Origin: Haloarcula salinisoli | GTDB lineage: Archaea > Halobacteriota > Halobacteria > Halobacteriales > Haloarculaceae | Length of the DNA stretch: 64,000 bases | Direction of reading: 5' to 3' | Assembly (NCBI RefSeq): GCF_019599405.1 | Contig: NZ_RKLQ01000006.1 | Coordinates: forward strand, 62,001-126,000 | In this document: piece after piece, positions 1 through 64,000 of the stretch | Numbering within the stretch: position 1 is the stretch's first letter | Layout of the letters: every line of letters begins with the position of its first letter | Made by a program: the position numbers and the translations under genes | The notes under the pieces: model-generated | What the model was told of the DNA's origin: nothing | Databases searched by the model: none | Seen by the model: only the letters and a program-made list of their open reading frames with translations

Positions 1-3000
1 CGTTGCGGGATTACTCCGATTCGCTATCCGGACTGTATGGTATCGACCGCTCGCAGCTGGGCATCCAGATCGGCGACGAGACACGCTGGTTCAGCGACCT
101 GGACACTATCAGGCAACACTACTACCGAGACACCCGCCTGGTGGAGACCGAGTACGACGCTGGCAGTTTCACCGTCCACCAGTACGACCTGACACTCGGG
201 CGCGCCCACGCGACACACGTTGAAGTGCGCGGGACCGTCCCGCAGGGCGCGAAACTCGTCGCCTTCGCGACGATGGCACCGGAGGGGAAAGACACCGGTG
301 TCGGCGCGCTCATCCACGAGGACGGCGGCCCCGATAACTCGCGTGTGCTGGAGGTCTACCACCGCCAGGAACACGACTACATCACCGCTTCGACGGGACT
401 GGACGAGGTCCACGGGCAGCGGCCCGAGCGACTGGGCGAGATACTCGACGACGACCCCATCTACTTCCCGCGCCGACGGGGGACCGAACGGCGTGACCAG
501 ACCCGCCTGACCGGTGACTTCGTCGTGACGGCCCCACTGGAAGCGGTCGGACGCTCCAACAGCACGACGCTTATCACACAGCTGTCGGACCACACGGAGG
601 TCGACCGCCAGCAGGCGATGGCCGACGTGAGCATCTGTGCACAGTCACATTCGACGGCGTCGGACCTGCGGGAGTCGGCCCGCGAGCGGACCCGCATCGA
701 GGTGCCCGACTCGCTGCCCCGCGCCGACAGCCTCCGGACGGACCTTCGGGTGATGGACCTGCTGTCGTCGCCGTCGGGCGGGCACATCGCCGCCCCCGAG
801 TTCGACCCGTTCTACGAGAACTCCGGCGGGTACGGATTCGTCTGGTTCCGTGACGACGCCTCGGTCTCGCGACACCTGCTGGAGGCAAGCGACCGGCTCG
901 ATATCGAGACCGACGACATCCTCGAAGAGAGCGCGCAGTTCCTCTGTGAGCGCCAGCTCGCCGACGGCACCTGGCCCCACCGCGTGTGGGCCACTGACGG
1001 GTCGCTCGCGCCCGGATGGGCGAACGCGAACGTCGAGCACAACGACGAGTCGCCGGAGTATCAGGGGGACCAGACCGCGACGGTGACGGCGTTCCTCGCG
1101 AACCTGCTCAGCACCCGGCACGGTCGGCTGAGCGACTCGCTAACCGTCCAGATTCGGGACACCATCGTCGAAGCGGTCGACGCGCTCACTCGCGACGTGG
1201 CCGACAACGGGCTGCCCTCCGAGTGTCAGAACGTCTGGGAGGACTCCGTCGGGCAGTTCGCCCACACGGCAGCGGCCTACATCGAGGCCTTCGCGGCGGT
1301 CGCGCAGGCCCCCATGACCAACCAGATCAAAGAGCGCAGCCTCCACGGCGCCGACCGCGTCATGGACGGGCTGGAGGAGCTCTGGGACGAGGAGATGGGC
1401 GTGTACGTGATGCGCCTGACCGACGGCGACGTCGACCACCGAATCGACGCCGCGGCGCTGAAGCTCACGGACGCCTTCCGCGCGTACGACGCCGTCGAGG
1501 ACACCGAACTGACTGACGAGCACGTCCAGCGGCTCGCCAACCACGTCAGCACGACGCTCGACACCCTGTTCCGGAACCCGCCCCATAGCCAGCTGGCGGG
1601 GCTCATCCGCTACGAGGGCGACCGCTGGCGGATGCAAGAGCAGGACGGCGAGAAGATATGGTCGGTGACGACCGGTATCGGAGCGGTTTCGGCCGCCCAG
1701 GTCGGCGTCATGCTGAACGAGCGCGGCGAGAACGGCGACGCCTACCTCAACCGGAGCAGCGACCTCTACGAACTCATCGCCGACGACGGTCCGATGGCGA
1801 CCGACGCGGGCTATCTGGCCGAGCAGGCCTTCGACTCGGGCGAGCTCGACAGCGCGACGCCGCTTGGCTGGTCACACGCCATCCGGCTCCACGCGACCGC
1901 CCTGCTCGACGACCTCAACTCCCTGCCGACCACCTCCTCCACGACAGAGGCACCCGACGAGATGCCGACCTGGACGACCGGGGAGAAGTTCGGCATCGGC
2001 ACCGTCGCCGACCACGCCGAACAGGACCCATCGCGCGTCTGGTTCACCCTCACCGAGGGCGCTCTGACCGAGGCTCGGTTCCCACAGGTCGACCTCCTGA
2101 ACCTTCGGACGCTGGATTTCATCATCCGGTGTAACGACGAGTCCGACTACGCGGTCCGGACCCACAAGGAGGACCGGCGCAACACCGACACCATCGAGCG
2201 CCGCGTCGAACCCGCCGAGGACGACGCCTTGCTCTTCCGTCACATCTTCACGGAGACGGGGGACGGCCAGGGCCACGCCTGGGAGCTGACCGTCGACTAC
2301 GCGACGGACCCCGAACACGACGCAATCCTCGCGAACGTCGAGTTCACCGCGGAGGACGACCACAGCTACGACGTCTTCTCGGCCGCAAACATCGCGCTGA
2401 CGAGTACGAACAGCGTCGACCGCGGGCTCCGGTACGGGGAGGAAGGGAAGTTCCACCTCGTCGCCCGCAACCCGGAGGCCTACACGGCCGAGACCCACAA
2501 CGAGTTGCTGGTCGACGAGAACGGCGACGCCCTCTCGGTCGCGATGGCGATGGCTGCCGAGGGCCGCTTCGACTGGGCGACGGTCGGCGCGGCCGGCAGC
2601 GAACGACTGGACGCCCTCTACACGCAGGGTGAACTGCCCGAGCCGACAGAGTCTGTCGACGGGGAGAACATCGTCCTCATCGGGCGTCTGGGCACCGGCG
2701 AGACTGCCGAGGAGACGGTCGCGCTCGGCTTCGCCCGGCAGGCCGACACCGCGGCCGCGCTCGGTGAGGCCGACGGGGCCCTCGACCGCGGCTTCGAGAC
2801 GGTCAGAGGGGCCTACGCGGCCAGCTGGGGGGAGTACCTCGCGGACAAGGAGCTGCCCGACTCGGTCGAGGGCCATCCGAACCTTGCCAACCAGTACCGC
2901 ACCGCCATCATGACGCTGATGGCGGTCGAGGACAAGACCTACCACGGCGCCTCCATCGCCTCGCCGTCGGTGCCGTGGGGCGACGCGGTGTACGCCGGCG

Positions 3001-4406
3001 AACCGAAGAACTACGGCTACAACTTCGTCTGGTCGCGTGACCTCTACCAGGTCTTTACCGCGTTCGACACCGTCGGGGCACTCGACATCGCGGCCCAGCA
3101 ACTGGAGTACATCTACGAGTTCCAGCAGGACGAGGCCGGCTTCATCCCGCAGAACACCTACGTGAACGGGACCACCCGCTGGGGCGGCGAGCAGATGGAC
3201 AACATCTCCTACCCACAGGTGATGGCCTACCACCTCGCCGAGGACGGCATCACCTTCGACGACGTCAGTTACAGCTACGAGAACCTCCGGCGGTCGGCCG
3301 ACTACGTCGCGCGCAACGGGCCACAGACGGCCCAGGAGCGCTGGGAAGAGGAGGCCGGCTTCTCGCCGTCCTCTATCGCCGCCGAGATATCCGGGCTGGC
3401 CTGTGCGGCCAAGCTCGCGCTGGACGAGGGCAACGAAGCAGACGCCCTGGTATGGCTCGCGCTGGCCGACCACTGGGCGAACAACGTCGAGGACTGGACG
3501 GCCACGGAGACGGGGACCGACCAGCACCAGAACACGCCCTACTACACCCGCATCACGCGGGACGGCAACCCCGAGGCCGGCCACCTGCGGACGCTGGCCA
3601 ACAACGGGCCGACGCTGGACGAGCGCAACATCATCGACCACGGCTTCCTCGACCTGGTCCGACTCGGTATCAAACCGGCGGACGACGAGGTAATGGCAAA
3701 CAGCGTCGTCGAGGTCGACGACACCATCCGCGTCGACGTCGAGGACGCCCCGGGCTTTTACCGCTACAACGGCGACGGCTACGGTGAGCGAGGACGCGAG
3801 GACCCCGGCGCGCCGTGGTCCGTCGAGCACAAGGGGAAAGGCCGGCTGTGGCCCCTCCTGACCGGTGAACGCGGCGAGTACGAGCTCAGGCTCGACGAGC
3901 CGACCCTCGAGCCGACGGTCGCGCTGCGGGCGATGGAGCAGTTTGCCAACTCCGGCCGGATGATTCCCGAGCAGGTGTGGGACCGCGAGCACGAGACCGA
4001 CTACAACTGGGAGTTCGGCCAGGGGACCGGCGGGGCGACCCCGCTGGCCTGGGCGATGGCCCAGTACATCCGACTCGCACACTGTGTCAGCGCGGGCACC
4101 CCAGTGGAGACCCCGGAGTTCGTCCACGAGCGCTACCGCGAACAGGCGCTCAACGAGCCCGACCGCAGTCCCGCGCTGCGCGTCGACACCCAGTTCCGCG
4201 GTAACGACATCGTCGTCTCCGGCGAGACGACCGGCGTGAAAGTCGTCATCAAGACGCCCGTCGAGCGGGTCATCGCCGACGTCGACGACGGGGAGTTCGA
4301 GGAGGCGCTCGGTGTCGAACCCGGCGAGAACCAGATAATCGTCGCCGCCGCCGACAAGGCCGACCTGGCCTCGGCCGGGACGACCGTCTGGCGGATGAGC
4401 CTCTAG
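1..4406 (+). CDS. Tandem-domain glycoside hydrolase family 15 (glucoamylase/glucodextranase-like), 5' truncated
   Basis: The reading frame is open from the left edge (first full codon at 3), so the true start lies outside the window; 1467 residues are visible. The protein holds two GH15-like units. The first has FVWFRDD near residue 280, a WED motif near 410 and PLGWSHA near 620. The second, glucodextranase-like unit begins with a beta-sandwich from about residue 650, then FVWSRDLY near 1010, QERWEEE near 1110 (expected general acid Glu), TPLAWAMAQYIRLA near 1345, and a C-terminal beta domain. The family hydrolyses alpha-glucosidic bonds of starch, glycogen or dextran. No export signal can be judged because the N-terminus is missing. 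The maltodextrin genes malQ and a GT4 lie downstream, which fits glucan metabolism. A terminator-like hairpin follows. The family is secure; substrate and activity are not. Confidence 0.85.
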   Translation, partial: LRDYSDSLSGLYGIDRSQLGIQIGDETRWFSDLDTIRQHYYRDTRLVETEYDAGSFTVHQYDLTLGRAHATHVEVRGTVPQGAKLVAFATMAPEGKDTGVGALIHEDGGPDNSRVLEVYHRQEHDYITASTGLDEVHGQRPERLGEILDDDPIYFPRRRGTERRDQTRLTGDFVVTAPLEAVGRSNSTTLITQLSDHTEVDRQQAMADVSICAQSHSTASDLRESARERTRIEVPDSLPRADSLRTDLRVMDLLSSPSGGHIAAPEFDPFYENSGGYGFVWFRDDASVSRHLLEASDRLDIETDDILEESAQFLCERQLADGTWPHRVWATDGSLAPGWANANVEHNDESPEYQGDQTATVTAFLANLLSTRHGRLSDSLTVQIRDTIVEAVDALTRDVADNGLPSECQNVWEDSVGQFAHTAAAYIEAFAAVAQAPMTNQIKERSLHGADRVMDGLEELWDEEMGVYVMRLTDGDVDHRIDAAALKLTDAFRAYDAVEDTELTDEHVQRLANHVSTTLDTLFRNPPHSQLAGLIRYEGDRWRMQEQDGEKIWSVTTGIGAVSAAQVGVMLNERGENGDAYLNRSSDLYELIADDGPMATDAGYLAEQAFDSGELDSATPLGWSHAIRLHATALLDDLNSLPTTSSTTEAPDEMPTWTTGEKFGIGTVADHAEQDPSRVWFTLTEGALTEARFPQVDLLNLRTLDFIIRCNDESDYAVRTHKEDRRNTDTIERRVEPAEDDALLFRHIFTETGDGQGHAWELTVDYATDPEHDAILANVEFTAEDDHSYDVFSAANIALTSTNSVDRGLRYGEEGKFHLVARNPEAYTAETHNELLVDENGDALSVAMAMAAEGRFDWATVGAAGSERLDALYTQGELPEPTESVDGENIVLIGRLGTGETAEETVALGFARQADTAAALGEADGALDRGFETVRGAYAASWGEYLADKELPDSVEGHPNLANQYRTAIMTLMAVEDKTYHGASIASPSVPWGDAVYAGEPKNYGYNFVWSRDLYQVFTAFDTVGALDIAAQQLEYIYEFQQDEAGFIPQNTYVNGTTRWGGEQMDNISYPQVMAYHLAEDGITFDDVSYSYENLRRSADYVARNGPQTAQERWEEEAGFSPSSIAAEISGLACAAKLALDEGNEADALVWLALADHWANNVEDWTATETGTDQHQNTPYYTRITRDGNPEAGHLRTLANNGPTLDERNIIDHGFLDLVRLGIKPADDEVMANSVVEVDDTIRVDVEDAPGFYRYNGDGYGERGREDPGAPWSVEHKGKGRLWPLLTGERGEYELRLDEPTLEPTVALRAMEQFANSGRMIPEQVWDREHETDYNWEFGQGTGGATPLAWAMAQYIRLAHCVSAGTPVETPEFVHERYREQALNEPDRSPALRVDTQFRGNDIVVSGETTGVKVVIKTPVERVIADVDDGEFEEALGVEPGENQIIVAAADKADLASAGTTVWRMSL

Positions 4407-4413
4407 ACCGGCG

Positions 4414-4434
4414 ACACCCTCGGTGTGGTTTTTT
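4414..4434 (+). terminator. Putative terminator after the GH15 gene
   Basis: An ACACC/GGTGT stem with a 3-base loop is followed directly by a run of six T, starting 8 bases after the GH15 stop codon. The remaining stretch to 4757 shows no convincing gene. Confidence 0.5.
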
Positions 4435-4728
4435 ACACAGTCGACCCGCGGGGAGCAACTGCGCCGGAGAACGGCTGAACTGTGACAGGCGTCGGTGAGC
4501 TCCGGTCCGCGTCCCGGAACCGGCAGACCTGCTCTCCCAGTTACAGGTATTCGGTTCCGATGGTAAGGCGTTCCTACGGTCCAGTATTGACTATTTCCCC
4601 GGACATGTTACGTATATATCACTTATCGAAAATCGAAACAACCGGTACGTAACTGAAGAGTCATCTCCGGGTGGTGGAAAGGAGACGTGGCCAAACTGTA
4701 TCGTTCCGGCGCCAAATGGTCAGAAATA

Positions 4729-4738
4729 CTATTTGTAT
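4729..4738 (+). promoter_or_regulatory. TATA-like element for the Tat beta-helix gene
   Basis: The AT-rich box ACTATTTGTA is centred about 25 bases before the ATG at 4758. This spacing implies a leaderless transcript starting at or next to the ATG, which is common in haloarchaea. It also argues against the longer upstream reading at 4671. Confidence 0.5.
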
Positions 4739-4757
4739 AGCTCTGTCCTACCGCGAT

Positions 4758-5762
4758 ATGGCACGAGATGATACCGGTGGCGACGCGGGTAAGGCACACC
4801 ATACCAGTCGACGGGCGGTCCTTCGGGCGGCGGGTGCCGCGAGCCTGGCACTCGGTGCGGGTGGCGTGGCGTCGGCTCAGTCGAACACCGAGACGGTCGT
4901 CGACCTCGGTAACGAGGGATTAACCGACGGTGACTCCATCGACTCGTATCTGGAGACCCACCTCGCCGACGGCGTCGAGGTCCAGATTCCGGCGGGGACC
5001 TACAGCTACACCGGCGCCGGGCTGGGTGGGGAGTACGCGAACGCTGCGCTCGTCGGGTCGGCCGACGGCGTCGAGTTCCAGCGGCCCGAGGACGCCGAGA
5101 CGACGGTCACGCCGACCATCACCGCGACTGGCGGCACCGTCCGAATCGAGAACATCACCGTCACGGGCGCAAGCGGGCAGGCCCAGTCACGCTGGGAAGT
5201 GGGCGCCGTCGCCGACGCGAGCGTCCACCTGCTGAACGTGAACTTCCCCGACGGCTCCGTCGAATCCTCGGAGTCGATGGGCGTGTACGCCCAGGAGAGT
5301 CACGCGGGGCTGCTGTGGGTCAAGAGCTGTCATTTCGCCGCCTTCGCGAACGTGGCGCTGGACGTCTCCGACCCAGCCGGGTCCGGTAACGGCCGCGCCG
5401 TCGTCGAGGACTGCAGTTTCGTCAACACCGGCACGGCCGCCGTCAGGGTCGGCCCGGACAACAGCGCGGTACAGGGCTCGTACTTCGAGGCGACCGCGGC
5501 TGCACCGGCCGGCACCGACGGGACCAGCCAGCACGGCGTGCAGGTCCCGGTCTCGGGCGGGAACCTGACCCTCTCGGACTGTGAGTTCAACTGGGCCGGC
5601 CCAGGGACGAGCGTCGTCGACTTCGCCGGCGGCGGCGAGGGGGGCTCCGGCACACTGCAGAATCTGCGCGTGGGTTACGGCGACCAGGAGACCCTCTTTA
5701 CCACGGGCTGGGACATCGAAGCGGGCTGGACAGGCGAGTCGATCAACGTGAGCGAGGCCTAA
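4758..5762 (+). CDS. Tat-exported right-handed beta-helix (pectin-lyase-fold) protein
   Basis: 334 residues from the ATG at 4758. The N-terminus carries a twin-arginine signal (SRRAVLRAAGAASLALG) ending near an Ala-x-Ala site (ASAQ). The mature part shows short strand repeats with turn-forming Asn/Asp/Gly and phrases such as VEDCSF and LSDCEF, typical of parallel beta-helix proteins. No pectate-lyase catalytic motif is recognisable, so a binding or structural role on the cell surface is as likely as an enzyme. The next gene begins 4 bases after the stop and encodes a related fold, so the two are surely co-transcribed. Start chosen from the TATA spacing and the position of the Tat motif. Confidence 0.75.
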   Translation: MARDDTGGDAGKAHHTSRRAVLRAAGAASLALGAGGVASAQSNTETVVDLGNEGLTDGDSIDSYLETHLADGVEVQIPAGTYSYTGAGLGGEYANAALVGSADGVEFQRPEDAETTVTPTITATGGTVRIENITVTGASGQAQSRWEVGAVADASVHLLNVNFPDGSVESSESMGVYAQESHAGLLWVKSCHFAAFANVALDVSDPAGSGNGRAVVEDCSFVNTGTAAVRVGPDNSAVQGSYFEATAAAPAGTDGTSQHGVQVPVSGGNLTLSDCEFNWAGPGTSVVDFAGGGEGGSGTLQNLRVGYGDQETLFTTGWDIEAGWTGESINVSEA

Positions 5763-5766
5763 CACA

Positions 5767-7923
5767 ATGCCATCTATTCCATCCGACCGACCCGGCAGCG
5801 AACTGGTAGAACTGGACGTCAGCAGCGGCGACGACCTCCCCAGCGCCATCCAGAGCGAGCTGGGCGACGGTGTGCAGGTGTACATCCCACCGGGCGAGTA
5901 CACCGGCAGCCACTCCGACCTCGACTTTCAGGCCGACGACGCGACCATCTACGGCGACCCCGCCGGCGTCTCCATCGACTGTGATATGGACTCGAACGCC
6001 ACGATGGACACGAGCGGGACGCTGCGCATCGAGAACATCGACGTCCTCGGCAAGAAACCCGAGGAACAGGTCAAGATAGACGTCGACCTCAGCGGTGGCC
6101 GCCTGGAGTGGGTGAACTTCAACTTCCCCGACGGGACGGCGAACCCGACCGACGCCTACGTCGCACGCTGTGACAGCGGGACTGGTGAGCAACTCGTAGA
6201 GAACTGTTACTACGGTCCCCACGGGAACTCCGCGTTCTACTACTCCGAGCGGGACACCGAGGAGATGCCGGTGACGTTCCGCGGCTGTGCGTTCCACAAC
6301 TGTGCCGGCCCGATTCGTGCCGGCGGTGTTACCGTCGAGGACTGTATCTACCTCGCCGACGGCACCGTCCCGAACTTCAAGGAGGAGGGCAGCGGCTCCG
6401 AGGACCGCGGCACCCCGCGGATGTTCAAGTTCGAGGGTGGCGGCGAGACGGTCATCGAGAACTGCGACGCACTAGTCACCGAAGACGCCGGGCCGGCCGA
6501 TGGTCCGTGTCTCGACTGGGGTGGCGACGCGACCGACTCGAACACCATCGAGGTGTCGAACTCGCGGTTCGGGAACTTCGCCGGCCGTGAAATCTTCGAC
6601 ACGGCGAGCGCCCCCGGCGGTGTGGCCGGTGACTCTTCGCTGTCGAACGTCAGCGTCGTCAGCGACCAGCTGTTCTCGGGCGAGGAGATACCCGGCGACA
6701 TCACGGACGGCGACGAGCCGCGGACGGATATCGAATCCCGGCGCTGGAACCCCCTGGAGGGGAGCACCGGTGGGTCCGACGACGGCGGCGAGACGTTCGG
6801 TCTGCCCAGCTCCTTCGACGTCGTGACCGGCAGCGAGGCCACGGCGCCGAAGACCGACTACACGGTCTGGACGCCAGTCAAGAACCCAGAACCGCCCGAG
6901 CCGGTCACCGACGGCGGTGACACGGGAAACGGAAGCGGCGGTCCGAGTGAACTGGTCGTTCGCGCGAGCCCCGACAACCCCGACGCGAACTGTGACGTCT
7001 CGGTGACGGCCGACGGCGAAATCCAGTTCGGCGAAGAGGCCGAGGAAGGGACTGACACCATCGTCCAGAACGACGACGGCACCTTCACCGCCACTAGCGT
7101 CGAGATGAACCCCGACGCCGTCGACTCCTATCTGGTGGCCGGTGCCATCACCGCTGTCTCCATCACCGACGGCTACGACGCGACGCTGACGCTCGACGGC
7201 GAGGAACTGGCCCTCGACGAGTTCGATGAGGGCGACAGTGGTGGGGCCAGCGAGCTGGTGCTGCGGGCCAGCCCGGACAACCCGGACACGAACTGCGACG
7301 CGACGGTGACCGCCGACGGCCCAATCGAGTTCGGCGACGAGGCCGAACCCGGCACGGACACCATCGTCCAGAACGACGACGGCACCTTCACCGCCACCAG
7401 CGTCGAGATGAACCCCGACGCCGTCGACTCCTATCAGGTGTCGGGCACCATCACCGAGTTCGTCGTCACCGACGGCTACGAGGTCTCGGTGACACTCGAC
7501 GGGGACGAAGTCTCCATCGCCGAGCTCGTCGGCGACGGCGAGGACACCTCGACCGCCGGGGGCGAGACCAGCGGCGGAAAGGACAGCGATAACGCAAACG
7601 GTGGCAATAGCGGCGGAAACAGCGGCAATGGCGGCGCCGGCGACGCAGACAGCGCGTCGCCGAAGGTGCTCGTCATCGACAGCAGCGCGACGCCGGAGGA
7701 GGCCATCGAGTACGAGTTCAGCGTCACCGGCAAGCTATCCCGGGACACGGAACGCTCGGTGGCGGCCAACGAGGCACTGACAGAGGGGCTGACGGCCGAC
7801 AGCATCGACGGCGGCCGAGCCGTCGGGGCCGTCGCCGACGGTCGGGATGCATTCCGCTTTACCGGGAAGGTCCAGTCGCTCTCCCTGAGCGGGGCGGGTG
7901 TCGTCGAAGTGCACGACGAGTGA
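5767..7923 (+). CDS. Beta-helix protein with tandem C-terminal beta-domain repeats, no signal peptide
   Basis: 718 residues. Residues 1-330 resemble the upstream Tat protein (pectin-lyase-like strands, NFNFPDG shared with NVNFPDG there). A Gly/Asp-rich linker follows, then two nearly identical ~101-residue units starting at residues 394 and 495 (both with ASPDNPD and NDDGTFTATSVEMNPDAVDSY), a Gly/Asn/Ser linker, and a last divergent beta-domain (VLVIDSS...YEFSVTGKLS...FRFTGKV) of the kind found at the C-terminus of haloarchaeal secreted pectate lyases. There is no Sec or Tat signal at the N-terminus, which is odd for this fold. It starts 4 bases after a Tat-exported partner, so export as a passenger is possible. 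Function unknown; fold call good. Confidence 0.75.
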   Translation: MPSIPSDRPGSELVELDVSSGDDLPSAIQSELGDGVQVYIPPGEYTGSHSDLDFQADDATIYGDPAGVSIDCDMDSNATMDTSGTLRIENIDVLGKKPEEQVKIDVDLSGGRLEWVNFNFPDGTANPTDAYVARCDSGTGEQLVENCYYGPHGNSAFYYSERDTEEMPVTFRGCAFHNCAGPIRAGGVTVEDCIYLADGTVPNFKEEGSGSEDRGTPRMFKFEGGGETVIENCDALVTEDAGPADGPCLDWGGDATDSNTIEVSNSRFGNFAGREIFDTASAPGGVAGDSSLSNVSVVSDQLFSGEEIPGDITDGDEPRTDIESRRWNPLEGSTGGSDDGGETFGLPSSFDVVTGSEATAPKTDYTVWTPVKNPEPPEPVTDGGDTGNGSGGPSELVVRASPDNPDANCDVSVTADGEIQFGEEAEEGTDTIVQNDDGTFTATSVEMNPDAVDSYLVAGAITAVSITDGYDATLTLDGEELALDEFDEGDSGGASELVLRASPDNPDTNCDATVTADGPIEFGDEAEPGTDTIVQNDDGTFTATSVEMNPDAVDSYQVSGTITEFVVTDGYEVSVTLDGDEVSIAELVGDGEDTSTAGGETSGGKDSDNANGGNSGGNSGNGGAGDADSASPKVLVIDSSATPEEAIEYEFSVTGKLSRDTERSVAANEALTEGLTADSIDGGRAVGAVADGRDAFRFTGKVQSLSLSGAGVVEVHDE
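6946..7551 (+). repeat. Two tandem ~303-bp coding repeats
   Basis: Two in-frame copies (6946-7248 and 7249-7551) encode the 101-residue units of the beta-helix protein. A 17-residue stretch starting NDDGTFTATS is identical between copies, which suggests recent duplication or gene conversion. Confidence 0.8.
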
Positions 7924-7962
7924 ATCGATTCGGTCGGCAGTCCGACTAGGGCCGCCGTGGCC

Positions 7963-8790
7963 TCAGACGGCTCCGACCAGCTGTCGGACGCGGTTGCGAT
8001 TATTTTTGAAGAGGTAGGCCATCACGGCACCACCCTGTGGAAGCGTCTGTAGCTTCCCGGTCTCCGCCGGTTCGGCCGGTGAAAAGGTCGGGTCGGTGAG
8101 CCGGTCGACGCTCTCGACCAGGAGTCCCCTGGCCCGCTCGACACAGCGTTTTCTGATACACTGCCAGGTGTCGGTGTCGGCGACGTCGACGTGTTCGAGC
8201 ACGACGATACGGCCGCCGTCGAGGGTCTCCGAGAGCTGCTGGACGGTCACACCGACGTGGTCCTCGTCGGCGAGGAACTCCCAGAAGCCACCGGGCCGAC
8301 CGCGGTACCGTCGGATGTCCCCGAAGTGGTAGCTCAGGACCCCGTGGGTCGGTGCCCCGAGGACGGCGCCCTTGAGGATACCGAAGCCAAAGCGGACGGC
8401 GACGTCCGCCTCGGCGGCGACGCGGTCGACCACGTCCTGGGGAAGCTCGTTACCGAGCCCGTCGGCCGGCACCGGCTGGCAGTGTATCCACTCTGCACTG
8501 GCGACGCCGGATATCGTCGTGATAGGGACCTGCCGCTTGTGGGTCGGGTCAGGAGTCACCGTGCGGGCGATGCCAACCAGCGACCAGAGCGGATACTCGC
8601 TGAACCGGTTCCTGGCGTCACGGAGGAAATCGGTGACCCCGTCCTCCCGGGACACCTGGTCGCGAAGGACGACTTGCGTTATCTCGGCGTCGGTCTCGGT
8701 CACCATCCGCTGGAGCGCGTCGCGTTGCCACCGGGGGAGCGTAGCGCTGTTGACAAGCAGTGTCGTGGTCAGCGTCGGTCTGTCAGTCAT
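7963..8790 (-). CDS. Formyltransferase-family protein
   Basis: 275 residues from the ATG at 8790; an upstream in-frame codon would add an unconvincing Pro/Gly-rich leader. The centre carries the family signature: HGVLSYHF with the catalytic-type His, RRYRGRPGGFWEF, and GVTVQQLSETLDGGRIV, comparable to the N10-formyl-THF-dependent formyltransferase fold (Fmt, sugar N-formyltransferases). The usual Asn before the His is not obvious. Its position among carbohydrate genes makes a sugar N-formyltransferase plausible, but this is inference; the substrate cannot be read from sequence. It converges on the beta-helix gene pair. Confidence 0.65.
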   Translation of the reverse strand: MTDRPTLTTTLLVNSATLPRWQRDALQRMVTETDAEITQVVLRDQVSREDGVTDFLRDARNRFSEYPLWSLVGIARTVTPDPTHKRQVPITTISGVASAEWIHCQPVPADGLGNELPQDVVDRVAAEADVAVRFGFGILKGAVLGAPTHGVLSYHFGDIRRYRGRPGGFWEFLADEDHVGVTVQQLSETLDGGRIVVLEHVDVADTDTWQCIRKRCVERARGLLVESVDRLTDPTFSPAEPAETGKLQTLPQGGAVMAYLFKNNRNRVRQLVGAV

Positions 8791-8989
8791 CGACGTGTGG
8801 CCTCCGCTGGGGTTCGGTCCCTCGCGAACCAACCAGCCGACGGCTCGGAGTGGGTGACCAAGTTGGCATCATCTGTACCTGGCCGGTCAGTCGAGCAAAG
8901 TAAAAACCCAGTTAGCGCCGTCACGTGGAGGTATGTCGCGGTTACCGACGCCCGTTCGAAACGATCCGGTGTCCGTCCTCGATAGGTGG

Positions 8990-10480
8990 CTACCGAATCG
9001 TCCGGTCGGTGACCAGCATTAGCTCCGTGGCGATGTCGGAGTCGAATCCCGCCGACGTGACCCGCCACCGCCAGTTCCCTGTCGCCGTGCCGGGCGTGTT
9101 GAACCGGGCGTCGCTGTCGAGGCCGAGCAGGTCCTGCATCGTCGTCATCGCGATGACGGCGTTGGAGTTCCAGACGGCCTCTATCATGTCCCACTCGATA
9201 CCGTCGCCGTCAGTCCCGAGGTTGTGCTTGAGACAGTCACGCTGGCGGTCGCCGAGTTCGCGCCAGTAGCCCACGAGCGTGTCGGTGTCGTGCGTGCTCG
9301 TGTAGCCGACAGACTGCTCGGGGTAGTGCATCGGCTGGTACATGTGGCCCTGCTCACACCAGTCTGCGTACTGGGGCACCCGCATCCCGGGGAAGTCGTA
9401 GTGGTCCCGCAGGGACGCGATGCGCTCGTCGAGGAACCCGAGGTCCTCGACGAGGAAGGGGAGCTCGCCGAGGTGGTCCCGCATCCGGTCGAAGAACTCC
9501 CGACCGGGGCCCTCGCGCCACTGCCCGGCGGCCGGGGTATCGGCCTCCTCCGGGATGGCCCAGAACTCGTCGAACCCCTTGAAGTGGTCGATGCGAGCGA
9601 TGTCGACCTGGTCGAACAGACGGTCGAAGCGCTGGCGCCACCACGCAAAGTCGTTCGCACGGCAGGTGTCCCAGTCGTAGACGGGGTTCCCCCAGCGCTG
9701 GCCGTCGTCGCCGGGGTTGGGCGGGACGCCGGCCACCTCGGTGGGCTGGTTGTGCTCGTCCAGCCGGAAGACCTCCGGCGCGGACCAGACGTCGGCCGAA
9801 TCGAGGGCGACGTATATCGGCAGGTCACCGACCAGCTCGACGCCCTTCTCGGCCGCGTAGTCGGCCATCGCCTGCCACTGCTCGTCGAACACCCACTGGA
9901 CGAACTTGTGGTACTGTATCTCGTCGGCGAGCTGCTCGCGCCGCTCGGCGAGGGCCTCCGGGTCCCGCGTGACTATCTCCTCGGGCCACTCGGTCCAGAG
10001 CTGGCCGTCGAACTCGGCTTTCAGCGAGATGAACAGCGCGTAGTCGTCCAGCCACTCGGATTCGGCCTCACAGAACGCCTCGAAAGCCGCTTTGTCGTCC
10101 CCGTTCGGGTCACGCTGGAACGACTCGAAGGCCGACTGGAGTTTCGACTGTTTGAACTCGGTGACGCGGTCGTAGCGGACCTCGTGGGGCGAGGCGGCCT
10201 CGGGTGGGTCGAGGTCGCCCTCCTCGAGGTAGCCCCGCTCGGCGAGGTCCCGGAGGTCGACCAGTATCGGGTTCCCGGCGAAAGCCGAGTACGCCTGGTA
10301 CGGGGAGTTGCCGTGGGCGCCCGAGGTGGGCCCGAGCGGGCAGAACTGCCACAGCGACTGGTCGGCCTCTGCGAGGAAGTCGATGAACTCCCGTGCCCCG
10401 TCGCCGAGGTCGCCGACGCCGTGCGGGCCGGGGAGCGATGTGAGATGGAGAAATACGCCACTTTGTCGTTCGAAACGCAT
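8990..10480 (-). CDS. malQ: 4-alpha-glucanotransferase (amylomaltase, GH77)
   Basis: 496 residues from the ATG at 10480, where the family N-terminus (RQSGVFLHLTSLPGPHGVGD) begins. It transfers alpha-1,4-glucan segments between maltodextrins in the cytoplasm. Catalytic motifs are intact: RIDHFKGF (nucleophile Asp), VEDLG (acid/base Glu) and STHDTDT (transition-state Asp), plus SPYQAYSAFAGNP near the start. Length is normal for the family. Neighbours (GH15 glucanase upstream in the window, glycogen-synthase-like GT4 beyond) suggest a maltodextrin/glycogen cluster. Confidence 0.93.
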   Translation of the reverse strand: MRFERQSGVFLHLTSLPGPHGVGDLGDGAREFIDFLAEADQSLWQFCPLGPTSGAHGNSPYQAYSAFAGNPILVDLRDLAERGYLEEGDLDPPEAASPHEVRYDRVTEFKQSKLQSAFESFQRDPNGDDKAAFEAFCEAESEWLDDYALFISLKAEFDGQLWTEWPEEIVTRDPEALAERREQLADEIQYHKFVQWVFDEQWQAMADYAAEKGVELVGDLPIYVALDSADVWSAPEVFRLDEHNQPTEVAGVPPNPGDDGQRWGNPVYDWDTCRANDFAWWRQRFDRLFDQVDIARIDHFKGFDEFWAIPEEADTPAAGQWREGPGREFFDRMRDHLGELPFLVEDLGFLDERIASLRDHYDFPGMRVPQYADWCEQGHMYQPMHYPEQSVGYTSTHDTDTLVGYWRELGDRQRDCLKHNLGTDGDGIEWDMIEAVWNSNAVIAMTTMQDLLGLDSDARFNTPGTATGNWRWRVTSAGFDSDIATELMLVTDRTIR

Positions 10481-10563
10481 ACAGTCGGCTTCCAAGCACA
10501 GCTATTTCAAGCTTTGTCCGGAGTGGAACCGTCGAGGCCGGTAACGCGGGCAGCGGTCGCTGT

Positions 10564-10938
10564 TTAGCTGTCGAGTTCCCGTTCGATCAATTTGTAGTTC
10601 CACTGGTTGGCCTTCCAGAGCGCGTCGAACACCGACCCGAGTATCGGGACCGAGCCGATGACGGCGTCGACGGCCACCAGCGAGACCATCCCCAGAAGCG
10701 TCAGATTGGGCACCCCGAGTCGATATGCCTCCACGATGGGATACAGCGAGAGAACCGCACCGACGGCGTCGCCTGCGACCGGGAGGATGCTCAGGATTGG
10801 GTCGAGCCCGATACGGAAGTCGGTGCCCGGTATCCGGACCGCCTCGTCGAGCAGCCGCGTAACTGTACGGACACGCTCCAGGGCGGCCGCTTCGTCCGTC
10901 GACAGTGACGACTGGGACACCGCCATGTTCTGTCTCAT
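10564..10938 (-). CDS. DUF4112 small membrane protein
   Basis: 124 residues if started at the ATG at 10938; an alternative ATG lies 4 codons later. It contains the DUF4112 pattern: RVRTVTRLLDEAVRIPGTDFRIGLDP, then ILSILPVAGDAVGAVLSLYP and a second hydrophobic span ending GSVPILGSVFDALWKANQWN. Two membrane segments are expected. The family is widespread and uncharacterised. It is divergent from the GT4 gene, with a long-spaced inverted repeat between them. Confidence 0.8.
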   Translation of the reverse strand: MRQNMAVSQSSLSTDEAAALERVRTVTRLLDEAVRIPGTDFRIGLDPILSILPVAGDAVGAVLSLYPIVEAYRLGVPNLTLLGMVSLVAVDAVIGSVPILGSVFDALWKANQWNYKLIERELDS

Positions 10939-11011
10939 AGACAGGATACACGTGCCGAGGGGATAGGTGTGTTTCCCGTCGGTGTCGTTTCTGATTCCCG
11001 GCGGCATCGGT

Positions 11012-11052
11012 TTAACCAACAGGCCGTCGGTTCAGGTCGTAATGTTGGTTAG
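11012..11052. repeat. Inverted repeat TTAACCAACA-N21-TGTTGGTTAG (copy A)
   Basis: The left arm lies at 11012-11021 and the right arm at 11043-11052; arm starts are 31 bases apart, close to three helical turns. It sits between the divergent DUF4112 and GT4 genes. The same arrangement recurs at 26637-26678 and 29189-29228, which makes chance unlikely. A repressor/activator operator is the simplest reading; a hairpin is possible. Confidence 0.6.
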
Positions 11053-11171
11053 CACCGGGCGCTGGGTACCCCGTTCCGTCTGCCCGAGTGTGATGCCAAA
11101 CCTCCAGCGCTTCCCGACCATCACAAACGTATTTACCGTATTGACTTGATTTACGAATACGGGTTACTGAT

Positions 11172-12221
11172 ATGCCACCGAAAGTTTTGATGCTCGGCTG
11201 GGGGTTCCCGCCGAACATCACCGGCGGACTCGACACAGTCGTGGGCGAACTGTACGAGCAACTCGAACCGCGCGACGACATCCAGTTCGAGCTGGTGTTG
11301 CCGGACGAGTACGCCCCGGAAGACAGGGAGGGCATCCACGGGGTACCGACCGGTCAGGGCGACATCATCACGCGAATCGGCCGACTCGCCGGTGATTTCG
11401 CCGACATCGCGTCCGAGTTCGACATCATCCACACGAACGACTGGTTCGGCTACAACCCCGGCACTCGGGCCGCCTCGACGGCCGACCTCGAATGGGTGAC
11501 GTCGTTCCACTCGCTCTCCCAGGACCGGAACGTCAACCCACCGGAACGGGAGGTCCAGACAGAACAGCGTGTGGCGAACCGGTCGGACCACCTCGTCGCC
11601 GTCAGCGATTTCACCCGGCGCAGAATCAAGGAGTTCTACGACGCCGACGCACGGGTCATCCACAACGGCTTCTCTTCGGTCGAACCAACGGGCGAGGACA
11701 TCAAGGCCAAGTACGATATCGACGGGAAGATGCTGTTTTTCGTCGGCCGACACACCGACCAGAAGGGCCTGTCCTATCTCCTGTACGGCCTCTCGAAGCT
11801 CCGCCGTGACGACCTGACACTGGTACTGGGCGGGACTGGCCACCTGACCGACCAGCTCAAGCGCTTTACCGAGTTGCTCGGTATCGAGGACCAGGTCATC
11901 TTCGCCGGCTTCCTCGCCCAGGAAGAACTCGGGGACTACTACGCGAGTGCGGACCTGTTTGTCTCCCCGTCGCTGGCCGAACCGTTCGGCATCACCATCG
12001 TCGAATCGCTGTCCGTCGGGACCCGCGTCGTCGCCTGCGAGAGCGGCGCCGCGGAACTACTCCCCGAGGACTGTGTCATCGAGGTCGAGCCGGATTCGGA
12101 CTCCATCGCCGACGGCATCGAGCACGCGCTGTCCCTGGAGACGCCCATCGAGTACGAGGAGCGGACCTGGGAAGACGTGGCCAACGAACACGTGGAGTTC
12201 TACAACGAGATTCTGGAGTAG
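11172..12221 (+). CDS. GT4 glycosyltransferase, glycogen/starch-synthase-like
   Basis: 349 residues with the two-domain GT-B fold. The N-terminus has GWGFPPNITGGL, like the KxGG loop of glycogen synthases. The C-terminal half has FVGRHTDQKGLSYLL, GFLAQEELGDYY and the EX7E-type donor-site region SLAEPFGITIVESLSVGTRV. It is shorter than bacterial GlgA (about 470) but typical of archaeal GT4 glycogen synthase-like enzymes. It probably adds glucose from an NDP-sugar to a glucan or surface glycan. The nearby malQ and GH15 support glucan, not surface, chemistry. AT-rich candidates for a TATA box lie at about 11130 and 11150. Confidence 0.8.
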   Translation: MPPKVLMLGWGFPPNITGGLDTVVGELYEQLEPRDDIQFELVLPDEYAPEDREGIHGVPTGQGDIITRIGRLAGDFADIASEFDIIHTNDWFGYNPGTRAASTADLEWVTSFHSLSQDRNVNPPEREVQTEQRVANRSDHLVAVSDFTRRRIKEFYDADARVIHNGFSSVEPTGEDIKAKYDIDGKMLFFVGRHTDQKGLSYLLYGLSKLRRDDLTLVLGGTGHLTDQLKRFTELLGIEDQVIFAGFLAQEELGDYYASADLFVSPSLAEPFGITIVESLSVGTRVVACESGAAELLPEDCVIEVEPDSDSIADGIEHALSLETPIEYEERTWEDVANEHVEFYNEILE

Positions 12222-12277
12222 TCCGACGGCGAAATTTCGACCGTCAGTTCGATACCACGACGACAGGGAACGGGCCG

Positions 12278-12625
12278 CTATCTGAGAAAGCGGATGTCAG
12301 TTATCGGCTCCGGGTGGACGATGAAGTAGCCGCCGGCCGTCGGCTCCATTCCGGTGACCGACGAGGCGTCTGGATGGGTCGAGTACGGACTCTCCTGAGC
12401 TCCGCTCCGTGGTTCGTAGGGGCTGTCGTAGGCGCCACCGCCCGGTTGGGCCTCGCGATCGAAGTCCTCCGGCGGGAGGTATATCTTCTCGCCCGACTCC
12501 GACCGGACGATGACAGCCGTGTCACGGTCACCCGAGACACGGATTTCGGTCCGGCCGTTACCGATGTCCATGTCGAAACCGACCGATTCGAGCGGCGTGT
12601 CTTCGTTCCCCGAACTCTCGCTCAT
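12278..12625 (-). CDS. Conserved haloarchaeal hypothetical protein
   Basis: 115 residues from the ATG at 12625. The composition is acidic. The phrase EIRVSGDRDTAVIVRSESGEKIYLPPEDFD (residues ~25-55) looks like a small beta fold, followed by a Pro/Ser/Gly-rich disordered stretch and a short conserved C-terminus GGYFIVHPEPITDIRFLR. It resembles an uncharacterised family I have seen repeatedly in haloarchaea. No function is proposed. It converges with the GT4 gene and lies 60 bases after the DUF1616 gene on the same strand, so a two-gene unit is possible. Confidence 0.7.
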   Translation of the reverse strand: MSESSGNEDTPLESVGFDMDIGNGRTEIRVSGDRDTAVIVRSESGEKIYLPPEDFDREAQPGGGAYDSPYEPRSGAQESPYSTHPDASSVTGMEPTAGGYFIVHPEPITDIRFLR

Positions 12626-12685
12626 GGCGGGAGAATGGAGGGTCATTTACTTAGTCCTTCGCCACAGCCTCGCTGCCGACCGTCG

Positions 12686-13735
12686 TCACTCCGCCACGGT
12701 GACCCAGAGGTGCAGTTCCCTGTAGGCGTTCTCGGCCGTCGGATTCGACGGTGCCGACCCTCTGTACAGCAGAAACGCGACTCTGAGGTTCTCACCGCTC
12801 ATCGTGGGCTGAATCTGATAGCTGTCCCGCCAGCTCTCGTTCGCACCGACACGGGTCCGGAGACGGTCGAGTTGCGCCCGTTCGACCACGTCGGTCTCCG
12901 TCTCGTTCGCTGTCGGCTGGACCCGTTGCAGCTGGACCACCACCGTGTACGCCGCCGATTCGCCTTCGTGGTTGTCGATGGCGAGAACAACTGACTGTTG
13001 CTCGCCCGCGGCGAACTCGGTGGGGTACCCGTCGGCGACGAGCTCGCCGTCGTCGGTCTCGGTGAGCGCGTAAAAACTGGTGAACTGCTCACCGCCCTGT
13101 GGCGCGAGAACCGCGAAACCGAGCGTACCGACCGCGAACAACACTGCGACGGCGAGGGCGACGTTCAGGACGGTGACGTTCCGGGAACCTGGGCCCGTTA
13201 TGAACCCCGTCCCGTCCGCGACCCACTCCCGGACGGGCACGCTGAATCGACTGTGCTCGGGAACCTGCAAGCGACGTCTCGCCGCGACTGCAGTACCGGT
13301 GACCGTCGCGGCGCTGAGCAGAAGCGTCGTCGGGACGACAGCGTATGGAAGCGGCGTGAGTGCGGTCCCGATAACGAGCACGGCGACGACGGCGATACTG
13401 AGCGCAACGGAGAGCGCGAGCCGTTCGGGACCGTCTATTCGTCCGGCGATTCGCTCGCGACCAGAGCGGAGGAGGCCGGTGGGGGTCGGTTCCCCAGTGC
13501 TCTGGTCTAGCGAGCGGGGCCGTCCGGCTTCCGGAAACAGCGCCGAGACCAGCACGTACCCCGGAACGAAGAGGACGAACACGAGCCCCAGAACCGCCCG
13601 GACGAGTGACTCCTCGAAGATGGGCAGCAGTATCACGAGGTCGGTCAGCCCGACGAACGAGAGGACAGCCAGCAAATCGGCGGGTACCGAACGGACGATG
13701 CGTCTCCACGACAGCGGTGGCTTGCCCCGGTTCAT
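12686..13735 (-). CDS. DUF1616 family membrane protein
   Basis: 349 residues from the ATG at 13735; a GTG at 13789 would add 18 residues. A TATA-like AT-rich stretch at about 13815-13830 would suit the GTG as a leaderless start, so the start is open. Two N-terminal membrane helices (ADLLAVLSFVGLTDLVILLP; VLGLVFVLFVPGYVLVSALF) and two central ones precede an anchor and a ~140-residue external domain with VADGYPTEFAAGEQQSVVLAIDNHEG, the typical DUF1616 layout. In haloarchaea this family is usually found among exopolysaccharide and surface glycan genes, which fits the island that follows. Confidence 0.8.
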   Translation of the reverse strand: MNRGKPPLSWRRIVRSVPADLLAVLSFVGLTDLVILLPIFEESLVRAVLGLVFVLFVPGYVLVSALFPEAGRPRSLDQSTGEPTPTGLLRSGRERIAGRIDGPERLALSVALSIAVVAVLVIGTALTPLPYAVVPTTLLLSAATVTGTAVAARRRLQVPEHSRFSVPVREWVADGTGFITGPGSRNVTVLNVALAVAVLFAVGTLGFAVLAPQGGEQFTSFYALTETDDGELVADGYPTEFAAGEQQSVVLAIDNHEGESAAYTVVVQLQRVQPTANETETDVVERAQLDRLRTRVGANESWRDSYQIQPTMSGENLRVAFLLYRGSAPSNPTAENAYRELHLWVTVAE

Positions 13736-14065
13736 ACTCCGACATCCGAGCGACGCGGTGCGTTCGGGTGCGTATCCATTGCTCGTCACTCATCGGGACG
13801 GCAGTCCAACAGGTAAGTATATAATACATATCGTGGGCAATATGCCAGTAAGCGGTAGCTGAGCGGGTTTGCACTGCATACTTGACGTATGTGTCCCCGT
13901 CCCAGCGGGTGAGGACAGGTGGCGCTGATTCTGCAGGGACTCCCGAACTGGGACGTGTCTGGCTGTTTCGGATTAAGAGACGGATACTTATTCGAAATCG
14001 TATAGAGATAGCGTCCAGGCAGGTATGAACACAGTCAGACAGTCGCGTCCGGGCGAGTCGCGAGT

Positions 14066-15151
14066 ATGAAACCGGCCATTCTGCTCAACGATTTCAACGG
14101 CGGCGGGGCTGAACGCCTGGTCAAGGACCTGTCGATAGCGCTGGACCGACGTGACGACGTCGACCCGGTCGTCGTCGCATCTGAGAGCCGGGGCGAACTG
14201 GAAGCTGCGTTCAGGTCGAGTCCTGTCGAACTCCGCGTCCTCGGGGCCGAGGTCACGATGGGAGGCGTGGCCGGGGGTGTCACCGAACTGGTTAGCTGTC
14301 TGCGAGAGCGGGAGGTCGACGTAGTCCACTCGCATCTCGCCTTCTCGGACCTCATCGGTCGGCTCGCCTGCGCTCGGCTCTCCTTGCCCCACGTCTCCAC
14401 GTACCACAACGTAGAGGAGAAACGACCCGCCTTGAAACAGGTCGTGGAACACGCGACCCGACGGCTGTCCGACCGGATACTCTGTGTGTCGGAGGGGGTT
14501 CGTCAGTCGTACGGGAACCATCCGCGAATGTCGGTCGTCTACAACGCCATCGACGTGGCGGGGTTCGCCCGTCGCGTCGAACAGGCCAATCAGGACGCGG
14601 TGCCCCCAGCGGTTCGCGAAGCGGAGACGGTGTTTCTCAACGTCGGTCGGTGTGTCGAGGTGAAACGTCAGTGGGACCTCATCACCGCCGTCGAACAGCT
14701 GGATGCGAGCGACTGTCACCTCGTTATCGTCGGCGATGGGCCACAGCGACCGGAGCTCGAAGCGCTCGTCGCGGAGAGAGGTCTGTCAGAACAGGTGACA
14801 GTGACCGGGTTCGTCGAGTCTGTCGAACCGTACTACGCCGTCGCGGACGCGTTCGTTTCCGCCTCCGGCAAAGAAGGACTGCCGACGACACACATCGAGG
14901 CGATGGCAGCGGCGTTGCCCGTCGTCTCGACGGATATCCCCGGCGTCCGGGAGCTCGTCGCTGACGGGACGACTGGCTACCTCTCGCCCGTGGGCGAGCC
15001 AGGGACACTCGCCGACCTGCTAGAACGTGTCCACAGACGTGGCTGCCAGACGCTCGGGCGGCGAGGGTATCAGGCAGCCGAGTCGACGTTCGCCATCGAG
15101 CAGATAGCGGCCGAACACGCCTCGCTGTACCGCGAGGTCACCACGGAGTAG
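14066..15151 (+). CDS. GT4 family glycosyltransferase
   Basis: 361 residues, GT-B fold. The N-terminal motif NDFNGGGAERLV is typical of GT4 enzymes acting on lipid-linked or surface glycans. The C-terminal half shows LNVGRCVEVKRQWDLITAV, VTGFVESVEPYYAVADAFVS and the donor-binding acidic pair in SGKEGLPTTHIEAMAAALPVV. Cytoplasmic, membrane-associated activity is expected. It starts the run of polysaccharide genes (GT, GT-C-like membrane protein, flippase). Acceptor and sugar cannot be told from sequence. Confidence 0.85.
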   Translation: MKPAILLNDFNGGGAERLVKDLSIALDRRDDVDPVVVASESRGELEAAFRSSPVELRVLGAEVTMGGVAGGVTELVSCLREREVDVVHSHLAFSDLIGRLACARLSLPHVSTYHNVEEKRPALKQVVEHATRRLSDRILCVSEGVRQSYGNHPRMSVVYNAIDVAGFARRVEQANQDAVPPAVREAETVFLNVGRCVEVKRQWDLITAVEQLDASDCHLVIVGDGPQRPELEALVAERGLSEQVTVTGFVESVEPYYAVADAFVSASGKEGLPTTHIEAMAAALPVVSTDIPGVRELVADGTTGYLSPVGEPGTLADLLERVHRRGCQTLGRRGYQAAESTFAIEQIAAEHASLYREVTTE

Positions 15152-15358
15152 ACAACCATCCGAGCATCGACTACCACAGCGACGAACAGCGGGCTGTGGA
15201 CACATCACCAAATTCCGAGGAGCTGGTGAGCGAGTTGCCCGTAACGAATAGCCACGCCGGCATATGTGGTTGCCAGGCTGGGTCCACCGAGAAATAACTG
15301 CTTACCAGCATACACAGAGATTAACTAATCATCTCGATAGCCGAGTGGATAGCGTTGC

Positions 15359-17194
15359 ATGTCTGAACTGCGTGTGCGGGCGTTACTGGTACTCGGGTAC
15401 GCGCTGACGGGAATTGGGACCGCGAGCGCCTATCTCAACCCCGCGACCGGATACGAGCTATCTATCTACGCCGGCACCCCGGCGTTGTTCTGGGTCGGGA
15501 GCACGGTTGCGTTGCTCGTTTCGATACTTGTCGTCTTCTCCCCCTCGACTCGAGGTCCGCGGATGCTCGGTGCAGTACTGGGCGGTGTGGGGATGCTGTC
15601 CATAGTATCGCTCCCCATCATCCGTGGCTACTACTACGTCGGAGAGGCGGACGCGCTGTCCCACCTCGGCACGGCGATGGAGATGCACGCAGGGGTAAGG
15701 GGTTTCACAGAGAACCGGTATCCAGTCGTCCACACGGTCGGGGTCGTGCTACACGACGTGACCGGTCTCCCGCTGCGCCATACGATGTTGTTGCTCATCG
15801 TCGTCTTCATCGCCTGCTTTTTCGTCTTCGTCCCGCTGGTGGTCCGGGAACTCACGGACGACCTGACGGCGACCTACGTCGGGCTCTTCTCGGGCTTTCT
15901 CTTGTTGCCTATCAACCATCTCGCGCCGTCGTACCGTGTTCACCCCACGAGTCAGGCGATTCTGTTCGCACCGGTGTTCCTGTTCGCATTTTTGCTCCTA
16001 TACAAGAACCGGACGTGGCCCCGCTCGGTCATGTTTCTCCTGCTCGCGCCGACGTTCGTGTTGTTACACCCTCAGCAGGCGGCGAGTCTCGTCGCGTTCT
16101 TCGGCGTGATAGCGGTGATACAGGTCCTCTACGACGTTCGGAGCGGGCGAGCGGGCGCGCAGATGCGTTCGTGGGTGTTGCCGGAAGTGGCGGCCTACGC
16201 CGTCACCTTCTGGCTCTGGGTCCAGCAACTCCCGGTGTTCCAGCAAAACACCGAGCAGGTGATCGAGGCGCTGGCCGGCGAAATACAGTTCGCCGAGAGC
16301 ACGGCCAGACGAACCGGGTCGCTGGATTCTGTCGGTGGGAGCCTCCCCGAGGTCTTTATGAAGCTGTTTTTCGTCTCCACCGCCTACATTCTGCTGACTG
16401 GCGTCGTCCTCGCCGTCGTCGTCGCGAGCGTCAGGCCATATCGGTCCAACGCGCCGGTGGACAGCATCGCCTCGGACGGGGGGAAAGAACAGATACTACT
16501 GTTGTCTCTCTTCGGCGGGCTGGTGCCGGTGGGACTCCTGTTCGTAATCTATCTCGTCGGTGGCCTCTCCGACCAGTACTTCAGGCATCTCGGATTGCTC
16601 ATGATGTTTGGGACCGTACTCGGTGCTATCGGCATCGGACTGGTGGTTCGGTACGTTCGACAACAGCGCTCGGCGACGACTGCCCGAGGACTCGTCGTGG
16701 TCGCACTCGTTGTCGTGACCGCGCTCTCGCTTCCAGTGGTGTTCAGCTCGCCCTATATATACGACTCGTCGCACCACGTCACGGAAGCGCAGGTGAACGG
16801 GTACGAGACGACGTTCGAATATCGAGCAGAATCGATAGTCTTCGACGATGTCCGCTCACCGGTGTTCAGATACGGACGAACGCTGGCTGACAGTTCCGCG
16901 TCCGAGACGGACTTCTACTACCAGGGCTGCCCGGATGGCATCCCGGACCACTTCAACAATCAGTCGTTGCGGGCCTACTACGAGGAGCCGGTGTATGTCC
17001 CCGTTACTGGCGCCGACAAGGTTCGTGACCCGGAGCTCTGGGATGGGTTCAGATTTAATCACAGCGACTTCGACTATCTCAGAACAGAACCGGGTATCGA
17101 CAGAGTCCAAGCCAATGGAGAGTACGCCTTGTACCGTGTTGAGCCACGTAACAGCCAACAGACCAGCCAGGTTCGACAGTGCTTCCCAGGCTAA
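15359..17194 (+). CDS. Polytopic membrane protein, probable GT-C glycosyltransferase or polymerase
   Basis: 611 residues with about 12 predicted membrane helices in residues 1-460 and a ~140-residue external C-terminal domain. After the third helix comes an acidic loop, GEADALSHLGTAMEMH, resembling the catalytic first loop of lipid-sugar-dependent GT-C enzymes. The order GT4, this protein, then a flippase on the opposite strand suggests assembly of a lipid-linked surface polysaccharide. A Wzy-like polymerase is the main alternative. No known family could be named with certainty. It converges with the flippase gene, with 78 bases between the stops. Confidence 0.65.
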   Translation: MSELRVRALLVLGYALTGIGTASAYLNPATGYELSIYAGTPALFWVGSTVALLVSILVVFSPSTRGPRMLGAVLGGVGMLSIVSLPIIRGYYYVGEADALSHLGTAMEMHAGVRGFTENRYPVVHTVGVVLHDVTGLPLRHTMLLLIVVFIACFFVFVPLVVRELTDDLTATYVGLFSGFLLLPINHLAPSYRVHPTSQAILFAPVFLFAFLLLYKNRTWPRSVMFLLLAPTFVLLHPQQAASLVAFFGVIAVIQVLYDVRSGRAGAQMRSWVLPEVAAYAVTFWLWVQQLPVFQQNTEQVIEALAGEIQFAESTARRTGSLDSVGGSLPEVFMKLFFVSTAYILLTGVVLAVVVASVRPYRSNAPVDSIASDGGKEQILLLSLFGGLVPVGLLFVIYLVGGLSDQYFRHLGLLMMFGTVLGAIGIGLVVRYVRQQRSATTARGLVVVALVVVTALSLPVVFSSPYIYDSSHHVTEAQVNGYETTFEYRAESIVFDDVRSPVFRYGRTLADSSASETDFYYQGCPDGIPDHFNNQSLRAYYEEPVYVPVTGADKVRDPELWDGFRFNHSDFDYLRTEPGIDRVQANGEYALYRVEPRNSQQTSQVRQCFPG

Positions 17195-17272
17195 GCTTGC
17201 AGCGGGGGCTCGACACTCTTCGACTGGCTGGACAGCGACGAGAGACACGTTCCGAACGAAAGAGCAGGGAAA

Positions 17273-18739
17273 TCAGGTCACGAACCCGACCAGCGACCTC
17301 GGTTGCAGGAGACCCGTTGCAACCGACATCACACCCCAGACGAGGACGCCGACGGTGACCACGAGCGCGAGGGTAAGCCAGCCGGATACATGGTCCATGA
17401 GCCCGAACACGACTGTCGACATCGCTATCGTACTGGCTGCTATCAATCCGAGCTTTCTGAGGAGAAACCCTGGTCGGAGGTCGAGTTCGCTCGTGATGAT
17501 GACCAGGTTAGCCACAGTGTAGAGGCCCCGTGTAAACACGGTCGCGATTGCGGCCCCCACGACACCGATAGCTGGAATCAGCAGGATATTCAGCCCGACG
17601 TTCATCAGGGCTGTCGTGAGTCTGGCGATTGCCCGCTCGCGGGCGCGTCCGAGATAGTCGAGCCCGTTGTCGGAGATCTGGACGACTGCACTCAGCACAA
17701 TGTAGAGCCCGAGTACCCGGACGACCGCCACTGCACCGCTGTAATCAGGTCCGAACACCAGATTGATCATCGGGTCAGCGACGAGGATGATGCCGGCACC
17801 GGCAGGGAAGTAGAGGAGCAGAGCGTTGACCAGCGTCTTCTCGTAGATTCTGGACACTCGGTCGACGTTCCCGGCGGCTTTCTGGGCACCGAAAGTCGGG
17901 GAGATAGTGAAGCTGAGGGCGGCGATTGGTGCGAGTGCGAGACTGACAATTTTCCCCCCGACGACGTAGTAGCTCACGGAGACTGGAGAGAGGAAGAATC
18001 CGACCAGCAGTGTATCGATGCGTTTGTCGAGCACCAGCGAGGCGTTCGTCGCCATGACGGGGAGCGCGTATTTCGCTATTCTGCGGCGCAGCCCGGATTC
18101 TACCTCGCTCGCGTCCGCACCGTACTCACGAACTGTGGTGTAGAGGTAGACCCCGCCGATGACCGTCGCGAGTAGCAAGCTGAGGACATACCCCCACAGC
18201 GCGCCGATCGCTCCGAAGCCGGCGATGACGAGTCCAAGCGCCAGAAAGAGCCTGCTGAGCCGGCCACAAGAGCGCAGGATTGCAGCGAAGGTGATCGCCT
18301 CGAAACCCTGGATGACGTGTTCTGTGTACTCGACCAACGCCCCGAAAACGACGAACAGGCACCCCAGAAGCAAGAAGGGGACCAGCGCAGGTTGATTGAG
18401 CCTGGCGGCGATGGAGCGGTGACTAGCGACGAACAGTATGACGACCGCGAGAATCGAACCAACGTTCAGTAGCAGTGACGTCCGTATTATGTAGGGAATC
18501 TGTGCGCCGTCTGTTTCCTTGTACTCGGCGACATACCGACCTGCAGACCGCGCGATTCCGAATCGGGCGGCGAACATGAAGATGCTAGATATAGCCAGCG
18601 CGAGAGAGAAGACGCCATAACCGTTGGGTTCGAGCAATCGGGCTAGCCCGACCGTGAGAGCGCCCCCGGTGACGGCAGTGACGAGTTTGCTCCCGAGTTG
18701 GGCTCTGAAGCGCGACGCGAGTTTGTCCCGCAAACTCAT
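17273..18739 (-). CDS. Polysaccharide flippase (Wzx/MATE-like, oligosaccharide translocase)
   Basis: 488 residues from the ATG at 18739 (MSLRDKLASRF); the longer frame would add a Cys/Pro-rich non-membrane leader. About 12-14 membrane helices are evident, with the N-terminal pattern LARLLEPNGYGVFSLALAIS (compare the LGP/EYG signature of polysaccharide biosynthesis exporters) and VVRVLGLYIVLSAVVQISDNGL in the second half. It should flip lipid-linked oligosaccharides across the membrane. It is the only flippase seen in the island and is the natural partner of the GT genes on the plus strand. Confidence 0.88.
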   Translation of the reverse strand: MSLRDKLASRFRAQLGSKLVTAVTGGALTVGLARLLEPNGYGVFSLALAISSIFMFAARFGIARSAGRYVAEYKETDGAQIPYIIRTSLLLNVGSILAVVILFVASHRSIAARLNQPALVPFLLLGCLFVVFGALVEYTEHVIQGFEAITFAAILRSCGRLSRLFLALGLVIAGFGAIGALWGYVLSLLLATVIGGVYLYTTVREYGADASEVESGLRRRIAKYALPVMATNASLVLDKRIDTLLVGFFLSPVSVSYYVVGGKIVSLALAPIAALSFTISPTFGAQKAAGNVDRVSRIYEKTLVNALLLYFPAGAGIILVADPMINLVFGPDYSGAVAVVRVLGLYIVLSAVVQISDNGLDYLGRARERAIARLTTALMNVGLNILLIPAIGVVGAAIATVFTRGLYTVANLVIITSELDLRPGFLLRKLGLIAASTIAMSTVVFGLMDHVSGWLTLALVVTVGVLVWGVMSVATGLLQPRSLVGFVT

Positions 18740-19692
18740 CGTCGTACGAGAGTAGTTACGGGGCCCTGACTGAGGTGGCCGTCGGGGACAGAACAGTACT
18801 TCCCGGGGAGGGAAGCCGTCCCCAGTGTTACACAGTGCACAGTGAATCAAACGAAACCATCAGCCTATTGCTATATACTACGTACTGTAATTGCTGCTTT
18901 TTTCGACGCCTCAACTGGCTGTCTTCTTCGGTTGTAGTTGCTTCTTGCCAGTTCATCGTGCGGTAAAGGGGCCCCAGATTGGGAGTCGGACGTCCTCTGT
19001 ATCCGGCCGACTAGAATCGCATATCGCTACGCTCCCAGACTGAAAACAGTAGTGGCGCGAGATCTGTACCGAACAGTTTGAGGAGCGCTAATTTTCTGAG
19101 GTGTTCGGACCTAAACGGCTTATGCTTCCCCGAAGAGAACGCCTAAAACGAACGTTGGAACGCGGGCCAGGAGTGACAATAAATTGACCCGACTGCATAT
19201 CACAACAGAGTTCCAGACATTATTATAAACAAGCCGATATAACAGAGTGGTAGCGATTTACGATTCGACTGACTGGTTCGACGTCTTCTGATTAAGTGGT
19301 AAATATATCGTCCCCTATTCTACCCTATCTAGCAGTAAAACTGTCATAATCTCTATATCAGTAAGCCCGAACTAACCAGACGTAGTCTACGATGACACTA
19401 CAGCTGCACTGGGTACCGAATTCATATTGGTTCACGGGAGTGCATACGCGTGACTTCCGTGAGAATTCATTCAGTGTTTCTGTCGAGACCGGAGTCGAAG
19501 CTGACAGCGACCGAGGAACGAGCAGTGAATTAGTTGCTGATATCGGGGGCTGTCGACGTGTGACGCGAGCTGCCAACGAAAAGACCGAGACCGGTCGGAA
19601 CGGCGGACCAACTGTCGAGACTCCCCTACAGTCCACCAGCGGTTACGCCACATCGGCGTGACCAGAGGTTGGTCGGACTTGGTTTAAAATAT
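18740..19692. other. Long AT-rich non-coding stretch
   Basis: About 950 bases without a convincing gene. It is visibly more AT-rich than its surroundings, especially 19180-19360, which has several TATA-like blocks. Short open frames here, such as 19392-19661 on the plus strand, lack haloarchaeal acidic composition. No tRNA-like or hairpin-plus-T structure was noticed. Such gaps are common in acquired islands. Confidence 0.5.
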
Positions 19693-21042
19693 ATGACACC
19701 TGACAAAACAGAGAACCGCGATTACAACCTTCCGCAAGAGAATAGTACAGACTGGCATATCCCCCTCAACGAGAACTGGGAGAAGATCGACGCAGACGTG
19801 CAGGCCGCTCTAGATATGGCACAGCAGGCCCTGGACGCGGCCACAGGGACGGACACTGAAGAACCGACCACCGGGGAAACGGGCTTCTCGTGGGACCAGA
19901 CCCACGTCGATACCTCGTGGTTGACTGAAGCGGACTCGAACGACAATCTGAACGTCGAAACAGTTACATCCCTCGACCTGACCGGGCCGGGTTCGATAAC
20001 GGAAGCCGTCGAGAACGGTGGTGACCAGCCAACTGTCGTCGTGTTCGAAGTGGGTGGTGTCATCGACATCGGCGGTGGACCGTACTGGCGAATCCAGAAT
20101 CCAAACACCTATATTGCCGGTCAAACCGCTCCCTACCCCGGTATCTCGATGATCCGTGGTGGGCCGCGTGTCCAGGCTCTGAACGTCATTGTCGAACACG
20201 TCGGGTTCTACTGTGGCGACGACGTAAACGACCCGTACAAGGCCGGAGCTATCACGATGGACGAACCCGGGAACACGCTGTTCAATCACTGTACCGCAGC
20301 GTGGGCGCCGGATACGAATATCCGTGTCCCGCAAGGTGGCGGACCCGGCGCCTTCATCAACGGTATCAACGCCGAGGCCCTGAACAACTCCAGTCACCCG
20401 GAGGCACCACACGGATACGCGTTCAACGCCCGGTTCGAAGGGTCCTGGGACCTGCTGGGTAACCTCTGGTCCCAGAACTGGAAGCGGAACCCACGCGGTC
20501 CGCACGACGAAATCAACCTCGTGTTCGCGAACAACTACGTCTGGAACTGGGGTCGCCGGCTCTACCACGGGTCGAAGGACGGCGGCCCGGAGTTCGACTG
20601 GATATCCTGTGTCGCAGAAGCGGGCCCGGACACCGTTATAGAACAGGGCGACAGGGGTGGACTCTTCGACAACCGCACCGTCGACTGCTTCTTCGACGAC
20701 GTCACGTTCCCGTCGGGAATGGACAGAGAGGACGCGAACACGACGTACGTGGACGCACCCCAGAACCTCCCTTCGGGGCTATCACTGTCGGACCTGAAGT
20801 CGGCCTCGGAACTGGAGAGTTTCCTCTCTCCGATGGTCGGCCCCCGTCCAGCACACCGTGCGCCCCACGAACAGCGCATGATAAACGACTTCGTCAACCG
20901 TAGCGGTCGGATAATCGACGACCACACCGACGTCGGTGGATACCCCGACTACGATTCGAACACTCGGAGTCTCTCGCTGCCGACGACGGACGTGCTGAAC
21001 TGGGTTCAGCAGTATACAGACGAAGTAGAGCAGGGCTCATAA
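19693..21042 (+). CDS. Pectate lyase family protein (PL1-like) with an N-terminal haloarchaeal module
   Basis: 449 residues from the ATG at 19693. Residues ~5-35 form a module (RDYNLPQENSTDWHIPLNEN then WEKIDADV) that I recognise at the start of other haloarchaeal beta-helix proteins and that resembles tail-fibre-type N-termini. From residue ~85 the pectate-lyase layout follows: VVFEVGGVIDIGG, NTYIAGQTAPYPGI, NVIVEHVGFYCGDD and FANNYVWNWGRRLYHG. The family cleaves polygalacturonate by beta-elimination outside the cell, yet no Sec or Tat signal is present. Catalytic Arg/Lys assignment is uncertain. A TTG start at 19669 is the alternative but does not create a signal peptide. Confidence 0.78.
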   Translation: MTPDKTENRDYNLPQENSTDWHIPLNENWEKIDADVQAALDMAQQALDAATGTDTEEPTTGETGFSWDQTHVDTSWLTEADSNDNLNVETVTSLDLTGPGSITEAVENGGDQPTVVVFEVGGVIDIGGGPYWRIQNPNTYIAGQTAPYPGISMIRGGPRVQALNVIVEHVGFYCGDDVNDPYKAGAITMDEPGNTLFNHCTAAWAPDTNIRVPQGGGPGAFINGINAEALNNSSHPEAPHGYAFNARFEGSWDLLGNLWSQNWKRNPRGPHDEINLVFANNYVWNWGRRLYHGSKDGGPEFDWISCVAEAGPDTVIEQGDRGGLFDNRTVDCFFDDVTFPSGMDREDANTTYVDAPQNLPSGLSLSDLKSASELESFLSPMVGPRPAHRAPHEQRMINDFVNRSGRIIDDHTDVGGYPDYDSNTRSLSLPTTDVLNWVQQYTDEVEQGS

Positions 21043-21422
21043 CCCGGCTACACAGGGCCGTACTTCGGCGCAGTTCCTGGCCTTCACGGCCACTTCTGCT
21101 GGTGCATCCACGACCGATGGACTGGAGCAGTTGAGAACCCGACTAACCGCGTCGGGACAGATGGTAGTACTCCCCGCTGGCGGTACCAGTAACGAGCGTA
21201 GTGTGCTACCGTCCTACGCTCTCAGTGTAGCCGACGGCTAGTGAATTGAACGCACGCCGGCATATAACTGGGATGCCAGATGCCGTGAGCGGTACTTATG
21301 CCGGGTTCAGCACGGATAGCGGTAGATAAGTTGTGAATATCTATACAGGTATAAGCGTTTGCTACGGCCATGCGAGTGCTCGAAGCAGGGTCGAAGAAAT
21401 ACCGTTCAGTATCAGCGACGTC
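21043..21422. other. Intergenic stretch without an identified gene
   Basis: Nothing gene-like was found between the pectate lyase stop and the next ATG. The last 90 bases can be read in frame with the following gene, but the Tat signal there starts at 21423, so they are treated as leader. Confidence 0.45.
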
Positions 21423-23288
21423 ATGAGTGACGAGCAGCGGTCCGACAGAGGGGGGAAATTGGCAGACCTGGCCACGGGCAACCGTCGGCAATTTCTGAAA
21501 TACGCCGGGGCAGGAACGCTGGGCTGTGTGACGATTCTCGGGCTTGATACCATCCTCGACGATACTCGACAATCGGACGGGACGCTGCCCGAACAACTGA
21601 TCGGCAGTACAGAAACTGCCGACGTTGTCGTCCAGGAACGGGAACAGGGATACGAAGGAATCGAGACAAACGGCGATACCATCGACTCCGGAGCGGACGG
21701 CTGGACCGTACTGGAAAACAGTATCGATGCCGTCCCAGACGGTGGGTCGATAGTCGTCAGTGGGAGATACCAGAGTGAATCGGTAATAGATGTCTCGAAG
21801 TCGATCAATATGTACGGTCCCGAGGCACTCATCGAACAACAACAGCCCGGGGATTTTGCACTCCGGTTTCACGGCGCAGAGCGCCATCAAACAGCTCTCA
21901 CGGAGGCGGCCTCCAGCGGTGATACGGTCCTACCACTGGCCGACATCTCAGGGGTCCAGCAGGGAGATATTGTCCTTCTCAAAGACGTGGGAGCGGAGCC
22001 GATACTCGGTCGGGGACACGTCCCGAGTGAGCCACACAGCGTCATCGGAGTCGACGGGGACACTGTCACCCTGGCGGATTCAATCGTCTGGCGAGATGGG
22101 TACGACCAGGACACGCTCGTGTACGTCCTCGATCCAGTGGAGATACACGTCTCCGGACTCGAAATGAGAGCGCCTGCAAAGGACGAAAGTTACTACGGAG
22201 TAGCGGCGCAGATATGTCGAGATTCGTCCATCGAGAACTTGCACATGGAAAAGTTCGGCAGCCGAGCCATACGGTTAGGTCCCAGTGCTAATTCTCGCGT
22301 TCGGGACTGTACCGTGCTGCAAAGCGCTGATATCGAAGCGGCGGACGGATACGGGATTCAGGTGTGGTCGGGCTCGCATGATATCGTCGTGGAGGGGTGC
22401 ACAGCGAAAGAATGTCGGCATCCACTGTCCGTTACAGCAGGCGGTGATCTGCAGGTCGCCTCGAGAGCAATCACGTTCCGTGATTGTTTCGTCACCGGCA
22501 ACGGTGCTGGCGCGCTAAACTGTCACGGCGGGTCGGCACACGATGTCCGATTCGAGGACTGTACCGTCCACACGGTGGGCGACCCAGGGCTGACGACTGG
22601 AGCCCAAGAGACGAACGTGGCGGGGTGTGAGTTCAGGATGGACGGCCACAACGCCGTCGACACACGTGACGATACACAGGAAGCTGTCATCACCGTCACT
22701 GATACAGACGTATACGGGGCGAAAAACGGTGTCAAACTCAGCCGGGAAGAGAATTTGAATTTTGCTCCGTTGTGGAAGTTCGTCCACATCGAAAATGTGC
22801 GCGCGTACGGATGCACCCATCTATTCACACTCGGTGGGGGCAGAGTGGACCGTGTTCGGGACTTAGTCATCAAAGGGTGTTACTGTGATAGCGCCGGTGA
22901 GGAGGGGATTCGACTGTTAAATCGACTTGAAAGCGGTCGTATCCAGGGGAACGAGTTTGGCGGAACTGCGGGGTCCCGCCATCTGCTCGCCCGTAGTCGC
23001 TCGGATGGGACGATTACCAACGTTCAGATCGTCGGCAATCAGTTTTCCCAACAGGATACAGCCGATGAATTCGTCAGACTCGTAGACGCCGAGGAATGTG
23101 TGGTCTCTGAAAACACGTTCACGGCCCAGTCATCTGTGAACCTGTACGTCGATGGCCCAAACTCAACGAGTAACCGAATCACAGACAACACGTATTATTC
23201 GCCCAAACCACCGGCCGATTTGATTATCGAGGATAGTGGTTCTATCGCAACCGGAAACACAGTGTACGATACTTCTCCCGGGAGTTAG
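21423..23288 (+). CDS. Tat-exported right-handed beta-helix protein
   Basis: 621 residues from the ATG at 21423. A twin-arginine signal (NRRQFLKYAGAGTLGCVTIL) sits near residue 30; its Cys lies in the hydrophobic core and is not a clear lipobox. Residues ~110-600 show parallel beta-helix character with many strand-turn units such as VRDCTVLQ, VVEGCTAKEC, FRDCFVTGNG and IKGCYCDS. It could be a polysaccharide lyase, epimerase or depolymerase; no catalytic motif stands out. Together with the pectate lyase and sulfatase-fold genes it suggests processing of an acidic surface or environmental polysaccharide. Codon choice is less GC-rich than in the fructose operon. Confidence 0.72.
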   Translation: MSDEQRSDRGGKLADLATGNRRQFLKYAGAGTLGCVTILGLDTILDDTRQSDGTLPEQLIGSTETADVVVQEREQGYEGIETNGDTIDSGADGWTVLENSIDAVPDGGSIVVSGRYQSESVIDVSKSINMYGPEALIEQQQPGDFALRFHGAERHQTALTEAASSGDTVLPLADISGVQQGDIVLLKDVGAEPILGRGHVPSEPHSVIGVDGDTVTLADSIVWRDGYDQDTLVYVLDPVEIHVSGLEMRAPAKDESYYGVAAQICRDSSIENLHMEKFGSRAIRLGPSANSRVRDCTVLQSADIEAADGYGIQVWSGSHDIVVEGCTAKECRHPLSVTAGGDLQVASRAITFRDCFVTGNGAGALNCHGGSAHDVRFEDCTVHTVGDPGLTTGAQETNVAGCEFRMDGHNAVDTRDDTQEAVITVTDTDVYGAKNGVKLSREENLNFAPLWKFVHIENVRAYGCTHLFTLGGGRVDRVRDLVIKGCYCDSAGEEGIRLLNRLESGRIQGNEFGGTAGSRHLLARSRSDGTITNVQIVGNQFSQQDTADEFVRLVDAEECVVSENTFTAQSSVNLYVDGPNSTSNRITDNTYYSPKPPADLIIEDSGSIATGNTVYDTSPGS

Positions 23289-23497
23289 CAGTAGGAGAAA
23301 TCCTACTGGGTCGGCAGGTCCAATCGGTAATTGAATACTTACTGTGTGAGAGACGTCTGGAGCCAGCGGAGAGCGATGCGGTACGGTAGTCGAAGTTGGG
23401 TCGGGAATGAGAAGAAGAAACACGAAAGCACTGTAGCCGGTCGCTTCGCTAAGTACTTCTGTCTTAACAATAACGAGGTAGAGTCTACCCATAGGAC

Positions 23498-24895
23498 GTG
23501 ACTGACCGAGATAGCATCGTCTGGATAACTCTAGAAAGCATCAGGTACGACCATACATCTCTCAGTGGATACGAACGAGACACGACCCCCTCGTTGAGGA
23601 GTATCGGGAGTACACCGTCGGGCAACACGTTTCACCAGTGTATCAGCCACGGCAACTGGACTGGTACATCGTCCGCCTCCATCCTGACCGGGACGACCCC
23701 GCCAACACACGGCATCTACGGGGAGAGCGAGCTTGTTATCGCGGACGATATAGCGACAGTACCGGAACTATTGCCGGATAGCTATGAGTCGCTCAGCCTC
23801 GTTTCGAATCCGAACGCTGGCCCTGCAAGAGGGCTGGACCGTGGATTCGACGATGTGAAATATATCGTTCCCTCGAGACTACGCGAGGACGTTGGTCTTC
23901 AGACGATGGTCAAATCCGTTCCCAAGCTCTGGAAACATGGGGGCGGGTTGACGTTCGATATCGAGCGACACAAGGGACTTAGTTCGTTCATGACTGTCGA
24001 CCTCGCCCGGGAGTTCGTTGCGTCGCAGGACGACCCATACTTCATGTATATACATCTGGGTAGTAGCCACCATCCGTATCTGCCACCCTCGGCCTTCGTC
24101 GACCAGTTCGTCGATGAACTGTCGGTGACTACGGACCAGGCCCTAGATATCGCCCAATCGAAGTACGAGGACATCCACGAGTTGATTGCAAGCGGTGGTC
24201 TCTCGGCCACGGAACTGGAGATAGTCGAAGCCATGTACGACGCAACCTTGGCCCACGTGGATTACTGTGTCGAACAGATTTACGACGCAGTTAGACAGCG
24301 CGACGACGAACCGACACTGGTTATTACCGCAGATCACGGCGACCTGCTCGGCGAACGTGACCTCGCCGGACACAAGTTCCTGCTAGACGACGCGCTAACT
24401 CATGTCCCGCTGGTCACGTACAACCTGGATGGAGTGGACGCTCGCACCGACGAAGTAGTTCAACACGGAGACGTTATAAAAACCGCGTTGGCCCAAGCTG
24501 GAGTGACGAGCGAACAATTAGAAGGGGTCGACCTCCGGAGCGATTCCCGAGAGTTCGCAGTAACACAGCGGTCTGGCAGCAATGCACAGCAGAATATCGA
24601 GCAGATACACAGTCACGACCCAGCGTTCGAACCGCCGGTCCGACATCCGAAGATGCTCACCGCGTTCCGGTCGATCGAACACAAACTACTGTACAGCGAA
24701 GATGAAGTCGAACTGTTCGTACTTCCCGATGAGACGACTGACATGAAAGAACAACATCCCGAAGTATGCGAGCGGATGGTGTCTCAGGCCAGAGAGTGGC
24801 TCGATGAACATGAGACGAGACCTGCCGCCGAGCGAGACCATGAACTGGATTCGAGTATCAAGCAGCACCTCTCGGATATGGGGTACATCGTTTAG
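23498..24895 (+). CDS. Sulfatase/alkaline-phosphatase-fold protein
   Basis: 465 residues from a GTG start. The N-terminus IVWITLESIRYDHTSLSGYERDTTP matches the sulfatase family opening, but the first metal Asp of the usual D-S-x-R is Glu here. The nucleophile region reads GTSSASILTG in place of Cys/Ser-x-Pro-x-Arg, so formylglycine formation is unlikely. ADHGDLLGERD near residue 275 supplies the second metal site. It is better viewed as a phospho- or sulfo-group hydrolase/transferase of the superfamily than as a proven sulfatase. No signal peptide, so cytoplasmic. It is followed by a second, shorter member of the fold. Confidence 0.75.
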   Translation: MTDRDSIVWITLESIRYDHTSLSGYERDTTPSLRSIGSTPSGNTFHQCISHGNWTGTSSASILTGTTPPTHGIYGESELVIADDIATVPELLPDSYESLSLVSNPNAGPARGLDRGFDDVKYIVPSRLREDVGLQTMVKSVPKLWKHGGGLTFDIERHKGLSSFMTVDLAREFVASQDDPYFMYIHLGSSHHPYLPPSAFVDQFVDELSVTTDQALDIAQSKYEDIHELIASGGLSATELEIVEAMYDATLAHVDYCVEQIYDAVRQRDDEPTLVITADHGDLLGERDLAGHKFLLDDALTHVPLVTYNLDGVDARTDEVVQHGDVIKTALAQAGVTSEQLEGVDLRSDSREFAVTQRSGSNAQQNIEQIHSHDPAFEPPVRHPKMLTAFRSIEHKLLYSEDEVELFVLPDETTDMKEQHPEVCERMVSQAREWLDEHETRPAAERDHELDSSIKQHLSDMGYIV

Positions 24896-25023
24896 TCCAG
24901 CAATGAGTGGGGCCGTATCTCTCACCGAACCGAGCGAGCGCAAGCTGAAACAGCGTCACTGTGAACCGTCCGACTCAAAGAGGAGGCAGAAAGACACCGC
25001 AGGGACCGATAAAATGGGCGAAT

Positions 25024-25929
25024 ATGTACTCAATTAACCAACTCTGGACCGGCGTGAAAAATCCGGAGCTGGCACTCTCGAAACTCAACGGCACAATCAA
25101 TCACTGGCGAGTCGGGTCGGAGTACTACCCCAGGGGGGTCGACGTGTTCGAGGAGGACTGGGACAATCTAGTTATTCTGGATGCTTGCCGGTACGATTTC
25201 TTCGACGAGCAGGTGTGGTTCGAGGGAACGACGGAAAAGCGACTCTCGCGAGGGTCGACGAGCCGGGAATTCATTCGCGGAAATTTCACCGACAGAACCG
25301 CCAAAGATACGGTCTACGTCTCCGCCAATCCGTGGTATCTGAGATTACACGACACCATCGGCGGTGAAGTTCACGACTACATGAACCTCCATAGCGACGA
25401 GAAACGCGATGCTGTTGGCGGGCTTACGACGAGACCGGAGACGGTGACGAAACATGCCCTGGAAGCCAACGAGGCGTATCCGAACAAACGGATTATTTTC
25501 CACTATCTCCAACCGCACCAGCCGTATCTGACCGACTTCGGTCGCGAGATTGTTGATTATCAGCGGGATATGATGTTGTCGATAAAGCAGAGCGATGCCG
25601 ACAGGGCAGAAATCGTCAAAGCGTATCGCGAGAACCTCGACCTCGTCCTCGACGAAGTTGATACGCTCATCGAGTCACTCACCGGGAAGACAGTCATCAC
25701 AGCCGATCACGGCGAGCTGTTGGGTGAGCGTGAACGGCCAATTCCCGTTCGGCGGTTCGGACATCCGGGAGGAGTCTACGTCGACGAGCTGCTCGAGGTC
25801 CCGTGGCACGTGATTGACACCGGTGAACGAAAAGAGATAGTCGCAGAAGAGCCTGTCGAGCGGTCAGTGAGCGAGAGCGATCAAGAAGCGGTCGAACAGC
25901 AGTTGGCTGACCTTGGATACCGCGTGTAG
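25024..25929 (+). CDS. Alkaline-phosphatase-superfamily (sulfatase-like) protein
   Basis: 301 residues from the ATG at 25024; a GTG at 24961 is possible, but the family normally starts near MYSINQLW. Motifs: WDNLVILDACRYDFF (metal Asp and the Cys-Arg-Tyr-Asp phrase typical of this haloarchaeal family), FHYLQPHQPYL and TADHGELLGERE. It lacks the Cys/Ser-x-Pro-x-Arg signature. Members sit in archaeal surface glycan clusters, where they may trim or transfer phosphate or sulfate on sugars. It lies 128 bases after the larger sulfatase-fold gene and is probably in the same transcript. Confidence 0.72.
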   Translation: MYSINQLWTGVKNPELALSKLNGTINHWRVGSEYYPRGVDVFEEDWDNLVILDACRYDFFDEQVWFEGTTEKRLSRGSTSREFIRGNFTDRTAKDTVYVSANPWYLRLHDTIGGEVHDYMNLHSDEKRDAVGGLTTRPETVTKHALEANEAYPNKRIIFHYLQPHQPYLTDFGREIVDYQRDMMLSIKQSDADRAEIVKAYRENLDLVLDEVDTLIESLTGKTVITADHGELLGERERPIPVRRFGHPGGVYVDELLEVPWHVIDTGERKEIVAEEPVERSVSESDQEAVEQQLADLGYRV

Positions 25930-26204
25930 TTTACAATCCAGCAGTCCACGCCGTCCGACTGTCACCTCCAGTCAGCCGAGGACATCGGGAAGCATCGGTC
26001 GTCTTCACGTTCACTGGACCGGTGACAGTGTGGCACCACCGTCGGGAGCTGCAGTGACGAACTGGGGAGCGTATCGCTATGGTCGGTATGAAGCCCTCGA
26101 GTGGATGATACGTATCTGAAGAGCGATGGAGGAAAATCTGAAACGACTAAGAATATCACCCAGACACGAGCAGGTTCGAGCGAAAGCGTGGTAGTTTCAG
26201 TCCA

Positions 26205-26582
26205 ATGATTGATACGACACAGATACAGATAGCTGCCGTCGTGTTCCCGATTATCGTTCTTATTACGAACTTCGCTATCAACTCCGTAACGGACGAGGAC
26301 GACAGACGCTATCGGATTTTCGTCGGTGGTATGGGAATACTGGGGCTGCTCACAGCGATGATCGCAGCCATGCTCCTGTTTATCGGCGGGTTTCTCGAAC
26401 TGCAGTTCGTAGTCGCCTACCGCTTTCTGGTGGTATCGGTGGTAGTGATATTCTTCCTCTCACTGGGAATCATGGTCCACGAGCTGTCGCGAGGTCTCGA
26501 CGCAGACGCCGACAGGGTGTACGTCTTCGTCGGAATCGGCGTGTTCGTCAGCCTCTCGGTCGTTCTCCTTCGCGTGCTGTAA
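26205..26582 (+). CDS. Small four-helix membrane protein
   Basis: 125 residues with four hydrophobic spans (residues ~8-26, 38-62, 67-88, 105-124) separated by short charged loops (NSVTDEDDRRYR; HELSRGLDADADR). No family recognised. Preceded by 275 bases with no visible gene. It is the last gene before the origin module, and its position gives no functional hint. Confidence 0.65.
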   Translation: MIDTTQIQIAAVVFPIIVLITNFAINSVTDEDDRRYRIFVGGMGILGLLTAMIAAMLLFIGGFLELQFVVAYRFLVVSVVVIFFLSLGIMVHELSRGLDADADRVYVFVGIGVFVSLSVVLLRVL

Positions 26583-26636
26583 TAGCTGACGAGAGTGACT
26601 AGTGTGAAGGAGGGAACGCTGGCCCGGATGAAACTA

Positions 26637-26678
26637 TTAACCAACAAGGCCCGGTCTTACGAGGCAATTGTTGGTTAA
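26637..26678. repeat. Inverted repeat TTAACCAACA-N22-TGTTGGTTAA (copy B)
   Basis: Perfect 10-base arms at 26637-26646 and 26669-26678, with arm starts 32 bases apart. It is the left flank of the origin module; a near-identical copy lies on the right flank at 29189. Confidence 0.65.
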
Positions 26679-26771
26679 GAGTGTGTCCGCCCAGCATTCC
26701 GATCTGCTGGGACGAGACTGGTCCTCGAAATATCAGGGAATAGAGAAGAGGCATGATTTGTGAGGGGACAC

Positions 26772-26800
26772 ACCCACCCCACTGGTTCCGCTGTTAGCGG
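26772..26800 (+). repeat. Origin recognition box-like repeat, left, plus orientation
   Basis: The C-string ACCCACCCC is followed by the core ACTGGTTCCGCTGTTAGCGG. It pairs with an inverted, almost identical copy at 27129-27158. This C-string (G-string on the other strand) plus core matches the layout of archaeal Orc1/Cdc6 binding boxes. A 9-base C/G inverted repeat (26813-26836) follows just inside. Confidence 0.75.
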
Positions 26801-26862
26801 AGAGAAGACGGCACCACCCCCATGGGAGGGGGTGGTTTGTCATCCAGTGAAGAACGGTATAC

Positions 26863-26940
26863 GGATTTGGTTAGCAAGCCATATACTTAAACTTATTTGC
26901 TAGCGCTATAACTTAACTTTTCAGTATCCTTAGAACAGTG
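26863..26940. other. AT-rich candidate DNA-unwinding element
   Basis: A markedly AT-rich stretch (ATATACTTAAACTTATTTGC and following) lies between inverted ORB-like repeats. Just downstream, ACAGCTACTA occurs twice, 20 bases apart (26963 and 26983). Placement fits a replication origin unwinding element. Confidence 0.6.
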
Positions 26941-27128
26941 TAACAGCGTACAGATACCGCTTACAGCTACTACTCTCCGCGAACAGCTACTATACACTGC
27001 TAGCAGCGTTTAGACAGCATACTAGACGAGGACTCAGCTGTTATGAAGCTACAGCACGGGTGGTGGTTACAGCTCACTAGTTCCCCATCGAGTCAGTCCG
27101 GAATTTAGAGTCCCCCCTTCTCCCTCAT

Positions 27129-27158
27129 CGCTAACAGCGGAACCAGTGGGGTGGGTGT
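27129..27158 (-). repeat. Origin recognition box-like repeat, right, minus orientation
   Basis: The reverse complement of the left box (CGCTAACAGCGGAACCAGTG then GGGTGGGTGT). The two cores face inward across the AT-rich element with G-strings outward. Confidence 0.75.
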
Positions 27159-27192
27159 CTTCCGCAACTACATCCAGATTTGACGTATCTGA

Positions 27193-27249
27193 CGCTAACA
27201 GCGGAACCGGTGGAGTGGAGAGTATATAAATAATCGGGAACAGCGGAAG
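27193..27249 (-). repeat. Second right-hand ORB-like repeat plus a degenerate half copy
   Basis: CGCTAACAGCGGAACCGGTG at 27193-27212 is a full core in minus orientation. AACAGCGGAAG at 27239-27249 is a partial copy. Both lie directly before the orc1/cdc6 gene, overlapping its promoter region (AGTATATAAATAA at about 27221). Confidence 0.65.
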
Positions 27250-27304
27250 CAGCGGAAGCAAAGGAACCAAAGGTTAAGTCCCTCCCGCTCCCACACCGAC
27301 TCGA

Positions 27305-28492
27305 ATGAGTGACCTCTCGTTTACGCCGACGTCGTCGATATTCGAGAAGCGTGAGGCGCTGCTGGAGGAGTGGACGCCCGAGGAACTCGTGGGACGTGAC
27401 AACGAACTCCAGCGGTATCACGCCGCATTGCAACCGGTGATCAACAACGAGAGTCCTTCCAACATCTTCCTCTATGGCAAGAGCGGCGTCGGAAAGACAG
27501 CCGCGACCCGGTATCTCCTCAACGCGCTCAAACGAGACGCCGCGGACGTTCCGGAACTCGACCTCCACACCATCGAGATAAACTGTGACGGGCTCAACTC
27601 GAGCTACCAGGCTGCAGTTGCGCTGGTCAACGAACTTCGTGACCCAGCAAAACAGATCTCGAACACCGGCTATCCCCAGGCGTCGGTGTACCAGTTTCTC
27701 TTCGAGGAACTCAACGACGCTGGCGGCACAGTGCTCATCGTCCTAGACGAAGTCGACCACATCCAGGATGACTCGCTCCTGTACAAGCTCCCACGGGCCC
27801 GTTCGAACGGCGACGTGACAGAGGCGAAACTCGGCGTCATCGGCATCTCTAATGACCTCGATTTCCGGAACCAACTCTCCTCGAAAGTCCGCTCCAGCCT
27901 CTGTGAGAAAGAGGTCTCCTTCTCTGCCTACGACGCTCAGGAACTCCAGCTCGTCCTCCAGCAGCGTGATTCGGTGGCGTTCAAAGATGGGGTCCTCGAC
28001 GACGGTGTCGTCCAGATGTGTGCTGCATACGGCGCCAAGGACTCGGGGGACGCCCGGCAAGCCCTCGACCTCCTGCTCGAAGCAGGTGACCTCGCGCGGG
28101 AGTACAACGACGACCTCGTCACCGAGGCCCACGTTCGCGAGGCTCGGCAGCGCCTCCAGACTGATCAGGTCGTCGAAGGCATCAGGAACTACTCCGACCA
28201 CGGCCAGCTCGTCCTGTACGCGTTGACGTTGCTGGCCGAGCGTGACGAAACGCCGGCCCGGACGAAGGACATCCTGGCGGCCTACCAGCAGGTGGCAAAC
28301 GAGAACGGGATGGATCCGGTCTCTCTGCGTTCTGTTCGGGACTATCTCGGCGAACTGGACCAGCTGGGTATCATCTCCTCGACGGAGTTCAACCGCGGCA
28401 AAGGCGGCGGCAAGTACAAAGAACACGAGTTAGAGCAGTCGGTTTCGTCCGTGAAGACAGGACTGTCCGAGATTCTCGACGCGACGCCCTGA
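27305..28492 (+). CDS. cdc6: Orc1/Cdc6 family replication initiator
   Basis: 395 residues. An AAA+ ATPase domain occupies residues ~20-270: Walker A GKSGVGKT at about 58-65, Walker B LIVLDEVDH near 143-151, and a sensor-2-type SGDARQALDLL near 245. A C-terminal winged-helix region ends at LDQLGIISSTEFNRGKGGGK. The protein binds origin boxes and recruits MCM. The gene is embedded in a repeat field: inverted boxes and an AT-rich element upstream, nine boxes downstream. This is therefore most likely the dedicated initiator of an active or formerly active origin. A TATA-like TATATAAATA lies about 75 bases upstream of the ATG. Confidence 0.93.
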   Translation: MSDLSFTPTSSIFEKREALLEEWTPEELVGRDNELQRYHAALQPVINNESPSNIFLYGKSGVGKTAATRYLLNALKRDAADVPELDLHTIEINCDGLNSSYQAAVALVNELRDPAKQISNTGYPQASVYQFLFEELNDAGGTVLIVLDEVDHIQDDSLLYKLPRARSNGDVTEAKLGVIGISNDLDFRNQLSSKVRSSLCEKEVSFSAYDAQELQLVLQQRDSVAFKDGVLDDGVVQMCAAYGAKDSGDARQALDLLLEAGDLAREYNDDLVTEAHVREARQRLQTDQVVEGIRNYSDHGQLVLYALTLLAERDETPARTKDILAAYQQVANENGMDPVSLRSVRDYLGELDQLGIISSTEFNRGKGGGKYKEHELEQSVSSVKTGLSEILDATP

Positions 28493-29072
28493 CCCCACCG
28501 CTTCCGCTGTTACTCGTGCTGGTTGTCGCCTGCCAGTCCCAGATGGCCAGGTACCACTCAAACACCATTGGTTCCGCTGTTAGCGACGCCCGTGTAACTG
28601 TTTTCACTCCAGGGGGTCTGTGAGCAACGTACAAAAGAAACGCTGGCAGCCCCCGGGACAACGAACGGTACACGTGCTAACTATCTACAAGAGTAATACT
28701 CGCTTTCGCGAGCGTTGTGGCCGGTAAGCTATTTCATCCGATGGCACCACACCACCAGTTCCGCTGTTAGCGCTCCTGTCGGAACGTACCCCACCGCTTC
28801 CGCTGTTAGCGCTGTGCAGGCCAGTCACAACTACTCGCCCAGTTCCGAACCTCAGCTTCCGCTGTTACGACCTGTCTACCCCACCGCTTCCGCTGTTAGC
28901 ACTGGTGGATACCCCCACTGCTTCCGCTGTTAGAGGAACGTTCGAAACTCCAACGCCGTCGCCGTTTGGTCTGTCTCGTCTCCCTCCCGATACCAATCGC
29001 GCTGGGACACCATCAGTTCCGCTGTTAGTCGATTGGGGGTCAGGGTACCCCACCGGTTCCGCTGTTAGCGGG
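28493..29072 (+). repeat. Array of nine ORB-like repeats downstream of cdc6
   Basis: Nine copies of a ~25-base element, all in plus orientation, have their TTCCGCTGTTA cores at about 28502, 28572, 28759, 28798, 28857, 28888, 28922, 29017 and 29057. The best consensus is CCCCACCGSTTCCGCTGTTA followed by GCG. Spacing is irregular (31-187 bases). The cores match the origin boxes before cdc6. This 795-base gap up to the next gene holds no convincing ORF. The array could load or titrate the initiator. Confidence 0.8.
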
Positions 29073-29188
29073 CCAGCAGGTCCCTTCGCCGCAGTTGGAT
29101 GGTCTCAGTGAACAATCTTACACTGGTGATTCCCGGCCTGGTTCGTCGCCCGTACGGGCCCGGTCGGTGAGGACCTCGATAAGCAGTG

Positions 29189-29228
29189 TTAACCAACATT
29201 CCGGAGACTGTGGAGGAACGTTGGTTAA
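29189..29228. repeat. Inverted repeat TTAACCAACA-N20-CGTTGGTTAA (copy C)
   Basis: Arms at 29189-29198 and 29219-29228; one mismatch relative to copy B. It lies 60 bases before the acetyltransferase ATG and forms the right flank of the origin module. Confidence 0.65.
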
Positions 29229-29287
29229 AGAACGAGCCAACTGAATCCAGGAGGGGCTCTTTTCCACGCGGAGTGTCAACGTGGTGT

Positions 29288-30031
29288 ATGGAAATCCGCG
29301 AGGCGACGCCGGCAGACAGCGACCGCATCGGGCGTATCGCCGAGAGTTCGTTCAACTCGTCGTTCGCGCTCAGCCCGGAGGAGATTGCAACGCTCGTCGA
29401 GGAGCAGTTCTCAGAATCGGCCCTGGAGGAGCGACTGTCGGATTCGGACGGCTGGTTCCTGGCAGCGCAAGCGGAGCTCGATGGCGAGACTATTCTGGGC
29501 GGGTTTCTGGACGGGACAGCAGCTGGACGCATCCGCTGGCTCCACGTCGACCCGGAGGCTCGCGGGCAAGGCATCGCGACGGCGCTGGTCGAACACCTCC
29601 GAGCGGAGCACGGGGACCGCCCACTCGCCTGGGAGGTCCTCGACGACGCCGTCGAGGGCGTCGGCTTTTGCGAGCAGTTCGGACTCACCGAACAGGGGCG
29701 GGATTCACTCGAAATCGGCGGACACGAGTACGGTGTGACCCTCTATGCCGAGGACGAACGGGCCGAGGAATCAAACGAGCCAGCGGTCCCGATTCCGGCG
29801 TCGGTAAGCGTCGAGGGCGAGGACCGCCCGCTCGACCGCGACGACCCGATTCCCGGCCGGGAGGCCCCGTTCTTTCGGACCTTCGTGTCGGGAGACCGCG
29901 AGTCGGCGTACGGCTACGTCTGTTCGCAGTGTGGAAGCACCAACGTGACTGCTGATGGGCTCGACCGGCTGGAGTGTGGCGACTGTGGCAACGTCCACCT
30001 GGCCGACGAGTGGGACGGTGCGTACCTCTGA
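29288..30031 (+). CDS. GNAT N-acetyltransferase fused to a DUF5816-type zinc ribbon
   Basis: 247 residues from the ATG at 29288. Residues 1-155 form a GNAT domain, with MEIREATPADSDRIGRI at the start and the acetyl-CoA loop VDPEARGQGIATALVEHLR. Residues ~185-247 form a separate module: EAPFFRTFVSGDRESAYGY then CSQCG...CGDCGN...EWDGAYL, a two-CxxC zinc ribbon that I recognise as DUF5816, usually a stand-alone haloarchaeal protein. The acceptor is unknown. The inverted repeat (copy C) directly upstream may regulate it. Confidence 0.82.
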   Translation: MEIREATPADSDRIGRIAESSFNSSFALSPEEIATLVEEQFSESALEERLSDSDGWFLAAQAELDGETILGGFLDGTAAGRIRWLHVDPEARGQGIATALVEHLRAEHGDRPLAWEVLDDAVEGVGFCEQFGLTEQGRDSLEIGGHEYGVTLYAEDERAEESNEPAVPIPASVSVEGEDRPLDRDDPIPGREAPFFRTFVSGDRESAYGYVCSQCGSTNVTADGLDRLECGDCGNVHLADEWDGAYL

Positions 30032-30102
30032 TGCGGTGAGTCCCACAACTGCCGTCCAGAAGTCCAATGCCTGGGGCTTTCGAGCGCCGCCGGCTCGGTG
30101 CG

Positions 30103-31050
30103 CTACAGGCGCGGCGACTGAGACTGGACGGTGTCGGAGACCTCGCTGACGACGCCGCCAAGTAGGACCAGCGCGTCGTCGAGGGTGACGATACCACGGA
30201 GCGCGCCGTTGTCGTCGACGATCGGGAGCCGCCGGATTCCCTCGTCGCTCATGACCTGGATAGCATCGAAGATGTTCATCGATGGGTCGGCCGTGAACAC
30301 GTCGCCGTGGAGCAGCTCCTCGGCCGTCCGCTGGGCGATGTCGGGCGTCTCCTCCAGCGCGAGGGCGACCTTCCGGTCGGTGATGATACCAATCGGGCGG
30401 TCATCTTCGACGACGACGACAGAGCCGACGTCGTTCTCGGCCATCTTTGCAACGACCGTTCGAACTGGCGTGTCTCGCTCCGCGGTGACGACGTCGTCGG
30501 TGATGATTTCGTTGACTCGGATGGGTTTCAGCAGCGGTCGCTGGGGGCCGCGCCCCTGGGGCTGACGTTGTGGCTGGGCCCCGGACGGCTGTCCGACCTG
30601 TGGCTGCCCGCCGGCGGCCCCCTGTGTGGGCTGTGCAGCCTGCATCTGCTGCTGTCCCATCGCCTGGGGCGGCTGTTGCTGGGACTGCTGGGGCGGCTGT
30701 GGTTGCTGGGCGAACTGTTGTGGCGGGGAGGCCCGCCCCTGCTGCATCGACTGTGGTTGGGGCTGTCCCTGTTGTGATGTCTGTCCTTGCTGGGCCCTCT
30801 GTGGTGTGGGTTGGCCCTGTCCCGTCGACGATGGTTGGGCCTGTTGCATCGACTGCGGTTGGCCCCGTCCTTGCTGGGCTGTCTGACCTTGCTGCGGTGT
30901 TGCTTGACCCTGTTGCATCGACTGGGGTGTTCCCTGTCCCTGTGCCGGCTGCTGGTATTGCTGTAGCGGCTGCTGGCCGGTCGGCTGGTACGGTGTCGAC
31001 TGTTCTCTCTCACGGTCATCTGCCGGTGTGTAATCGTGGTTTGGTGTCAT
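30103..31050 (-). CDS. CBS-pair protein with long Gln/Pro/Gly-rich N-terminal region
   Basis: 315 residues. Residues ~15-170 are low complexity, dominated by Gln with Pro, Gly, Ser and Met (SMQQGQ-type units). Residues ~180-310 form two CBS motifs: VVTAERDTPVRTVVAKMAEN with IGIITDRKVAL, and VFTADPSMNIFDAIQVMSDE with RGIVTLDDALVLLGG. CBS pairs sense adenine nucleotides. The tail is unusual for the family and is shared in character with several neighbours (Dps, the phasin-like protein and others), suggesting they assemble together. Cytoplasmic; no signal. Confidence 0.8.
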   Translation of the reverse strand: MTPNHDYTPADDREREQSTPYQPTGQQPLQQYQQPAQGQGTPQSMQQGQATPQQGQTAQQGRGQPQSMQQAQPSSTGQGQPTPQRAQQGQTSQQGQPQPQSMQQGRASPPQQFAQQPQPPQQSQQQPPQAMGQQQMQAAQPTQGAAGGQPQVGQPSGAQPQRQPQGRGPQRPLLKPIRVNEIITDDVVTAERDTPVRTVVAKMAENDVGSVVVVEDDRPIGIITDRKVALALEETPDIAQRTAEELLHGDVFTADPSMNIFDAIQVMSDEGIRRLPIVDDNGALRGIVTLDDALVLLGGVVSEVSDTVQSQSPRL

Positions 31051-31322
31051 AGTGATGTCTGCGCCCCGCTGCTAACTGCCAGCTGAACAGTTCACTCCAG
31101 TGTCAAATAAACCTTGTCGAGAGTCGGCTTCCGACGTCGCTCTTACCGAGAGCCAGTCCATATCAGTCCGATAACCCTTCGACCATACTTTACCGTCAGC
31201 GGCCCGTACTAGCTCGAAAAGGCAGTCCTACTCCCGGTAGCCGGGTGAAAACAGACGAATCGTCGAGCGATTTTATGTAATTCCGCCGGAAGCTACGACC
31301 ACAGGACCGGCGGGAGGACAGT

Positions 31323-31925
31323 ATGACATCTGACGACACTGACACAGGAGAGGGGAACGACGCTAACGCTGAGCGGACGGGGTCCAGTGAGCAAGAGTCG
31401 AGCGGCCCGCTGCGAGACCCGGAAACTGGAGAGTTCCTCTCGAAAGACGAACGACCGGACGAGGAATCGGAACCGACGACTGAAATGCGAGAAACGGAAC
31501 CCGAATCAATGGACGACGAGCACGACCAGGAGTCCGAATCGATGGACGAAGCACACGGATCGGACAGCGAACCACGCACAGGGGAAGTGGAAGACGAGGA
31601 AGTGGAAGACGAACCACAGATTGAGAGCACGGACGAGGCCGAACCGACAGATGCGTCAGAGAGCGAGCGGGAGACAGCGGATTCTGAAGCCACACCGGGT
31701 ATGCAAGCGACTGGGGCGTCGGCGAAGACGTCGGCAGCCGGCCCAGAGCAAGATCACGAACTGTCGACAGCCGGTAGTGCCGCCACCGCTCAGCAGTCGT
31801 CGCCAGGGACCGTCTTCGTCCCGAACCCGAACGGGTATCCGCGACTGCCAGCGACGTACCTGCCGACACTTCCGTGGCTCCGGCTCCCGTCCCGGGCCCC
31901 AGCATACGAAACGGTCTCGGTGTAA
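31323..31925 (+). CDS. Acidic, largely disordered hypothetical protein
   Basis: 200 residues, very rich in Glu, Asp, Ser and Thr through residue ~140 (phrases such as LRDPETGEFLSKDE and EVEDEEVEDE), then a Pro-rich hydrophobic C-terminus (VPNPNGYPRLPATYLPTLPW). No recognised family. The C-terminal segment looks like a conserved binding peptide. It is divergent from the CBS gene and upstream of Dps. Haloarchaeal composition supports a real gene. Confidence 0.6.
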   Translation: MTSDDTDTGEGNDANAERTGSSEQESSGPLRDPETGEFLSKDERPDEESEPTTEMRETEPESMDDEHDQESESMDEAHGSDSEPRTGEVEDEEVEDEPQIESTDEAEPTDASESERETADSEATPGMQATGASAKTSAAGPEQDHELSTAGSAATAQQSSPGTVFVPNPNGYPRLPATYLPTLPWLRLPSRAPAYETVSV

Positions 31926-32137
31926 CGGTCACGTCCTGCCGCCGGATTTTGGCCAGGGTGACACTGACAGCGACTCCCGGCACCGCAGCGCGGCCGAACG
32001 TAACAGGTAACCCACTGTGAAATAACGCTATCGAGGACGGAAATCCGACGGTCAGGGAGATGTCACTCGCCGAACCTATGTGACAATACACTAACCTTTT
32101 ACAGGGGTGCGCTCGTACTCCGGAACGAAGAGCCAGT

Positions 32138-32776
32138 ATGAGCCAGTCCCAACAGTCCATCCAGCAACAGCCGTCGACAGCGTCCAGGCCCACCGGCGCC
32201 GGGCAGTCACAGCCACCCAGCACGATGGGCGGCCAGCAGTTCCCAGTCCGGAGTAACCTCCCGGACGAGGTCCGGGCGACCAGCATCGACCTCCTGAATC
32301 AGACGCTGGCCGACCTCTCGGCGGTAACCATGCAGCTGAAACACGCCCACTGGAACGTGAAGGGAATCGAGTTCTACCAGCTCCACGAGCTGTTCGAGGA
32401 CCTCTACGAGGACTTCGAGCCACATATCGACGCTGTCGCAGAGCGGGCCAGCGCCCTGGGGGGTCGGCCGATTGGTACTGCCGGCGCCGTCGCCCAGCAG
32501 ACGACTATTCCCCCGTTGTCACACGACCGCGTCGACGGCCAATCGATGCTCCGGGAGGTCGCCGACAGACTGGCAGTCCTCGATGCCAACCTCTACCAGC
32601 ATATCGAGACCGCCAATCAGCAGGGGGACCTCGACACTGCCGACCTCCTCAACGAGGTGTCCCGTGACGTGACCAAAGCCCAGTGGTTCGTCGAATCACA
32701 TCTCCAGGTGCCACAGTCACAGGGTGGCCAACAGCGGGGTGCGCCACAGCAGGGTGCTCCCGCCCAGCAGCGGTAA
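32138..32776 (+). CDS. dps: Dps family DNA-protecting ferritin with Gln-rich termini
   Basis: 212 residues. The ferritin-like core (residues ~45-185) carries the Dps signature: KHAHWNVKG, YQLHELFEDLYEDF, and IDAVAERASALGGRPIG with ferroxidase-type His, Asp and Glu. Dps forms a 12-mer that oxidises iron with peroxide and protects DNA in stress. The first ~40 residues (Gln/Ser/Pro) and last ~25 (GGQQRGAPQQGAPAQQR) are Gln-rich extensions that differ from plain haloarchaeal DpsA and resemble the neighbours' tails. Start taken at the ATG at 32138. Confidence 0.87.
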   Translation: MSQSQQSIQQQPSTASRPTGAGQSQPPSTMGGQQFPVRSNLPDEVRATSIDLLNQTLADLSAVTMQLKHAHWNVKGIEFYQLHELFEDLYEDFEPHIDAVAERASALGGRPIGTAGAVAQQTTIPPLSHDRVDGQSMLREVADRLAVLDANLYQHIETANQQGDLDTADLLNEVSRDVTKAQWFVESHLQVPQSQGGQQRGAPQQGAPAQQR

Positions 32777-32889
32777 CAACTACTCGTGGGTGGCTGCCGG
32801 CGGTCGCCACCCAGCCTTCTGACCGACTCGTCCCCGAACCAAAATTGTCAAACAAACAGAGTTTTGGCGGCCCGGCCCGAATCAGGGGT

Positions 32890-33228
32890 ATGACTGGACG
32901 AGGCGAGCAACCCGAGCACGAAGCGGATGCGAAAGCGACCGAGAAGGCGACGGCGCTGTCGTTCGGCCAGGTCCTGTACGACGATGCGGGCCAGCCCGTC
33001 GGGAGCGTCCGAGGAATGGAGGCCGGCGGCATCTTTCTGACGACCCGGGACGGCGTCGAGTCGTTCAGTGTCGAGCACGTTCGCTCGGGCCACTCCTTCG
33101 GTCAGGCGGAGCTCATGTGGCGCTGTCTCGACTGCGGCGAGATGGGCGATATCGGCGATAGCCTCCCGGAGGCGTGCCCGAACTGCGGCGTCGAGCGGGA
33201 ACAACTGATGTACTGGACGGAGGACTGA
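32890..33228 (+). CDS. Haloarchaeal PRC-like/zinc-ribbon small protein
   Basis: 112 residues from the ATG at 32890. A small beta domain (GQVLYDDAGQPVGSVRGMEA...IFLTTRDGVESFSVEHV) is followed by a rubredoxin-like zinc ribbon (WRCLDCGEMG...CPNCGVERE) and the ending LMYWTED. The two CxxC knuckles are intact. I know the family from many haloarchaeal genomes without a function. It follows Dps by 113 bases on the same strand. Confidence 0.75.
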   Translation: MTGRGEQPEHEADAKATEKATALSFGQVLYDDAGQPVGSVRGMEAGGIFLTTRDGVESFSVEHVRSGHSFGQAELMWRCLDCGEMGDIGDSLPEACPNCGVEREQLMYWTED

Positions 33229-33390
33229 ACGGCCAGCTTCGCTGTTTTTGTCGAACTAGAGAGTCCGAGTAATCGATTACCGGTGGCCGAGGATAGAGAC
33301 CTTCACCACCCAATAGTCGACAACACCACACCGCCGTCCCGCTGGTCGCTGGACGGCGGAGCAAACGAGCGCCAGTCAGTCGAGTCCGGT

Positions 33391-33741
33391 TCAGCGGCCG
33401 TGCTGACCGGGGCCGCGGGGTGGTTGTTGCATCTGCTGTTGCTGTGCGAGTCCGCCTCCCTGCTGTGGCGGCGCTCCCTGTGGCGGCCCGCCGGCGCGAC
33501 CCTGCTCTGGGGCGCCGGTGGGCTGGGGGGCCTGCTGGACCATCTCGTCGGGGAGGACGAAGTGAAGTTCTGTGATGGGAACGAAGCCGTCGGCCTTTCG
33601 CTCCTCCTCTTCTTCTTCCTCTTCTTCCTCGCCGCCTTCAGCCGCTTGCTCCATTGCCCCCTGGAAGAACAGGACGCCGGAGTCGGTGGCCTGGAAGTCC
33701 TCACACTGTATCGTGGTTCCGTCTTTACAGATGATTTGCAC
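33391..33741 (-). CDS. Small beta-domain protein with poly-Glu and Gln-rich tail
   Basis: 116 residues from a GTG start; an upstream stop in frame excludes a longer form. Residues 1-30 (IICKDGTTIQCEDFQATDSGVLFFQG) look like a short beta fold, followed by a run of ten Glu, then the strand FVPITELHFVLPDE, and finally a Gln/Pro/Gly tail (QQAPQPTGAPEQGRAGGPPQ). The core recurs as a stand-alone haloarchaeal protein in my memory. Function unknown. The tail places it in the Gln-rich group. Confidence 0.65.
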   Translation of the reverse strand: MQIICKDGTTIQCEDFQATDSGVLFFQGAMEQAAEGGEEEEEEEEEERKADGFVPITELHFVLPDEMVQQAPQPTGAPEQGRAGGPPQGAPPQQGGGLAQQQQMQQPPRGPGQHGR

Positions 33742-33855
33742 GGTGAAACACCATCTACATTTTCATATGGCTGACAGATAAGTACTACCGAGCTAGTCCC
33801 GGTATCACCCGATTACTTCCGGACGGGACGGCGATACCGGGGAACGGGACCGTCC

Positions 33856-35052
33856 TCAGGCCTCGTCGACGGGGGCCTCTTCGCTGTCCGGCTCCTCCTC
33901 CTCGGAAACGTCACTCTTGATCGCTATCTGGCGTCGGGACTGCTGGGGCTCGTGATACGGAGCCGGCTGGGCCTGCTGTGCCGGCGGCTGCTGAATCTGC
34001 TGACCCGGGGGCTGCTGAGACTGTTGCGTCGGTGGCTCCTGCATTTGCTGACCTGGGGGCTGCTGAGACTGTTGCGTCGGTGGCTCCTGCATCTGCTGAC
34101 CCGGGGGCTGCTGAGACTGTTGCGTCGGTGGCTCCTGCATCTGCTGACCCGGGGGCTGCTGAGACTGTTGCGTCGGTGGCTCCTGCATCTGCTGACCCGG
34201 GGGCTGCTGGGGCGGCTGTCCCGGCGGCTGCTGGGACTGTTGCGTCGGTGGCTGCTGGGGCGGCTGTCCCGGCGGCTGCTGGGACTGCTGTGTCGGTGGC
34301 TGCTGTGGCGGCTGTCCCGGCGGCTGCTGGGATTGTTGCGTCGGAGGCTGCTGGGGCGGCTGTCCCGGCGGCTGCTGGGACTGCTGTGTTGGTGGCTGCT
34401 GGGGCGGCTGCTGGGACTGCTGTGTCGGTGGCTGTTGGGGCGGCTGTCCCGGCGGTTGCTGGCCCTGCTGTGTCGGCGGTTGCTGGCCCTGCTGTGTCGG
34501 TGGCTGCTGGCCCTGCTGTGTCGGAGGCTGCTGGGGCGGTTGCTGGCCCTGCTGTGTCGGAGGCTGCTGGGACTGCTGTCCCGGTGGCTGTTGTATCGGC
34601 GCCTGCGACTGCGGGCCAGCGGGTGGCTGCTGGCCGGCCGCTCCCTGCTGGCCCTGGACGCTGTTTCCGGGCGGGAACTGCTGTTGCCCCACCTGGAGCT
34701 GTTGTTGCCCGATGTCGCCGGCCTGCTGGAGTCCCTGCTCAGTCATCTGGGTGGCCTGCTCGATGCCCTGCTCGGTCATCTGGGCAGCGTTTTCGGCGGC
34801 ACTGTCGACCGTCTGGAAATACGTGTCCAGGGCCTCCCGTGTGAGCTCGGTGCTGCGGTTACCGAGCCAGCTGCTCATCTCCAGCCCGTTGAGGAATAGC
34901 TTCCCGGCGCTCTTCTGGAACTCGATGGACTGTTTCAGCGGGATTTCGACGGCCTGGTCCATGGCCTCCTGGCCGATCTCGAGGGCGTTTTGCTGCATCT
35001 CGATTGCGTTGCTCATCAGCTGATTTGTCTGTTGCATATCGGATTGACTCAT
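33856..35052 (-). CDS. Phasin-like helical protein with long QPP tandem repeats
   Basis: 398 residues from the ATG at 35052. Residues ~5-135 are amphipathic helix (MSNAIEMQQNALEIGQEAMD; IPLKQSIEFQKSAGKLFLNG; WLGNRSTELTREALDTYFQT), similar in character to phasins and other granule-coat proteins. Residues ~140-365 consist almost only of Gln, Pro and Gly in 16-residue units (QQPPGQPPQQPPTQQS and QQPPGQQMQEPPTQQS). The C-terminus is acidic (VSEEEEPDSEEAPVDEA). PHA-granule coating is possible, but no PHA genes are visible here. Membrane association cannot be excluded. Confidence 0.7.
   Translation of the reverse strand: MSQSDMQQTNQLMSNAIEMQQNALEIGQEAMDQAVEIPLKQSIEFQKSAGKLFLNGLEMSSWLGNRSTELTREALDTYFQTVDSAAENAAQMTEQGIEQATQMTEQGLQQAGDIGQQQLQVGQQQFPPGNSVQGQQGAAGQQPPAGPQSQAPIQQPPGQQSQQPPTQQGQQPPQQPPTQQGQQPPTQQGQQPPTQQGQQPPGQPPQQPPTQQSQQPPQQPPTQQSQQPPGQPPQQPPTQQSQQPPGQPPQQPPTQQSQQPPGQPPQQPPTQQSQQPPGQPPQQPPGQQMQEPPTQQSQQPPGQQMQEPPTQQSQQPPGQQMQEPPTQQSQQPPGQQMQEPPTQQSQQPPGQQIQQPPAQQAQPAPYHEPQQSRRQIAIKSDVSEEEEPDSEEAPVDEA
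34017..34448 (-). repeat. 48-bp tandem repeat (VNTR) inside the phasin-like gene
   Basis: Four nearly identical 48-base units (34017-34208) encode QQPPGQQMQEPPTQQS; a second variant encoding QQPPGQPPQQPPTQQS fills the next ~240 bases with occasional 12-base deletions. High identity at silent positions points to recent expansion by slippage or unequal recombination. Confidence 0.8.
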
Positions 35053-35354
35053 AGTGTATTGTGAGGCGTAGTCGACGCTCGCTGTGCACACAGGTCGGGC
35101 CGCGCCCGAGGGCGGATCGAGACCGTGGCCGTCCGTGGTTCACCGGCCAGTACCCGGCGACGCGCTACACCTCGGTAGTGTGCATCGGGGAGGATGGCGG
35201 TGGCAGTAATAAACCGAAGACACTGTTCAGGCAGTAAGCGTCAATCCCCACCACGATGGCAGCGCAGATACTGAGGTTCGGGCCATATACTTCTGACATT
35301 GCTATCGCTGACGGTCACCAGGTGAGTTGACGGAAGAATCCCCTTACGGCCGTC

Positions 35355-35702
35355 TCACCGGGTCGGTCGGGTGGGCTGCTGTGGCGGCACGATAGCTATC
35401 TGCCCGTCGCTGTAGACGGTCACCGTGTGATTCCAGACAGTGAACGTGAGGTTTCCGTTGAAACGCCGCTCGGCGTCCGCTGCGGGTTTGAATAGGGCAT
35501 CGAGCGCGTCGGGGTCGATGTAGTCATACAGTGTAAAGCCCGTATCGGTGACGTCGACGCCGCTGATGTCCGATAGCGCGTGAGCGAGCGTCGTCGTGAG
35601 TTCCGCAGGTCCGTCGAAATCGTGTTTGATGTAGTACGTCCCTGAATTTTGGACCGTGTGCTGCTGGGGAGTTTGTTTCGCGTGTGCCTCGTTACGATAC
35701 AT
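35355..35702 (-). CDS. HalOD1 (halobacterial output domain 1) protein
   Basis: 115 residues from the ATG at 35702. Residues ~20-100 carry the HalOD1 pattern: YYIKHDFDGPAELTTTLAHA, TLYDYIDPDALDALF, then FTVWNHTVTVYSDGQIAI. The domain is common in haloarchaea as an output module of signalling proteins or alone. The last residues (PPQQPTRPTR) are Pro/Gln-rich like its neighbours. No partner kinase is adjacent. The ~300 bases upstream (35053-35354) hold nothing recognised. Confidence 0.78.
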   Translation of the reverse strand: MYRNEAHAKQTPQQHTVQNSGTYYIKHDFDGPAELTTTLAHALSDISGVDVTDTGFTLYDYIDPDALDALFKPAADAERRFNGNLTFTVWNHTVTVYSDGQIAIVPPQQPTRPTR

Positions 35703-35907
35703 TGGTTGTGACACTCTCACATTGCCTTCGGGGTAATAAAAGCTTTCCCCTCAGCTTACCCCTTTGTTCCGGGCAAAAAACGCAAGACAACGGCCGAACC
35801 GATTCGGCCAAGACGGCGTCACTACGACCGCTCCGTCACGGGTAATACAGACCTATGCCGATTTGAACCGGTAAACGCCGGGGTCCACCTGGCTCACAGT
35901 CGCATCC

Positions 35908-37260
35908 TTACTCGGACTCGGGGCCCATTCGTAGGACGACCTGGTCGTCTTCGACGCGTTCGATGTGGTCGGTGTCCAGCAGGTAGCTGTCCTCGTCGTC
36001 GTGGTCGCTCCATCCCAGCACCGTCCTGATGCGGTCGGTTATCGACGGGTGTGGGTTGACGTGCATCTGCCCGTTATCGACGTCGACGACCATCCCGACC
36101 TCCTCGCCGTCGGGATTGACGACCGTCTTCCCCTCGTCTTCCTCCTGTGGCGTGACCCTGACAGCTTCGTCAGCTGCCGTCGGTTCGGCCATCTCGTCGT
36201 CCTCGGTCACCGAACCGCCAGCTGCCGGTTCCCCGGCAGCTGGTTCTGTGTCGGTCTCTGCCGCGGCGACGGTCGCCGCGAGGTCGACGTCGTACTCGTC
36301 CTGTTCGACGATTTCGCTACCGACGACGGTGTGGGAGATGGCGTCGGTGCTGACTGTCTCGGCATCGGAGACCTCTCCGAGTATCCGCTTGTCGACCCGC
36401 ATCTCCTCGTCGATGGTCTGGCGCCGCAGCAGGTTCGTCTCGATGACGTCGTCCTCACGGAACTGGCTCTCGACGCGGCCGTGTTCGACTGCCTGGGCTG
36501 CCGTCTCCGGTGACTCGACGAGTTCACCTTTCAGTACAGTTTCCGTGACGCCATCGATGTCGACCGTGTCACGCATCGTATCGCTCTCGACGGTCTCTGT
36601 CTCCTCGACGTCGGTCTCGACAACCTGGCTCTCGATGGTGATGCGCTCGACGACGTCCCGGGTGACCTCCCACAGCTCGTCGACGTCTATCTCCACCTCG
36701 TATGGGTCGGACAGATTCGTCCCCGGCTGGAACCACGACAGGTCTGTGGTCGACTCGTCCGGCGGCTCGGCCCGTGTCACAGAGCACTGTTCCACGTCTG
36801 TCGACAGCAGGGCCACGTCGACGATGTCGCTCTGGATAATCTCGCGACCCGCAATTTCGCTCTGGACGGTCGCCTCCTCGACGACGACGTGCTCGACGAC
36901 GCGCCGTTCGGTTATCTCGCTCTCGACGGTCTCGCCCTCCATCAGCGCCTCCTCGACGGCCTCGCTCTCGACAGTGGCGCGGCCGATGACCTCCGAGCGG
37001 TCGACCACGTCGATGTCTGTCGTCGAGTCACCGCCCCGAACAACGATCAATCCCTGGTCTCGGAGCTCGCGTTCGAACTCCGTCCAGTCCATCTCCTCGT
37101 GGTCCGTGTGCATCTCGTCCTCGGGCACGACATCCAGCCGGGGGTCTTCCCCGCCTTCCCGACGGACCGGCACCAGTTTCTGTGTCCCAGCCCACGATTG
37201 AATCGTCTCCGCGTCTGCGGATACCTGACTCTCAGAGTGTGTGTTGCTATCTCGTGACAT
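35908..37260 (-). CDS. Acidic pentad-repeat solenoid protein with C-terminal PRC-barrel
   Basis: 450 residues from the ATG at 37260. After an N-terminal region (VPVRREGGEDPRLDVVPEDE) residues ~95-330 show a five-residue rhythm: pentads such as TVESE, AVEEA, TVESE, ITERR, VVEHV, TVQSE, IAGRE, IIQSD. Each has hydrophobic residues at two positions and acidic or polar ones elsewhere. This resembles a pentapeptide-repeat quadrilateral beta-helix, though its consensus differs from the classical A(D/N)Lxx. Residues ~375-450 form a PRC-barrel (GKTVVNPDGEEVGMVVDVDN...YLLDTDHIERVEDDQVVLRM). The protein family recurs in haloarchaea without function. DNA mimicry or scaffolding is speculation. Confidence 0.68.
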   Translation of the reverse strand: MSRDSNTHSESQVSADAETIQSWAGTQKLVPVRREGGEDPRLDVVPEDEMHTDHEEMDWTEFERELRDQGLIVVRGGDSTTDIDVVDRSEVIGRATVESEAVEEALMEGETVESEITERRVVEHVVVEEATVQSEIAGREIIQSDIVDVALLSTDVEQCSVTRAEPPDESTTDLSWFQPGTNLSDPYEVEIDVDELWEVTRDVVERITIESQVVETDVEETETVESDTMRDTVDIDGVTETVLKGELVESPETAAQAVEHGRVESQFREDDVIETNLLRRQTIDEEMRVDKRILGEVSDAETVSTDAISHTVVGSEIVEQDEYDVDLAATVAAAETDTEPAAGEPAAGGSVTEDDEMAEPTAADEAVRVTPQEEDEGKTVVNPDGEEVGMVVDVDNGQMHVNPHPSITDRIRTVLGWSDHDDEDSYLLDTDHIERVEDDQVVLRMGPESE

Positions 37261-37323
37261 CGAAACACTCTTCGGTCTTCTGACGTTTAAGCCCCCGGAC
37301 ACATTCTCTCGGTAATAGGCGTA

Positions 37324-37643
37324 TTAACGACGTTGGAGCCCGATATGGACGGTCTTACTGAGAGTCGGACTCCCAGTCGAGTGTCGGAACTGGTCGATGT
37401 TGTCTCGCGCGACCGAGAGCTTCCGCTGGACGACACTGTCGGCGTGGTCGCCGAGTTTCACGAGCTGGTGTTCCAGCTGTTTGAGGCGGTCGCCCTCCCG
37501 AATATCATCGTCGAGGGTCTCCTCGCCGCGAGTCCGGAACGCGCATGGACGATGAACTGGCACTGCTCGTGGACGGTCGGGTCGTCGGGCCGCTCGCTGG
37601 CTGTCTGGACCGCATCGCGGGCGATAGCGAGCCGTGATGCCAT
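37324..37643 (-). pseudogene. Frameshifted small helical haloarchaeal protein
   Basis: Two overlapping minus frames together read as one small coiled-coil protein. The ATG at 37643 begins MASRLAIARDAVQTASERPD, up to about 37540. The continuation EGDRLKQLEHQLVKLGDHAD and VQRKLSVARDNIDQFRHSTG lies in another frame down to the stop at 37324. Joined, they resemble the common haloarchaeal family of ~90-residue helical proteins that start with M-x-R-x-x-x-A-R-D-A-V. A single indel near 37530-37545 (real or a sequencing error) would explain this. Confidence 0.5.
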
Positions 37644-37866
37644 CCGAACTGTAGGCGGTCCGGACGGAAACAGATGAGGGTCCACCCCCGGACTGGAGGT
37701 ATGTGGGTGGAGCCCTGCCCGGGAGAATCCTGATTCGGGAAATTAACACCAACATTATTGTGAAGCGCAGCGAGCTTCCGATTCACTCGGTGGGTCGGAG
37801 GAACGTCTCGCGTGTGTCCGGAGAGCGACGACACGGGGGCCAGCGCAGAGTGGTGGGCCCTGCCTC

Positions 37867-39189
37867 TCAGTCGTCGTCCGCTGTCGCCCCATCCCCGGTC
37901 TCGTCGTCCGGCACTTCCCGCATCTCGTCGAGCGTGTTCACCACCAGTGCGGCGGAGATACCGTGCACCAGGAGTGAGGCGAGGACGATAAAACCCAGGA
38001 GCGCCCACAGTTCCTCCGCGGCCACGATGAGTTCGTACTCCCTGAGCGACGCCGAATTGAGCGCGTAAGCGAGGTAAAAAAACGACCCGATACCCCTGAT
38101 CCCGAACGCTGCGATGACGGCTCGCTCGGCGAACAACTGGTCGGTCCCGACACTCGCGAGCAGGCCCGCGATAGGCCTGACAACGAGGAGTATCACGAGC
38201 CCGACGGCCACGTAGGCCGGCGTCAGCGGCGCGAGCAACCCCTGTACCAGCACGCCGCCGAATAACACGAGCACGGTCGCCATCAGCAATCGCTCCACCA
38301 GCACTGCGAAGTCGTGGAGCTTCTCGTAGTAGGCGTGCTCCCACTCGTAATGTCGCAGTGTCAGGGCGGCGACGAACACCGCGATGAACCCGTAGCCGGC
38401 GACCAGTTCCGTGGCCGCGTACGCGAACAGGGTCGCGGCCAGCGCCTCCGCGCCCTCCATCACGCGGGAGAGCTGGCTGCTCGATGGCCGACCGAAGATG
38501 AACCGCGCGATGAGGTAGCCGACCACGGCCCCGCCGATGATACCGACGCCGATCTTGTAGATGACGTAGAACCCGATCCACTCGACCAGCCACCCGCTCC
38601 GCGAGAGGTCCAGACTCTCGCCGGCCATCAGGATAGCAAGGTACGTAAAGGGGAAGGCGAGTCCGTCGTTCAACCCCGCTTCGGAGGTGAGCGCGAACCG
38701 AATCTCACCCTCCTGGTCTGTGGGGTCTATCTCTTCGTCGACGCTGGAGGCTGGCGGCGTGGCTTCGACCGAGGACGCAAGCACCGGGTCAGTGGGTGAG
38801 ACCACGGCCCCCAGCAGGACCGCGACCGGGAGGCTGAGGCCGAGGACGCCCCACCCGAGCACGCTGACGGCGAGGATAGTCAGCGGCATGGTGAGGGCGA
38901 GCAACCGCCAGGTCGGCGACCAGCCCTGCCAGTCGAAGGGTCGGTCGAGCTTCAGCCCGGCTCCCATCAGCGAGATGATGATGACGAACTCCGTCAGCCG
39001 CCTTGTCGCGTTCGGCTGCGAGACCGGGTCTGGGACTGTGACGCCGGTCGGCAGCGCGAAGACGAGCGCTCCGAGACCGACGTAGAGCAGGGGGAACGAC
39101 ATCGGTTTGTCCGCCAGCACTCGCGGTAACACGACGGCACCCAGTATCGCGATACTCGTCACCAAGAGCGCGATCTCGTAGGCCGCCAT
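37867..39189 (-). CDS. Cation:proton antiporter (CPA1/NhaP-like)
   Basis: 440 residues with about 13 membrane helices. Family motifs: GAVVSPTDPVLASS (the unwound helix) and SEAGLNDGLAFPF with the Asn-Asp ion-binding pair of electroneutral CPA1 antiporters. It exchanges Na+ or K+ for H+ across the cytoplasmic membrane, central to haloarchaeal ion balance. The C-terminus ends in a short acidic tail with no large regulatory domain. Start at the ATG at 39189, just before the first helix. It lies within the stress-type island. Confidence 0.88.
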   Translation of the reverse strand: MAAYEIALLVTSIAILGAVVLPRVLADKPMSFPLLYVGLGALVFALPTGVTVPDPVSQPNATRRLTEFVIIISLMGAGLKLDRPFDWQGWSPTWRLLALTMPLTILAVSVLGWGVLGLSLPVAVLLGAVVSPTDPVLASSVEATPPASSVDEEIDPTDQEGEIRFALTSEAGLNDGLAFPFTYLAILMAGESLDLSRSGWLVEWIGFYVIYKIGVGIIGGAVVGYLIARFIFGRPSSSQLSRVMEGAEALAATLFAYAATELVAGYGFIAVFVAALTLRHYEWEHAYYEKLHDFAVLVERLLMATVLVLFGGVLVQGLLAPLTPAYVAVGLVILLVVRPIAGLLASVGTDQLFAERAVIAAFGIRGIGSFFYLAYALNSASLREYELIVAAEELWALLGFIVLASLLVHGISAALVVNTLDEMREVPDDETGDGATADDD

Positions 39190-39246
39190 GGCTAGAGTAC
39201 CGCGCCCCGTCGGAAGGTAGTTGTGCCGCTGTGAGGCGATTGTGGG

Positions 39247-39480
39247 TTACGATTCAGGTTCAACCCCACCGTGGCGCAACTGGCCCTCCTCGCTTCCGGA
39301 GTCCGACCCGGGCTCTGCCTCCCAGCTCTCCGGGTCGATGTCCAGGTCTGTCTCCACGACGCCCCGGTCGGTCCCGGAGCCGATGGTGAAGGGCCCGGCG
39401 GCGAGTGTTCGCAGCGTGCTGGGCGCCGCCCACCCGAACTCGCCCGCCTCGCTCGTCTGTGTCACTAGCAGGTCGCTCAT
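39247..39480 (-). CDS. Small acidic hypothetical protein
   Basis: 77 residues with haloarchaeal acidic composition (VVETDLDIDPESWEAEPGSD; SGSEEGQLRHGG) and a conserved-looking N-terminus (MSDLLVTQTSEAGEFGWAAP). Two other frames are open here but are Arg-rich. No family recognised. It lies between the antiporter and the DAO-Rieske gene; the ~150 bases after its start toward 39633 show no other gene. Confidence 0.5.
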   Translation of the reverse strand: MSDLLVTQTSEAGEFGWAAPSTLRTLAAGPFTIGSGTDRGVVETDLDIDPESWEAEPGSDSGSEEGQLRHGGVEPES

Positions 39481-39633
39481 CGTGTCCCGCCATTCGTCGA
39501 GTGGGCGTGAGAACCCACTGCCAGCAGTTGCAAGGGCCGCTGCGGGCAGAGCTGCCGAGACAGCCAGCGCCCCTGCCGTTGCCAGCAGCAGCTTGAATCC
39601 ACGCCGGCGCGTCTACTCGCTGCTTCTCACACC

Positions 39634-41184
39634 ATGGACGACTCCCTCTCGCCTCCCGACCTACCCGAAGGGAGGCACGAATCCGTCTGGTTCCCGACGT
39701 CGGACCGGACCGACTACGACCCGCTCGACGGCGACCGTTCTGTCGATACCGCCGTCGTTGGCGGCGGTATCGCGGGTATCACGACCGCCGCCAAACTCGA
39801 TGCGGCCGGCCAGACCGTCGCCATCCTGGAGCGGGACCGCATCCTCGACGGCACGACCGGACACACGACGGCGAAGGTCACGTCCCTCCACGGCCTCGTC
39901 TACGACACACTCATCGAGAATTTCGGCGCCGAGAACGCCCGGCAGTACGCCGCGGCCAACCAGGCGGCCGTCGACGACATCGCCGCAACGGTCGACCGCC
40001 GGGATATCGACTGTGGCTTCGGTCGGGCACCGGCCTACACCTACGCGAAAAGCGACGAGGATCGCTCCAAGGTACGGTCGGAGGTCAACGCCGCCCGGCG
40101 ACTCGGCCTCCCGGCGTCGTACGTCGAGGAGACCGAGCTGCCCTACGAGGTCGACTCGGCGGTGCGGTTCGACGAGCAGGCGTATTTCCATCCGCGCCAG
40201 TACCTGCTGGAACTCGCCAGCGACGTCGCGGCGGGTGACGGCGCCGTCTTCGAGGAGACGACCGTCGAAGGCGTCGAGGACGGCACGCCCTGTCGCGTCG
40301 AGACCGACCGCGGGACCGTCAGGGCCGACGACGTCGTCGTCGCCTCCCACTTTCCCGTCGCGGACGACGCGCTGTACTTCTCGCGGCTCCGCCCGAAACG
40401 CTCGTACGTGGTCGCGGCCCGCCTCGATGGGGAGCCTCCCGACGGCCTCTACTACCACGCCGGCGAGCCCTACTTCTCGGTGCGGCCCCACGCCACGAAC
40501 GACGCACTGGTCCTGCTGGGCGGACAGAACCACCGCACCGGACACGGGGACAGCACCGAAGAGCGCTACCGGCGTCTCGAACAGCAGGTCCGCGAGCGCT
40601 TCGACGTGGCGTCCATCGCGTACCGCTGGGCGACCCAGGACTACGTCTCGGTGGACCAGGTTCCGTTCGTCGGGAAAGCGGCGCCACAGGTCTCGAACGT
40701 CTACGTGGCCACCGGGTTCGGCGGCTGGGGGATGACAAACGGGACGGCCGCAGGGCGGCTGCTGGCCGACGAGATTCTGGGCCGACCGTCGGCCACACGC
40801 GACGTTTTCGACCCCAACCGGTTCAAGCCCCTCGCCTCGAAGTCCGAGCTTCTCTCCCACAACACCGAGACGGTGAGACACTACATCGAGGACTATCTGG
40901 GGAGCCAGCCGTCCCTCGATACCGTCGACCTCGACCCTGGCGATGCCGGCGTCTACGAGGTCGACGACGACCCGCTCGCGGTGTATCGCGACGACGACGG
41001 CGAGATTCACGCCCGCTCGGCCGTCTGTCCACACAAGGGCTGTCTCGTTGCCTGGAACGACGGCGAGCGGTCCTGGGACTGCCCGTGTCACGGGTCCCGC
41101 TTCGGGGTCGACGGCGAGGTACTCGATACACCGGCCGTTCACGGCCTCGACGACGTCTCGCTCCAGGACGGCCCCGATTCCTGA
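39634..41184 (+). CDS. FAD-dependent oxidoreductase (DAO family) with C-terminal Rieske domain
   Basis: 516 residues. Residues ~35-385 form a DAO-type FAD domain: VVGGGIAGITTAAKL for the dinucleotide, LERDRILDGTTGHTTAKVT near the flavin, and VYVATGFGGWGMTNGTAAG at the C-terminal flavin site. Residues ~430-505 are a Rieske [2Fe-2S] domain with CPHKGC and CPCHGS, both Cys-His pairs intact. This fusion architecture is known (related to YhfW/glycine-oxidase-like proteins). The substrate is unknown; an electron-transferring amine or sarcosine-type oxidation is possible. No signal peptide. Confidence 0.87.
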   Translation: MDDSLSPPDLPEGRHESVWFPTSDRTDYDPLDGDRSVDTAVVGGGIAGITTAAKLDAAGQTVAILERDRILDGTTGHTTAKVTSLHGLVYDTLIENFGAENARQYAAANQAAVDDIAATVDRRDIDCGFGRAPAYTYAKSDEDRSKVRSEVNAARRLGLPASYVEETELPYEVDSAVRFDEQAYFHPRQYLLELASDVAAGDGAVFEETTVEGVEDGTPCRVETDRGTVRADDVVVASHFPVADDALYFSRLRPKRSYVVAARLDGEPPDGLYYHAGEPYFSVRPHATNDALVLLGGQNHRTGHGDSTEERYRRLEQQVRERFDVASIAYRWATQDYVSVDQVPFVGKAAPQVSNVYVATGFGGWGMTNGTAAGRLLADEILGRPSATRDVFDPNRFKPLASKSELLSHNTETVRHYIEDYLGSQPSLDTVDLDPGDAGVYEVDDDPLAVYRDDDGEIHARSAVCPHKGCLVAWNDGERSWDCPCHGSRFGVDGEVLDTPAVHGLDDVSLQDGPDS

Positions 41185-41366
41185 CTGCGGCAGCCGGAGT
41201 CGCAGTGTATCCCTGACCGATAGCACGCAAAAAGTGCGGGCACGTCACCCGCCCCTCGCAGGCTCCGCGTGGAATCGAGGCGGCCCTCGCTGTCGGCTAC
41301 GTCCCGTCCGCCCACCGGTACCCACATGGCGAGGGCGGCCGGGTCGATGGGTCGAAAGTGAACCGC

Positions 41367-42167
41367 TCAGTACTGCTCGGACTGCTCAGACTGCTGCTCC
41401 TGAGGTCGCTGCTGGAGCTGGAGTGCGCCCTGCTGCTGCTGGGGCTGCTGGGTCGGTGACTGCTGTTGGCCGAACTGCTGTCCTGGCTGCTGGCTTTGCT
41501 GCTGGGGCTGCTGCTGGTACTGCTGACTCTGTGGCTGCTGCTGGAACTGCTGGGAGGGGAGCTGACTCTGTGGCTGCTGTTGGCGTCCCTGCTGGGGCTG
41601 TTGCTGGAGCTGCTGGGATGGCTGTTGTTGTCCGAACTGCTGGGAGGGTTGTTGGCCAGTCTGTTGCTGGGGCTGCTGGCCCTGGGGTTGCCTTGAGGAC
41701 TGCTGGCCCATCTGCTGGGACGGCTGTCGGCTCTGTGACTGCTGCTGCCCTGGCTGCTGGCTCGGTGACTGCTGTTGCCCGAACTGCTGTCTCTGCTGCT
41801 GGGGCTGCTGTTGGTGCTGGCTCTGGGGCTGCTGGCTCTGTGGTTGCTGTTGACTCTGCTGTTGCTGGGGCTGCTGCTGCTGGAACTGCTGTGTGGGGAG
41901 CTGACTCTGTGGCTGCTGTTGACGACCCTGCTGGGGCTGGCGCTGCTGTTGTCCCAGCTGCTGGGAGGGCTGCTGACTCTGTTGTTGCTGGGGCTGACGC
42001 TGTGGCTGTTGGGACTTCTGACCGAACTGTCCGCTCTGCCCGCCAAAGAGGGAGCTCTCTCCGAAACTGTGCTCCCCTGTGAGACCGTGACTCTGCTGAC
42101 CGTACTGCGGTGTGTTCTGCTGACCCTGCTGTTGCTGCCCTTGCTGCTGATTTTCTTGATATGTCAT
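41367..42167 (-). CDS. Gln-rich low-complexity protein
   Basis: 266 residues of which well over half are Gln, mixed with Ser, Pro, Gly and occasional Phe, Leu or Arg. Only residues ~25-55 (YGQQSHGLTGEHSFGESSLF) are moderately complex. No folded domain is evident. Composition resembles prion-like or phase-separating regions. Similar Gln-rich tails occur on five other proteins within 13 kb. The frame is chosen because the alternative frames give Ser/Arg- or Ala/Thr-rich products unlike haloarchaeal proteins and because a proper ATG is present. Low-complexity DNA makes the call less than certain. Confidence 0.6.
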   Translation of the reverse strand: MTYQENQQQGQQQQGQQNTPQYGQQSHGLTGEHSFGESSLFGGQSGQFGQKSQQPQRQPQQQQSQQPSQQLGQQQRQPQQGRQQQPQSQLPTQQFQQQQPQQQQSQQQPQSQQPQSQHQQQPQQQRQQFGQQQSPSQQPGQQQSQSRQPSQQMGQQSSRQPQGQQPQQQTGQQPSQQFGQQQPSQQLQQQPQQGRQQQPQSQLPSQQFQQQPQSQQYQQQPQQQSQQPGQQFGQQQSPTQQPQQQQGALQLQQRPQEQQSEQSEQY

Positions 42168-42179
42168 GGTTCAATGGGT

Positions 42180-42571
42180 GGGTGCGGCGTTGACGACCCG
42201 ACGGGGCCGTCCCGAGTAACCCGATTGCCTCGCCGGATTGTGCGACGCTGTGAGAGGGGCCGGTCCCGTCGACGTCTCGCCGCTGCTCCCGTCAGAGGGA
42301 TTGACCGGCCCTGATAAACCCGTTGCGACAGTTCAGGTGCGTATACGGCCACTACCGGCTGCAAGAAGGCGCTACTCGGCGGTTTTCGGTTTTACAGATT
42401 TCGTCTCTCTGCTCGGCGTTTGCCCATCCCTCGGCACCGGCCGTTCTGGGTCCGTTCTCGACCACGGTGACGACCAGCGGCCGACTGCGTGGGCGTGGCC
42501 TTCTGGAAAAAAATCGGACGTTCCCGGAGTAGTGTTGGCGGTGTCTGGACACTCCGCGACCGTACGGGAGC
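42180..42571. other. Intergenic stretch between two Gln-rich genes
   Basis: About 390 bases. Open frames on both strands here are Arg/Ser-rich and not acidic. No clear promoter or hairpin was noticed beyond an A-run at about 42508-42514. Confidence 0.4.
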
Positions 42572-43048
42572 TTACTGCGAGAACTGTTGGGTCTGCCCGC
42601 CGCCGAACTGCTGGCCCTGGCTACCCTGCCCGGAGAGCTGACGGGCGAACTGGGCCGACTGTGGCAACACGGCGGCACACTCCTGACAGTGTGAGTGCTG
42701 GTGCTTTCCACACTCCTGTGCACAGGCCTGTGCGGCACGCTCGAAAGTCTGGACGAGCTCCGATGTGAACCGAGAGGAGCGGGGTCCGAGTGCGAGGACA
42801 GTCTCGCCGATCTCTACGACGTCCTCACACAGCTTGATGCACTCTGTCATGTTCGGGTCCGCCTCCTCGATGCACTTGTCGGCACACCAGCCACACACCT
42901 CGACGGCCTGTGCGACCGCGCCGAGGCTCTGTCTGTACTGCTGTGGGAGCCGTCCGGCGTCCTGTTGCTGGGCGCCGCCCTGCTGTTGCTGGTGGTGCTG
43001 TGGCTGCTGGGCTGTCTGACCGCTGGGGTACTGTGATTCCTGAGACAT
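42572..43048 (-). CDS. Cys-rich four-helix-bundle (Csp/DUF326-like) protein with Gln-rich ends
   Basis: 158 residues. The core (residues ~38-130) has the Cys pattern of four-helix-bundle copper-storage/DUF326 proteins: CGWCADKC, then TECIKLCEDVVEIG, then CAQECGKHQHSHCQECA. The Cys/His residues would line the bundle and bind Cu(I). The N-terminal ~35 residues and C-terminal ~25 are Gln-rich, an addition not usual for Csp. A role in copper buffering is family-based inference; no CopA or copper regulator is adjacent. Confidence 0.8.
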   Translation of the reverse strand: MSQESQYPSGQTAQQPQHHQQQQGGAQQQDAGRLPQQYRQSLGAVAQAVEVCGWCADKCIEEADPNMTECIKLCEDVVEIGETVLALGPRSSRFTSELVQTFERAAQACAQECGKHQHSHCQECAAVLPQSAQFARQLSGQGSQGQQFGGGQTQQFSQ

Positions 43049-43239
43049 CGCAGACGCCAGTTGACTGAAGGACTGAATATAAACAGCCGATTGTTCATGG
43101 TTCTACCGTGGTGTTACCGTCGATAGCCCCAGAGTGTCGGGTTACAGGGGCACTATAGTAATACACAGGTTCGATGACGGCCGACCCGTCCCGTCGCTTG
43201 CTTGTGAATCTGACTCTCCAGTAATCAGCACCGCTCCGG

Positions 43240-45192
43240 TTACAGGAGGGCGGGGACCAGTGCGTCGAAAACGTGTTTCTCCGCCTTGCGGAGATGCTGA
43301 TGGAAGGTGGGGGGAGCGATGTCCAGCGAGTCGGCCACGTCCTCGCCGGAGACCGTCCGGGGCCACTCGAAGAACCCCGCGCGGTAGGCCGCCCGGAGGA
43401 CTGCCGACTGACGGTCGGTTAGCTCGTCACTGATATCGAGGGCGGACGACGGCGCCTGTACCGCTTCCCGAGTGGTCTGGCGCCGGGTCAGCATCTCCGC
43501 GGTGGGGTACACCGCCTGGACTGTGTCGATGACGCTGCGGACCCCCCCGCCGGGTGGGAGTTGCAGCGTCATGTGGTAGTTCCCCTCGTCGATACCGGCT
43601 TCGACGACCCCGCCGCCCGCGTTCGCGAGGGCAGAGAGCACTGGCGGGTCCCGGAGCCGCGCCTCGAAACTCGTCACGTCGTCGCTCTCCCAGTCGTGTA
43701 TCTCGACGCCCTCCCAGTACTCCATCCGGTCGACGATGGTCTCCAGCAGGTCGGCGCCGTCCCTGGTCACCGACCCATAGACCAGATATTTGCCGTCGCT
43801 CACCGGAATCGTCTCGTCGAACGTCACCGTGCCACTGACGTCGTCGATGTCGAGCATGGCGCCCATATCCCCGACGTGAAAACCCAGTTCGGTCACCGAG
43901 TCGGACATCAGCGCGCGCTTGCGCTCGACGGCCGCGATGGCGTGGCCGACGATTTCGCCCAGCTGCGTAATGACGGTGCGTTCACGGCCGCTGATTCCCT
44001 CTGGTCGGTCGGCGTAGACGTTCAGAACACCGTAGACGGTCCCTTCGTGGGAGATGGGGATTGCGGCCGAGGACTGGTAGCCATAGGCCCGGGCGCGGTC
44101 ACGCCACGGTTCGTACGTCGGGTCAGCCCGGATGTTGTGGCAGGTCTGTGTCTCGCCCGTCCGAAGCGCCCGGCCCGTCGGCCCGTCACTGGATCGGTCG
44201 TTCGGGTCGACAGAGATGGTGATATCGTCGAGGTAGTTCTCGACGCTGGCTTCGGCCCGCATCCGGACCGTCTGTGACCGGTGGTCGACGTCGCCGATCC
44301 AGGCGAACTCGTAGGAGTCGGTCGCGGCCAGGTGCTCACAGACGACCGACTCGATCTCGCTCCGGGTGGACTGGTCGATGACCGCGTCAGTCGTCACGCG
44401 GACGACCTCCTGGAGATTGGTCAGCGCGACGAGTCGCGCTCGCTGGCTGACCAGTCGCTCCTCGTCGGCTCGCCGGGTTATCGCCGAAGCGAGGATGTTC
44501 GCCACTGACTGGACGAATTTCACGTCGTGTGTGTCGAACACTTTCGGGCCGGTGTCGTGCGTGCCGAGGATACCCCACGGCTCGTCGGTGGTGCCGATGA
44601 TGACGCTGATGCCGCTGCGTACGTCGTGGTTGGTCAGCAGATCGGGACCGCTGAACCGCCGCTCGGTTTGCAGGTCCTCGACGACGATGGGCTCGTCCGT
44701 GGCCAGGGTGTGGGCCGCCTGCGAGTCGTCGTCTGTCGCCGACACCGTGGCCGTGCCGACGATGCCGTCCCGCCAGCCCACGCCGGCGCGCAACAGCAGT
44801 TCCTCGCCGTCCTCGTCCAGGTCCAGGACCTTGCAGTAGTCCGTATCGAGCGTCTCGGCGACGCCGTCACAGGCCAGCTCCAGGACCGACTCGATGTCGC
44901 GGTCCGCCAGCGCGTACTGGCCCAGTTCCGTTACGATTTCCTGCTGCCGGACGCGCCGTTCGAGGTCGCCCGTCGTCCCGCTGTCACGCCACCAGATACG
45001 TGCTTTTGCCCCCACCTTCTTGGTCTGGAGGAGCCCCTGGTCGGACAGCTGACTGAGCCGCTCGTAGGTCGTACGCCGGGATACCGAGAGCTCGCCTGCG
45101 ACTTCGCTCGTCGTCAGCGGCGCACCCGTGCGGGCCCGGTCGAACACTGTCAGCGTTTCCTGTAGCTGGGGGGACACCCCCTGGAAATTCAT
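43240..45192 (-). CDS. Bacterio-opsin activator (Bat)-type regulator with GAF domains
   Basis: 650 residues from the ATG at 45192. Order: N-terminal winged helix (residues ~8-70, TTSEVAGELSVSRRTTYERL), GAF domain (~100-240), second GAF (~270-420), bacterio-opsin activator domain (~440-580) and HTH_10 (~590-640, LTDRQSAVLRAAYRAGFFEW and SGEDVADSLDIAPPTFHQHL). The two DNA-binding ends are noteworthy, since classical Bat has only HTH_10. GAF domains imply sensing of a small ligand, light or redox. Target genes are unknown; the neighbouring Gln-rich and stress genes are candidates. No signal peptide; cytoplasmic. Confidence 0.88.
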   Translation of the reverse strand: MNFQGVSPQLQETLTVFDRARTGAPLTTSEVAGELSVSRRTTYERLSQLSDQGLLQTKKVGAKARIWWRDSGTTGDLERRVRQQEIVTELGQYALADRDIESVLELACDGVAETLDTDYCKVLDLDEDGEELLLRAGVGWRDGIVGTATVSATDDDSQAAHTLATDEPIVVEDLQTERRFSGPDLLTNHDVRSGISVIIGTTDEPWGILGTHDTGPKVFDTHDVKFVQSVANILASAITRRADEERLVSQRARLVALTNLQEVVRVTTDAVIDQSTRSEIESVVCEHLAATDSYEFAWIGDVDHRSQTVRMRAEASVENYLDDITISVDPNDRSSDGPTGRALRTGETQTCHNIRADPTYEPWRDRARAYGYQSSAAIPISHEGTVYGVLNVYADRPEGISGRERTVITQLGEIVGHAIAAVERKRALMSDSVTELGFHVGDMGAMLDIDDVSGTVTFDETIPVSDGKYLVYGSVTRDGADLLETIVDRMEYWEGVEIHDWESDDVTSFEARLRDPPVLSALANAGGGVVEAGIDEGNYHMTLQLPPGGGVRSVIDTVQAVYPTAEMLTRRQTTREAVQAPSSALDISDELTDRQSAVLRAAYRAGFFEWPRTVSGEDVADSLDIAPPTFHQHLRKAEKHVFDALVPALL

Positions 45193-45410
45193 ACCGGTTG
45201 TCACGTACGCCAGGGTGATGAACGTTCCGTTGTCGGGGACTGTCCAGCACGGCTGCAGCGGTTCGGATTTCGGCATTTGGCCCCGACTGCTAGACGGGAC
45301 CGCGACCGACGACGACGCCGTGGGCCGCGACCGGACCTATCCGATTAGGCCGAGTACATTACTCCATACTGCCACTTGAGAGAGGTATCGGACGGCCCGA
45401 GAGCGAACCC

Positions 45411-45737
45411 ATGAACCTAGAAACTGTCCCAGACATCGACGAAACGACTCAGCACCGACTGCTCGCCGACGAGCAGCGACGATTCGTCATCACGTCGCTC
45501 CAGACGGCCCGTAGTGGTGTTGATATGACGCTCGACGAAATCACAGCCCATCTGGAACGGGCGGCCGAGCGGACCAGGAGCGAGCACATCGGTAGCCGCC
45601 GGGACCTCCGCTGCCGTCTCCATCACGTGCATCTGCCGATGCTGGCAGATGCCGGGCTCCTCGACTACGACGCCGAAAAGAAGCGCGTCCGCCTCGGAGC
45701 GCCGTGGGCGGTCACCGCGTCCGCCGAGGCGCCCTGA
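45411..45737 (+). CDS. Small winged-helix protein (DUF7344-like)
   Basis: 108 residues. The pattern HRLLADEQRRFVITSLQ, a middle helix region with LDEITAHLERA, and HHVHLPMLADAGLLDYDAEK match the haloarchaeal winged-helix family that recognises DNA or acts as a small regulator. It is divergent from the Bat-type gene with about 220 bases between, so the two may share control elements. Function unknown. Confidence 0.75.
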   Translation: MNLETVPDIDETTQHRLLADEQRRFVITSLQTARSGVDMTLDEITAHLERAAERTRSEHIGSRRDLRCRLHHVHLPMLADAGLLDYDAEKKRVRLGAPWAVTASAEAP

Positions 45738-45796
45738 GGTTCGCCCCTGTCCGTCTGGCACTGCCGACGGAACTGAGAGGGTGACCCCGATGGTTC

Positions 45797-46591
45797 TCAG
45801 TCGTCGACGTCGGTGCCGCCGTCGGACTGGACGTCCGAGGTACCGTGTCGCTCACTCGACGAGCGACCGCCGTCAGCCTCTTGTCGCTGCGGATTCGGGG
45901 TCGCCTCCGAGACGTTGCCCATCCACTGGTTGATGTTGTTCGAGACGTAGGTGTGGGCGCCCCAGCCGAAGGCGATGCCCGCGCCGAGTGCGATGGCCGC
46001 GGCCAGTCCCCAGGCCAGCGCCCTGGCGAACAGGTAGAGGATGCCGACGTCTATCCCCATGGTGTCCAGACCGATGACGATGGCCGTGAAGTACAGGAAC
46101 ATCCGGGTCCCCGTCGCGAACCACGACGTGTACTCCGTCTGTGTTGCCGCGCGGGTTCGCGTGATAGCGTCGCCGATGAAGTCGGCGACCACGAACCCAC
46201 CGATGATGACCGCCAGGCCGGCGATGAAGGCCGGGATGTACGAGACGACGGTCTGTATCCAGGCCGAGAGTGTCGCGATGGCGAGGACGTTCGCGGCCGC
46301 GAGGATGGCGATTGCGTAGACGAACCACTTGGTGATAGCGCCAAACGTTTTCGAGACAGCGTCCTCGGAGCCGCCCATCAGGCGGCCAAGCGGTGTCTCT
46401 AACACCATGCGGTCGAGTTCGATGCGGTCAGTGAGTCCCTTCACGGCCTTGGCTGCCGCGATGCCGACGACCCAGCCGATGAGCAGGACGACGATCGCCG
46501 CTGCCAACCGCGGTAAGAAGGCGACTATCTGTGCGACGGTCTGTTCCAGGAACTCGGGTATCTGCAACTGAAGCGATTGTATCAGTGACAT
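45797..46591 (-). CDS. Mechanosensitive-channel-like membrane protein (TM-helix-repeat, CmpX-like)
   Basis: 264 residues with five membrane helices (about residues 18-48, 85-108, 112-142, 165-186, 195-222) and a hydrophilic acidic C-terminus. The helices LAAAIVVLLIGWVVGIAAAKAVKG and PAFIAGLAVIIGGFVVADFIGD show the conserved TM-helix repeat of small MscS-related proteins. The soluble beta domain of MscS is absent. It may help with osmotic relief, which fits the antiporter nearby. Family call good, channel function unproven. Confidence 0.82.
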   Translation of the reverse strand: MSLIQSLQLQIPEFLEQTVAQIVAFLPRLAAAIVVLLIGWVVGIAAAKAVKGLTDRIELDRMVLETPLGRLMGGSEDAVSKTFGAITKWFVYAIAILAAANVLAIATLSAWIQTVVSYIPAFIAGLAVIIGGFVVADFIGDAITRTRAATQTEYTSWFATGTRMFLYFTAIVIGLDTMGIDVGILYLFARALAWGLAAAIALGAGIAFGWGAHTYVSNNINQWMGNVSEATPNPQRQEADGGRSSSERHGTSDVQSDGGTDVDD

Positions 46592-46681
46592 TATTTGCTA
46601 CACTCCGTATTGTAGCGCAGGCGGCTAAAGGGGCGAGATTGCGACTGCAAGCAGCTGCCCGCATCCAGGAGTTTCAGCCGG

Positions 46682-46945
46682 TCAGCTTCCCTGTTCAGCG
46701 CTCGCGATAGCTCGCGCGGAGACGTACGTCAGCAGGGCCAGCAGGACAAAGGGGAACACGGTCAGGAAGTGCATGAGTACGAACATCCCTGGGTCCCACT
46801 CCCAGGGTCGGAACAGGGTAAACAGCACGACGAAAAACAGCAAAATTCCCATCGGGATGAGGTTCACCGTCACGTCGAGGAGGGTATCGAGGTTGGCCCA
46901 GTCCTGCTGGTCGCCGGCCGCTGTCCGGACGGGTTCGTCAGCCAT
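46682..46945 (-). CDS. Two-helix membrane protein (DUF6684-like)
   Basis: 87 residues from the ATG at 46945. Two helices (NLIPMGILLFFVVLFTLFRP; FVLMHFLTVFPFVLLALLTY). The phrase LLDVTVNLIPMGILLFFVVLF matches a haloarchaeal family commonly found beside terminal oxidase genes. It is divergent from a tiny single-helix protein with which it may form a unit. Confidence 0.72.
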   Translation of the reverse strand: MADEPVRTAAGDQQDWANLDTLLDVTVNLIPMGILLFFVVLFTLFRPWEWDPGMFVLMHFLTVFPFVLLALLTYVSARAIASAEQGS

Positions 46946-47034
46946 ACTCGAGCTACGCACCGGCCACCGAAAAGCATTGTCTATACAACATATCACTGGC
47001 AAATGCTTTTCGGGCGGCCGGTCGATTCCTCAGT

Positions 47035-47175
47035 ATGGAGGTCCCCCCACTGGCGAGCACCGAAGGCGCATACTGGTATCTCATCGCACTAATTCTCCTG
47101 TTGGCGCTCGCCTCGACGCTCTACATCGTGGGCGTTATGGTCGGCTCGCTCCCGGACCCATCGGGCCTCTTCTAG
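47035..47175 (+). CDS. 46-residue single-helix membrane protein
   Basis: The ATG at 47035 opens a 46-codon frame ending in TAG at 47175. Residues ~14-38 form one membrane helix (YWYLIALILLLALASTLYIV) between an N-terminus with PPLASTEGA and a C-terminus with GSLPDPSGLF. Composition and the sharply defined helix support a real gene. With the divergent DUF6684-like gene this resembles small accessory subunits seen near haloarchaeal oxidases, but no oxidase gene is in the window. Confidence 0.62.
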   Translation: MEVPPLASTEGAYWYLIALILLLALASTLYIVGVMVGSLPDPSGLF

Positions 47176-47200
47176 CTGGTTCCCGGCGGCCTCTCGTGGG

Positions 47201-47569
47201 TCACAGCGACTGGTCGCTCTCTGACTCCCCCTCCTCTGTCTCGTCCTGTAGAGACTCGCCGCGGTCGCTGTAATCCGTCCGACCGACGGCCCGGTCCCCG
47301 ACCATGTTGAGGACGGCCTGCTGGATCTCGTCGGGAGATTCGTACTCGATGGTGTCTTGCTCGTCGGCCACTTCACGCTCGGCGAGGACGCTCGAAAGCG
47401 TCTCCTCGCCCTCGGCCAGGTCGAGTTCCTCGTCGCCGTACTCCGCTATGAGTTGCTCCTGTGTCGTCGGATAGTCGTGGTTCTCGAGGGCCGTCATCAG
47501 CCCACCGAACTCGACGCCCTGTTGGCGCGATTCGCTCCCGGATTCCTCGTCAGAACTGTCGTTCGACAT
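47201..47569 (-). CDS. DUF5789 family acidic protein
   Basis: 122 residues from the ATG at 47569. The conserved core GVEFGGLMTALENHDYPTTQEQLIAEYGD, then VLAEREVADEQDTIEYESPDEIQQAVLNMVGDRAVG, is the haloarchaeal DUF5789 pattern; both ends are acidic and disordered. Role unknown. It is convergent with the single-helix gene. Confidence 0.82.
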   Translation of the reverse strand: MSNDSSDEESGSESRQQGVEFGGLMTALENHDYPTTQEQLIAEYGDEELDLAEGEETLSSVLAEREVADEQDTIEYESPDEIQQAVLNMVGDRAVGRTDYSDRGESLQDETEEGESESDQSL

Positions 47570-47878
47570 ACACCACCTTCCGCCACCAGCCACAAGGATG
47601 TTGCGCTGTTGACACGACTGACAGGAAAATGTAACACTGATACTGCTGTTATTCTGCTGGTTGCACTCGGTTCCTGGCTTCTCACACTGGGAGGCCGTCC
47701 GACACCCCTGGAGTACCATTTCACGCCCCTCAGTTCGGGTAAGACGTTCCTACCGGCGATAAGCCCCGATATCTCGACCATCTGGGGTCGGCACAACCCT
47801 TAAATAGGCATTACTGACAATCTATTGGTGTGAAACGCAGTCGAATCGCACACGACCAGGCCACCGCTGTCACCCGGT
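47570..47878. other. Intergenic region upstream of rdfA
   Basis: About 310 bases between divergent genes. It carries a TATA-like CCTTAAATAGG near 47799-47809 for the rdfA transcript, implying a leader of about 50 bases, since the GTG at the expected start site is not in frame. Nothing else recognised. Confidence 0.5.
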
Positions 47879-48502
47879 ATGACTGACGGCAATCGGATGG
47901 CTGTCACCGGGGAGGCGAGCTGTGCGTGCAAGATCGGTCGAACGGCCGAGACGTACGGGATTGACGATATCGACGGACTGCTTCGCGACCGGCGGGCAGA
48001 GGGCGCGAGTCTCCGCCGTCTGGAGACCGTCGTGAACGAGGCCGTCCTTCGGGCGGCCCTCGAAGAAACTGGCACCCACGTGCCAGGGGATGTCACAGAT
48101 ATCTACCGGACCCTGACCGACGGGGAGACGAGCGCGGGCGTGCGGACGGAGACACGGGCGTGGTTATCACGGGTCGGTGTCGACCCAGACGACCTCGAGG
48201 GCGACTTCGTCTCCTATCAGACCGTTCGCACCCATCTCCGGGAGTGTCTCGACGTCGACACCACCCGTGAGAGCACACTGTCAGTCGACGACGCAGTGGG
48301 GACCATCGAGTGGGCACGCTCCCGGAGCGAAGGTATCGTTCGCCGGACCGTCGAACGACTCGACGAAACTGATGGGTTCCACACCGGCACCGTGGACGTG
48401 ACACACGTCGTCCGGGTCTCCTGTGGGGACTGTGGGGCCAGCTATCCAGTCGAGCGGTTTCTCGACCGGGGCGGGTGCGACTGTGGCGGCGCTGACCAGT
48501 GA
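47879..48502 (+). CDS. rdfA: Rod-determining factor RdfA homologue
   Basis: 207 residues. The RdfA pattern is clear: CKIGRTAETYGIDDIDGLL, LRRLETVVNEAVLRAALEET, DVTDIYRTLTDG and VDPDDLEGDFVSYQTVRTHLRECL. A C-terminal zinc ribbon (CGDCGASYPVERFL...CDCG) ends the protein. In Haloferax volcanii RdfA is needed for rod-shaped cells; its biochemical role is unknown to me. The next gene, an archaea-specific SMC-related protein, starts 44 bases later behind a GAGGAG ribosome-binding site, so the pair is an operon, an arrangement I recall from other haloarchaea. Confidence 0.85.
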   Translation: MTDGNRMAVTGEASCACKIGRTAETYGIDDIDGLLRDRRAEGASLRRLETVVNEAVLRAALEETGTHVPGDVTDIYRTLTDGETSAGVRTETRAWLSRVGVDPDDLEGDFVSYQTVRTHLRECLDVDTTRESTLSVDDAVGTIEWARSRSEGIVRRTVERLDETDGFHTGTVDVTHVVRVSCGDCGASYPVERFLDRGGCDCGGADQ

Positions 48503-48546
48503 GGCGACCAACAACGAGTTATGTGCTCGGTTTGAGGAGCTAAATA

Positions 48547-50436
48547 ATGGCTGACAGACACGAACCACCGCGGGTAGTCGTCGAGAATATCGGCGGCATC
48601 GACGCCGCGCAGGTCGGGCTGTCCGACGGCGTCTCCGTACTGACTGGCAGGAACGCGACGAACCGGACCTCGCTGCTGCGGGCGCTCGGTGCCGCGCTGG
48701 GCGGGGGGACGGGCGCCCTGAAAGCTGACGCCGACCGTGGGTCGGTGACGCTGTCTTTCGACGGGACCGACTACACCAGGACCTTCGAGCGCGACGGCGA
48801 CTCGGTCACTGTCGGTGGTGACCCGTACACCACGGATACGACGCTCGTCGACCAGTACTGCAGTTTGCTGGCCGATAACCCCGCCCGTCAGGCAGTGGCC
48901 CGGGGGGACGCCGATGCGCTTCGGTCGTTCATCATGGCCCCCGTGGACACGGACGCCCTGGAGGCGAAGATTCGACGGACACGGCAGGCTATCGACTCGC
49001 TCGAGACGGACCGCGAGGAGACGAAACAGACGATAGCGAGGCGGGAGTCACTGGAGCGACAGCTGGCCGACCACCGCGAGGAACTGGCCGAGGTCATCGA
49101 GGAACTCGACGCTGTCCGGGCGGCCGTCGACGAGTTCGAGACAGACCTCGAGGCCGTCGAGCGCGCCGAAGACGTGGTCGCGGAACTCACAGAGGCCCGA
49201 GAGGAATACGAGCGGGTCCGGAACCGACTGGAGACCCAGCGGGCGGCCGTCGCGTCGCTCCGTGAGGAACGAGCGGACGTCCGTACCGAGCTGTCGGAGC
49301 TATCGGTCCCGGACGTGGACAGAGACCAGCTCGAAGCCGAGATAGAGCGGCTCCAGCGACGCAAGCGTGACCTCGAAACCACGATATCCAGCCTCCTCTC
49401 TGTCGTGGAGTTCAACGAGCAGTTGACCGGTGATGGGGACGGCCCAGTGCTGGGTGACGCCGTCGCGGACCCCACGACGGGGACAGTCGAGTGCTGGACC
49501 TGCGGGACCTCCGTTGAACGGGCGGCTATCGACGACCATCTCGAGGACCTCCGTACGGTCATCGACGAGAAGCGGGCCGAACGAAACGAGATTCGCTCCA
49601 CACTGGAAGAGCGGCGTGGCGACCTGTCCGACCACCGCGAGGTGGCCGACAGACGCGGGTCGCTGGAGGCCGAAATCGCCGACATCGAAGCGGAGATAGC
49701 GGACCGCGAGGCGGCCATCGAGGAGCTGGCAGACCAGACAGCACAACTCAACAGTCGCATCGAGGAGCTGGAGTCGGCCGCCGAGAACTCCGAGGAACTC
49801 GGAGAGAGCGCCATCCTTGAGCAGTATCGCCGCCGTTCGGAGCTCGCGTACGAACGAGACCAGCTCGAAGAGCAGATCGCATCCGTGGAAGCCGAGCTCG
49901 CGACAGTCAGCGACGCGGAGTCCCGGCTCGAGGATATCGAGGACCGCCTCGAGGACCGCGAGGCGGAACTCGAACGCGCGCGGACCCGTATCGAGGAACT
50001 GGAGCGGTCGGCCGTCGAGACGTTCAACGACCACATGGAGACCGTCCGTTCGCAACTGGGCTACGAGAACATCGAACGGGTGTGGATCGAACGTATCGTG
50101 GCCGAGGACGCCGAAACCGACTTTGCCCTCCACGTGGTCCGGTCGAGGGCCGACGGCGCCGTATACGAGGACACGGTTTCCCATCTCTCGGAGTCCGAAC
50201 GGGAGGTCATCGGGCTGGTCGTCGCGCTGGCGGGCTATCTCGTCCACGACGTCTACGAGACGGTCCCGGTGTTGCTGCTCGACTCGCTCGAGGCCATCGA
50301 CGCCGACCGCATCGCCGCGCTGGTCGAGTACTTCGCCGACTACGCCGACCACCTCGTCGTCGCATTGTTGCACGAGGACGCACAGGCGCTCCCTGACGAA
50401 TACGAGCGCATCGAGATGGGTGAGGCGCCGGCCTGA
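48547..50436 (+). CDS. Archaea-specific SMC-related protein (Rad50-like, non-canonical P-loop)
   Basis: 629 residues. The N-terminal head has a P-loop-like GRNATNRTS at residues 34-42, where the invariant Gly-Lys of Walker A is Asn-Arg. Long coiled coils (about 140-300 and 330-505) flank a CxxC zinc-hook-type turn (CWTCG near 316). The C-terminal head shows the signature-like HLSESEREVIGLVVAL and a Walker-B-like VPVLLLDSLEAID. The architecture is Rad50/SMC with divergent nucleotide motifs, so ATP use is uncertain. Translationally close to rdfA (SD GAGGAG at 48534-48539). A second member with the same NRTS motif lies at the right window edge. Confidence 0.87.
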   Translation: MADRHEPPRVVVENIGGIDAAQVGLSDGVSVLTGRNATNRTSLLRALGAALGGGTGALKADADRGSVTLSFDGTDYTRTFERDGDSVTVGGDPYTTDTTLVDQYCSLLADNPARQAVARGDADALRSFIMAPVDTDALEAKIRRTRQAIDSLETDREETKQTIARRESLERQLADHREELAEVIEELDAVRAAVDEFETDLEAVERAEDVVAELTEAREEYERVRNRLETQRAAVASLREERADVRTELSELSVPDVDRDQLEAEIERLQRRKRDLETTISSLLSVVEFNEQLTGDGDGPVLGDAVADPTTGTVECWTCGTSVERAAIDDHLEDLRTVIDEKRAERNEIRSTLEERRGDLSDHREVADRRGSLEAEIADIEAEIADREAAIEELADQTAQLNSRIEELESAAENSEELGESAILEQYRRRSELAYERDQLEEQIASVEAELATVSDAESRLEDIEDRLEDREAELERARTRIEELERSAVETFNDHMETVRSQLGYENIERVWIERIVAEDAETDFALHVVRSRADGAVYEDTVSHLSESEREVIGLVVALAGYLVHDVYETVPVLLLDSLEAIDADRIAALVEYFADYADHLVVALLHEDAQALPDEYERIEMGEAPA

Positions 50437-50718
50437 CTCGCAAGCGACTGGTCTGGTGCCCGTGGCTGGTCTGCCGACCGTGGCTACCTATCGCAACAGA
50501 CTACGGCGTGCTGGTTAGTGCCTCTAAATATAAACAAAACCGGTATAATAAAAATCTGACACTAAAACACTCTTCTCCCGCCCCATCGACTGTGCCAGCC
50601 AGACGAGATGACCGGTTTTGCAGAACCGACCCTGGCTGTGCCGATACGCGCACCTACCGAGACCGACGTCGTCCTGGCGCTCTCGTCGGCTTCGTCAGCG
50701 CCAGTACCACAGTTTCAA

Positions 50719-51219
50719 ATGCGTGGCTGTGAAACTGTGTGTGTGAATACCGAGCAGATTACTGCCGACGACATCATCGACTGGAACTCGCTCGGCGATA
50801 TCGTGGCGTCCTTCGAAAAACGCGGGCTGGAACCGCGACAGCGGATGGGCGCCCAGAACGAGCGGTTGCTCGGTATCGGCAACGACGAGTATATCGTCGT
50901 CATCGAGGCGTACCCGGACGAATCAGCGGACGATTACGTTCCCGAGAGCACGTCCCGACACACGAACATCGTCGCCTCGAACGATTTCGAGCGGTTCACG
51001 TTCATCTCACGCATCCGGAGCTGGCAGGAACAAAAGCGTGGGAACGTCCAGTACCAGAAATTCGCCTTCGAGAAAGAGGCGTTTCGCCAGGGGCTGGACA
51101 ACGAGGCCCAGATCCTCCAGAACATCAATGCAATCCAGTACCAGTCCTCGACGCCGCCTATCGAACGGTTCCGGCAGGGGTCGAAACGGGCACTCACGTA
51201 CGTCCGGAATCTAATCTAA
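50719..51219 (+). CDS. Orphan domain resembling the N-terminus of BREX/Eco57I-type methylases
   Basis: 166 residues from the ATG at 50719 (or a GTG six codons on). The run IVASFEKRGLEPRQRMGAQN, IVVIEAYPDESADDYVP, HTNIVASNDFERFTFISRIR and FAFEKEAFRQGLDNEAQILQ resembles the first ~170 residues of large haloarchaeal Eco57I/PglX-like restriction-methylase proteins as I remember them. The catalytic parts are absent and the frame stops cleanly. It could be a remnant or a free-standing adaptor. The upstream AT-rich stretch (50520-50570) contains TATA-like blocks. A 12-base direct repeat, GCGAACGTACTA, follows at 51228 and 51244. Confidence 0.5.
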   Translation: MRGCETVCVNTEQITADDIIDWNSLGDIVASFEKRGLEPRQRMGAQNERLLGIGNDEYIVVIEAYPDESADDYVPESTSRHTNIVASNDFERFTFISRIRSWQEQKRGNVQYQKFAFEKEAFRQGLDNEAQILQNINAIQYQSSTPPIERFRQGSKRALTYVRNLI

Positions 51220-51263
51220 TCGTATTAGCGAACGTACTACTGGGCGAACGTACTAGTTTCCAA

Positions 51264-51740
51264 TCAAGAAATCTCCCCCCGCTCACCCGACCCGCTATCA
51301 CCGCCCGACCCGACAGCGTGCTCGTCCGCGTAGACGGTCACGTCGCCGTCCTCCGTCAGGCCGACGGTAACCTCCGCTGTCAGCTGGTTCGCGTCCGTGA
51401 CGTCCGCGAGCAGCCCGTACAGGTGGGCGTACAGCTCCGGCCGGCAGTAGGCTATCTTCACGCCGGCCTCGTCGCCGTGGTCGTAGACGGCGGTGACGAG
51501 GTCGTCGAACGACGCCCCCGCCGCGACCGTGAACTGGACCGGGGCACGGAGCGCCCGAACGAGTTCGAGCGTCCGGCGTGCCTTCTCGACGTTCGCCTCG
51601 GCCGCCCGCTCGATAGCGCTGACGTTGGACGCTGTCGTCCCCAGTTCCTCGGCGACTGCCCGCTGTGTCGCGCCACTCTCGCGCCGTTCGAGCACCTCCA
51701 GTTGCCGCTCGGTGAGAATCGTCCCGTCTGTCTCCACCAT
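51264..51740 (-). CDS. Tfx family DNA-binding regulator
   Basis: 158 residues. The N-terminal helix-turn-helix (LTERQLEVLERRESGATQRA, VAEELGTTASNVSAIERAAE) is the Tfx signature; residues ~60-140 form the Tfx C-terminal domain (RAPVQFTVAAGASFDDLVTA). Methanogen Tfx binds near molybdenum-dependent formylmethanofuran dehydrogenase genes. Here it is divergent from a molybdate/tungstate-type transporter, consistent with oxyanion-responsive control. A perfect 7-2-7 inverted repeat lies just upstream of its ATG. Confidence 0.87.
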   Translation of the reverse strand: MVETDGTILTERQLEVLERRESGATQRAVAEELGTTASNVSAIERAAEANVEKARRTLELVRALRAPVQFTVAAGASFDDLVTAVYDHGDEAGVKIAYCRPELYAHLYGLLADVTDANQLTAEVTVGLTEDGDVTVYADEHAVGSGGDSGSGERGEIS

Positions 51741-51747
51741 AGCGATT

Positions 51748-51763
51748 CAAACAGAACTGTTTG
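51748..51763. promoter_or_regulatory. Candidate operator CAAACAGAACTGTTTG between tfx and the transporter
   Basis: A perfect inverted repeat with 7-base arms and a 2-base spacer, 8 bases from the tfx ATG. It is followed by the palindrome ATAAGCTTAT (51766-51775), which could hold TATA boxes for both directions. The gene pair suggests Tfx binds here. Confidence 0.6.
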
Positions 51764-51800
51764 GGATAAGCTTATTGGAGGAACAGAGTAAATTGAACAC

Positions 51801-52697
51801 ATGCGTGATGAGTCGGGGGTCAGCCGACGCGCGGTCCTGGCAGCGCTGCCTGCCGTCGGGCTCGCGGGCTGTTCGGGCGTGGTGGGCGGGGGCGAGGCGG
51901 TGTCGATGCTCGTCGCCGGCAGTCTCAGCAACGCCGTCGAGAACGGCCTCCGGCCGGCAGTCGATGCCCGGCTCCAGCCGGAGGCACACGGCTCTGCGGC
52001 GGCGGCGAGGCTGGTCGCCGACGGCGGGAAAGACCCCGATATCGTCTCCCTGGCGGACGTGACCCTGTTCGACGCTTTGCTCTCGGTCGACTGGCTCGCC
52101 GAGTTCGCCACGAACGCGCTGGTCGTCGCTTACGACCCCGACACTGGGGCCGGTCGACGGCTCTCCGGGGGCCGTGACCCCTGGTACGAGGTGCTGCTTG
52201 CCGAGGACACCTCGCTGGGCCGGACCGACCCGGACCTGGACCCGCTTGGCTACCGGACGCTGTTCTGCCTGGAACTGGCGACTGGCTACTACGGGACCGA
52301 CCGGGACCTCCGCAAAGCGGTCCCGGAGCCCGACCAACGGTACCCCGAGACCCAGCTCCTCAGCCAGTTCGAGACCGGCGCCATCGACGCCGCCGTCGTC
52401 TATCGCAACATGGCCGAACAACGGGACTACGACTACGTCGACCTCCCGGCCGAAATCGACCTGAGCGACCCCGCTCTCGCCGAGCGCTACGGGACGACAA
52501 GCTACGAACTCGCCGACGAGACCGTCGTCTCGGGCGACGTTATCAGCTACGGCTCGACGCTCCGTAACGAGTCCGAGCGGACCCGCGACGTCTTCGAGAC
52601 CCACATCACGGGCGAGTACCTGACCGACTTCGGGTTCACTGTCCCCGACGACTATCCACGCTACACAGGCAATGTCCCGGAATCGCTCACGGACTGA
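51801..52697 (+). CDS. Molybdate/tungstate-type ABC transporter solute-binding lipoprotein
   Basis: 298 residues. A Tat lipoprotein signal (SRRAVLAALPAVGLAGCSG) has a lipobox Cys near residue 26. The mature part follows the WtpA/ModA layout: SMLVAGSLSNAVENGLRPAV at the start, DIVSLADVTLFDALL, FETGAIDAAVVYRNMAEQRD, and a final FTVPDDYPRYTGNVPESL. It would bind an oxyanion outside the membrane. The permease gene overlaps its 3' end. Molybdate versus tungstate cannot be decided. Confidence 0.82.
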   Translation: MRDESGVSRRAVLAALPAVGLAGCSGVVGGGEAVSMLVAGSLSNAVENGLRPAVDARLQPEAHGSAAAARLVADGGKDPDIVSLADVTLFDALLSVDWLAEFATNALVVAYDPDTGAGRRLSGGRDPWYEVLLAEDTSLGRTDPDLDPLGYRTLFCLELATGYYGTDRDLRKAVPEPDQRYPETQLLSQFETGAIDAAVVYRNMAEQRDYDYVDLPAEIDLSDPALAERYGTTSYELADETVVSGDVISYGSTLRNESERTRDVFETHITGEYLTDFGFTVPDDYPRYTGNVPESLTD

Positions 52698-53481
52698 GTC
52701 CGTCGTCGGCCGGCTCGACTGGCTCTCGGCGGCGTTCGTCCTCGGTGGCTTGCTTCTGTGTTACTACCTCGTGCCGCTGGTATCGCTGGTGCTCAGCCAG
52801 CCACCGGGTGCAGTCCTCCGTAGCCTGCAGTCGCCTATCGTCGTCTCGGCCACGGCGACGTCGCTGACGGCAGCGCTGCTCAGCACAGCGATTGCCACAG
52901 TGTTCGGGCTCGGACTGGCGTACTGGCTGGCTCACGCGGAGGGTCCGCTGGCGACGCTTGTCACCTCGCTTGTCGTCCTTCCGCTAGTCTTGCCACCTGT
53001 GGTCAGTGGCTTGTTGTTGCTGACGGTGGTCGGTCGGGGCACGCTGGTGGGGCAGCTGGCGGCCGCGAACGGACTGGCGCTGACCCGCTCGTTTGTCGGC
53101 GTCGTCCTCGCACAGACGTTCGTCGCCTCGCCGTTCGTCGTCATCACCGCCAAAGCCGCCTTCGAGAGCGTCGACCGGAGTCTGGAAGACGCTGCACGCA
53201 CCCTCGGTCAGGGTCGCTTTGGGACCTTCCGTCGGGTGACGCTCCCGCTGGCCTGGCCCGGAGTTCTTGCGGGTATCACGCTCGCGTTCGCCCGCGCCAT
53301 CGGGGAGTTCGGGGCGACGGTCATGCTCGCGTACTACCCACGGACGATGCCGGTCCAGATATGGGTCTCGTTCAGGAACCAGGGCCTGGAAACCGCCTTT
53401 CCGGTCGCGCTCATCCTCGTCGGCGTCGCCGTGGCGACGATACTCGTGCTCAACGTCCTCGGAACGAACCCGCTGGAGTGA
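52672..53481 (+). CDS. Molybdate/tungstate-type ABC transporter permease
   Basis: 269 residues with six membrane helices and the cytoplasmic EAA loop DRSLEDAARTLGQGRFGTFR then VTLPLAWPGVLAGITLAFAR, as in ModB/WtpB. GEFGATVML is the typical last-third motif of molybdate permeases. It overlaps the binding-protein gene by 26 bases. No ATP-binding subunit follows; the next genes are on the other strand. The ATPase must therefore be encoded elsewhere or shared. Confidence 0.88.
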   Translation: MSRNRSRTESVVGRLDWLSAAFVLGGLLLCYYLVPLVSLVLSQPPGAVLRSLQSPIVVSATATSLTAALLSTAIATVFGLGLAYWLAHAEGPLATLVTSLVVLPLVLPPVVSGLLLLTVVGRGTLVGQLAAANGLALTRSFVGVVLAQTFVASPFVVITAKAAFESVDRSLEDAARTLGQGRFGTFRRVTLPLAWPGVLAGITLAFARAIGEFGATVMLAYYPRTMPVQIWVSFRNQGLETAFPVALILVGVAVATILVLNVLGTNPLE

Positions 53482-53482
53482 G

Positions 53483-53659
53483 TTAGCAGACCTGTGGCTG
53501 GTCGACCACACAGTTGCCACAGCGGGGACACAGCAGGCGGCGTCGGTCGACCCGGTCGTCGCCGATCCAGTCCCCGCCGAGCGGGCTCTCGTGGTCGCAG
53601 GTCGAACAGAACAGTCGGGTCTTGGCGGGCCGAAGCTTGCGTCTGTGTTCGAGGCTCAT
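53483..53659 (-). CDS. 58-residue zinc-ribbon protein
   Basis: The ATG at 53659 opens a 58-codon frame. Two zinc knuckles, FCSTCDHESP and CPRCGNCVV, are about 25 residues apart. Its ATG overlaps the stop of the upstream membrane gene (ATGA), so they are translationally coupled. The tetrad and the coupling make it a real small gene; function unknown. Confidence 0.75.
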   Translation of the reverse strand: MSLEHRRKLRPAKTRLFCSTCDHESPLGGDWIGDDRVDRRRLLCPRCGNCVVDQPQVC

Positions 53660-53901
53660 CTGGCGGGGGTGTAGGTGTGACCGATGGCGGCACAGCAGGC
53701 GTTCAGGACGACGAGACCGACGAACACCATCGGCGTGGCCGTCGCGGTGCCTGACAGCAACACGGCGACGATGACGAGGGGCAGCGGGATACTCGCCCAG
53801 AAGGCCGCGCCGCTGACGGCTCTCCGGAGCGTGCCGACGAGGGCGCCGACGTCGGGGGTTCGAGCGGGCAGTCCTGGGGTGGAGGGGTCGAGCGTGGACA
53901 T
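53656..53901 (-). CDS. 81-residue two-helix membrane protein
   Basis: From the ATG at 53901. Two hydrophobic spans (FWASIPLPLVIVAVLLSG; PMVFVGLVVLNACCAAIG) follow a polar N-terminus. Coupled to the zinc-ribbon gene by a 4-base overlap. No family named. Confidence 0.65.
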   Translation of the reverse strand: MSTLDPSTPGLPARTPDVGALVGTLRRAVSGAAFWASIPLPLVIVAVLLSGTATATPMVFVGLVVLNACCAAIGHTYTPAR

Positions 53902-54383
53902 TGGGCGTCGTCTATCTCCACCATCGACCCATACCTGCATATAAACACCAGACCCCTAGCGTGGATTCAGGATTCTTTACCGTATTACCCTTTTTTCAGC
54001 CCATTTTACTACGTAACTGCTGACGATAAAACGCCGCCAAAGGGGGCCAGATATTTTATACGACGATCTGCGTCCGTTATACCGCTCTTCGCTGAGGTCG
54101 ACCCTGGCGGTGGGCCAGGTCGACGCTTCCCACCCGGTCACAGACGGTGCCGTGTGTCCCGGGGCCGACCGTCCCAGCGTCTACGAGCCGCCTCGATGTG
54201 GCTGTCGATTCAGTCTTCTCCGCTGGTTGTGCACCACGTTACGAACCACCTTACGCCCGTTTCGCAAATTTTGAGAGTTATTAACTAACAGGTGGGCAGC
54301 TATTTTAACGGTAACTACTACCCATATGACGTCCGCTTTTGTCCCGACCAATCACTACCCAGTGACACCACCACAGGTCCGCG
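53902..54383. other. Intergenic stretch, AT-rich in parts
   Basis: About 480 bases without a convincing gene. A run of T at 53990-53996 may terminate or start transcripts. TTAACTAACA at 54281-54290 resembles one arm of the long-spaced inverted repeat with one change but has no partner arm. Confidence 0.45.
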
Positions 54384-54527
54384 ATGATTGAGACGCTGCG
54401 GTCGCTTTTCTCGCGGGGACAGACCGTCGTCCACGAGTGTCGCCAGTGTGGCCACACCGTCGATGGAGACACCGGCCGCTGTCCGGTCTGTGGGACCGAA
54501 AGCATCGCGCGATACCCGGTCGAGTGA
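54384..54527 (+). CDS. 47-residue zinc-ribbon protein
   Basis: The ATG at 54384 opens a frame ending at TGA 54525-54527. MIETLRSLFSRGQ leads into a rubredoxin-like ribbon CRQCG...CPVCGTESIARYPVE. Both CxxC knuckles are complete. Such proteins are frequent in haloarchaea; role unknown. Confidence 0.75.
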   Translation: MIETLRSLFSRGQTVVHECRQCGHTVDGDTGRCPVCGTESIARYPVE

Positions 54528-54607
54528 CTGCGCCGGGAGTCCGCCGTCGGCGTCGTTCCTGCGACGTATCGGATGGATTTATTTCGGGTGACCCGGAACA
54601 GGACCCC

Positions 54608-55801
54608 ATGTCAGGGCGACAGACGCGGCGACGGTACCTCGCGACACTGGGGGTGGCTGGGGCGGCCGCGTTGGCTGGCTGTTCCAACGACTCCGACGAC
54701 CGAACTCCGACCGGTGGCCCCTCTATCCCCGAAAGCGTCGGTCGCTGGCCCTCGTTCGGCTACGACACCGCCAACACGGGGGCGGCGGCCGACGAGACCG
54801 GGCCGACGGCGAACGTCATCGTCCAGTGGGGGTATCCCACTGGAAAGCAGGTGTTCAGCTCGCCCGCTGTCGTCGACGGCAGTCTCTACGTCGGGAGCAA
54901 CGACGGCCACGTCTACTGTCTCTCGGCCGTCAACGGCGCCCGGCAGTGGCGACTTCCCACAGAGGGGCTGGTCCGTTCGTCGCCGGCCGTCTCGGACGGG
55001 ACCGTCTTCGTCGGCAGTTACGACGGGTACCTCTACGCCCTCGCGGCCGGTACTGGGGAGGTTACGTGGCGCTACGAGGCGGGTGCCTCGGACAACCCGC
55101 TGGTAGACCGTGCCCCCGTCCGGGCATCGCCGACGGTCGCGGACGGGACGGTGTACGTCGGTAGCGATAGCGACCGAGTCAGCGCCGTCTCGACGTCGGA
55201 CGGGAGCGAACAGTGGACCGCCGGAACCGATGGGTCGGTCCAGACAACACCCGCAGTGACCGGCGGTAGCGTTTACGTCGGGGACAACGGCGGCGCTGTT
55301 ACCGCGCTGTCGGCCGCGGACGGCAGCCAACAGTGGAAATCCGACGTCGTCGACGGCGTCACGGGTTCGCCGGCTGTCGCGGACGGGCGCGTCTACGTCG
55401 GCACTGACGGCGGCGACGTCGTGGCGCTGTCGACGTCGGACGGCAGCGAGCAGTGGCGATATGGGACGGACGGGCCGGTCCACTCCTCGCCGGCCGTCTC
55501 CGAGGGGACCGTCTACGTCGGGAGCGACGACAGCAGTGTCACCGCACTCTCGGCCTCGGGCGGTGAAAAGCAGTGGTCCTTCGAGACCAACGACGCGGTT
55601 CGGTCGGCGCCGTCGGTCGTGGGCGGCAACGTCTACGTCGGCAGCGACGACAGCCAGCTGTACATCCTCTCGGCGGGTGACGGGACCGTCCAGTGGGAGC
55701 TATCGACCGGCGGTCCGGTGTCGTCCTCACCGGCAGTGGTGGACAACGTCGTCTTCGTCGGCAGCGGCAACGGCAACGTCTACGCCATGACGGCGCCCTA
55801 G
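54608..55801 (+). CDS. PQQ-type beta-propeller lipoprotein (BamB/PQQ_2-like)
   Basis: 397 residues from the ATG at 54608. A Tat lipoprotein signal (TRRRYLATLGVAGAAALAGC) is followed by eight or so ~40-residue blades, each with a phrase like SSPAVSDGTVFVGS and ALSASDGSEQW. The propeller is presumably anchored outside the cell and may act as a protein-binding scaffold; PQQ binding is not implied by the repeat. The stop overlaps the convergent pfkB stop by 4 bases. Confidence 0.85.
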   Translation: MSGRQTRRRYLATLGVAGAAALAGCSNDSDDRTPTGGPSIPESVGRWPSFGYDTANTGAAADETGPTANVIVQWGYPTGKQVFSSPAVVDGSLYVGSNDGHVYCLSAVNGARQWRLPTEGLVRSSPAVSDGTVFVGSYDGYLYALAAGTGEVTWRYEAGASDNPLVDRAPVRASPTVADGTVYVGSDSDRVSAVSTSDGSEQWTAGTDGSVQTTPAVTGGSVYVGDNGGAVTALSAADGSQQWKSDVVDGVTGSPAVADGRVYVGTDGGDVVALSTSDGSEQWRYGTDGPVHSSPAVSEGTVYVGSDDSSVTALSASGGEKQWSFETNDAVRSAPSVVGGNVYVGSDDSQLYILSAGDGTVQWELSTGGPVSSSPAVVDNVVFVGSGNGNVYAMTAP

Positions 55802-56703
55802 CTGTTCGAGACCGGCTGGACGCCGCTTTCATCGGCTTCGGGCAGCGGCGGCACGTCGGTCCCCGGCGTCGAGACCGCTGCGGTGGCGGCGACGACGCCG
55901 GTGTGCAGGGCGACAGCGTCGTCGGCGCCGGCGTCCCTTGCCGCAAGCACGCCCGAAAGCAAGGCGTCGCCAGCGCCGACCGTATCGACGACCTCGCAGT
56001 CGATGGCGGGCTCGTGGACGACGTCGTCCGCTGTGACGAGAACGGCACCGTCTGCGCCAAGCGAGGCGATGACACAGTCAAAGCCCGTCTCTCGGAGGGA
56101 GCTGGCGGCCGCGACGGCCGATTCGCGGTCGTCGACGGACCTGTCCGTCGCCGCTTCGAGCTCCGGGGCGTTGGGTTTGCAGATGGCGTAGTGCGCGTCG
56201 AGCTCTCGCAGTAGCGCGCCTTCGACGTCGACAGCGGTCTCCCAGGGGCCGGCCCGGGCGAGGCGGTCGATTGCGCCGGTATCGAGGCCCGATGGGAGGC
56301 TGCCCGCGACGACCACGATATCGGGCGACAGCGACGTGAGCCGCTCGACGATGGCCCCAACCTCGGCGTCGGAGACTACCGGGCCGCGCTGGTTGAGCTT
56401 GTACTCGCCGTCGGTGGCGAGGACGGTCGAGTTCAGCCGCGTCGTCCCGTCGATATCGACGAACCGGGACTCGATACCCTGGGCCGCCAGCCGTTCGGTG
56501 ACGAACCGGCCGAGAAACCCACCGACGACACCGGTAGCCACCGTCTCGGTCCCCATCTCGCTGAGGTACTTCGAGACGTTGATACCCTTCCCGCCGGCGT
56601 CAAACTGGGCGTCGTCGACCCGGATGACCTCACCGGGCGAGAGCGGCTGCTCGGTGGTGACCGTCTGGTCCACCGCCGGATTGAGCGTGACGGTGGCTAT
56701 CAT
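55798..56703 (-). CDS. pfkB: 1-phosphofructokinase (PfkB family)
   Basis: 301 residues from the ATG at 56703. Ribokinase-family motifs: GGKGINVSKYLSEMG near residue 37 and the anion-hole/catalytic DTVGAGDALLSG near 248. It phosphorylates fructose-1-phosphate, the PTS product, to fructose-1,6-bisphosphate. Last gene of the fructose operon; its ATG overlaps the stop of the ALDH-like gene by one base. The start LNPAVDQTV matches FruK-type sequences. Confidence 0.92.
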   Translation of the reverse strand: MIATVTLNPAVDQTVTTEQPLSPGEVIRVDDAQFDAGGKGINVSKYLSEMGTETVATGVVGGFLGRFVTERLAAQGIESRFVDIDGTTRLNSTVLATDGEYKLNQRGPVVSDAEVGAIVERLTSLSPDIVVVAGSLPSGLDTGAIDRLARAGPWETAVDVEGALLRELDAHYAICKPNAPELEAATDRSVDDRESAVAAASSLRETGFDCVIASLGADGAVLVTADDVVHEPAIDCEVVDTVGAGDALLSGVLAARDAGADDAVALHTGVVAATAAVSTPGTDVPPLPEADESGVQPVSNS

Positions 56704-58088
56704 CACTGGAGCACTCGCTTGGTTCGGGTCAGCCGCGTCAGGGCCTCGTGCACTCGCCGGCCGTCGAGACTGCCCAGACGGTCCTCGGGCACATCGCCGC
56801 CCCCGTGGACGCTGATGCTACCCGCGTCCACGGCCTCCGCCACGTCCATCGCCAGGCTGTGGCGGGCGGTGAACACGCTCACGGACTGTGACGGGCGCCC
56901 GGCCGCTGCCAGGTCCAGGGCGTCCGCGTCGGATGTAAACGGTGTCACCGGGACGATGGGTGTGGACTGGCGGTCTTCAAGGAGCGCCGCGTCGGCCGGT
57001 ACGTCCGAGAGGACGGTCGGCCGGAACTGGCGGCCGTCGGCACTGCCGCCGCGGACCAGCGTCGCCCCCTTCGTCGTCGCGTCGTCGACGAAGTACGCCA
57101 GGCGGTCGGCCCCGGCGGCGTCTCGCTGTGGCGCGACCGTCGTGGTCTCGTCGAACAGGTCGCCGCCGGTCCAGTCGGCGATGTGGCCGTCGAGGCGCTC
57201 GACCAGCTCGTCCTGTATCGACGCGTGGACGAGGACGTGACAGGTCCCCGCGAGGCGGCGCTCGACGGCACTGGGCCCCCCGTCGGCGATGGCGGCGGCT
57301 GCCGCGTCGAGGTCGGCGTCCGGGAAGACCAGCGTCGTCGTCCCGCCGCCGAGGCGCTGCTGGAACCGCGTCACACCGGCGCGCCCGGCCGCAACCGCGG
57401 CGTCGAGGACCGCGTCGGGCCCCCCACGACCGGTCAGTGCGTGTTCGGCGTCGGCCGCGAGCGGGACGAATCCGACCGCGGCTTCGGGGACGTGTTCGCG
57501 GACGAGCTCGGTCAGTATGGACACGGCGACCGGTGTCGCTGCCGGGGCCGTCACCACGACGCCATTGCCGGCGCCGAGGGACGGGGCGAGCTGCAGGGCC
57601 GCCGTCGCCAGCGGCGCTCGAACGGACGGGCGACACTGCACGACCCCGAGTGGGACCGCGGCGACGAGTGAGTTGTCGCCGGCTTCTGTGGCCGTCGTCC
57701 AGGTGCGATACGGTCCGGTGAGCGAACGGAGCACGTCGGCGACGCTGTCGAACTGCGCCGCGGCCGTCGCCGCTTCCTCGCGCGCGCTTGCTATCGGGAC
57801 GCCGGCCTCGCGGACTAGAGCGTCCGTGAGTTCGTCGCTCCGGTTCCTGATGCCAGCCGTGATTGCTTCACACCAGGTCGCACGCTGGATGACGGCCGTC
57901 TCCAGAGCCGTCGGGACCGCCCCGCTCGCGGCGGACACCGCGTCGGCGACCGTCGTCTGGTCGCCGGTGGCGACAGTCGCGAACACCTCGTCGGTCGTCT
58001 GGTCGGGGACGTCGGCCGACCCGCTCCCGTCGACTTCTTCGCCGGCGACGACCGGTCGAACCCGCCGTTCGGTCTGTGCAACGTCCAT
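56703..58088 (-). CDS. Aldehyde-dehydrogenase-superfamily protein lacking the catalytic Cys
   Basis: 461 residues. The ALDH fold is recognisable: PLGVVQCRPSVRAPLATAALQLAPSLGAGNGVVV in the cofactor domain, RFQQRLGGGTTTLVFPDADL replacing the ELGGK loop, RPTVLSDVPADAALLEDRQS, and SGSIS-like endings. At the place of the nucleophile (normally GQxC before the R-x-x-V-H strand), the sequence reads VERRLAGTCHVLVH, where the aligned position is Leu and the only Cys is shifted. Dehydrogenase activity is doubtful. It sits between fba and pfkB with 3-base and overlapping junctions, so it is a fixed operon member. A structural or regulatory role is inference. Confidence 0.75.
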   Translation of the reverse strand: MDVAQTERRVRPVVAGEEVDGSGSADVPDQTTDEVFATVATGDQTTVADAVSAASGAVPTALETAVIQRATWCEAITAGIRNRSDELTDALVREAGVPIASAREEAATAAAQFDSVADVLRSLTGPYRTWTTATEAGDNSLVAAVPLGVVQCRPSVRAPLATAALQLAPSLGAGNGVVVTAPAATPVAVSILTELVREHVPEAAVGFVPLAADAEHALTGRGGPDAVLDAAVAAGRAGVTRFQQRLGGGTTTLVFPDADLDAAAAAIADGGPSAVERRLAGTCHVLVHASIQDELVERLDGHIADWTGGDLFDETTTVAPQRDAAGADRLAYFVDDATTKGATLVRGGSADGRQFRPTVLSDVPADAALLEDRQSTPIVPVTPFTSDADALDLAAAGRPSQSVSVFTARHSLAMDVAEAVDAGSISVHGGGDVPEDRLGSLDGRRVHEALTRLTRTKRVLQ

Positions 58089-58091
58089 CGA

Positions 58092-58880
58092 TTACCCCTC
58101 CAGCACGTCGTCGGCCGTCGCCTCCTCGAAGACGACAGATTCGAGCTTGTCGAGGATAGCCTGGGGGTCTTCGCGCTGCCAGACGTTGCGGCCGACGGCC
58201 AGCCCGGAGACGCCGACGTCCATGCAGCCGGCGACGAGTTCGAGGAAGTCGCGGTCGGAGGTCTTCGACCCGCCAGACAGCAGGACGCGATTGTCCGCGG
58301 CGGCGCGGACCGCGTGGGCCATCGCGTCCTTGCTTCGGGGGTACTTCACCTTCGTGAAGTCCGCGCCCAGTTCCAGCCCGAGCCGTGCGGCGTAGGCGAT
58401 GATGGACTCGCTACGATGTGACTTGACGGCCTGCCCGCGCGGGTACGACCACATCGCGATTGGGAGGTCGTGGTCGCGGGCGGCCTCCTGGACCGGGCGG
58501 AAGTCCTCGAACATATCGGGCTCGCGGTTGACGCCGGGGTAGATGGTGTAGCCGATGGCGTCGGCGCCCAGCTCGGCGGCGTAGTCGACGGTCCAGTTCT
58601 TCGGCGAGTAGGGGTCGCCCATCCAGAGGTCGGAGCTGCCGTTGAGTTTGGCCAGGAGATTGACGTCGTCCTCGTAGCTGGGATAGTAGGTCTCGGCCAG
58701 TCCCTTCCCTACTGCCAGTGCCGTGACGGCGTCGTGGGTCGCCATCTCGAACACTTCTCTGGGGTCGAGGCGCTCCTCGACGCCGCTGAACTGTTTGGGG
58801 CCGTGTTCCAGGCCGTGGTCGTGAGCGAGTACCAGTGTCTTGTCGTTGCGAACGAGTGGTGAGTCGGTGAAATCGTACAT
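58092..58880 (-). CDS. fba: Fructose-1,6-bisphosphate aldolase, archaeal class I
   Basis: 262 residues, the usual length of DhnA-type archaeal class I aldolases. The Schiff-base Lys lies in FTKVKYPRS near residue 178; LAHDHGLEHGP opens the barrel and LLSGGSKTS marks the phosphate site. It cleaves fructose-1,6-bisphosphate to DHAP and glyceraldehyde-3-phosphate, completing the fructose pathway started by the PTS and PfkB. There is a 108-base gap to ptfB upstream, which may carry an internal promoter. Confidence 0.93.
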   Translation of the reverse strand: MYDFTDSPLVRNDKTLVLAHDHGLEHGPKQFSGVEERLDPREVFEMATHDAVTALAVGKGLAETYYPSYEDDVNLLAKLNGSSDLWMGDPYSPKNWTVDYAAELGADAIGYTIYPGVNREPDMFEDFRPVQEAARDHDLPIAMWSYPRGQAVKSHRSESIIAYAARLGLELGADFTKVKYPRSKDAMAHAVRAAADNRVLLSGGSKTSDRDFLELVAGCMDVGVSGLAVGRNVWQREDPQAILDKLESVVFEEATADDVLEG

Positions 58881-58988
58881 GTGTCTCTGTTGGGGTGTCT
58901 GCGTGCGTTCTGCGGTCGGGTGTCGGTGCGTGGCCGCGGGTCGGCGCGTCGACGACGACTCGTCGTCGGGCGACTGTCGGCGACGATA

Positions 58989-59429
58989 TCAGCTCAGCAG
59001 GCGCTTGAGCCGGGCGACGAGGCTCTTCGAGCGGTCGCCGCCGCGGCGAACGTCCGGCGAGCCGCTGTCGTGGTCGGTATCGTCGGCCTCGTCGGTGGCG
59101 ACTTCGCGTTCGGTGTCGGGGTCGCCCTCGGCGGCCTCCTCGGCTTCGTCCATGAGGGCCTCGACGTCGTTGACAGCGGCCTTGATGGTTCCTGTGACCA
59201 GCGGGACGTCCTCGAAACGGTCACGATTGACCGAGGTGTCTGCGGCGATGATAGCGGCGTCGGCGGTTTCGATGTCCTCGGCCGAGAGCTCGTTCTCGGC
59301 GCCCATCGCGCCCTGTATCTCGACTTCGATGTCGTGACCGCGTCTTTCGGCTTCCTGTTCTAGGTTCTCGGCGCCCATCTGACTGTGTGCGATGCCGGTC
59401 GGACAGGCGGTGACTGCGACGAATTTCAT
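58989..59429 (-). CDS. ptfB: PTS fructose transporter subunit IIB
   Basis: 146 residues from the ATG at 59429. KFVAVTACPTGIAHSQMGAE carries the phosphorylated Cys9. Residues 1-100 are the IIB domain; the acidic/basic tail (residues ~100-146) ends in SLVARLKRLLS, perhaps an amphipathic membrane anchor. It passes phosphate from IIA to fructose bound by IIC. Its ATG overlaps the ptsI stop by 4 bases. Confidence 0.92.
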   Translation of the reverse strand: MKFVAVTACPTGIAHSQMGAENLEQEAERRGHDIEVEIQGAMGAENELSAEDIETADAAIIAADTSVNRDRFEDVPLVTGTIKAAVNDVEALMDEAEEAAEGDPDTEREVATDEADDTDHDSGSPDVRRGGDRSKSLVARLKRLLS

Positions 59430-61105
59430 TGGATTGTCTCGTGGAGTTCGCTGCGTGTTGCGACACGACGAGCGCTGTCGGCACGCTCGCGTGCGGCGCT
59501 GTACTCGGTCTCGCTGACGGCGACTTTCACGTCGGGGACGGTGACGGCGCTCATGCTGAGCTCGTCCAGTCCCAGCCCGACCAGGAGTTCGGTGACGTCG
59601 GGGTTGCCGGCCATCTCGCCGCACATCCCGACCCAGGCGTCGTTGGCATGGGCCTGCTCGACCGTGCGGCCGATGGCCCGGACCACGCCCGGATGCGTCG
59701 GGTCGTGGAGGTCACCGACGCGCTCGTTCTCCCGATCGGCCGCCATCACGTACTGCGTGAGGTCGTTCGTCCCGATAGAGAGGAAGTCAACCCGCCGGGC
59801 GAACTCGTCGGCCATGAAGACGGCGCTCGGTGTCTCGACCATCACGCCCAGCGACGGGCGCTCGTGGTCGACGCCACGGTCCGCGAGGTCGGCGGCGGCG
59901 TCGTCGACAGCCTCGATGGCCGCTTCGAGCTCCTCGACGGTCGCCACGAGGGGGAACATCACGTTCAGCTCCCCCGCGCCGTCGGCGGCCGCCCGAAGCA
60001 GCGCTCGCAGCTGCGTGCGGAACAGCTCGGCGTCGGGGTCCAGCGAGCGCCGGATGCCCCGCTCGCCCAGGAACGGGTTCTCCTCTTCGGGGAGGTCGAG
60101 ATACGGAATCTGCTTGTCCCCGCCGATGTCCAGCGTCCTGACGACCACGCGGCCGTCGGGGAAGGTATCCAGCGCGTCCCGGACGGTCTCGTACTGCTCG
60201 TCCTCGTCGGGCGGGGACTGGCGGTCGAGGAAGAGGAACTCCGTGCGGTAGAGCCCCACGCCGTCGGCGCCGCGGGCCGCCGCCGGCTCCAGTTCCGCAG
60301 GGCGGCCGACGTTGGCGGCGACCTCTATCTCGCGGCCGTCGCTCGTCTCGACCGACTCCTCGACGACGTCTGCACCCTCCTCGGCACGCGCGGCCTCGCG
60401 CTCGGCTTCGTCGGGCCCGACGAGTAGCTCGCCGGCGTCACCGTCGACGACGACCTCGGTGCCTTCGGACACGTCGTTCAGCGCTTCGCCGAGGCCGACG
60501 ACGGCCGGCAGCGCCAGCGACCGGGCGAAGATGGCGGCGTGTGAGGTCCGGCCTCCCGTTACCGTGGCAAAGCCCGCCACCGTCTCCGGGTCGAGCTGGG
60601 CCGTGTCGCTCGGGGTGAGCCGCTCGGCGAGGACGACGCTGCCCTCGGGCAGGTCGGCCAGGTTCACCCGGTCGCCCCCGGTGAGCAGGCGCAGCAGGCG
60701 GTCCCGTACGTCACGGAGGTCGTCGGCGCGCTCGGCCATGCGGCCCTCCATCCCCTCGAACTGCTCGATGTGCACGCCGAAGGCGTCGTCGACGGCGTGG
60801 GCCGCCGGGCGACCCTCCTCGATGCTCGCCACTACTGCCTCCTCGATGGTCGGGTCCTCGAGGAACTGGATGTGAGCGTCGAAGATGGCGGCTTCGTCCT
60901 CGCCGACGCGCTCTGCGGTGGCGTCGCGCTCGCGCTCCAGTTCGGCGCGGGCGGTGTCGACGGCGTCGGCAAAGCGGTCGCGCTCGGCCTCGACGTCGAC
61001 CGACTCGTCCGCGTCCGGGAGCGTGATTTCGGGGTCGTACCAGACGACGGTACCGAGTCCCGAGCGGGGCGTCGCGCCGGTGCCGGTGAGTGTGCTGGCT
61101 GCCAT
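59426..61105 (-). CDS. ptsI: PTS enzyme I (phosphoenolpyruvate-protein phosphotransferase)
   Basis: 559 residues, near the bacterial length. The phospho-His is in GGRTSHAAIFAR (residue ~190). The PEP-binding barrel shows LYRTEFLFLDRQSPPDEDEQ, a metal site FLSIGTNDLTQY, and the Cys of VGMCGEMAGNP. It uses PEP to phosphorylate HPr. Archaeal EI genes of this type were probably acquired from bacteria. Two bases separate it from ptsH. Confidence 0.94.
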   Translation of the reverse strand: MAASTLTGTGATPRSGLGTVVWYDPEITLPDADESVDVEAERDRFADAVDTARAELERERDATAERVGEDEAAIFDAHIQFLEDPTIEEAVVASIEEGRPAAHAVDDAFGVHIEQFEGMEGRMAERADDLRDVRDRLLRLLTGGDRVNLADLPEGSVVLAERLTPSDTAQLDPETVAGFATVTGGRTSHAAIFARSLALPAVVGLGEALNDVSEGTEVVVDGDAGELLVGPDEAEREAARAEEGADVVEESVETSDGREIEVAANVGRPAELEPAAARGADGVGLYRTEFLFLDRQSPPDEDEQYETVRDALDTFPDGRVVVRTLDIGGDKQIPYLDLPEEENPFLGERGIRRSLDPDAELFRTQLRALLRAAADGAGELNVMFPLVATVEELEAAIEAVDDAAADLADRGVDHERPSLGVMVETPSAVFMADEFARRVDFLSIGTNDLTQYVMAADRENERVGDLHDPTHPGVVRAIGRTVEQAHANDAWVGMCGEMAGNPDVTELLVGLGLDELSMSAVTVPDVKVAVSETEYSAARERADSARRVATRSELHETIQ

Positions 61106-61107
61106 GA

Positions 61108-61386
61108 CTATGCCTCTAGTTCGTCCTCGGGGGTCGTCAGTATTCGCTCCAGTTCGTCGAGCACTGCCTCGGCCTCGGGCCCGTCGGCGACGAGGCGGAG
61201 TTCGTCACCCTCGCCCACGCCGAGGCTGGTGACGGCAATCATGCTCTGGGCGGGCACGAGATCGCCCTCGGGCGGGCCGGCCTCGACTTCGGCCTCGTGG
61301 TCGTTGACGGCCTCGACGAACAGCGCCGCCGGGCGGGCGTGCAGCCCCGCCTCCGGGACGATTTCGACGGTACGCTCTTCGCTCAT
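61108..61386 (-). CDS. ptsH: PTS phosphocarrier HPr
   Basis: 92 residues. The phospho-His is His16 in GLHARPAALFV. The region QSMIAVTSLGVGEGDEL corresponds to the Ser-46 loop of bacterial HPr and keeps a Ser, although no HPr kinase is visible. It relays phosphate from EI to IIA. The gene overlaps ptfA by 4 bases. Confidence 0.94.
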   Translation of the reverse strand: MSEERTVEIVPEAGLHARPAALFVEAVNDHEAEVEAGPPEGDLVPAQSMIAVTSLGVGEGDELRLVADGPEAEAVLDELERILTTPEDELEA

Positions 61387-61856
61387 GCAATCGCCTCCCG
61401 GAGCGTCGCCTGCACCTCGCTCTCGTCTGTGGCCCCGTGCAGGCGCTCGCGGACGTCGTCGTGCATCAGGGCCCGCGACAGCGAACTCAGTATCTGCAGG
61501 TGGTCTTCGCCGCCCTCCTCGGGGACGAGTATCAGGAAGATGAGCGTCGCCGGCTCGTCGTCCATGCTCCCGAAGTCGACGCCCGCCTCCGAGCGGACAA
61601 AGGCCAGCGAGGGCCGGTTGACGGCCTCGGTCTTCGCGTGGGGAATGCCGATACCCATTCCGACGCCGGTGGTCGTCTCTTCCTCGCGAGCGAGCAAGGC
61701 GTCGAGGGCCGCCTGCCGGTCCTCGATGCGGCCCGACTCGACGACGAGGTCGAGCAGATACTCGATGGTCGCCTCCTTCCCTTCGGGTGGTTCGGACAGC
61801 GAGATGTGGCTCGCCGGAATCAGTTCGTCGATGTCGTCTGTAATCTGGTCTGTCAT
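61383..61856 (-). CDS. ptfA: PTS fructose transporter subunit IIA
   Basis: 157 residues. The phospho-His is His73 in GMGIGIPHAKTEAV, with the fructose/mannitol-type IIA context LIFLILVPEEGGEDHLQILS. It accepts phosphate from HPr and passes it to IIB. Separate IIA, IIB and IIC genes are the haloarchaeal arrangement, unlike fused FruA. Confidence 0.93.
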   Translation of the reverse strand: MTDQITDDIDELIPASHISLSEPPEGKEATIEYLLDLVVESGRIEDRQAALDALLAREEETTTGVGMGIGIPHAKTEAVNRPSLAFVRSEAGVDFGSMDDEPATLIFLILVPEEGGEDHLQILSSLSRALMHDDVRERLHGATDESEVQATLREAIA

Positions 61857-61862
61857 TGTGGG

Positions 61863-63008
61863 TTAGTCGTCGCTCGGCTGTGCCGTGCCTGCGCTCGACT
61901 CGGTGCCGGCCTCGACGCGGTCCTCGAAGTCGGGCTTGAGGAGGAGCGCCACGGCCGCAGTGACGAACGAGCCCAGGACGATACAGCCCAGGAAGATGAA
62001 CGGTTTGTTCGACAGCGGAATGACGAAGATACCGCCGTGGGGCGCGGGCATCGTGACGTTCAGCGCCATAGATGCGGCGCCGCCGGCGGCGCTGCCGGCG
62101 ACGACGGCGGGGATGACCCGCAGGGGGTCGGCCGCGGCGTAGGGAATCGCGCCCTCCGTGATGAACGAAAGGCCAAGCACGACGCCGCTCTTTGCGTTCT
62201 CGTACATCTCGGCCGCGTACTTATGTGGGGAGATGAAGTTCGAGATGGCCAGCCCGATAGGCGGGACCATCCCGCCGATCATCACGGCCGCCATGGGGGC
62301 GTAGATGCCCTCGGTGATGAGCCCCGTCGAGAAGACGTAGGCCACCTTGTTCACCGGACCGCCCATGTCGAAGGCCATCATCCCGCCGAGGATGAGCCCG
62401 ACGAACATCGCCTGCCCGCCCTGCATCCCTTCCAGAAACCCGGTCAGACTCGCGTTAGCGAGCGCGACCGGAACGCCCAGCACGAACAGCATGATAGGCG
62501 TGAGGACCGCCATCGTCGCGACGGGAATGATGAGGACGGGCATCATCGGGACGAGGAACTCCGGGACGTCCAGGCCTTTGAACCAGCGCGCGACGTAGCC
62601 GGCCAGCAGCCCGGCGACGATGGCGCCGAGGTAGCCGGCGCCGGCCTCGCCGCCGGAGACGCCGATGACGGCGGCGGCTTCGGAGACGACGACTCCATCC
62701 TGGATGATGAACGACAGCAGGAATCCGGGTGCAAGTCCTGGACGGTCCGCGATGGCGTAGGCGATGTAGGCCCCGAGGATGGGGACCATGATGGTGAGGC
62801 CGGCCGTGCCGACCTGGGCGAGGAACCAGCCCGGTGAGCCGGTGTTATCGAAGACTGCCTGGGTATCCCCCACAGCGTACGCGAGTGCGAGGAAGATACC
62901 GCCAATCGTGACGAACGGAATCATGAACGACACGCCGGTCATCAGGTCCTCCTTGACGGAGGTCACGTGCGACCGGAGCAGTCGTTCGAATTTGGGGCTC
63001 TCTGACAT
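61863..63008 (-). CDS. ptfC: PTS fructose transporter subunit IIC
   Basis: 381 residues from the ATG at 63008 (SESPKFERLL); the upstream in-frame reading adds a leader after the likely promoter. About 8-10 membrane helices. GLSFITEGAIPYAAADPLRV is the conserved sugar-site motif of fructose IIC. The C-terminus is short and polar. First gene of the operon; it forms the fructose channel that phosphorylates at C1. Promoter-like and palindromic sequences lie 35-65 bases upstream. Confidence 0.93.
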   Translation of the reverse strand: MSESPKFERLLRSHVTSVKEDLMTGVSFMIPFVTIGGIFLALAYAVGDTQAVFDNTGSPGWFLAQVGTAGLTIMVPILGAYIAYAIADRPGLAPGFLLSFIIQDGVVVSEAAAVIGVSGGEAGAGYLGAIVAGLLAGYVARWFKGLDVPEFLVPMMPVLIIPVATMAVLTPIMLFVLGVPVALANASLTGFLEGMQGGQAMFVGLILGGMMAFDMGGPVNKVAYVFSTGLITEGIYAPMAAVMIGGMVPPIGLAISNFISPHKYAAEMYENAKSGVVLGLSFITEGAIPYAAADPLRVIPAVVAGSAAGGAASMALNVTMPAPHGGIFVIPLSNKPFIFLGCIVLGSFVTAAVALLLKPDFEDRVEAGTESSAGTAQPSDD

Positions 63009-63042
63009 TGGTGCGACACCTGCGGCTACGTCCACTATCTAC

Positions 63043-63072
63043 CATAAACGTTAGCGTTTTTGAACGAATTCG
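63043..63072 (-). promoter_or_regulatory. Candidate promoter/operator of the fructose operon
   Basis: It contains the inverted repeat AAACG-TTAG-CGTTT (63046-63059), the palindrome CGAATTCG (63065-63072) and, on the minus strand, a TATA-like TTTATGG. The position is 35-65 bases before the ptfC ATG. GlpR-type control of fructose genes is known in Haloferax; whether this is such a site is inference. Confidence 0.4.
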
Positions 63073-63220
63073 ATTGATATTGTGCATTATGGGGATTCGG
63101 GTGACTGTATCTGTTTGGAATGAGGGGTGGGTCACAACTGACCTAACAGCCATATGCTTGTTATTCTGTCCTACTGAAACCGACCAATTTCGGCACCCCG
63201 GTCACCGCGCGCGCCCCAGA

Positions 63221-63227
63221 ATTTAAG
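63221..63227 (+). promoter_or_regulatory. TATA-like element for the right-edge SMC-related gene
   Basis: ATTTAAG lies about 28 bases before the ATG at 63252, the spacing of a leaderless haloarchaeal promoter. Confidence 0.5.
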
Positions 63228-63251
63228 AGCGCGACCGGCAGACGTAGGGGT

Positions 63252-64000
63252 ATGCACCCGGCGACGACCGCCGATGCGGACGCGACCGTTACGGTCGAGA
63301 ACATCGGTGGCATCGACTCGGCGGCGGTGGAGCTGTCGCCGGGCGTCACCGTCCTCGCCGGCCGGAACGCGACCAACCGGACATCGTTCCTGAAGGCGAT
63401 GATGGCCGCGCTGGGTAGCGACTGGACCGCGGTGAAAGGGGACGCAAAGCAGGGCGAGGTCTCGCTCACGCTGGGCGAGCAAACGTACGAACGCCAGCTC
63501 ACGCGGGCCGAGGACGGCATCGTCAGCTCCGGCGACGGACTGCTCGCGGACCCGACGCTCGCTAACCTCTTTGCGTTCCTGCTGGAGGACAACGAGGCGC
63601 GCCAGGCGGTCGTCCGGGGGGAGGACCCCAGGGACATCATCATGCGGCCGGTTGACACCTCGGAGCTGCGACGGGAGATTCACGAGGCCGAACGGCGCAA
63701 GGCCGATATCGACGACGAACTTGACGACATCGCCGACCTCAAACAGCGGCTCCCAGACCTGGAACAGCGCCGCGCACAGAAGGAAGCTGAGATAGCCGAC
63801 GTCCGCGAGGAGCTGGCCGCGGTCGAGGACCGCCTCGACGAGCGGGACCTCACGGTCGACCTGACCCAGACCAACACGGAGGTACTGGAGACCAAACTCG
63901 ACGAACTGCGTGCGACCCGGGAGGAGCTGCGGCGTGTCCGGGGCGACATCACGACCGAACAGGAGAGCCTCTCGGCGCTGCGGGACGAACGCGGCCGGCT
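63252..64000 (+). CDS. Second archaea-specific SMC-related protein, 3' truncated by window
   Basis: The frame opens at the ATG at 63252 and runs without a stop to the right edge; 249 codons are visible. The head matches the 48.5-kb paralogue: TVENIGGIDSAAVELSPGVT, then the P-loop-like GRNATNRTSFLKAM with Asn-Arg replacing Gly-Lys, and DNEARQAVVRGEDPRDIIMR followed by PVDTSELRREI. A coiled coil begins at about residue 140. Two members in one window suggests either gene duplication or distinct partners. No RdfA precedes it here; the neighbour is the divergent fructose operon. Confidence 0.85.
   Translation, partial: MHPATTADADATVTVENIGGIDSAAVELSPGVTVLAGRNATNRTSFLKAMMAALGSDWTAVKGDAKQGEVSLTLGEQTYERQLTRAEDGIVSSGDGLLADPTLANLFAFLLEDNEARQAVVRGEDPRDIIMRPVDTSELRREIHEAERRKADIDDELDDIADLKQRLPDLEQRRAQKEAEIADVREELAAVEDRLDERDLTVDLTQTNTEVLETKLDELRATREELRRVRGDITTEQESLSALRDERGR

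Follow-up and report, generated by a model that had tools for sequence, protein, structure and literature searches.

Unrelated proteins carry the same kind of Gln-rich tail in a conserved haloarchaeal gene set found mostly on plasmids

The data reported here identify a set of conserved, mostly plasmid-borne haloarchaeal genes in which at least five unrelated proteins carry the same kind of neutral, Gln-rich tail. The set was analysed in a 64,000-nucleotide stretch of Haloarcula salinisoli DNA (the window), where it occupies 13 kb. Distant relatives have retained the tails, suggesting that these may act as a common assembly tag. The reading we find most likely, at even odds in our estimate, is that the oligomeric folds of the set present their tails and assemble jointly with a Gln-rich scaffold, perhaps on polyhydroxyalkanoate (PHA) granules.

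Results

The initial annotation described six proteins with Gln/Pro/Gly-rich segments between positions 30103 and 43048, and this description was confirmed, with all six open reading frames in place and the tails poor in charge. The tailed genes and the untailed genes among them are:

30103..31050, minus strand: CBS-pair protein, a Gln/Pro-rich N-terminal tail (~170 aa) followed by two CBS domains (PF00571, two stretches, 87.5 bits)
31323..31925, plus strand: acidic protein with an RDPETGEF motif and a conserved C-terminus, no Gln tail (orthologues in L031 and L034)
32138..32776, plus strand: Dps of the bacterial type, Gln-rich tail on each end (PF00210, 97 bits)
32683..33228, plus strand: DUF7130/rubredoxin-like protein, untailed, frequent neighbour (PF23458, 133 bits)
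33391..33741, minus strand: small domain (MQIICKDGTT..VLPDE) of unknown fold, acidic stretch, Gln-rich C-terminal tail (tailed in 5/5 cases on the 13 contigs described below)
33856..35052, minus strand: phasin-like helical domain (~100 aa), long Gln/Pro tail of 48-bp repeats, acidic C-terminus (match to PhaP profile)
35355..35702, minus strand: HalOD1-domain protein, untailed, frequent neighbour (PF18545, 75.6 bits)
35908..37302, minus strand: acidic repeat protein, untailed, C-terminal end PRC-barrel-like by eye (orthologues)
41367..42167, minus strand: almost pure Gln-rich protein, putative scaffold (DNA-level alignment)
42572..43048, minus strand: Csp-like four-helix-bundle protein, Gln-rich tail on each end, 9 Cys (phmmer to Csp3 5fig, E 2.6e-7)

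The Gln content of the tailed proteins is 13.7% (Dps), 16.4% (small domain), 20.9% (Csp-like), 21.0% (CBS), 32.1% (phasin-like) and 52.6% (Gln-rich protein), with Asp and Glu together contributing 2.3% to the last. In tail stretches chosen by their Gln content from 44 proteins, Csp excluded, Q makes up 36.6%, P 12.3%, G 11.7% and D 1.4% (proteome D, 8.0%), and aromatic residues are scarce (F 1.3%, Y 1.1%). The claim that such tails are unusual for this genome also held: among 526 called genes sampled outside the cluster (31 stretches, 613 kb), a single one, the by-eye prefoldin-like gene L158:9675-10139, contains 12% Gln or more, or a 30-residue segment with 10 or more Gln, and three of these stretches had been picked for holding a Gln pattern, a bias that runs against the claim. 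At a rate of 1/526, the probability of six tailed proteins among an assumed 14 genes is 1.4e-13; it rises to 3.8e-9 if the upper bound of that rate is used. Because the gene caller misses some Gln-rich genes, 41367-42167 included, all ORFs of at least 80 aa were counted as well, and the threshold of 10 Gln per 30 residues was reached by 1 of 2604 in the background stretches. A QQxQQ codon pattern has 76 matches genome-wide, of which 34 fall inside these 13 kb and the other 42 are scattered, save four at the prefoldin-like gene; as matches within repeats are not independent, we did not use a binomial P from them.

An excess of third-position differences supports all six reading frames, three of which are confirmed at the DNA level. 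For the almost pure Gln-rich gene, DNA-level alignment gives 49 third-position differences versus 29 and 20 at the other positions and gaps that are multiples of three in 8/8 cases, a codon-position pattern by which a false frame was ruled out; the start MxYQxNQQQGQQ and the end GxLQLxQR..QY are conserved among close relatives. For the phasin-like gene, a start at 35052, whose ATG is kept in relatives, is more likely than one at 35091, and the true start of the DUF7130 gene is probably near 32818. Tail dN/dS is 0.11-0.39, values that lean low in repeats because codons were aligned by protein, and the tail codons are a mixture of CAG and CAA. The tail codons thus look selected, with signs of purifying selection, which makes slippage alone unlikely. 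By eye no promoter motif common to the set was seen; upstream alignments show conserved blocks gene by gene.

These genes recur as clusters, some of them partial, on 13 haloarchaeal contigs, including six named plasmids (Haloarcula, Halorientalis, Halobaculum). The initial annotation named the absence of tails from syntenic orthologues as grounds for refutation, and this test did not refute it. Of the 42 members of the CBS, Dps, phasin-like, Csp-like and small-domain families on these contigs, the five of the window included, 41 have retained a tail (9 or more Gln per 30 aa), as have 36 of 37 outside the window, CBS homologues of ~41% identity on other plasmids being left out of this check. 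The domains of these homologues are 36-95% identical to those of the window's proteins, and all CBS (12/12), phasin-like (10/10) and Csp-like (8/8) proteins are tailed. Retention spans other genera and families: in Halobaculum the tail keeps its position in CBS proteins of 50-54% identity on three plasmids and in a Dps of 46% identity on one, while tail lengths differ between species.

The tail is specific to the members. It occurs in none of 53 proteins from six hand-chosen families of interleaved neighbours; the DUF7130 protein (11/13 contigs) and the HalOD1-domain protein (12/13) are never tailed. Outside the cluster, 27/27 other Dps loci among the matches listed and 9/9 other CBS matches in the same genome lack a tail, and contig C1 of this genome holds a second Dps match. 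For phasins the Gln criterion is blurred, since 5 of 22 lower-scoring matches reach 9-11 Gln per 30. Together, the comparisons support the view that the tails are a selected, shared trait. Neutral CAG/CAA expansion by slippage on a GC-rich plasmid would fit the 48-bp tandem repeats of the phasin-like gene and the variable tail lengths, but it is very improbable as the sole cause given the retention across genera and families, the mixed codons and low dN/dS, and the absence of tails from the examined relatives outside the cluster and their near absence from the rest of the genome.

The members are not always together. In the stretches fetched, CBS proteins are present on 12 contigs, phasin-like proteins on 10, Csp on 8, Dps on 7 and the small domain on 5, and in Halobaculum XH14 CBS is the only member. 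Gln-rich ORFs without a recognised domain, identified by composition rather than homology, are found on 12/13 contigs. A cluster-type phasin and a high-scoring Csp co-occur in 6 of 8 phasin carriers versus 3 of 284 other genomes, at thresholds set after the lists were seen. A tailed Csp stands alone in 20 kb at six loci (L218, L219, L221, L240, L241 and L242) and at L148 a tailed phasin-like gene has no other tailed gene nearby, so that a tail can serve without the set. These lone genes and the neutral, low-complexity composition would be expected if each tail worked for its own protein in high salt, whether as a solubility bristle, a spacer or a hydration layer, and the proteins did not assemble with one another. 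We consider this decidedly unlikely, in view of untailed interleaved neighbours in the same salt, five families with the same tail in one cluster, and the widespread domain-less Gln-rich ORF.

Among the untailed or less characterised genes, the RDPETGEF motif, by eye, recurs in Gln-rich proteins of L034, L222 and L224. The model of the acidic repeat protein has a mean pLDDT of 41.6 and is good only at residues ~381-460. The small domain, previously described as beta, has no match in Pfam or NCBIfam, and its beta fold is unconfirmed in a structure model with a mean pLDDT of 49.5.

The phasin-like domain aligns with haloarchaeal PhaP (hhalign probability 99.1, E 1.1e-18, 73 columns), and from this profile match we conclude that the two are homologous, which is a new addition here. 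Pfam and NCBIfam gave no match for this protein, and PDB profile searches with the phasin-like and small domains returned nothing meaningful. Full-length PHA synthase matches (E <=1e-140) occur in 47 of 60 relatives and 30 of 32 of the genus, this genome included; counting any match the figure is 57/60, of which 10 are weak (E from 1e-4 to 1e-9) and mostly limited to a short stretch at the C-terminus. A PHA-granule coat, in which the other tailed proteins gather on the surface of polyester granules bound by the phasin-like protein, would be a special case of co-assembly; the PhaP homology and the PHA synthases speak for it, as does the bridging of granule and nucleoid by bacterial phasins, described in passages of PMC5658603. 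It is nevertheless unlikely: the homology spans only ~73 columns, PHA synthase is too common in the genus for its presence to discriminate, and the cluster is unlinked to phaC, which lies on contig C2 beside its own tailless PhaP, separate from the tailed phasin-like protein on C6.

The initial annotation linked the set to DNA protection, metal storage and nucleotide sensing. For Dps, DNA protection is plausible, as the fold is kept. Its scores exceed the curated cut-offs of PF00210 (97 vs 24.5 bits) and NF006975 (146.8 vs 114), while NF041388, the haloarchaeal DpsA, scores 86 bits, below its cut-off of 170; aligned H, H, D and E residues, which we take to be ferroxidase ligands, are kept relative to 3ge4 and 1o9r, with one further Asp replaced by Glu. 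The N-terminal tail, however, is Gln-rich and without Lys; Lys in the DNA-binding tail is a feature of E. coli Dps that is not shared by the whole family. The putative nucleotide sensing has the CBS domains as its sole basis. Metal storage became doubtful for the Csp-like member. This protein scores 42.9 bits against TIGR04401 (cut-off 100), and in a tree the tailed Csp proteins group together, separated from 42 untailed rows by a 100/98 branch. All 20 tailed rows have 4-9 Cys (4 in the most diverged, 9 in the window's domain) versus 13-19 in the 42 rows opposite, where the haloarchaeal ones except L197 have 13-17; the many core Cys of a Csp are thus lacking. For comparison, parts of PMC7558416 give a capacity of 13 Cu for Csp1 and up to 20 for Csp3. 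The loss of Cys fits a possible structural role.

Discussion

Oligomeric states are known for the Dps, Csp-like, phasin-like and CBS-pair folds, and the members of the set with these folds are presumably oligomers as well. We suggest a scheme in which (i) these oligomer-forming folds and the small domain each gained a neutral Gln/Pro/Gly-rich tail, (ii) the oligomers would present many tails, with the near-pure Gln protein as a scaffold, (iii) through tails and scaffold the members would come together in a single intracellular assembly, probably a condensate or the coat of a granule, and (iv) the phasin-like domain may place this assembly on PHA granules, a putative link that is new here. Such an assembly may have a role in stress. 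Molar salt would screen charge effects and make uncharged tails a plausible adhesive; condensation at high salt is described for FUS and others in PMC7889641 and PMC13269793. A low-complexity tail common to several components and a scaffold-like protein are both present, as in condensates. Several observations count against the co-assembly reading: aromatics are common stickers and are scarce in the tails, members are not always together, with lone tailed genes elsewhere, and no common promoter motif was seen by eye.

More speculatively, the set could be a plasmid-transferable archaeal organelle kit, in which the neutral tail is an address tag on at least five unrelated multivalent proteins, a tail-only scaffold gathers them into a condensate at high salt, which forms a coat on PHA granules and the nucleoid or a bridge between them, and a copper-storage bundle was recruited as a structural cross-linker with loss of its metal sites; we put this forward tentatively, as a rather unlikely scenario.

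If co-assembly is true, the set would provide a natural, genetically tractable archaeal example of one low-complexity address shared by several proteins, in a molar-salt cytoplasm of otherwise acidic proteins. It thereby becomes testable whether neutral tails rich in Gln can bring about specific assembly when electrostatic effects are screened, and the Csp-like member is a clean candidate for a repurposed metal-storage fold. According to parts of PMC11132505, Q-rich domain occupancy is uniquely high in eukaryotes compared with archaea and bacteria, and many archaea are enriched in D-rich classes. A search of open-licence PMC papers, which is weak as evidence of absence, returned nothing that we recognised as this set.

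Several known systems resemble parts of the set. The Dps member is like other Dps proteins in family score and in its aligned His/His/Asp/Glu positions and differs in its Gln-rich, Lys-free tails. The phasin-like protein shares its N-terminal helical domain with haloarchaeal PhaP but has a long Gln/Pro tail where PhaP has a C-terminal part, and its gene is not adjacent to phaC. Similarly, the four-helix bundle of the Csp-like protein is homologous to that of the copper storage proteins Csp3 and Csp1, from which it differs in its fewer Cys, its Gln tails at both ends and its score below the TIGR04401 cut-off. Although archaeal, plasmid-borne, poor in aromatics and set in a molar-salt cytoplasm, the system as a whole, as a putative assembly, is comparable to shared low-complexity-domain condensates such as stress granules and those of the FUS type, in which different domains are likewise combined with one tail type and a scaffold-like protein.

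Glutamine-rich tails of the 30103-43048 region

The initial annotation had placed six open reading frames with Gln-rich segments between 30103 and 43048, and all six are present, with Gln contents of 13.7-52.6%:

30103, CBS protein
32138, Dps protein
33391, small-domain protein
33856, phasin-like protein
41367-42167, Gln-rich protein
42572-43048, Csp-like protein

With genes called by a simple script of our own, Gln averages 2.8% in a sample of 526 genes of this genome, one of which has at least 12% Gln or 10 Gln per 30 residues. Genome-wide, 34 of 76 matches to the codon pattern for QQxQQ fall inside the 13-kb region, the remaining 42 being dispersed except for four at a prefoldin-like gene. 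The Gln-rich stretches, chosen by their Gln content in 44 proteins of five families (Csp left out), contain 36.6% Q, 12.3% P and 11.7% G, and D and E account for 1.4% and 3.8% as compared with 8.0% each in the sampled proteome. No tailed protein yielded a usable predicted structure.

The window is part of a 179,831-base contig. The nearest named record, the 247.6-kb plasmid CP119786 of Haloarcula rara SHR3, aligns to 98% of the 13-kb region with an identity of 86.4%. In a DNA-level alignment with H. rara, the Gln-rich gene has 49 third-position differences versus 29 and 20 at the remaining codon positions, and all eight gaps are multiples of three; the corresponding counts are 89 versus 47 and 35 for the phasin-like gene, in which two of seven gaps are not multiples of three, and 61 versus 20 and 21 for the CBS gene. 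The dN/dS ratios of the tails are 0.11-0.39 (11 comparisons), values that are biased low, since the codon alignment followed the protein alignment and the tails are repetitive in sequence.

Conservation of the cluster across haloarchaea

Gene order and all six tails are kept in H. rara and in genome G008, where the copy is inverted and the antiporter was not found. Full-length identities including the tails are 61-99% in H. rara and 32-99% in G008, with the lowest value for the acidic protein at 31323 and the highest for Cdc6. Searching mostly with tail-free domains and fetching the surroundings, we recovered the cluster on 13 contigs: the window's own and those of H. rara, G008, H. marina, G025, G173, G307, G126, Halorientalis sp. 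IM1011, G292 (a different family code from the window), Halobaculum halophilum, H. salinum and H. sp. XH14. All six of the named records among them are plasmids. In G025, the cluster lies on a 2.2-Mb contig (C1), and the 20 kb read there keeps the phasin-like, small-domain and Gln-rich genes without CBS, Dps or Csp.

Table. Proteins with a tail (9 or more Gln per 30 residues) on the 13 contigs
CBS: 12/12
Dps: 6/7
Phasin-like: 10/10
Csp-like: 8/8
Small-domain: 5/5
HalOD1: 0/12
DUF7130: 0/11
Acetyltransferase: 0/10
MscS-like: 0/9
FAD-Rieske: 0/8
Antiporter: 0/3

Tails are thus found in 41 of 42 proteins, counting the window's own five, the sole exception being the Dps of G126 with 7 Gln in 30, and in none of 53 members of the six interleaved families tabulated (acidic protein, repeat protein and regulators left out). 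On the most distant contigs, domain identity to the window falls to 36-56% and the tails are retained. Clusters are often partial, and absent members may lie beyond the stretches fetched. Outside the tabulated families, open reading frames in which 15 or more of 30 residues are Gln occur on 12 of the 13 contigs; they were picked by composition, so that some may lack homology, and the G173 example, of 388 aa, is possibly a false frame.

In a class sample of 292 genomes, with thresholds fixed after the lists had been seen, eight genomes have phasin matches scoring 45 bits or more and nine have Csp matches scoring 75 bits or more. Six genomes have both, each on one contig (Fisher P 2.8e-9, kinship ignored). 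The set is thus uncommon, occurring in some 2-3% of the species sampled.

Relatives outside the cluster

From a longer list of Dps loci in 60 genomes, 30 were considered, of which the three cluster loci are tailed and 27 are untailed. For CBS, nine further matches in the own genome do not exceed 5 Gln in any 30 residues. In the best eight of 30 phasin matches (L062-L069), Gln makes up 19.8-32.1% of the protein, with 11-17 Gln per 30; the corresponding values for the other 22 are 4.6-14.2% and 5-11. Since five of these 22 reach 9-11, Gln count alone is no sharp divider. Around one of the best eight (L148), no second tailed gene was found within the 20 kb read. Of four distant small-domain homologues read on other contigs, two have Gln-rich C-terminal tails (L225:8427-8789, L227:8617-9039) and two (L226, L228) are below 9 Gln per 30.

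Phasin-like, Dps, CBS and Csp-like proteins

The alignment of ten cluster-type phasin domains matches that of four PhaP-like sequences over 73 columns (probability 99.1, E 1.1e-18). Two of the four (L153 and L236, the latter from the own genome) adjoin a PHA synthase whose identity NCBIfam or homology confirms, L149 adjoins a gene resembling one by eye and L154 does not adjoin one. On this basis, the cluster protein is a paralogue of a granule protein and not the main phasin. The Dps belongs to the bacterial type, scoring above the cut-off of NF006975 and below that of haloarchaeal DpsA, and retains the aligned metal-site positions. For the CBS pair, no specific NCBIfam family was above cut-off among 25 matches listed.

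For Csp, a domain tree was built from 63 rows and 100 columns, taking best matches first among those listed, after removal of the untailed, degenerate-looking L022 (8 Cys). Twenty tailed rows and L197, whose weak tail was scored as untailed, lie on one side of a 100/98 branch and 42 untailed rows on the other. Tailed rows have 4-9 Cys, L197 has 9 and the other 42 have 13-19; the most diverged tailed proteins (4-5 Cys) include some of Halorussus. In known Csp proteins, the core is rich in Cys and takes up 13 to 20 Cu (PMC7558416). We infer that the tailed bundle may have been turned to structural use. Around each of six tailed Csp genes (L218, L219, L221, L240, L241, L242), the 20 kb read contained no other tailed gene.

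The C-terminus of tailed Csp proteins is often aromatic (-QQY, -QSY, -QGF; 14 of 21 including L197, versus 0 of 43 untailed including L022), as it is in 7 of 11 Gln-rich proteins against a background of 31 of 526. Possibly the tailed Csp and Gln-rich proteins share a C-terminal tag, with kinship ignored in these counts.

Neighbouring genes and annotation

The acidic protein (31323-31925) and Gln-rich proteins at three other loci (L034:565-1437, L222:4027-4749, L224:10430-11395) have in common, by eye, the motif RDPxTGxF. The acidic repeat protein (35908-37302) has a VESE..VE pattern, a PRC-barrel-like C-terminal end and no Pfam match; it is kept in Haloarcula clusters, with more distant forms elsewhere. 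Across four Haloarcula genomes, G008 being read in part, the Orc1/Cdc6-like protein (27305-28492) shows about 99% identity, and the genes next to it are about 60-96% identical; the near-identity reflects either recent exchange or strong constraint. RdfA-like (rod-determining factor) and SMC-related genes, so annotated in Haloarcula marina and alike by eye in the window and G025, adjoin the cluster (47879-50436).

On the Halorientalis sp. IM1011 plasmid (L176:13043-13585, 21548-22471), the public CBS gene start is placed after the tail, and the Gln-rich open reading frame is annotated in part, with an opposite-strand gene called there. Databases may under-report tails of this kind.

A possible assembly

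The tailed folds are all oligomeric in the families known for them: Dps forms 12-mers and CBS proteins form dimers. Tetramers are described for Csp (PMC7558416) and for some phasins (PMC5658603). If every chain bears one or two sticky tails, oligomers of these kinds would be multivalent. Combined with a tail-only protein as putative scaffold, here the Gln-rich protein, they would follow the standard recipe for a condensate or coat. The haloarchaeal cytoplasm is within the salt range of the high-salt condensation reported for FUS and other proteins (PMC7889641), which makes such an assembly a physically reasonable proposal.

Follow-up and report, generated by a model that had tools for sequence, protein, structure and literature searches.

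The two SMC-like proteins encoded in the window (the whole 64,000-nucleotide stretch of Haloarcula salinisoli DNA analyzed here) are ordinary members of the known archaea-specific SMC-related proteins (ASRPs), specifically of the Sph2-4 type of the haloarchaeal Sph family, and share with their whole clade a fixed loss of both catalytic residues of the Walker motifs. We lean, with some reserve, toward the reading that Sph2-4 proteins are a selected, non-hydrolyzing SMC-like latch or scaffold, which probably binds nucleotide and, together with RdfA, serves cell shape and genome maintenance. A large SMC-like clade that is needed in vivo for shape and for the equalization of genome copies carries this loss, so Sph proteins are probably misannotated as ATPases, and whether SMC-like function is possible without hydrolysis, with RdfA as a partner, becomes a question that can be tested in the tractable Haloferax.

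Copy 1 (48547..50436, plus strand, 629 aa) scored about 604.5 to 604.6 bits with the whole-protein ASRP profile NF045487, the curated cutoff of which is 300 bits, and its assignment is also backed by an AF2 model and fold matches. Copy 2 has only its 5' part in the window (63252..64000, plus strand); the entire gene, coding for 662 aa, was recovered from genome contig C6 (G000:C6:125252-127240, equal to L010:352-2340) and scored 639.9 bits with the same profile. Instead of the canonical Walker A GxxxxGK[S/T], both translations contain GRNATNRTS (48646..48672, residues 34 to 42, in copy 1 and 63360..63386 in copy 2, both on the plus strand), and NATNRTS occurs just twice in the six-frame translation of the window, once per copy. 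The catalytic Glu that follows the Walker B Asp is equally absent, with LDS in both copies; in copy 1 the translation and alignment place Ser at this position of LLLDSLEAID (50272..50301, plus strand), where the D-loop Asp is kept. Copy 1 also codes for the CxxC zinc hook, CWTC, identified by translation and alignment (49492..49503, plus strand), and for LSESE, a variant of the ABC/SMC signature (50185..50199, plus strand) present in 151 of 153 homologues. All these motifs had been correctly picked out in the preliminary description of this DNA, which named Asp-Ser for copy 1 alone; the full gene from the genome shows that copy 2 has it too, within an identical LLLDSLEAID, together with CWTC and LSESE. 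What that description missed was the named family, ASRP/Sph, and the presence of RdfA beside each copy. The nearest named relative found was Haloarcula rara, with 90% protein identity for copy 1 and 93% for copy 2. The source genome codes for four ASRPs, the other two being of the Sph1 type and located on contig C7. A cluster for fructose uptake (PTS) and catabolism (window positions 55798-63035) adjoins copy 2, and the order fructose PTS genes, ASRP, and RdfA is also found on plasmid pNG700 of Haloarcula marismortui (L323).

As a family, ASRPs take in the Halobacterium Sph proteins and the Sulfolobus coalescin (PMC9389158). Both copies share with H. salinarum Sph2 and Hfx. volcanii Sph2-4 the profile NF045487, the arrangement of head, coiled coil, and CxxC hook, and the RdfA neighbor, and we found no difference that would set them apart. 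Copy 1 is confidently predicted to have the head fold of Rad50 and SMC. Its AF2 model (mean pLDDT of 90.2) has the P-loop between a strand (28-33) and a helix (37-50), and the coiled coil with its CxxC hook lies between the N- and C-terminal head halves, with CWTC flanked by the helices 135-294 and 325-504. The top Foldseek matches of the model in the PDB were Rad50 7zr1 (E value of 4.4e-16) and SMC 5xei (9e-12), and the closest solved folds were ATP-gamma-S-bound Rad50, SMC, MukB, and Lamassu heads; by sequence, no relative was found in the PDB or in the phage genomes searched. Rad50 and SMC resemble both copies in head fold and coiled coil, and Rad50 also in the CxxC hook, but they are ATPases with GK, Glu, and SGGE, where the copies have NR, Ser, and LSESE.

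We aligned 212 distinct ASRPs or near relatives, drawn from haloarchaea and from other genomes within the phylum, and classified them by Walker A positions 6 and 7 and by the Walker B residues. Among the 170 sequences of the Sph2-4 type, neither GK nor the Walker B catalytic Glu occurs even once (two NK/DS rows included). The NR/DS class is formed by 153 of them, all with NATNRTS and LDS, and the remaining classes are NK/DA (10 sequences), GR/DS (3, including H. salinarum Sph2, with GRNATGRTS and LDSLEAID), NK/DS (2), NR/DA (1), and DR/DS (1); this tally should not be read as an unbiased prevalence, since mainly top-scoring genes were fetched. Both Haloferax mediterranei and Haloarcula marismortui have GRNATNRTS and LDSLEAID. 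The odd P-loop belongs to the whole clade, beyond the two genes of the window, and its presence in both copies is not due to chance, since the motif is fixed across the clade. Canonical GK is found outside of it. Sph1-type proteins, represented by H. salinarum Sph1 (SNFQGKSS/LDG), a protein of Haloferax lucentense (SNWQGKSS/VDR), and the two further ones of the source genome, are like the copies in family, RdfA neighbor, and zinc hook but differ in keeping GK, while the Walker B Glu has been lost in 25 of 27, where the Asp is followed by G, R, N, D, Q, or S; in the other 2 it is followed by E. These two (L113 and L231, one of them from the window's own genome) are the sole Sph1-type proteins with LDE, in which the catalytic residue has been either retained or regained. 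The non-haloarchaeal ASRPs of the phylum differ from the copies by GK (as in NASGKTS) and DE in the seven genes read; coalescin ClsN is the named crenarchaeal member of the family. A few distant GK sequences are also among the 212. The loss is specific to the ASRP family, as SMC and Rad50 from this archaeal class are intact: GPNGSGKS and LDE were present in 30 of 30 SMC proteins, and Rad50 has LDE in 30 of 30 and GK in 29, the missing P-loop probably being due to an over-long open frame. One ASRP (L226, G112:C5:24700-31700) has a further broken P-loop, GRNEADRTP, and an altered signature, LPTSE, and still adjoins RdfA; it is possibly a decaying copy.

The variant motif is maintained by purifying selection and is not the product of decay. 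Residues N36, A37, T38, N39, R40, T41, and S42 show zero variation among the 153 NR/DS sequences, which span 50 genera and in which the median alignment column is only 56% conserved; the class definition itself fixes N39, R40, D579, and S580, but not the flanking positions. By contrast, position 2 of the P-loop can be R, K, E, Q, N, or H. R40 is encoded by each of the six Arg codons (CGA, CGG, CGC, CGT, AGA, and AGG), which indicates selection on the amino acid. T41, S42, D579, E582, D585, S548, E549, E551, and both hook Cys are invariant or nearly so, the Walker B Asp, the D-loop Asp, and the signature Ser being strictly invariant. The earlier idea of a functional variant is therefore borne out by a motif fixed in 153 genes. 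The family alignment was expected to tell whether canonical GK prevails: it is absent throughout the Sph2-4 clade and is the rule both in Sph1, the sister group, and among the non-haloarchaeal relatives.

The root of the ASRP family tree, built with the motif columns excluded, is unstable. With ten outgroup rows the tree splits Sph1 from Sph2-4, in agreement with published trees (PMC11276520, PMC9389158), while with three the root moves, weakly supported, into the NR group; a constraint that keeps Sph2-4 together comes at a cost of 0.77 log units and is not rejected (p-AU of 0.48). The simplest account, though not a proven one, is that GK was lost once, in the ancestor of Sph2-4. In the tree, one NK/DA group and the GR/DS proteins, to which H. 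salinarum Sph2 belongs, are nested, later changes; in this nested group NR/DS became NK/DA, with Lys back and no Glu back, so Lys can return. The pairing of Arg with Ser in NR/DS and of Lys with Ala in NK/DA looks striking as a covariation but was rejected, with very few independent changes available (three pairs, one informative, P = 1).

Genetic data come from homologues in Hfx. volcanii; within Haloferax, NATNRTS/LDS was read in Haloferax mediterranei. Deletion of either sph3 or rdfA leaves only disks (PMC10869688), in line with the role in cell shape that had been suggested from the window alone. The sph2 mutant is mostly rod shaped, gene conversion is impaired by each of the four sph deletions, and a double deletion of sph2 and sph4 failed (PMC11276520). 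A later text states that Sph3 promotes disks, or plates (PMC13286277); in the original that it cites, the sph3 deletion gives only disks, meaning that rods depend on Sph3.

The residues replaced and those kept in Sph2-4 fall into two functional sets. SMC-superfamily proteins are thought to run on cycles of ATP binding and hydrolysis; in Rad50 and SMC, the P-loop Thr/Ser and the Walker B Asp hold Mg, the signature Ser contacts the gamma-phosphate on the opposite head, and the Lys and the Glu serve hydrolysis. The fixed replacement affects what would be the residues of the chemistry (Walker A Gly-Lys to Asn-Arg and Walker B Glu to Ser), and the parts expected to hold Mg-nucleotide and close the heads (P-loop Thr/Ser, Walker B Asp, D-loop Asp, and signature Ser) are kept, much as in laboratory hydrolysis-dead mutants, where the holding residues stay and those of the chemistry are replaced. 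We propose that Sph dimerizes via the zinc hook and that its heads would engage on a bound nucleotide, probably ATP, that serves as a structural ligand and is not hydrolyzed. The engaged heads would form a long-lived latch or scaffold and not a cycling motor, RdfA would bind or gate Sph, and the complex would act in rod/disk shape and in genome maintenance. The nucleotide-independent or alternative-nucleotide SMC of the preliminary description fits less well, since conservation of the Mg-binding Thr and Asp, of the D-loop Asp, and of the signature Ser points instead to binding without hydrolysis. A point against a latch is that the P-loop may be disturbed by the replacement of Gly with Asn. 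Replacement of the Walker A Lys by Arg often, but not in every case, stops hydrolysis and leaves binding in place (PMC6254361).

The main rival, which we regard as unlikely, is a true pseudo-ATPase: heads that bind no nucleotide, with the P-loop residues turned into a protein-protein interface, either head to head or head to RdfA, of a nucleotide-independent cytoskeletal scaffold. Gly-Lys and Glu are indeed all gone, but Thr41, Ser42, Asp579, Asp585, and Ser548, the counterparts of the Rad50/SMC residues touching Mg-nucleotide across the dimer, are invariant, and a ligand-free scaffold would not obviously keep the whole set. Also on its side are the action of homologues in cell shape (PMC10869688) and the yeast Msh2/Msh6 proteins, where Lys-to-Arg can abolish binding (PMC6254361). 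Taken to its end, an SMC/Rad50 machine would have become, across one archaeal class, a nucleotide-independent cytoskeletal scaffold of Sph2-4 and RdfA, shape setting, jointly essential, and with no ATPase cycle, an outcome we likewise consider improbable. Still less probable is a slow but real ATPase, in which Arg40 would stand in for Lys, preserving its charge, and another residue, such as Glu582 or one from RdfA, would polarize the water. In LDSLE, Glu582 does not vary among the 153 sequences, and Lys is tolerated, as seen in the NK/DA groups, but this Glu sits two positions past the Ser and not where Rad50 and SMC carry the catalytic residue of Walker B, and no canonical catalytic residue is left around that motif. 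Haloarchaeal proteins are Lys-poor, and one ASRP (that with GRNEADRTP) does look decayed. Nevertheless, a lineage-wide decay or composition effect, by which a haloarchaeal Lys-to-Arg bias would have eroded the P-loop with no functional meaning, is hardly credible given the GK that SMC and Rad50 keep in this class, a new motif far more constant than the median column, and homologues that are needed in vivo (PMC10869688, PMC11276520).

We found no published description of the clade-wide loss of both catalytic residues. The accessible part of the paper on the ASRP family sets out its Walker A and Walker B motifs, calls the superfamily ATPases, and makes no mention of a loss (PMC9389158). A literature search for pseudo-ATPases or degenerate Walker A motifs in SMC proteins gave none, a weak negative with most subscription journals outside the search.

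The candidate partner, the rod-determining factor gene rdfA (PF21811), lies directly upstream of copy 1 on the same strand (47879..48502, plus) with a gap of 44 bp and scores 195 bits, the Pfam cutoff being 27 bits; that of copy 2 is convergent, with a 25-bp overlap. RdfA is within 600 bp of 128 of the 153 NR/DS genes and also adjoins most Sph1-type genes. Across 53 haloarchaeal genomes, ASRP and RdfA are both present in the same 44 and both missing from the same 9, which we give as a profile with no P value because related genomes are not independent. Adjacency and co-occurrence are not proof of binding, and the contact of RdfA with Sph is our inference. The AF2 model of RdfA (pLDDT of 90.8) is helical with a Cys-rich C terminus, and a fold search of the PDB gave nothing significant, so the label of a kleisin-like or Mre11-like partner cannot be assigned. 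The ASRP-RdfA synteny of haloarchaea has already been published (PMC10869688).

In three non-haloarchaeal genomes, an RdfA-like gene also comes immediately downstream of an ASRP (L083:4935-5651, L085:2386-3039, and L087:2144-2875), one scoring 35.7 bits with PF21811, above the cutoff, and the others 26.4 and 22.0 bits, below it. To our knowledge, RdfA has been described as mostly haloarchaeal, and these genes are new as far as our literature search shows; the pairing therefore probably predates Halobacteria. From the position in a published tree, our guess is that the three hosts are Methanosarcinales. Two more non-haloarchaeal genomes (family code f34) code for RdfA-like proteins with 47 to 54 bits to PF21811 (L256:1526-2104 and L257:4773-5465) and no adjoining ASRP. 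The source genome itself has a fifth RdfA gene (L259:3114-3725, or G000:C1:693613-694224), which stands without an ASRP neighbor.
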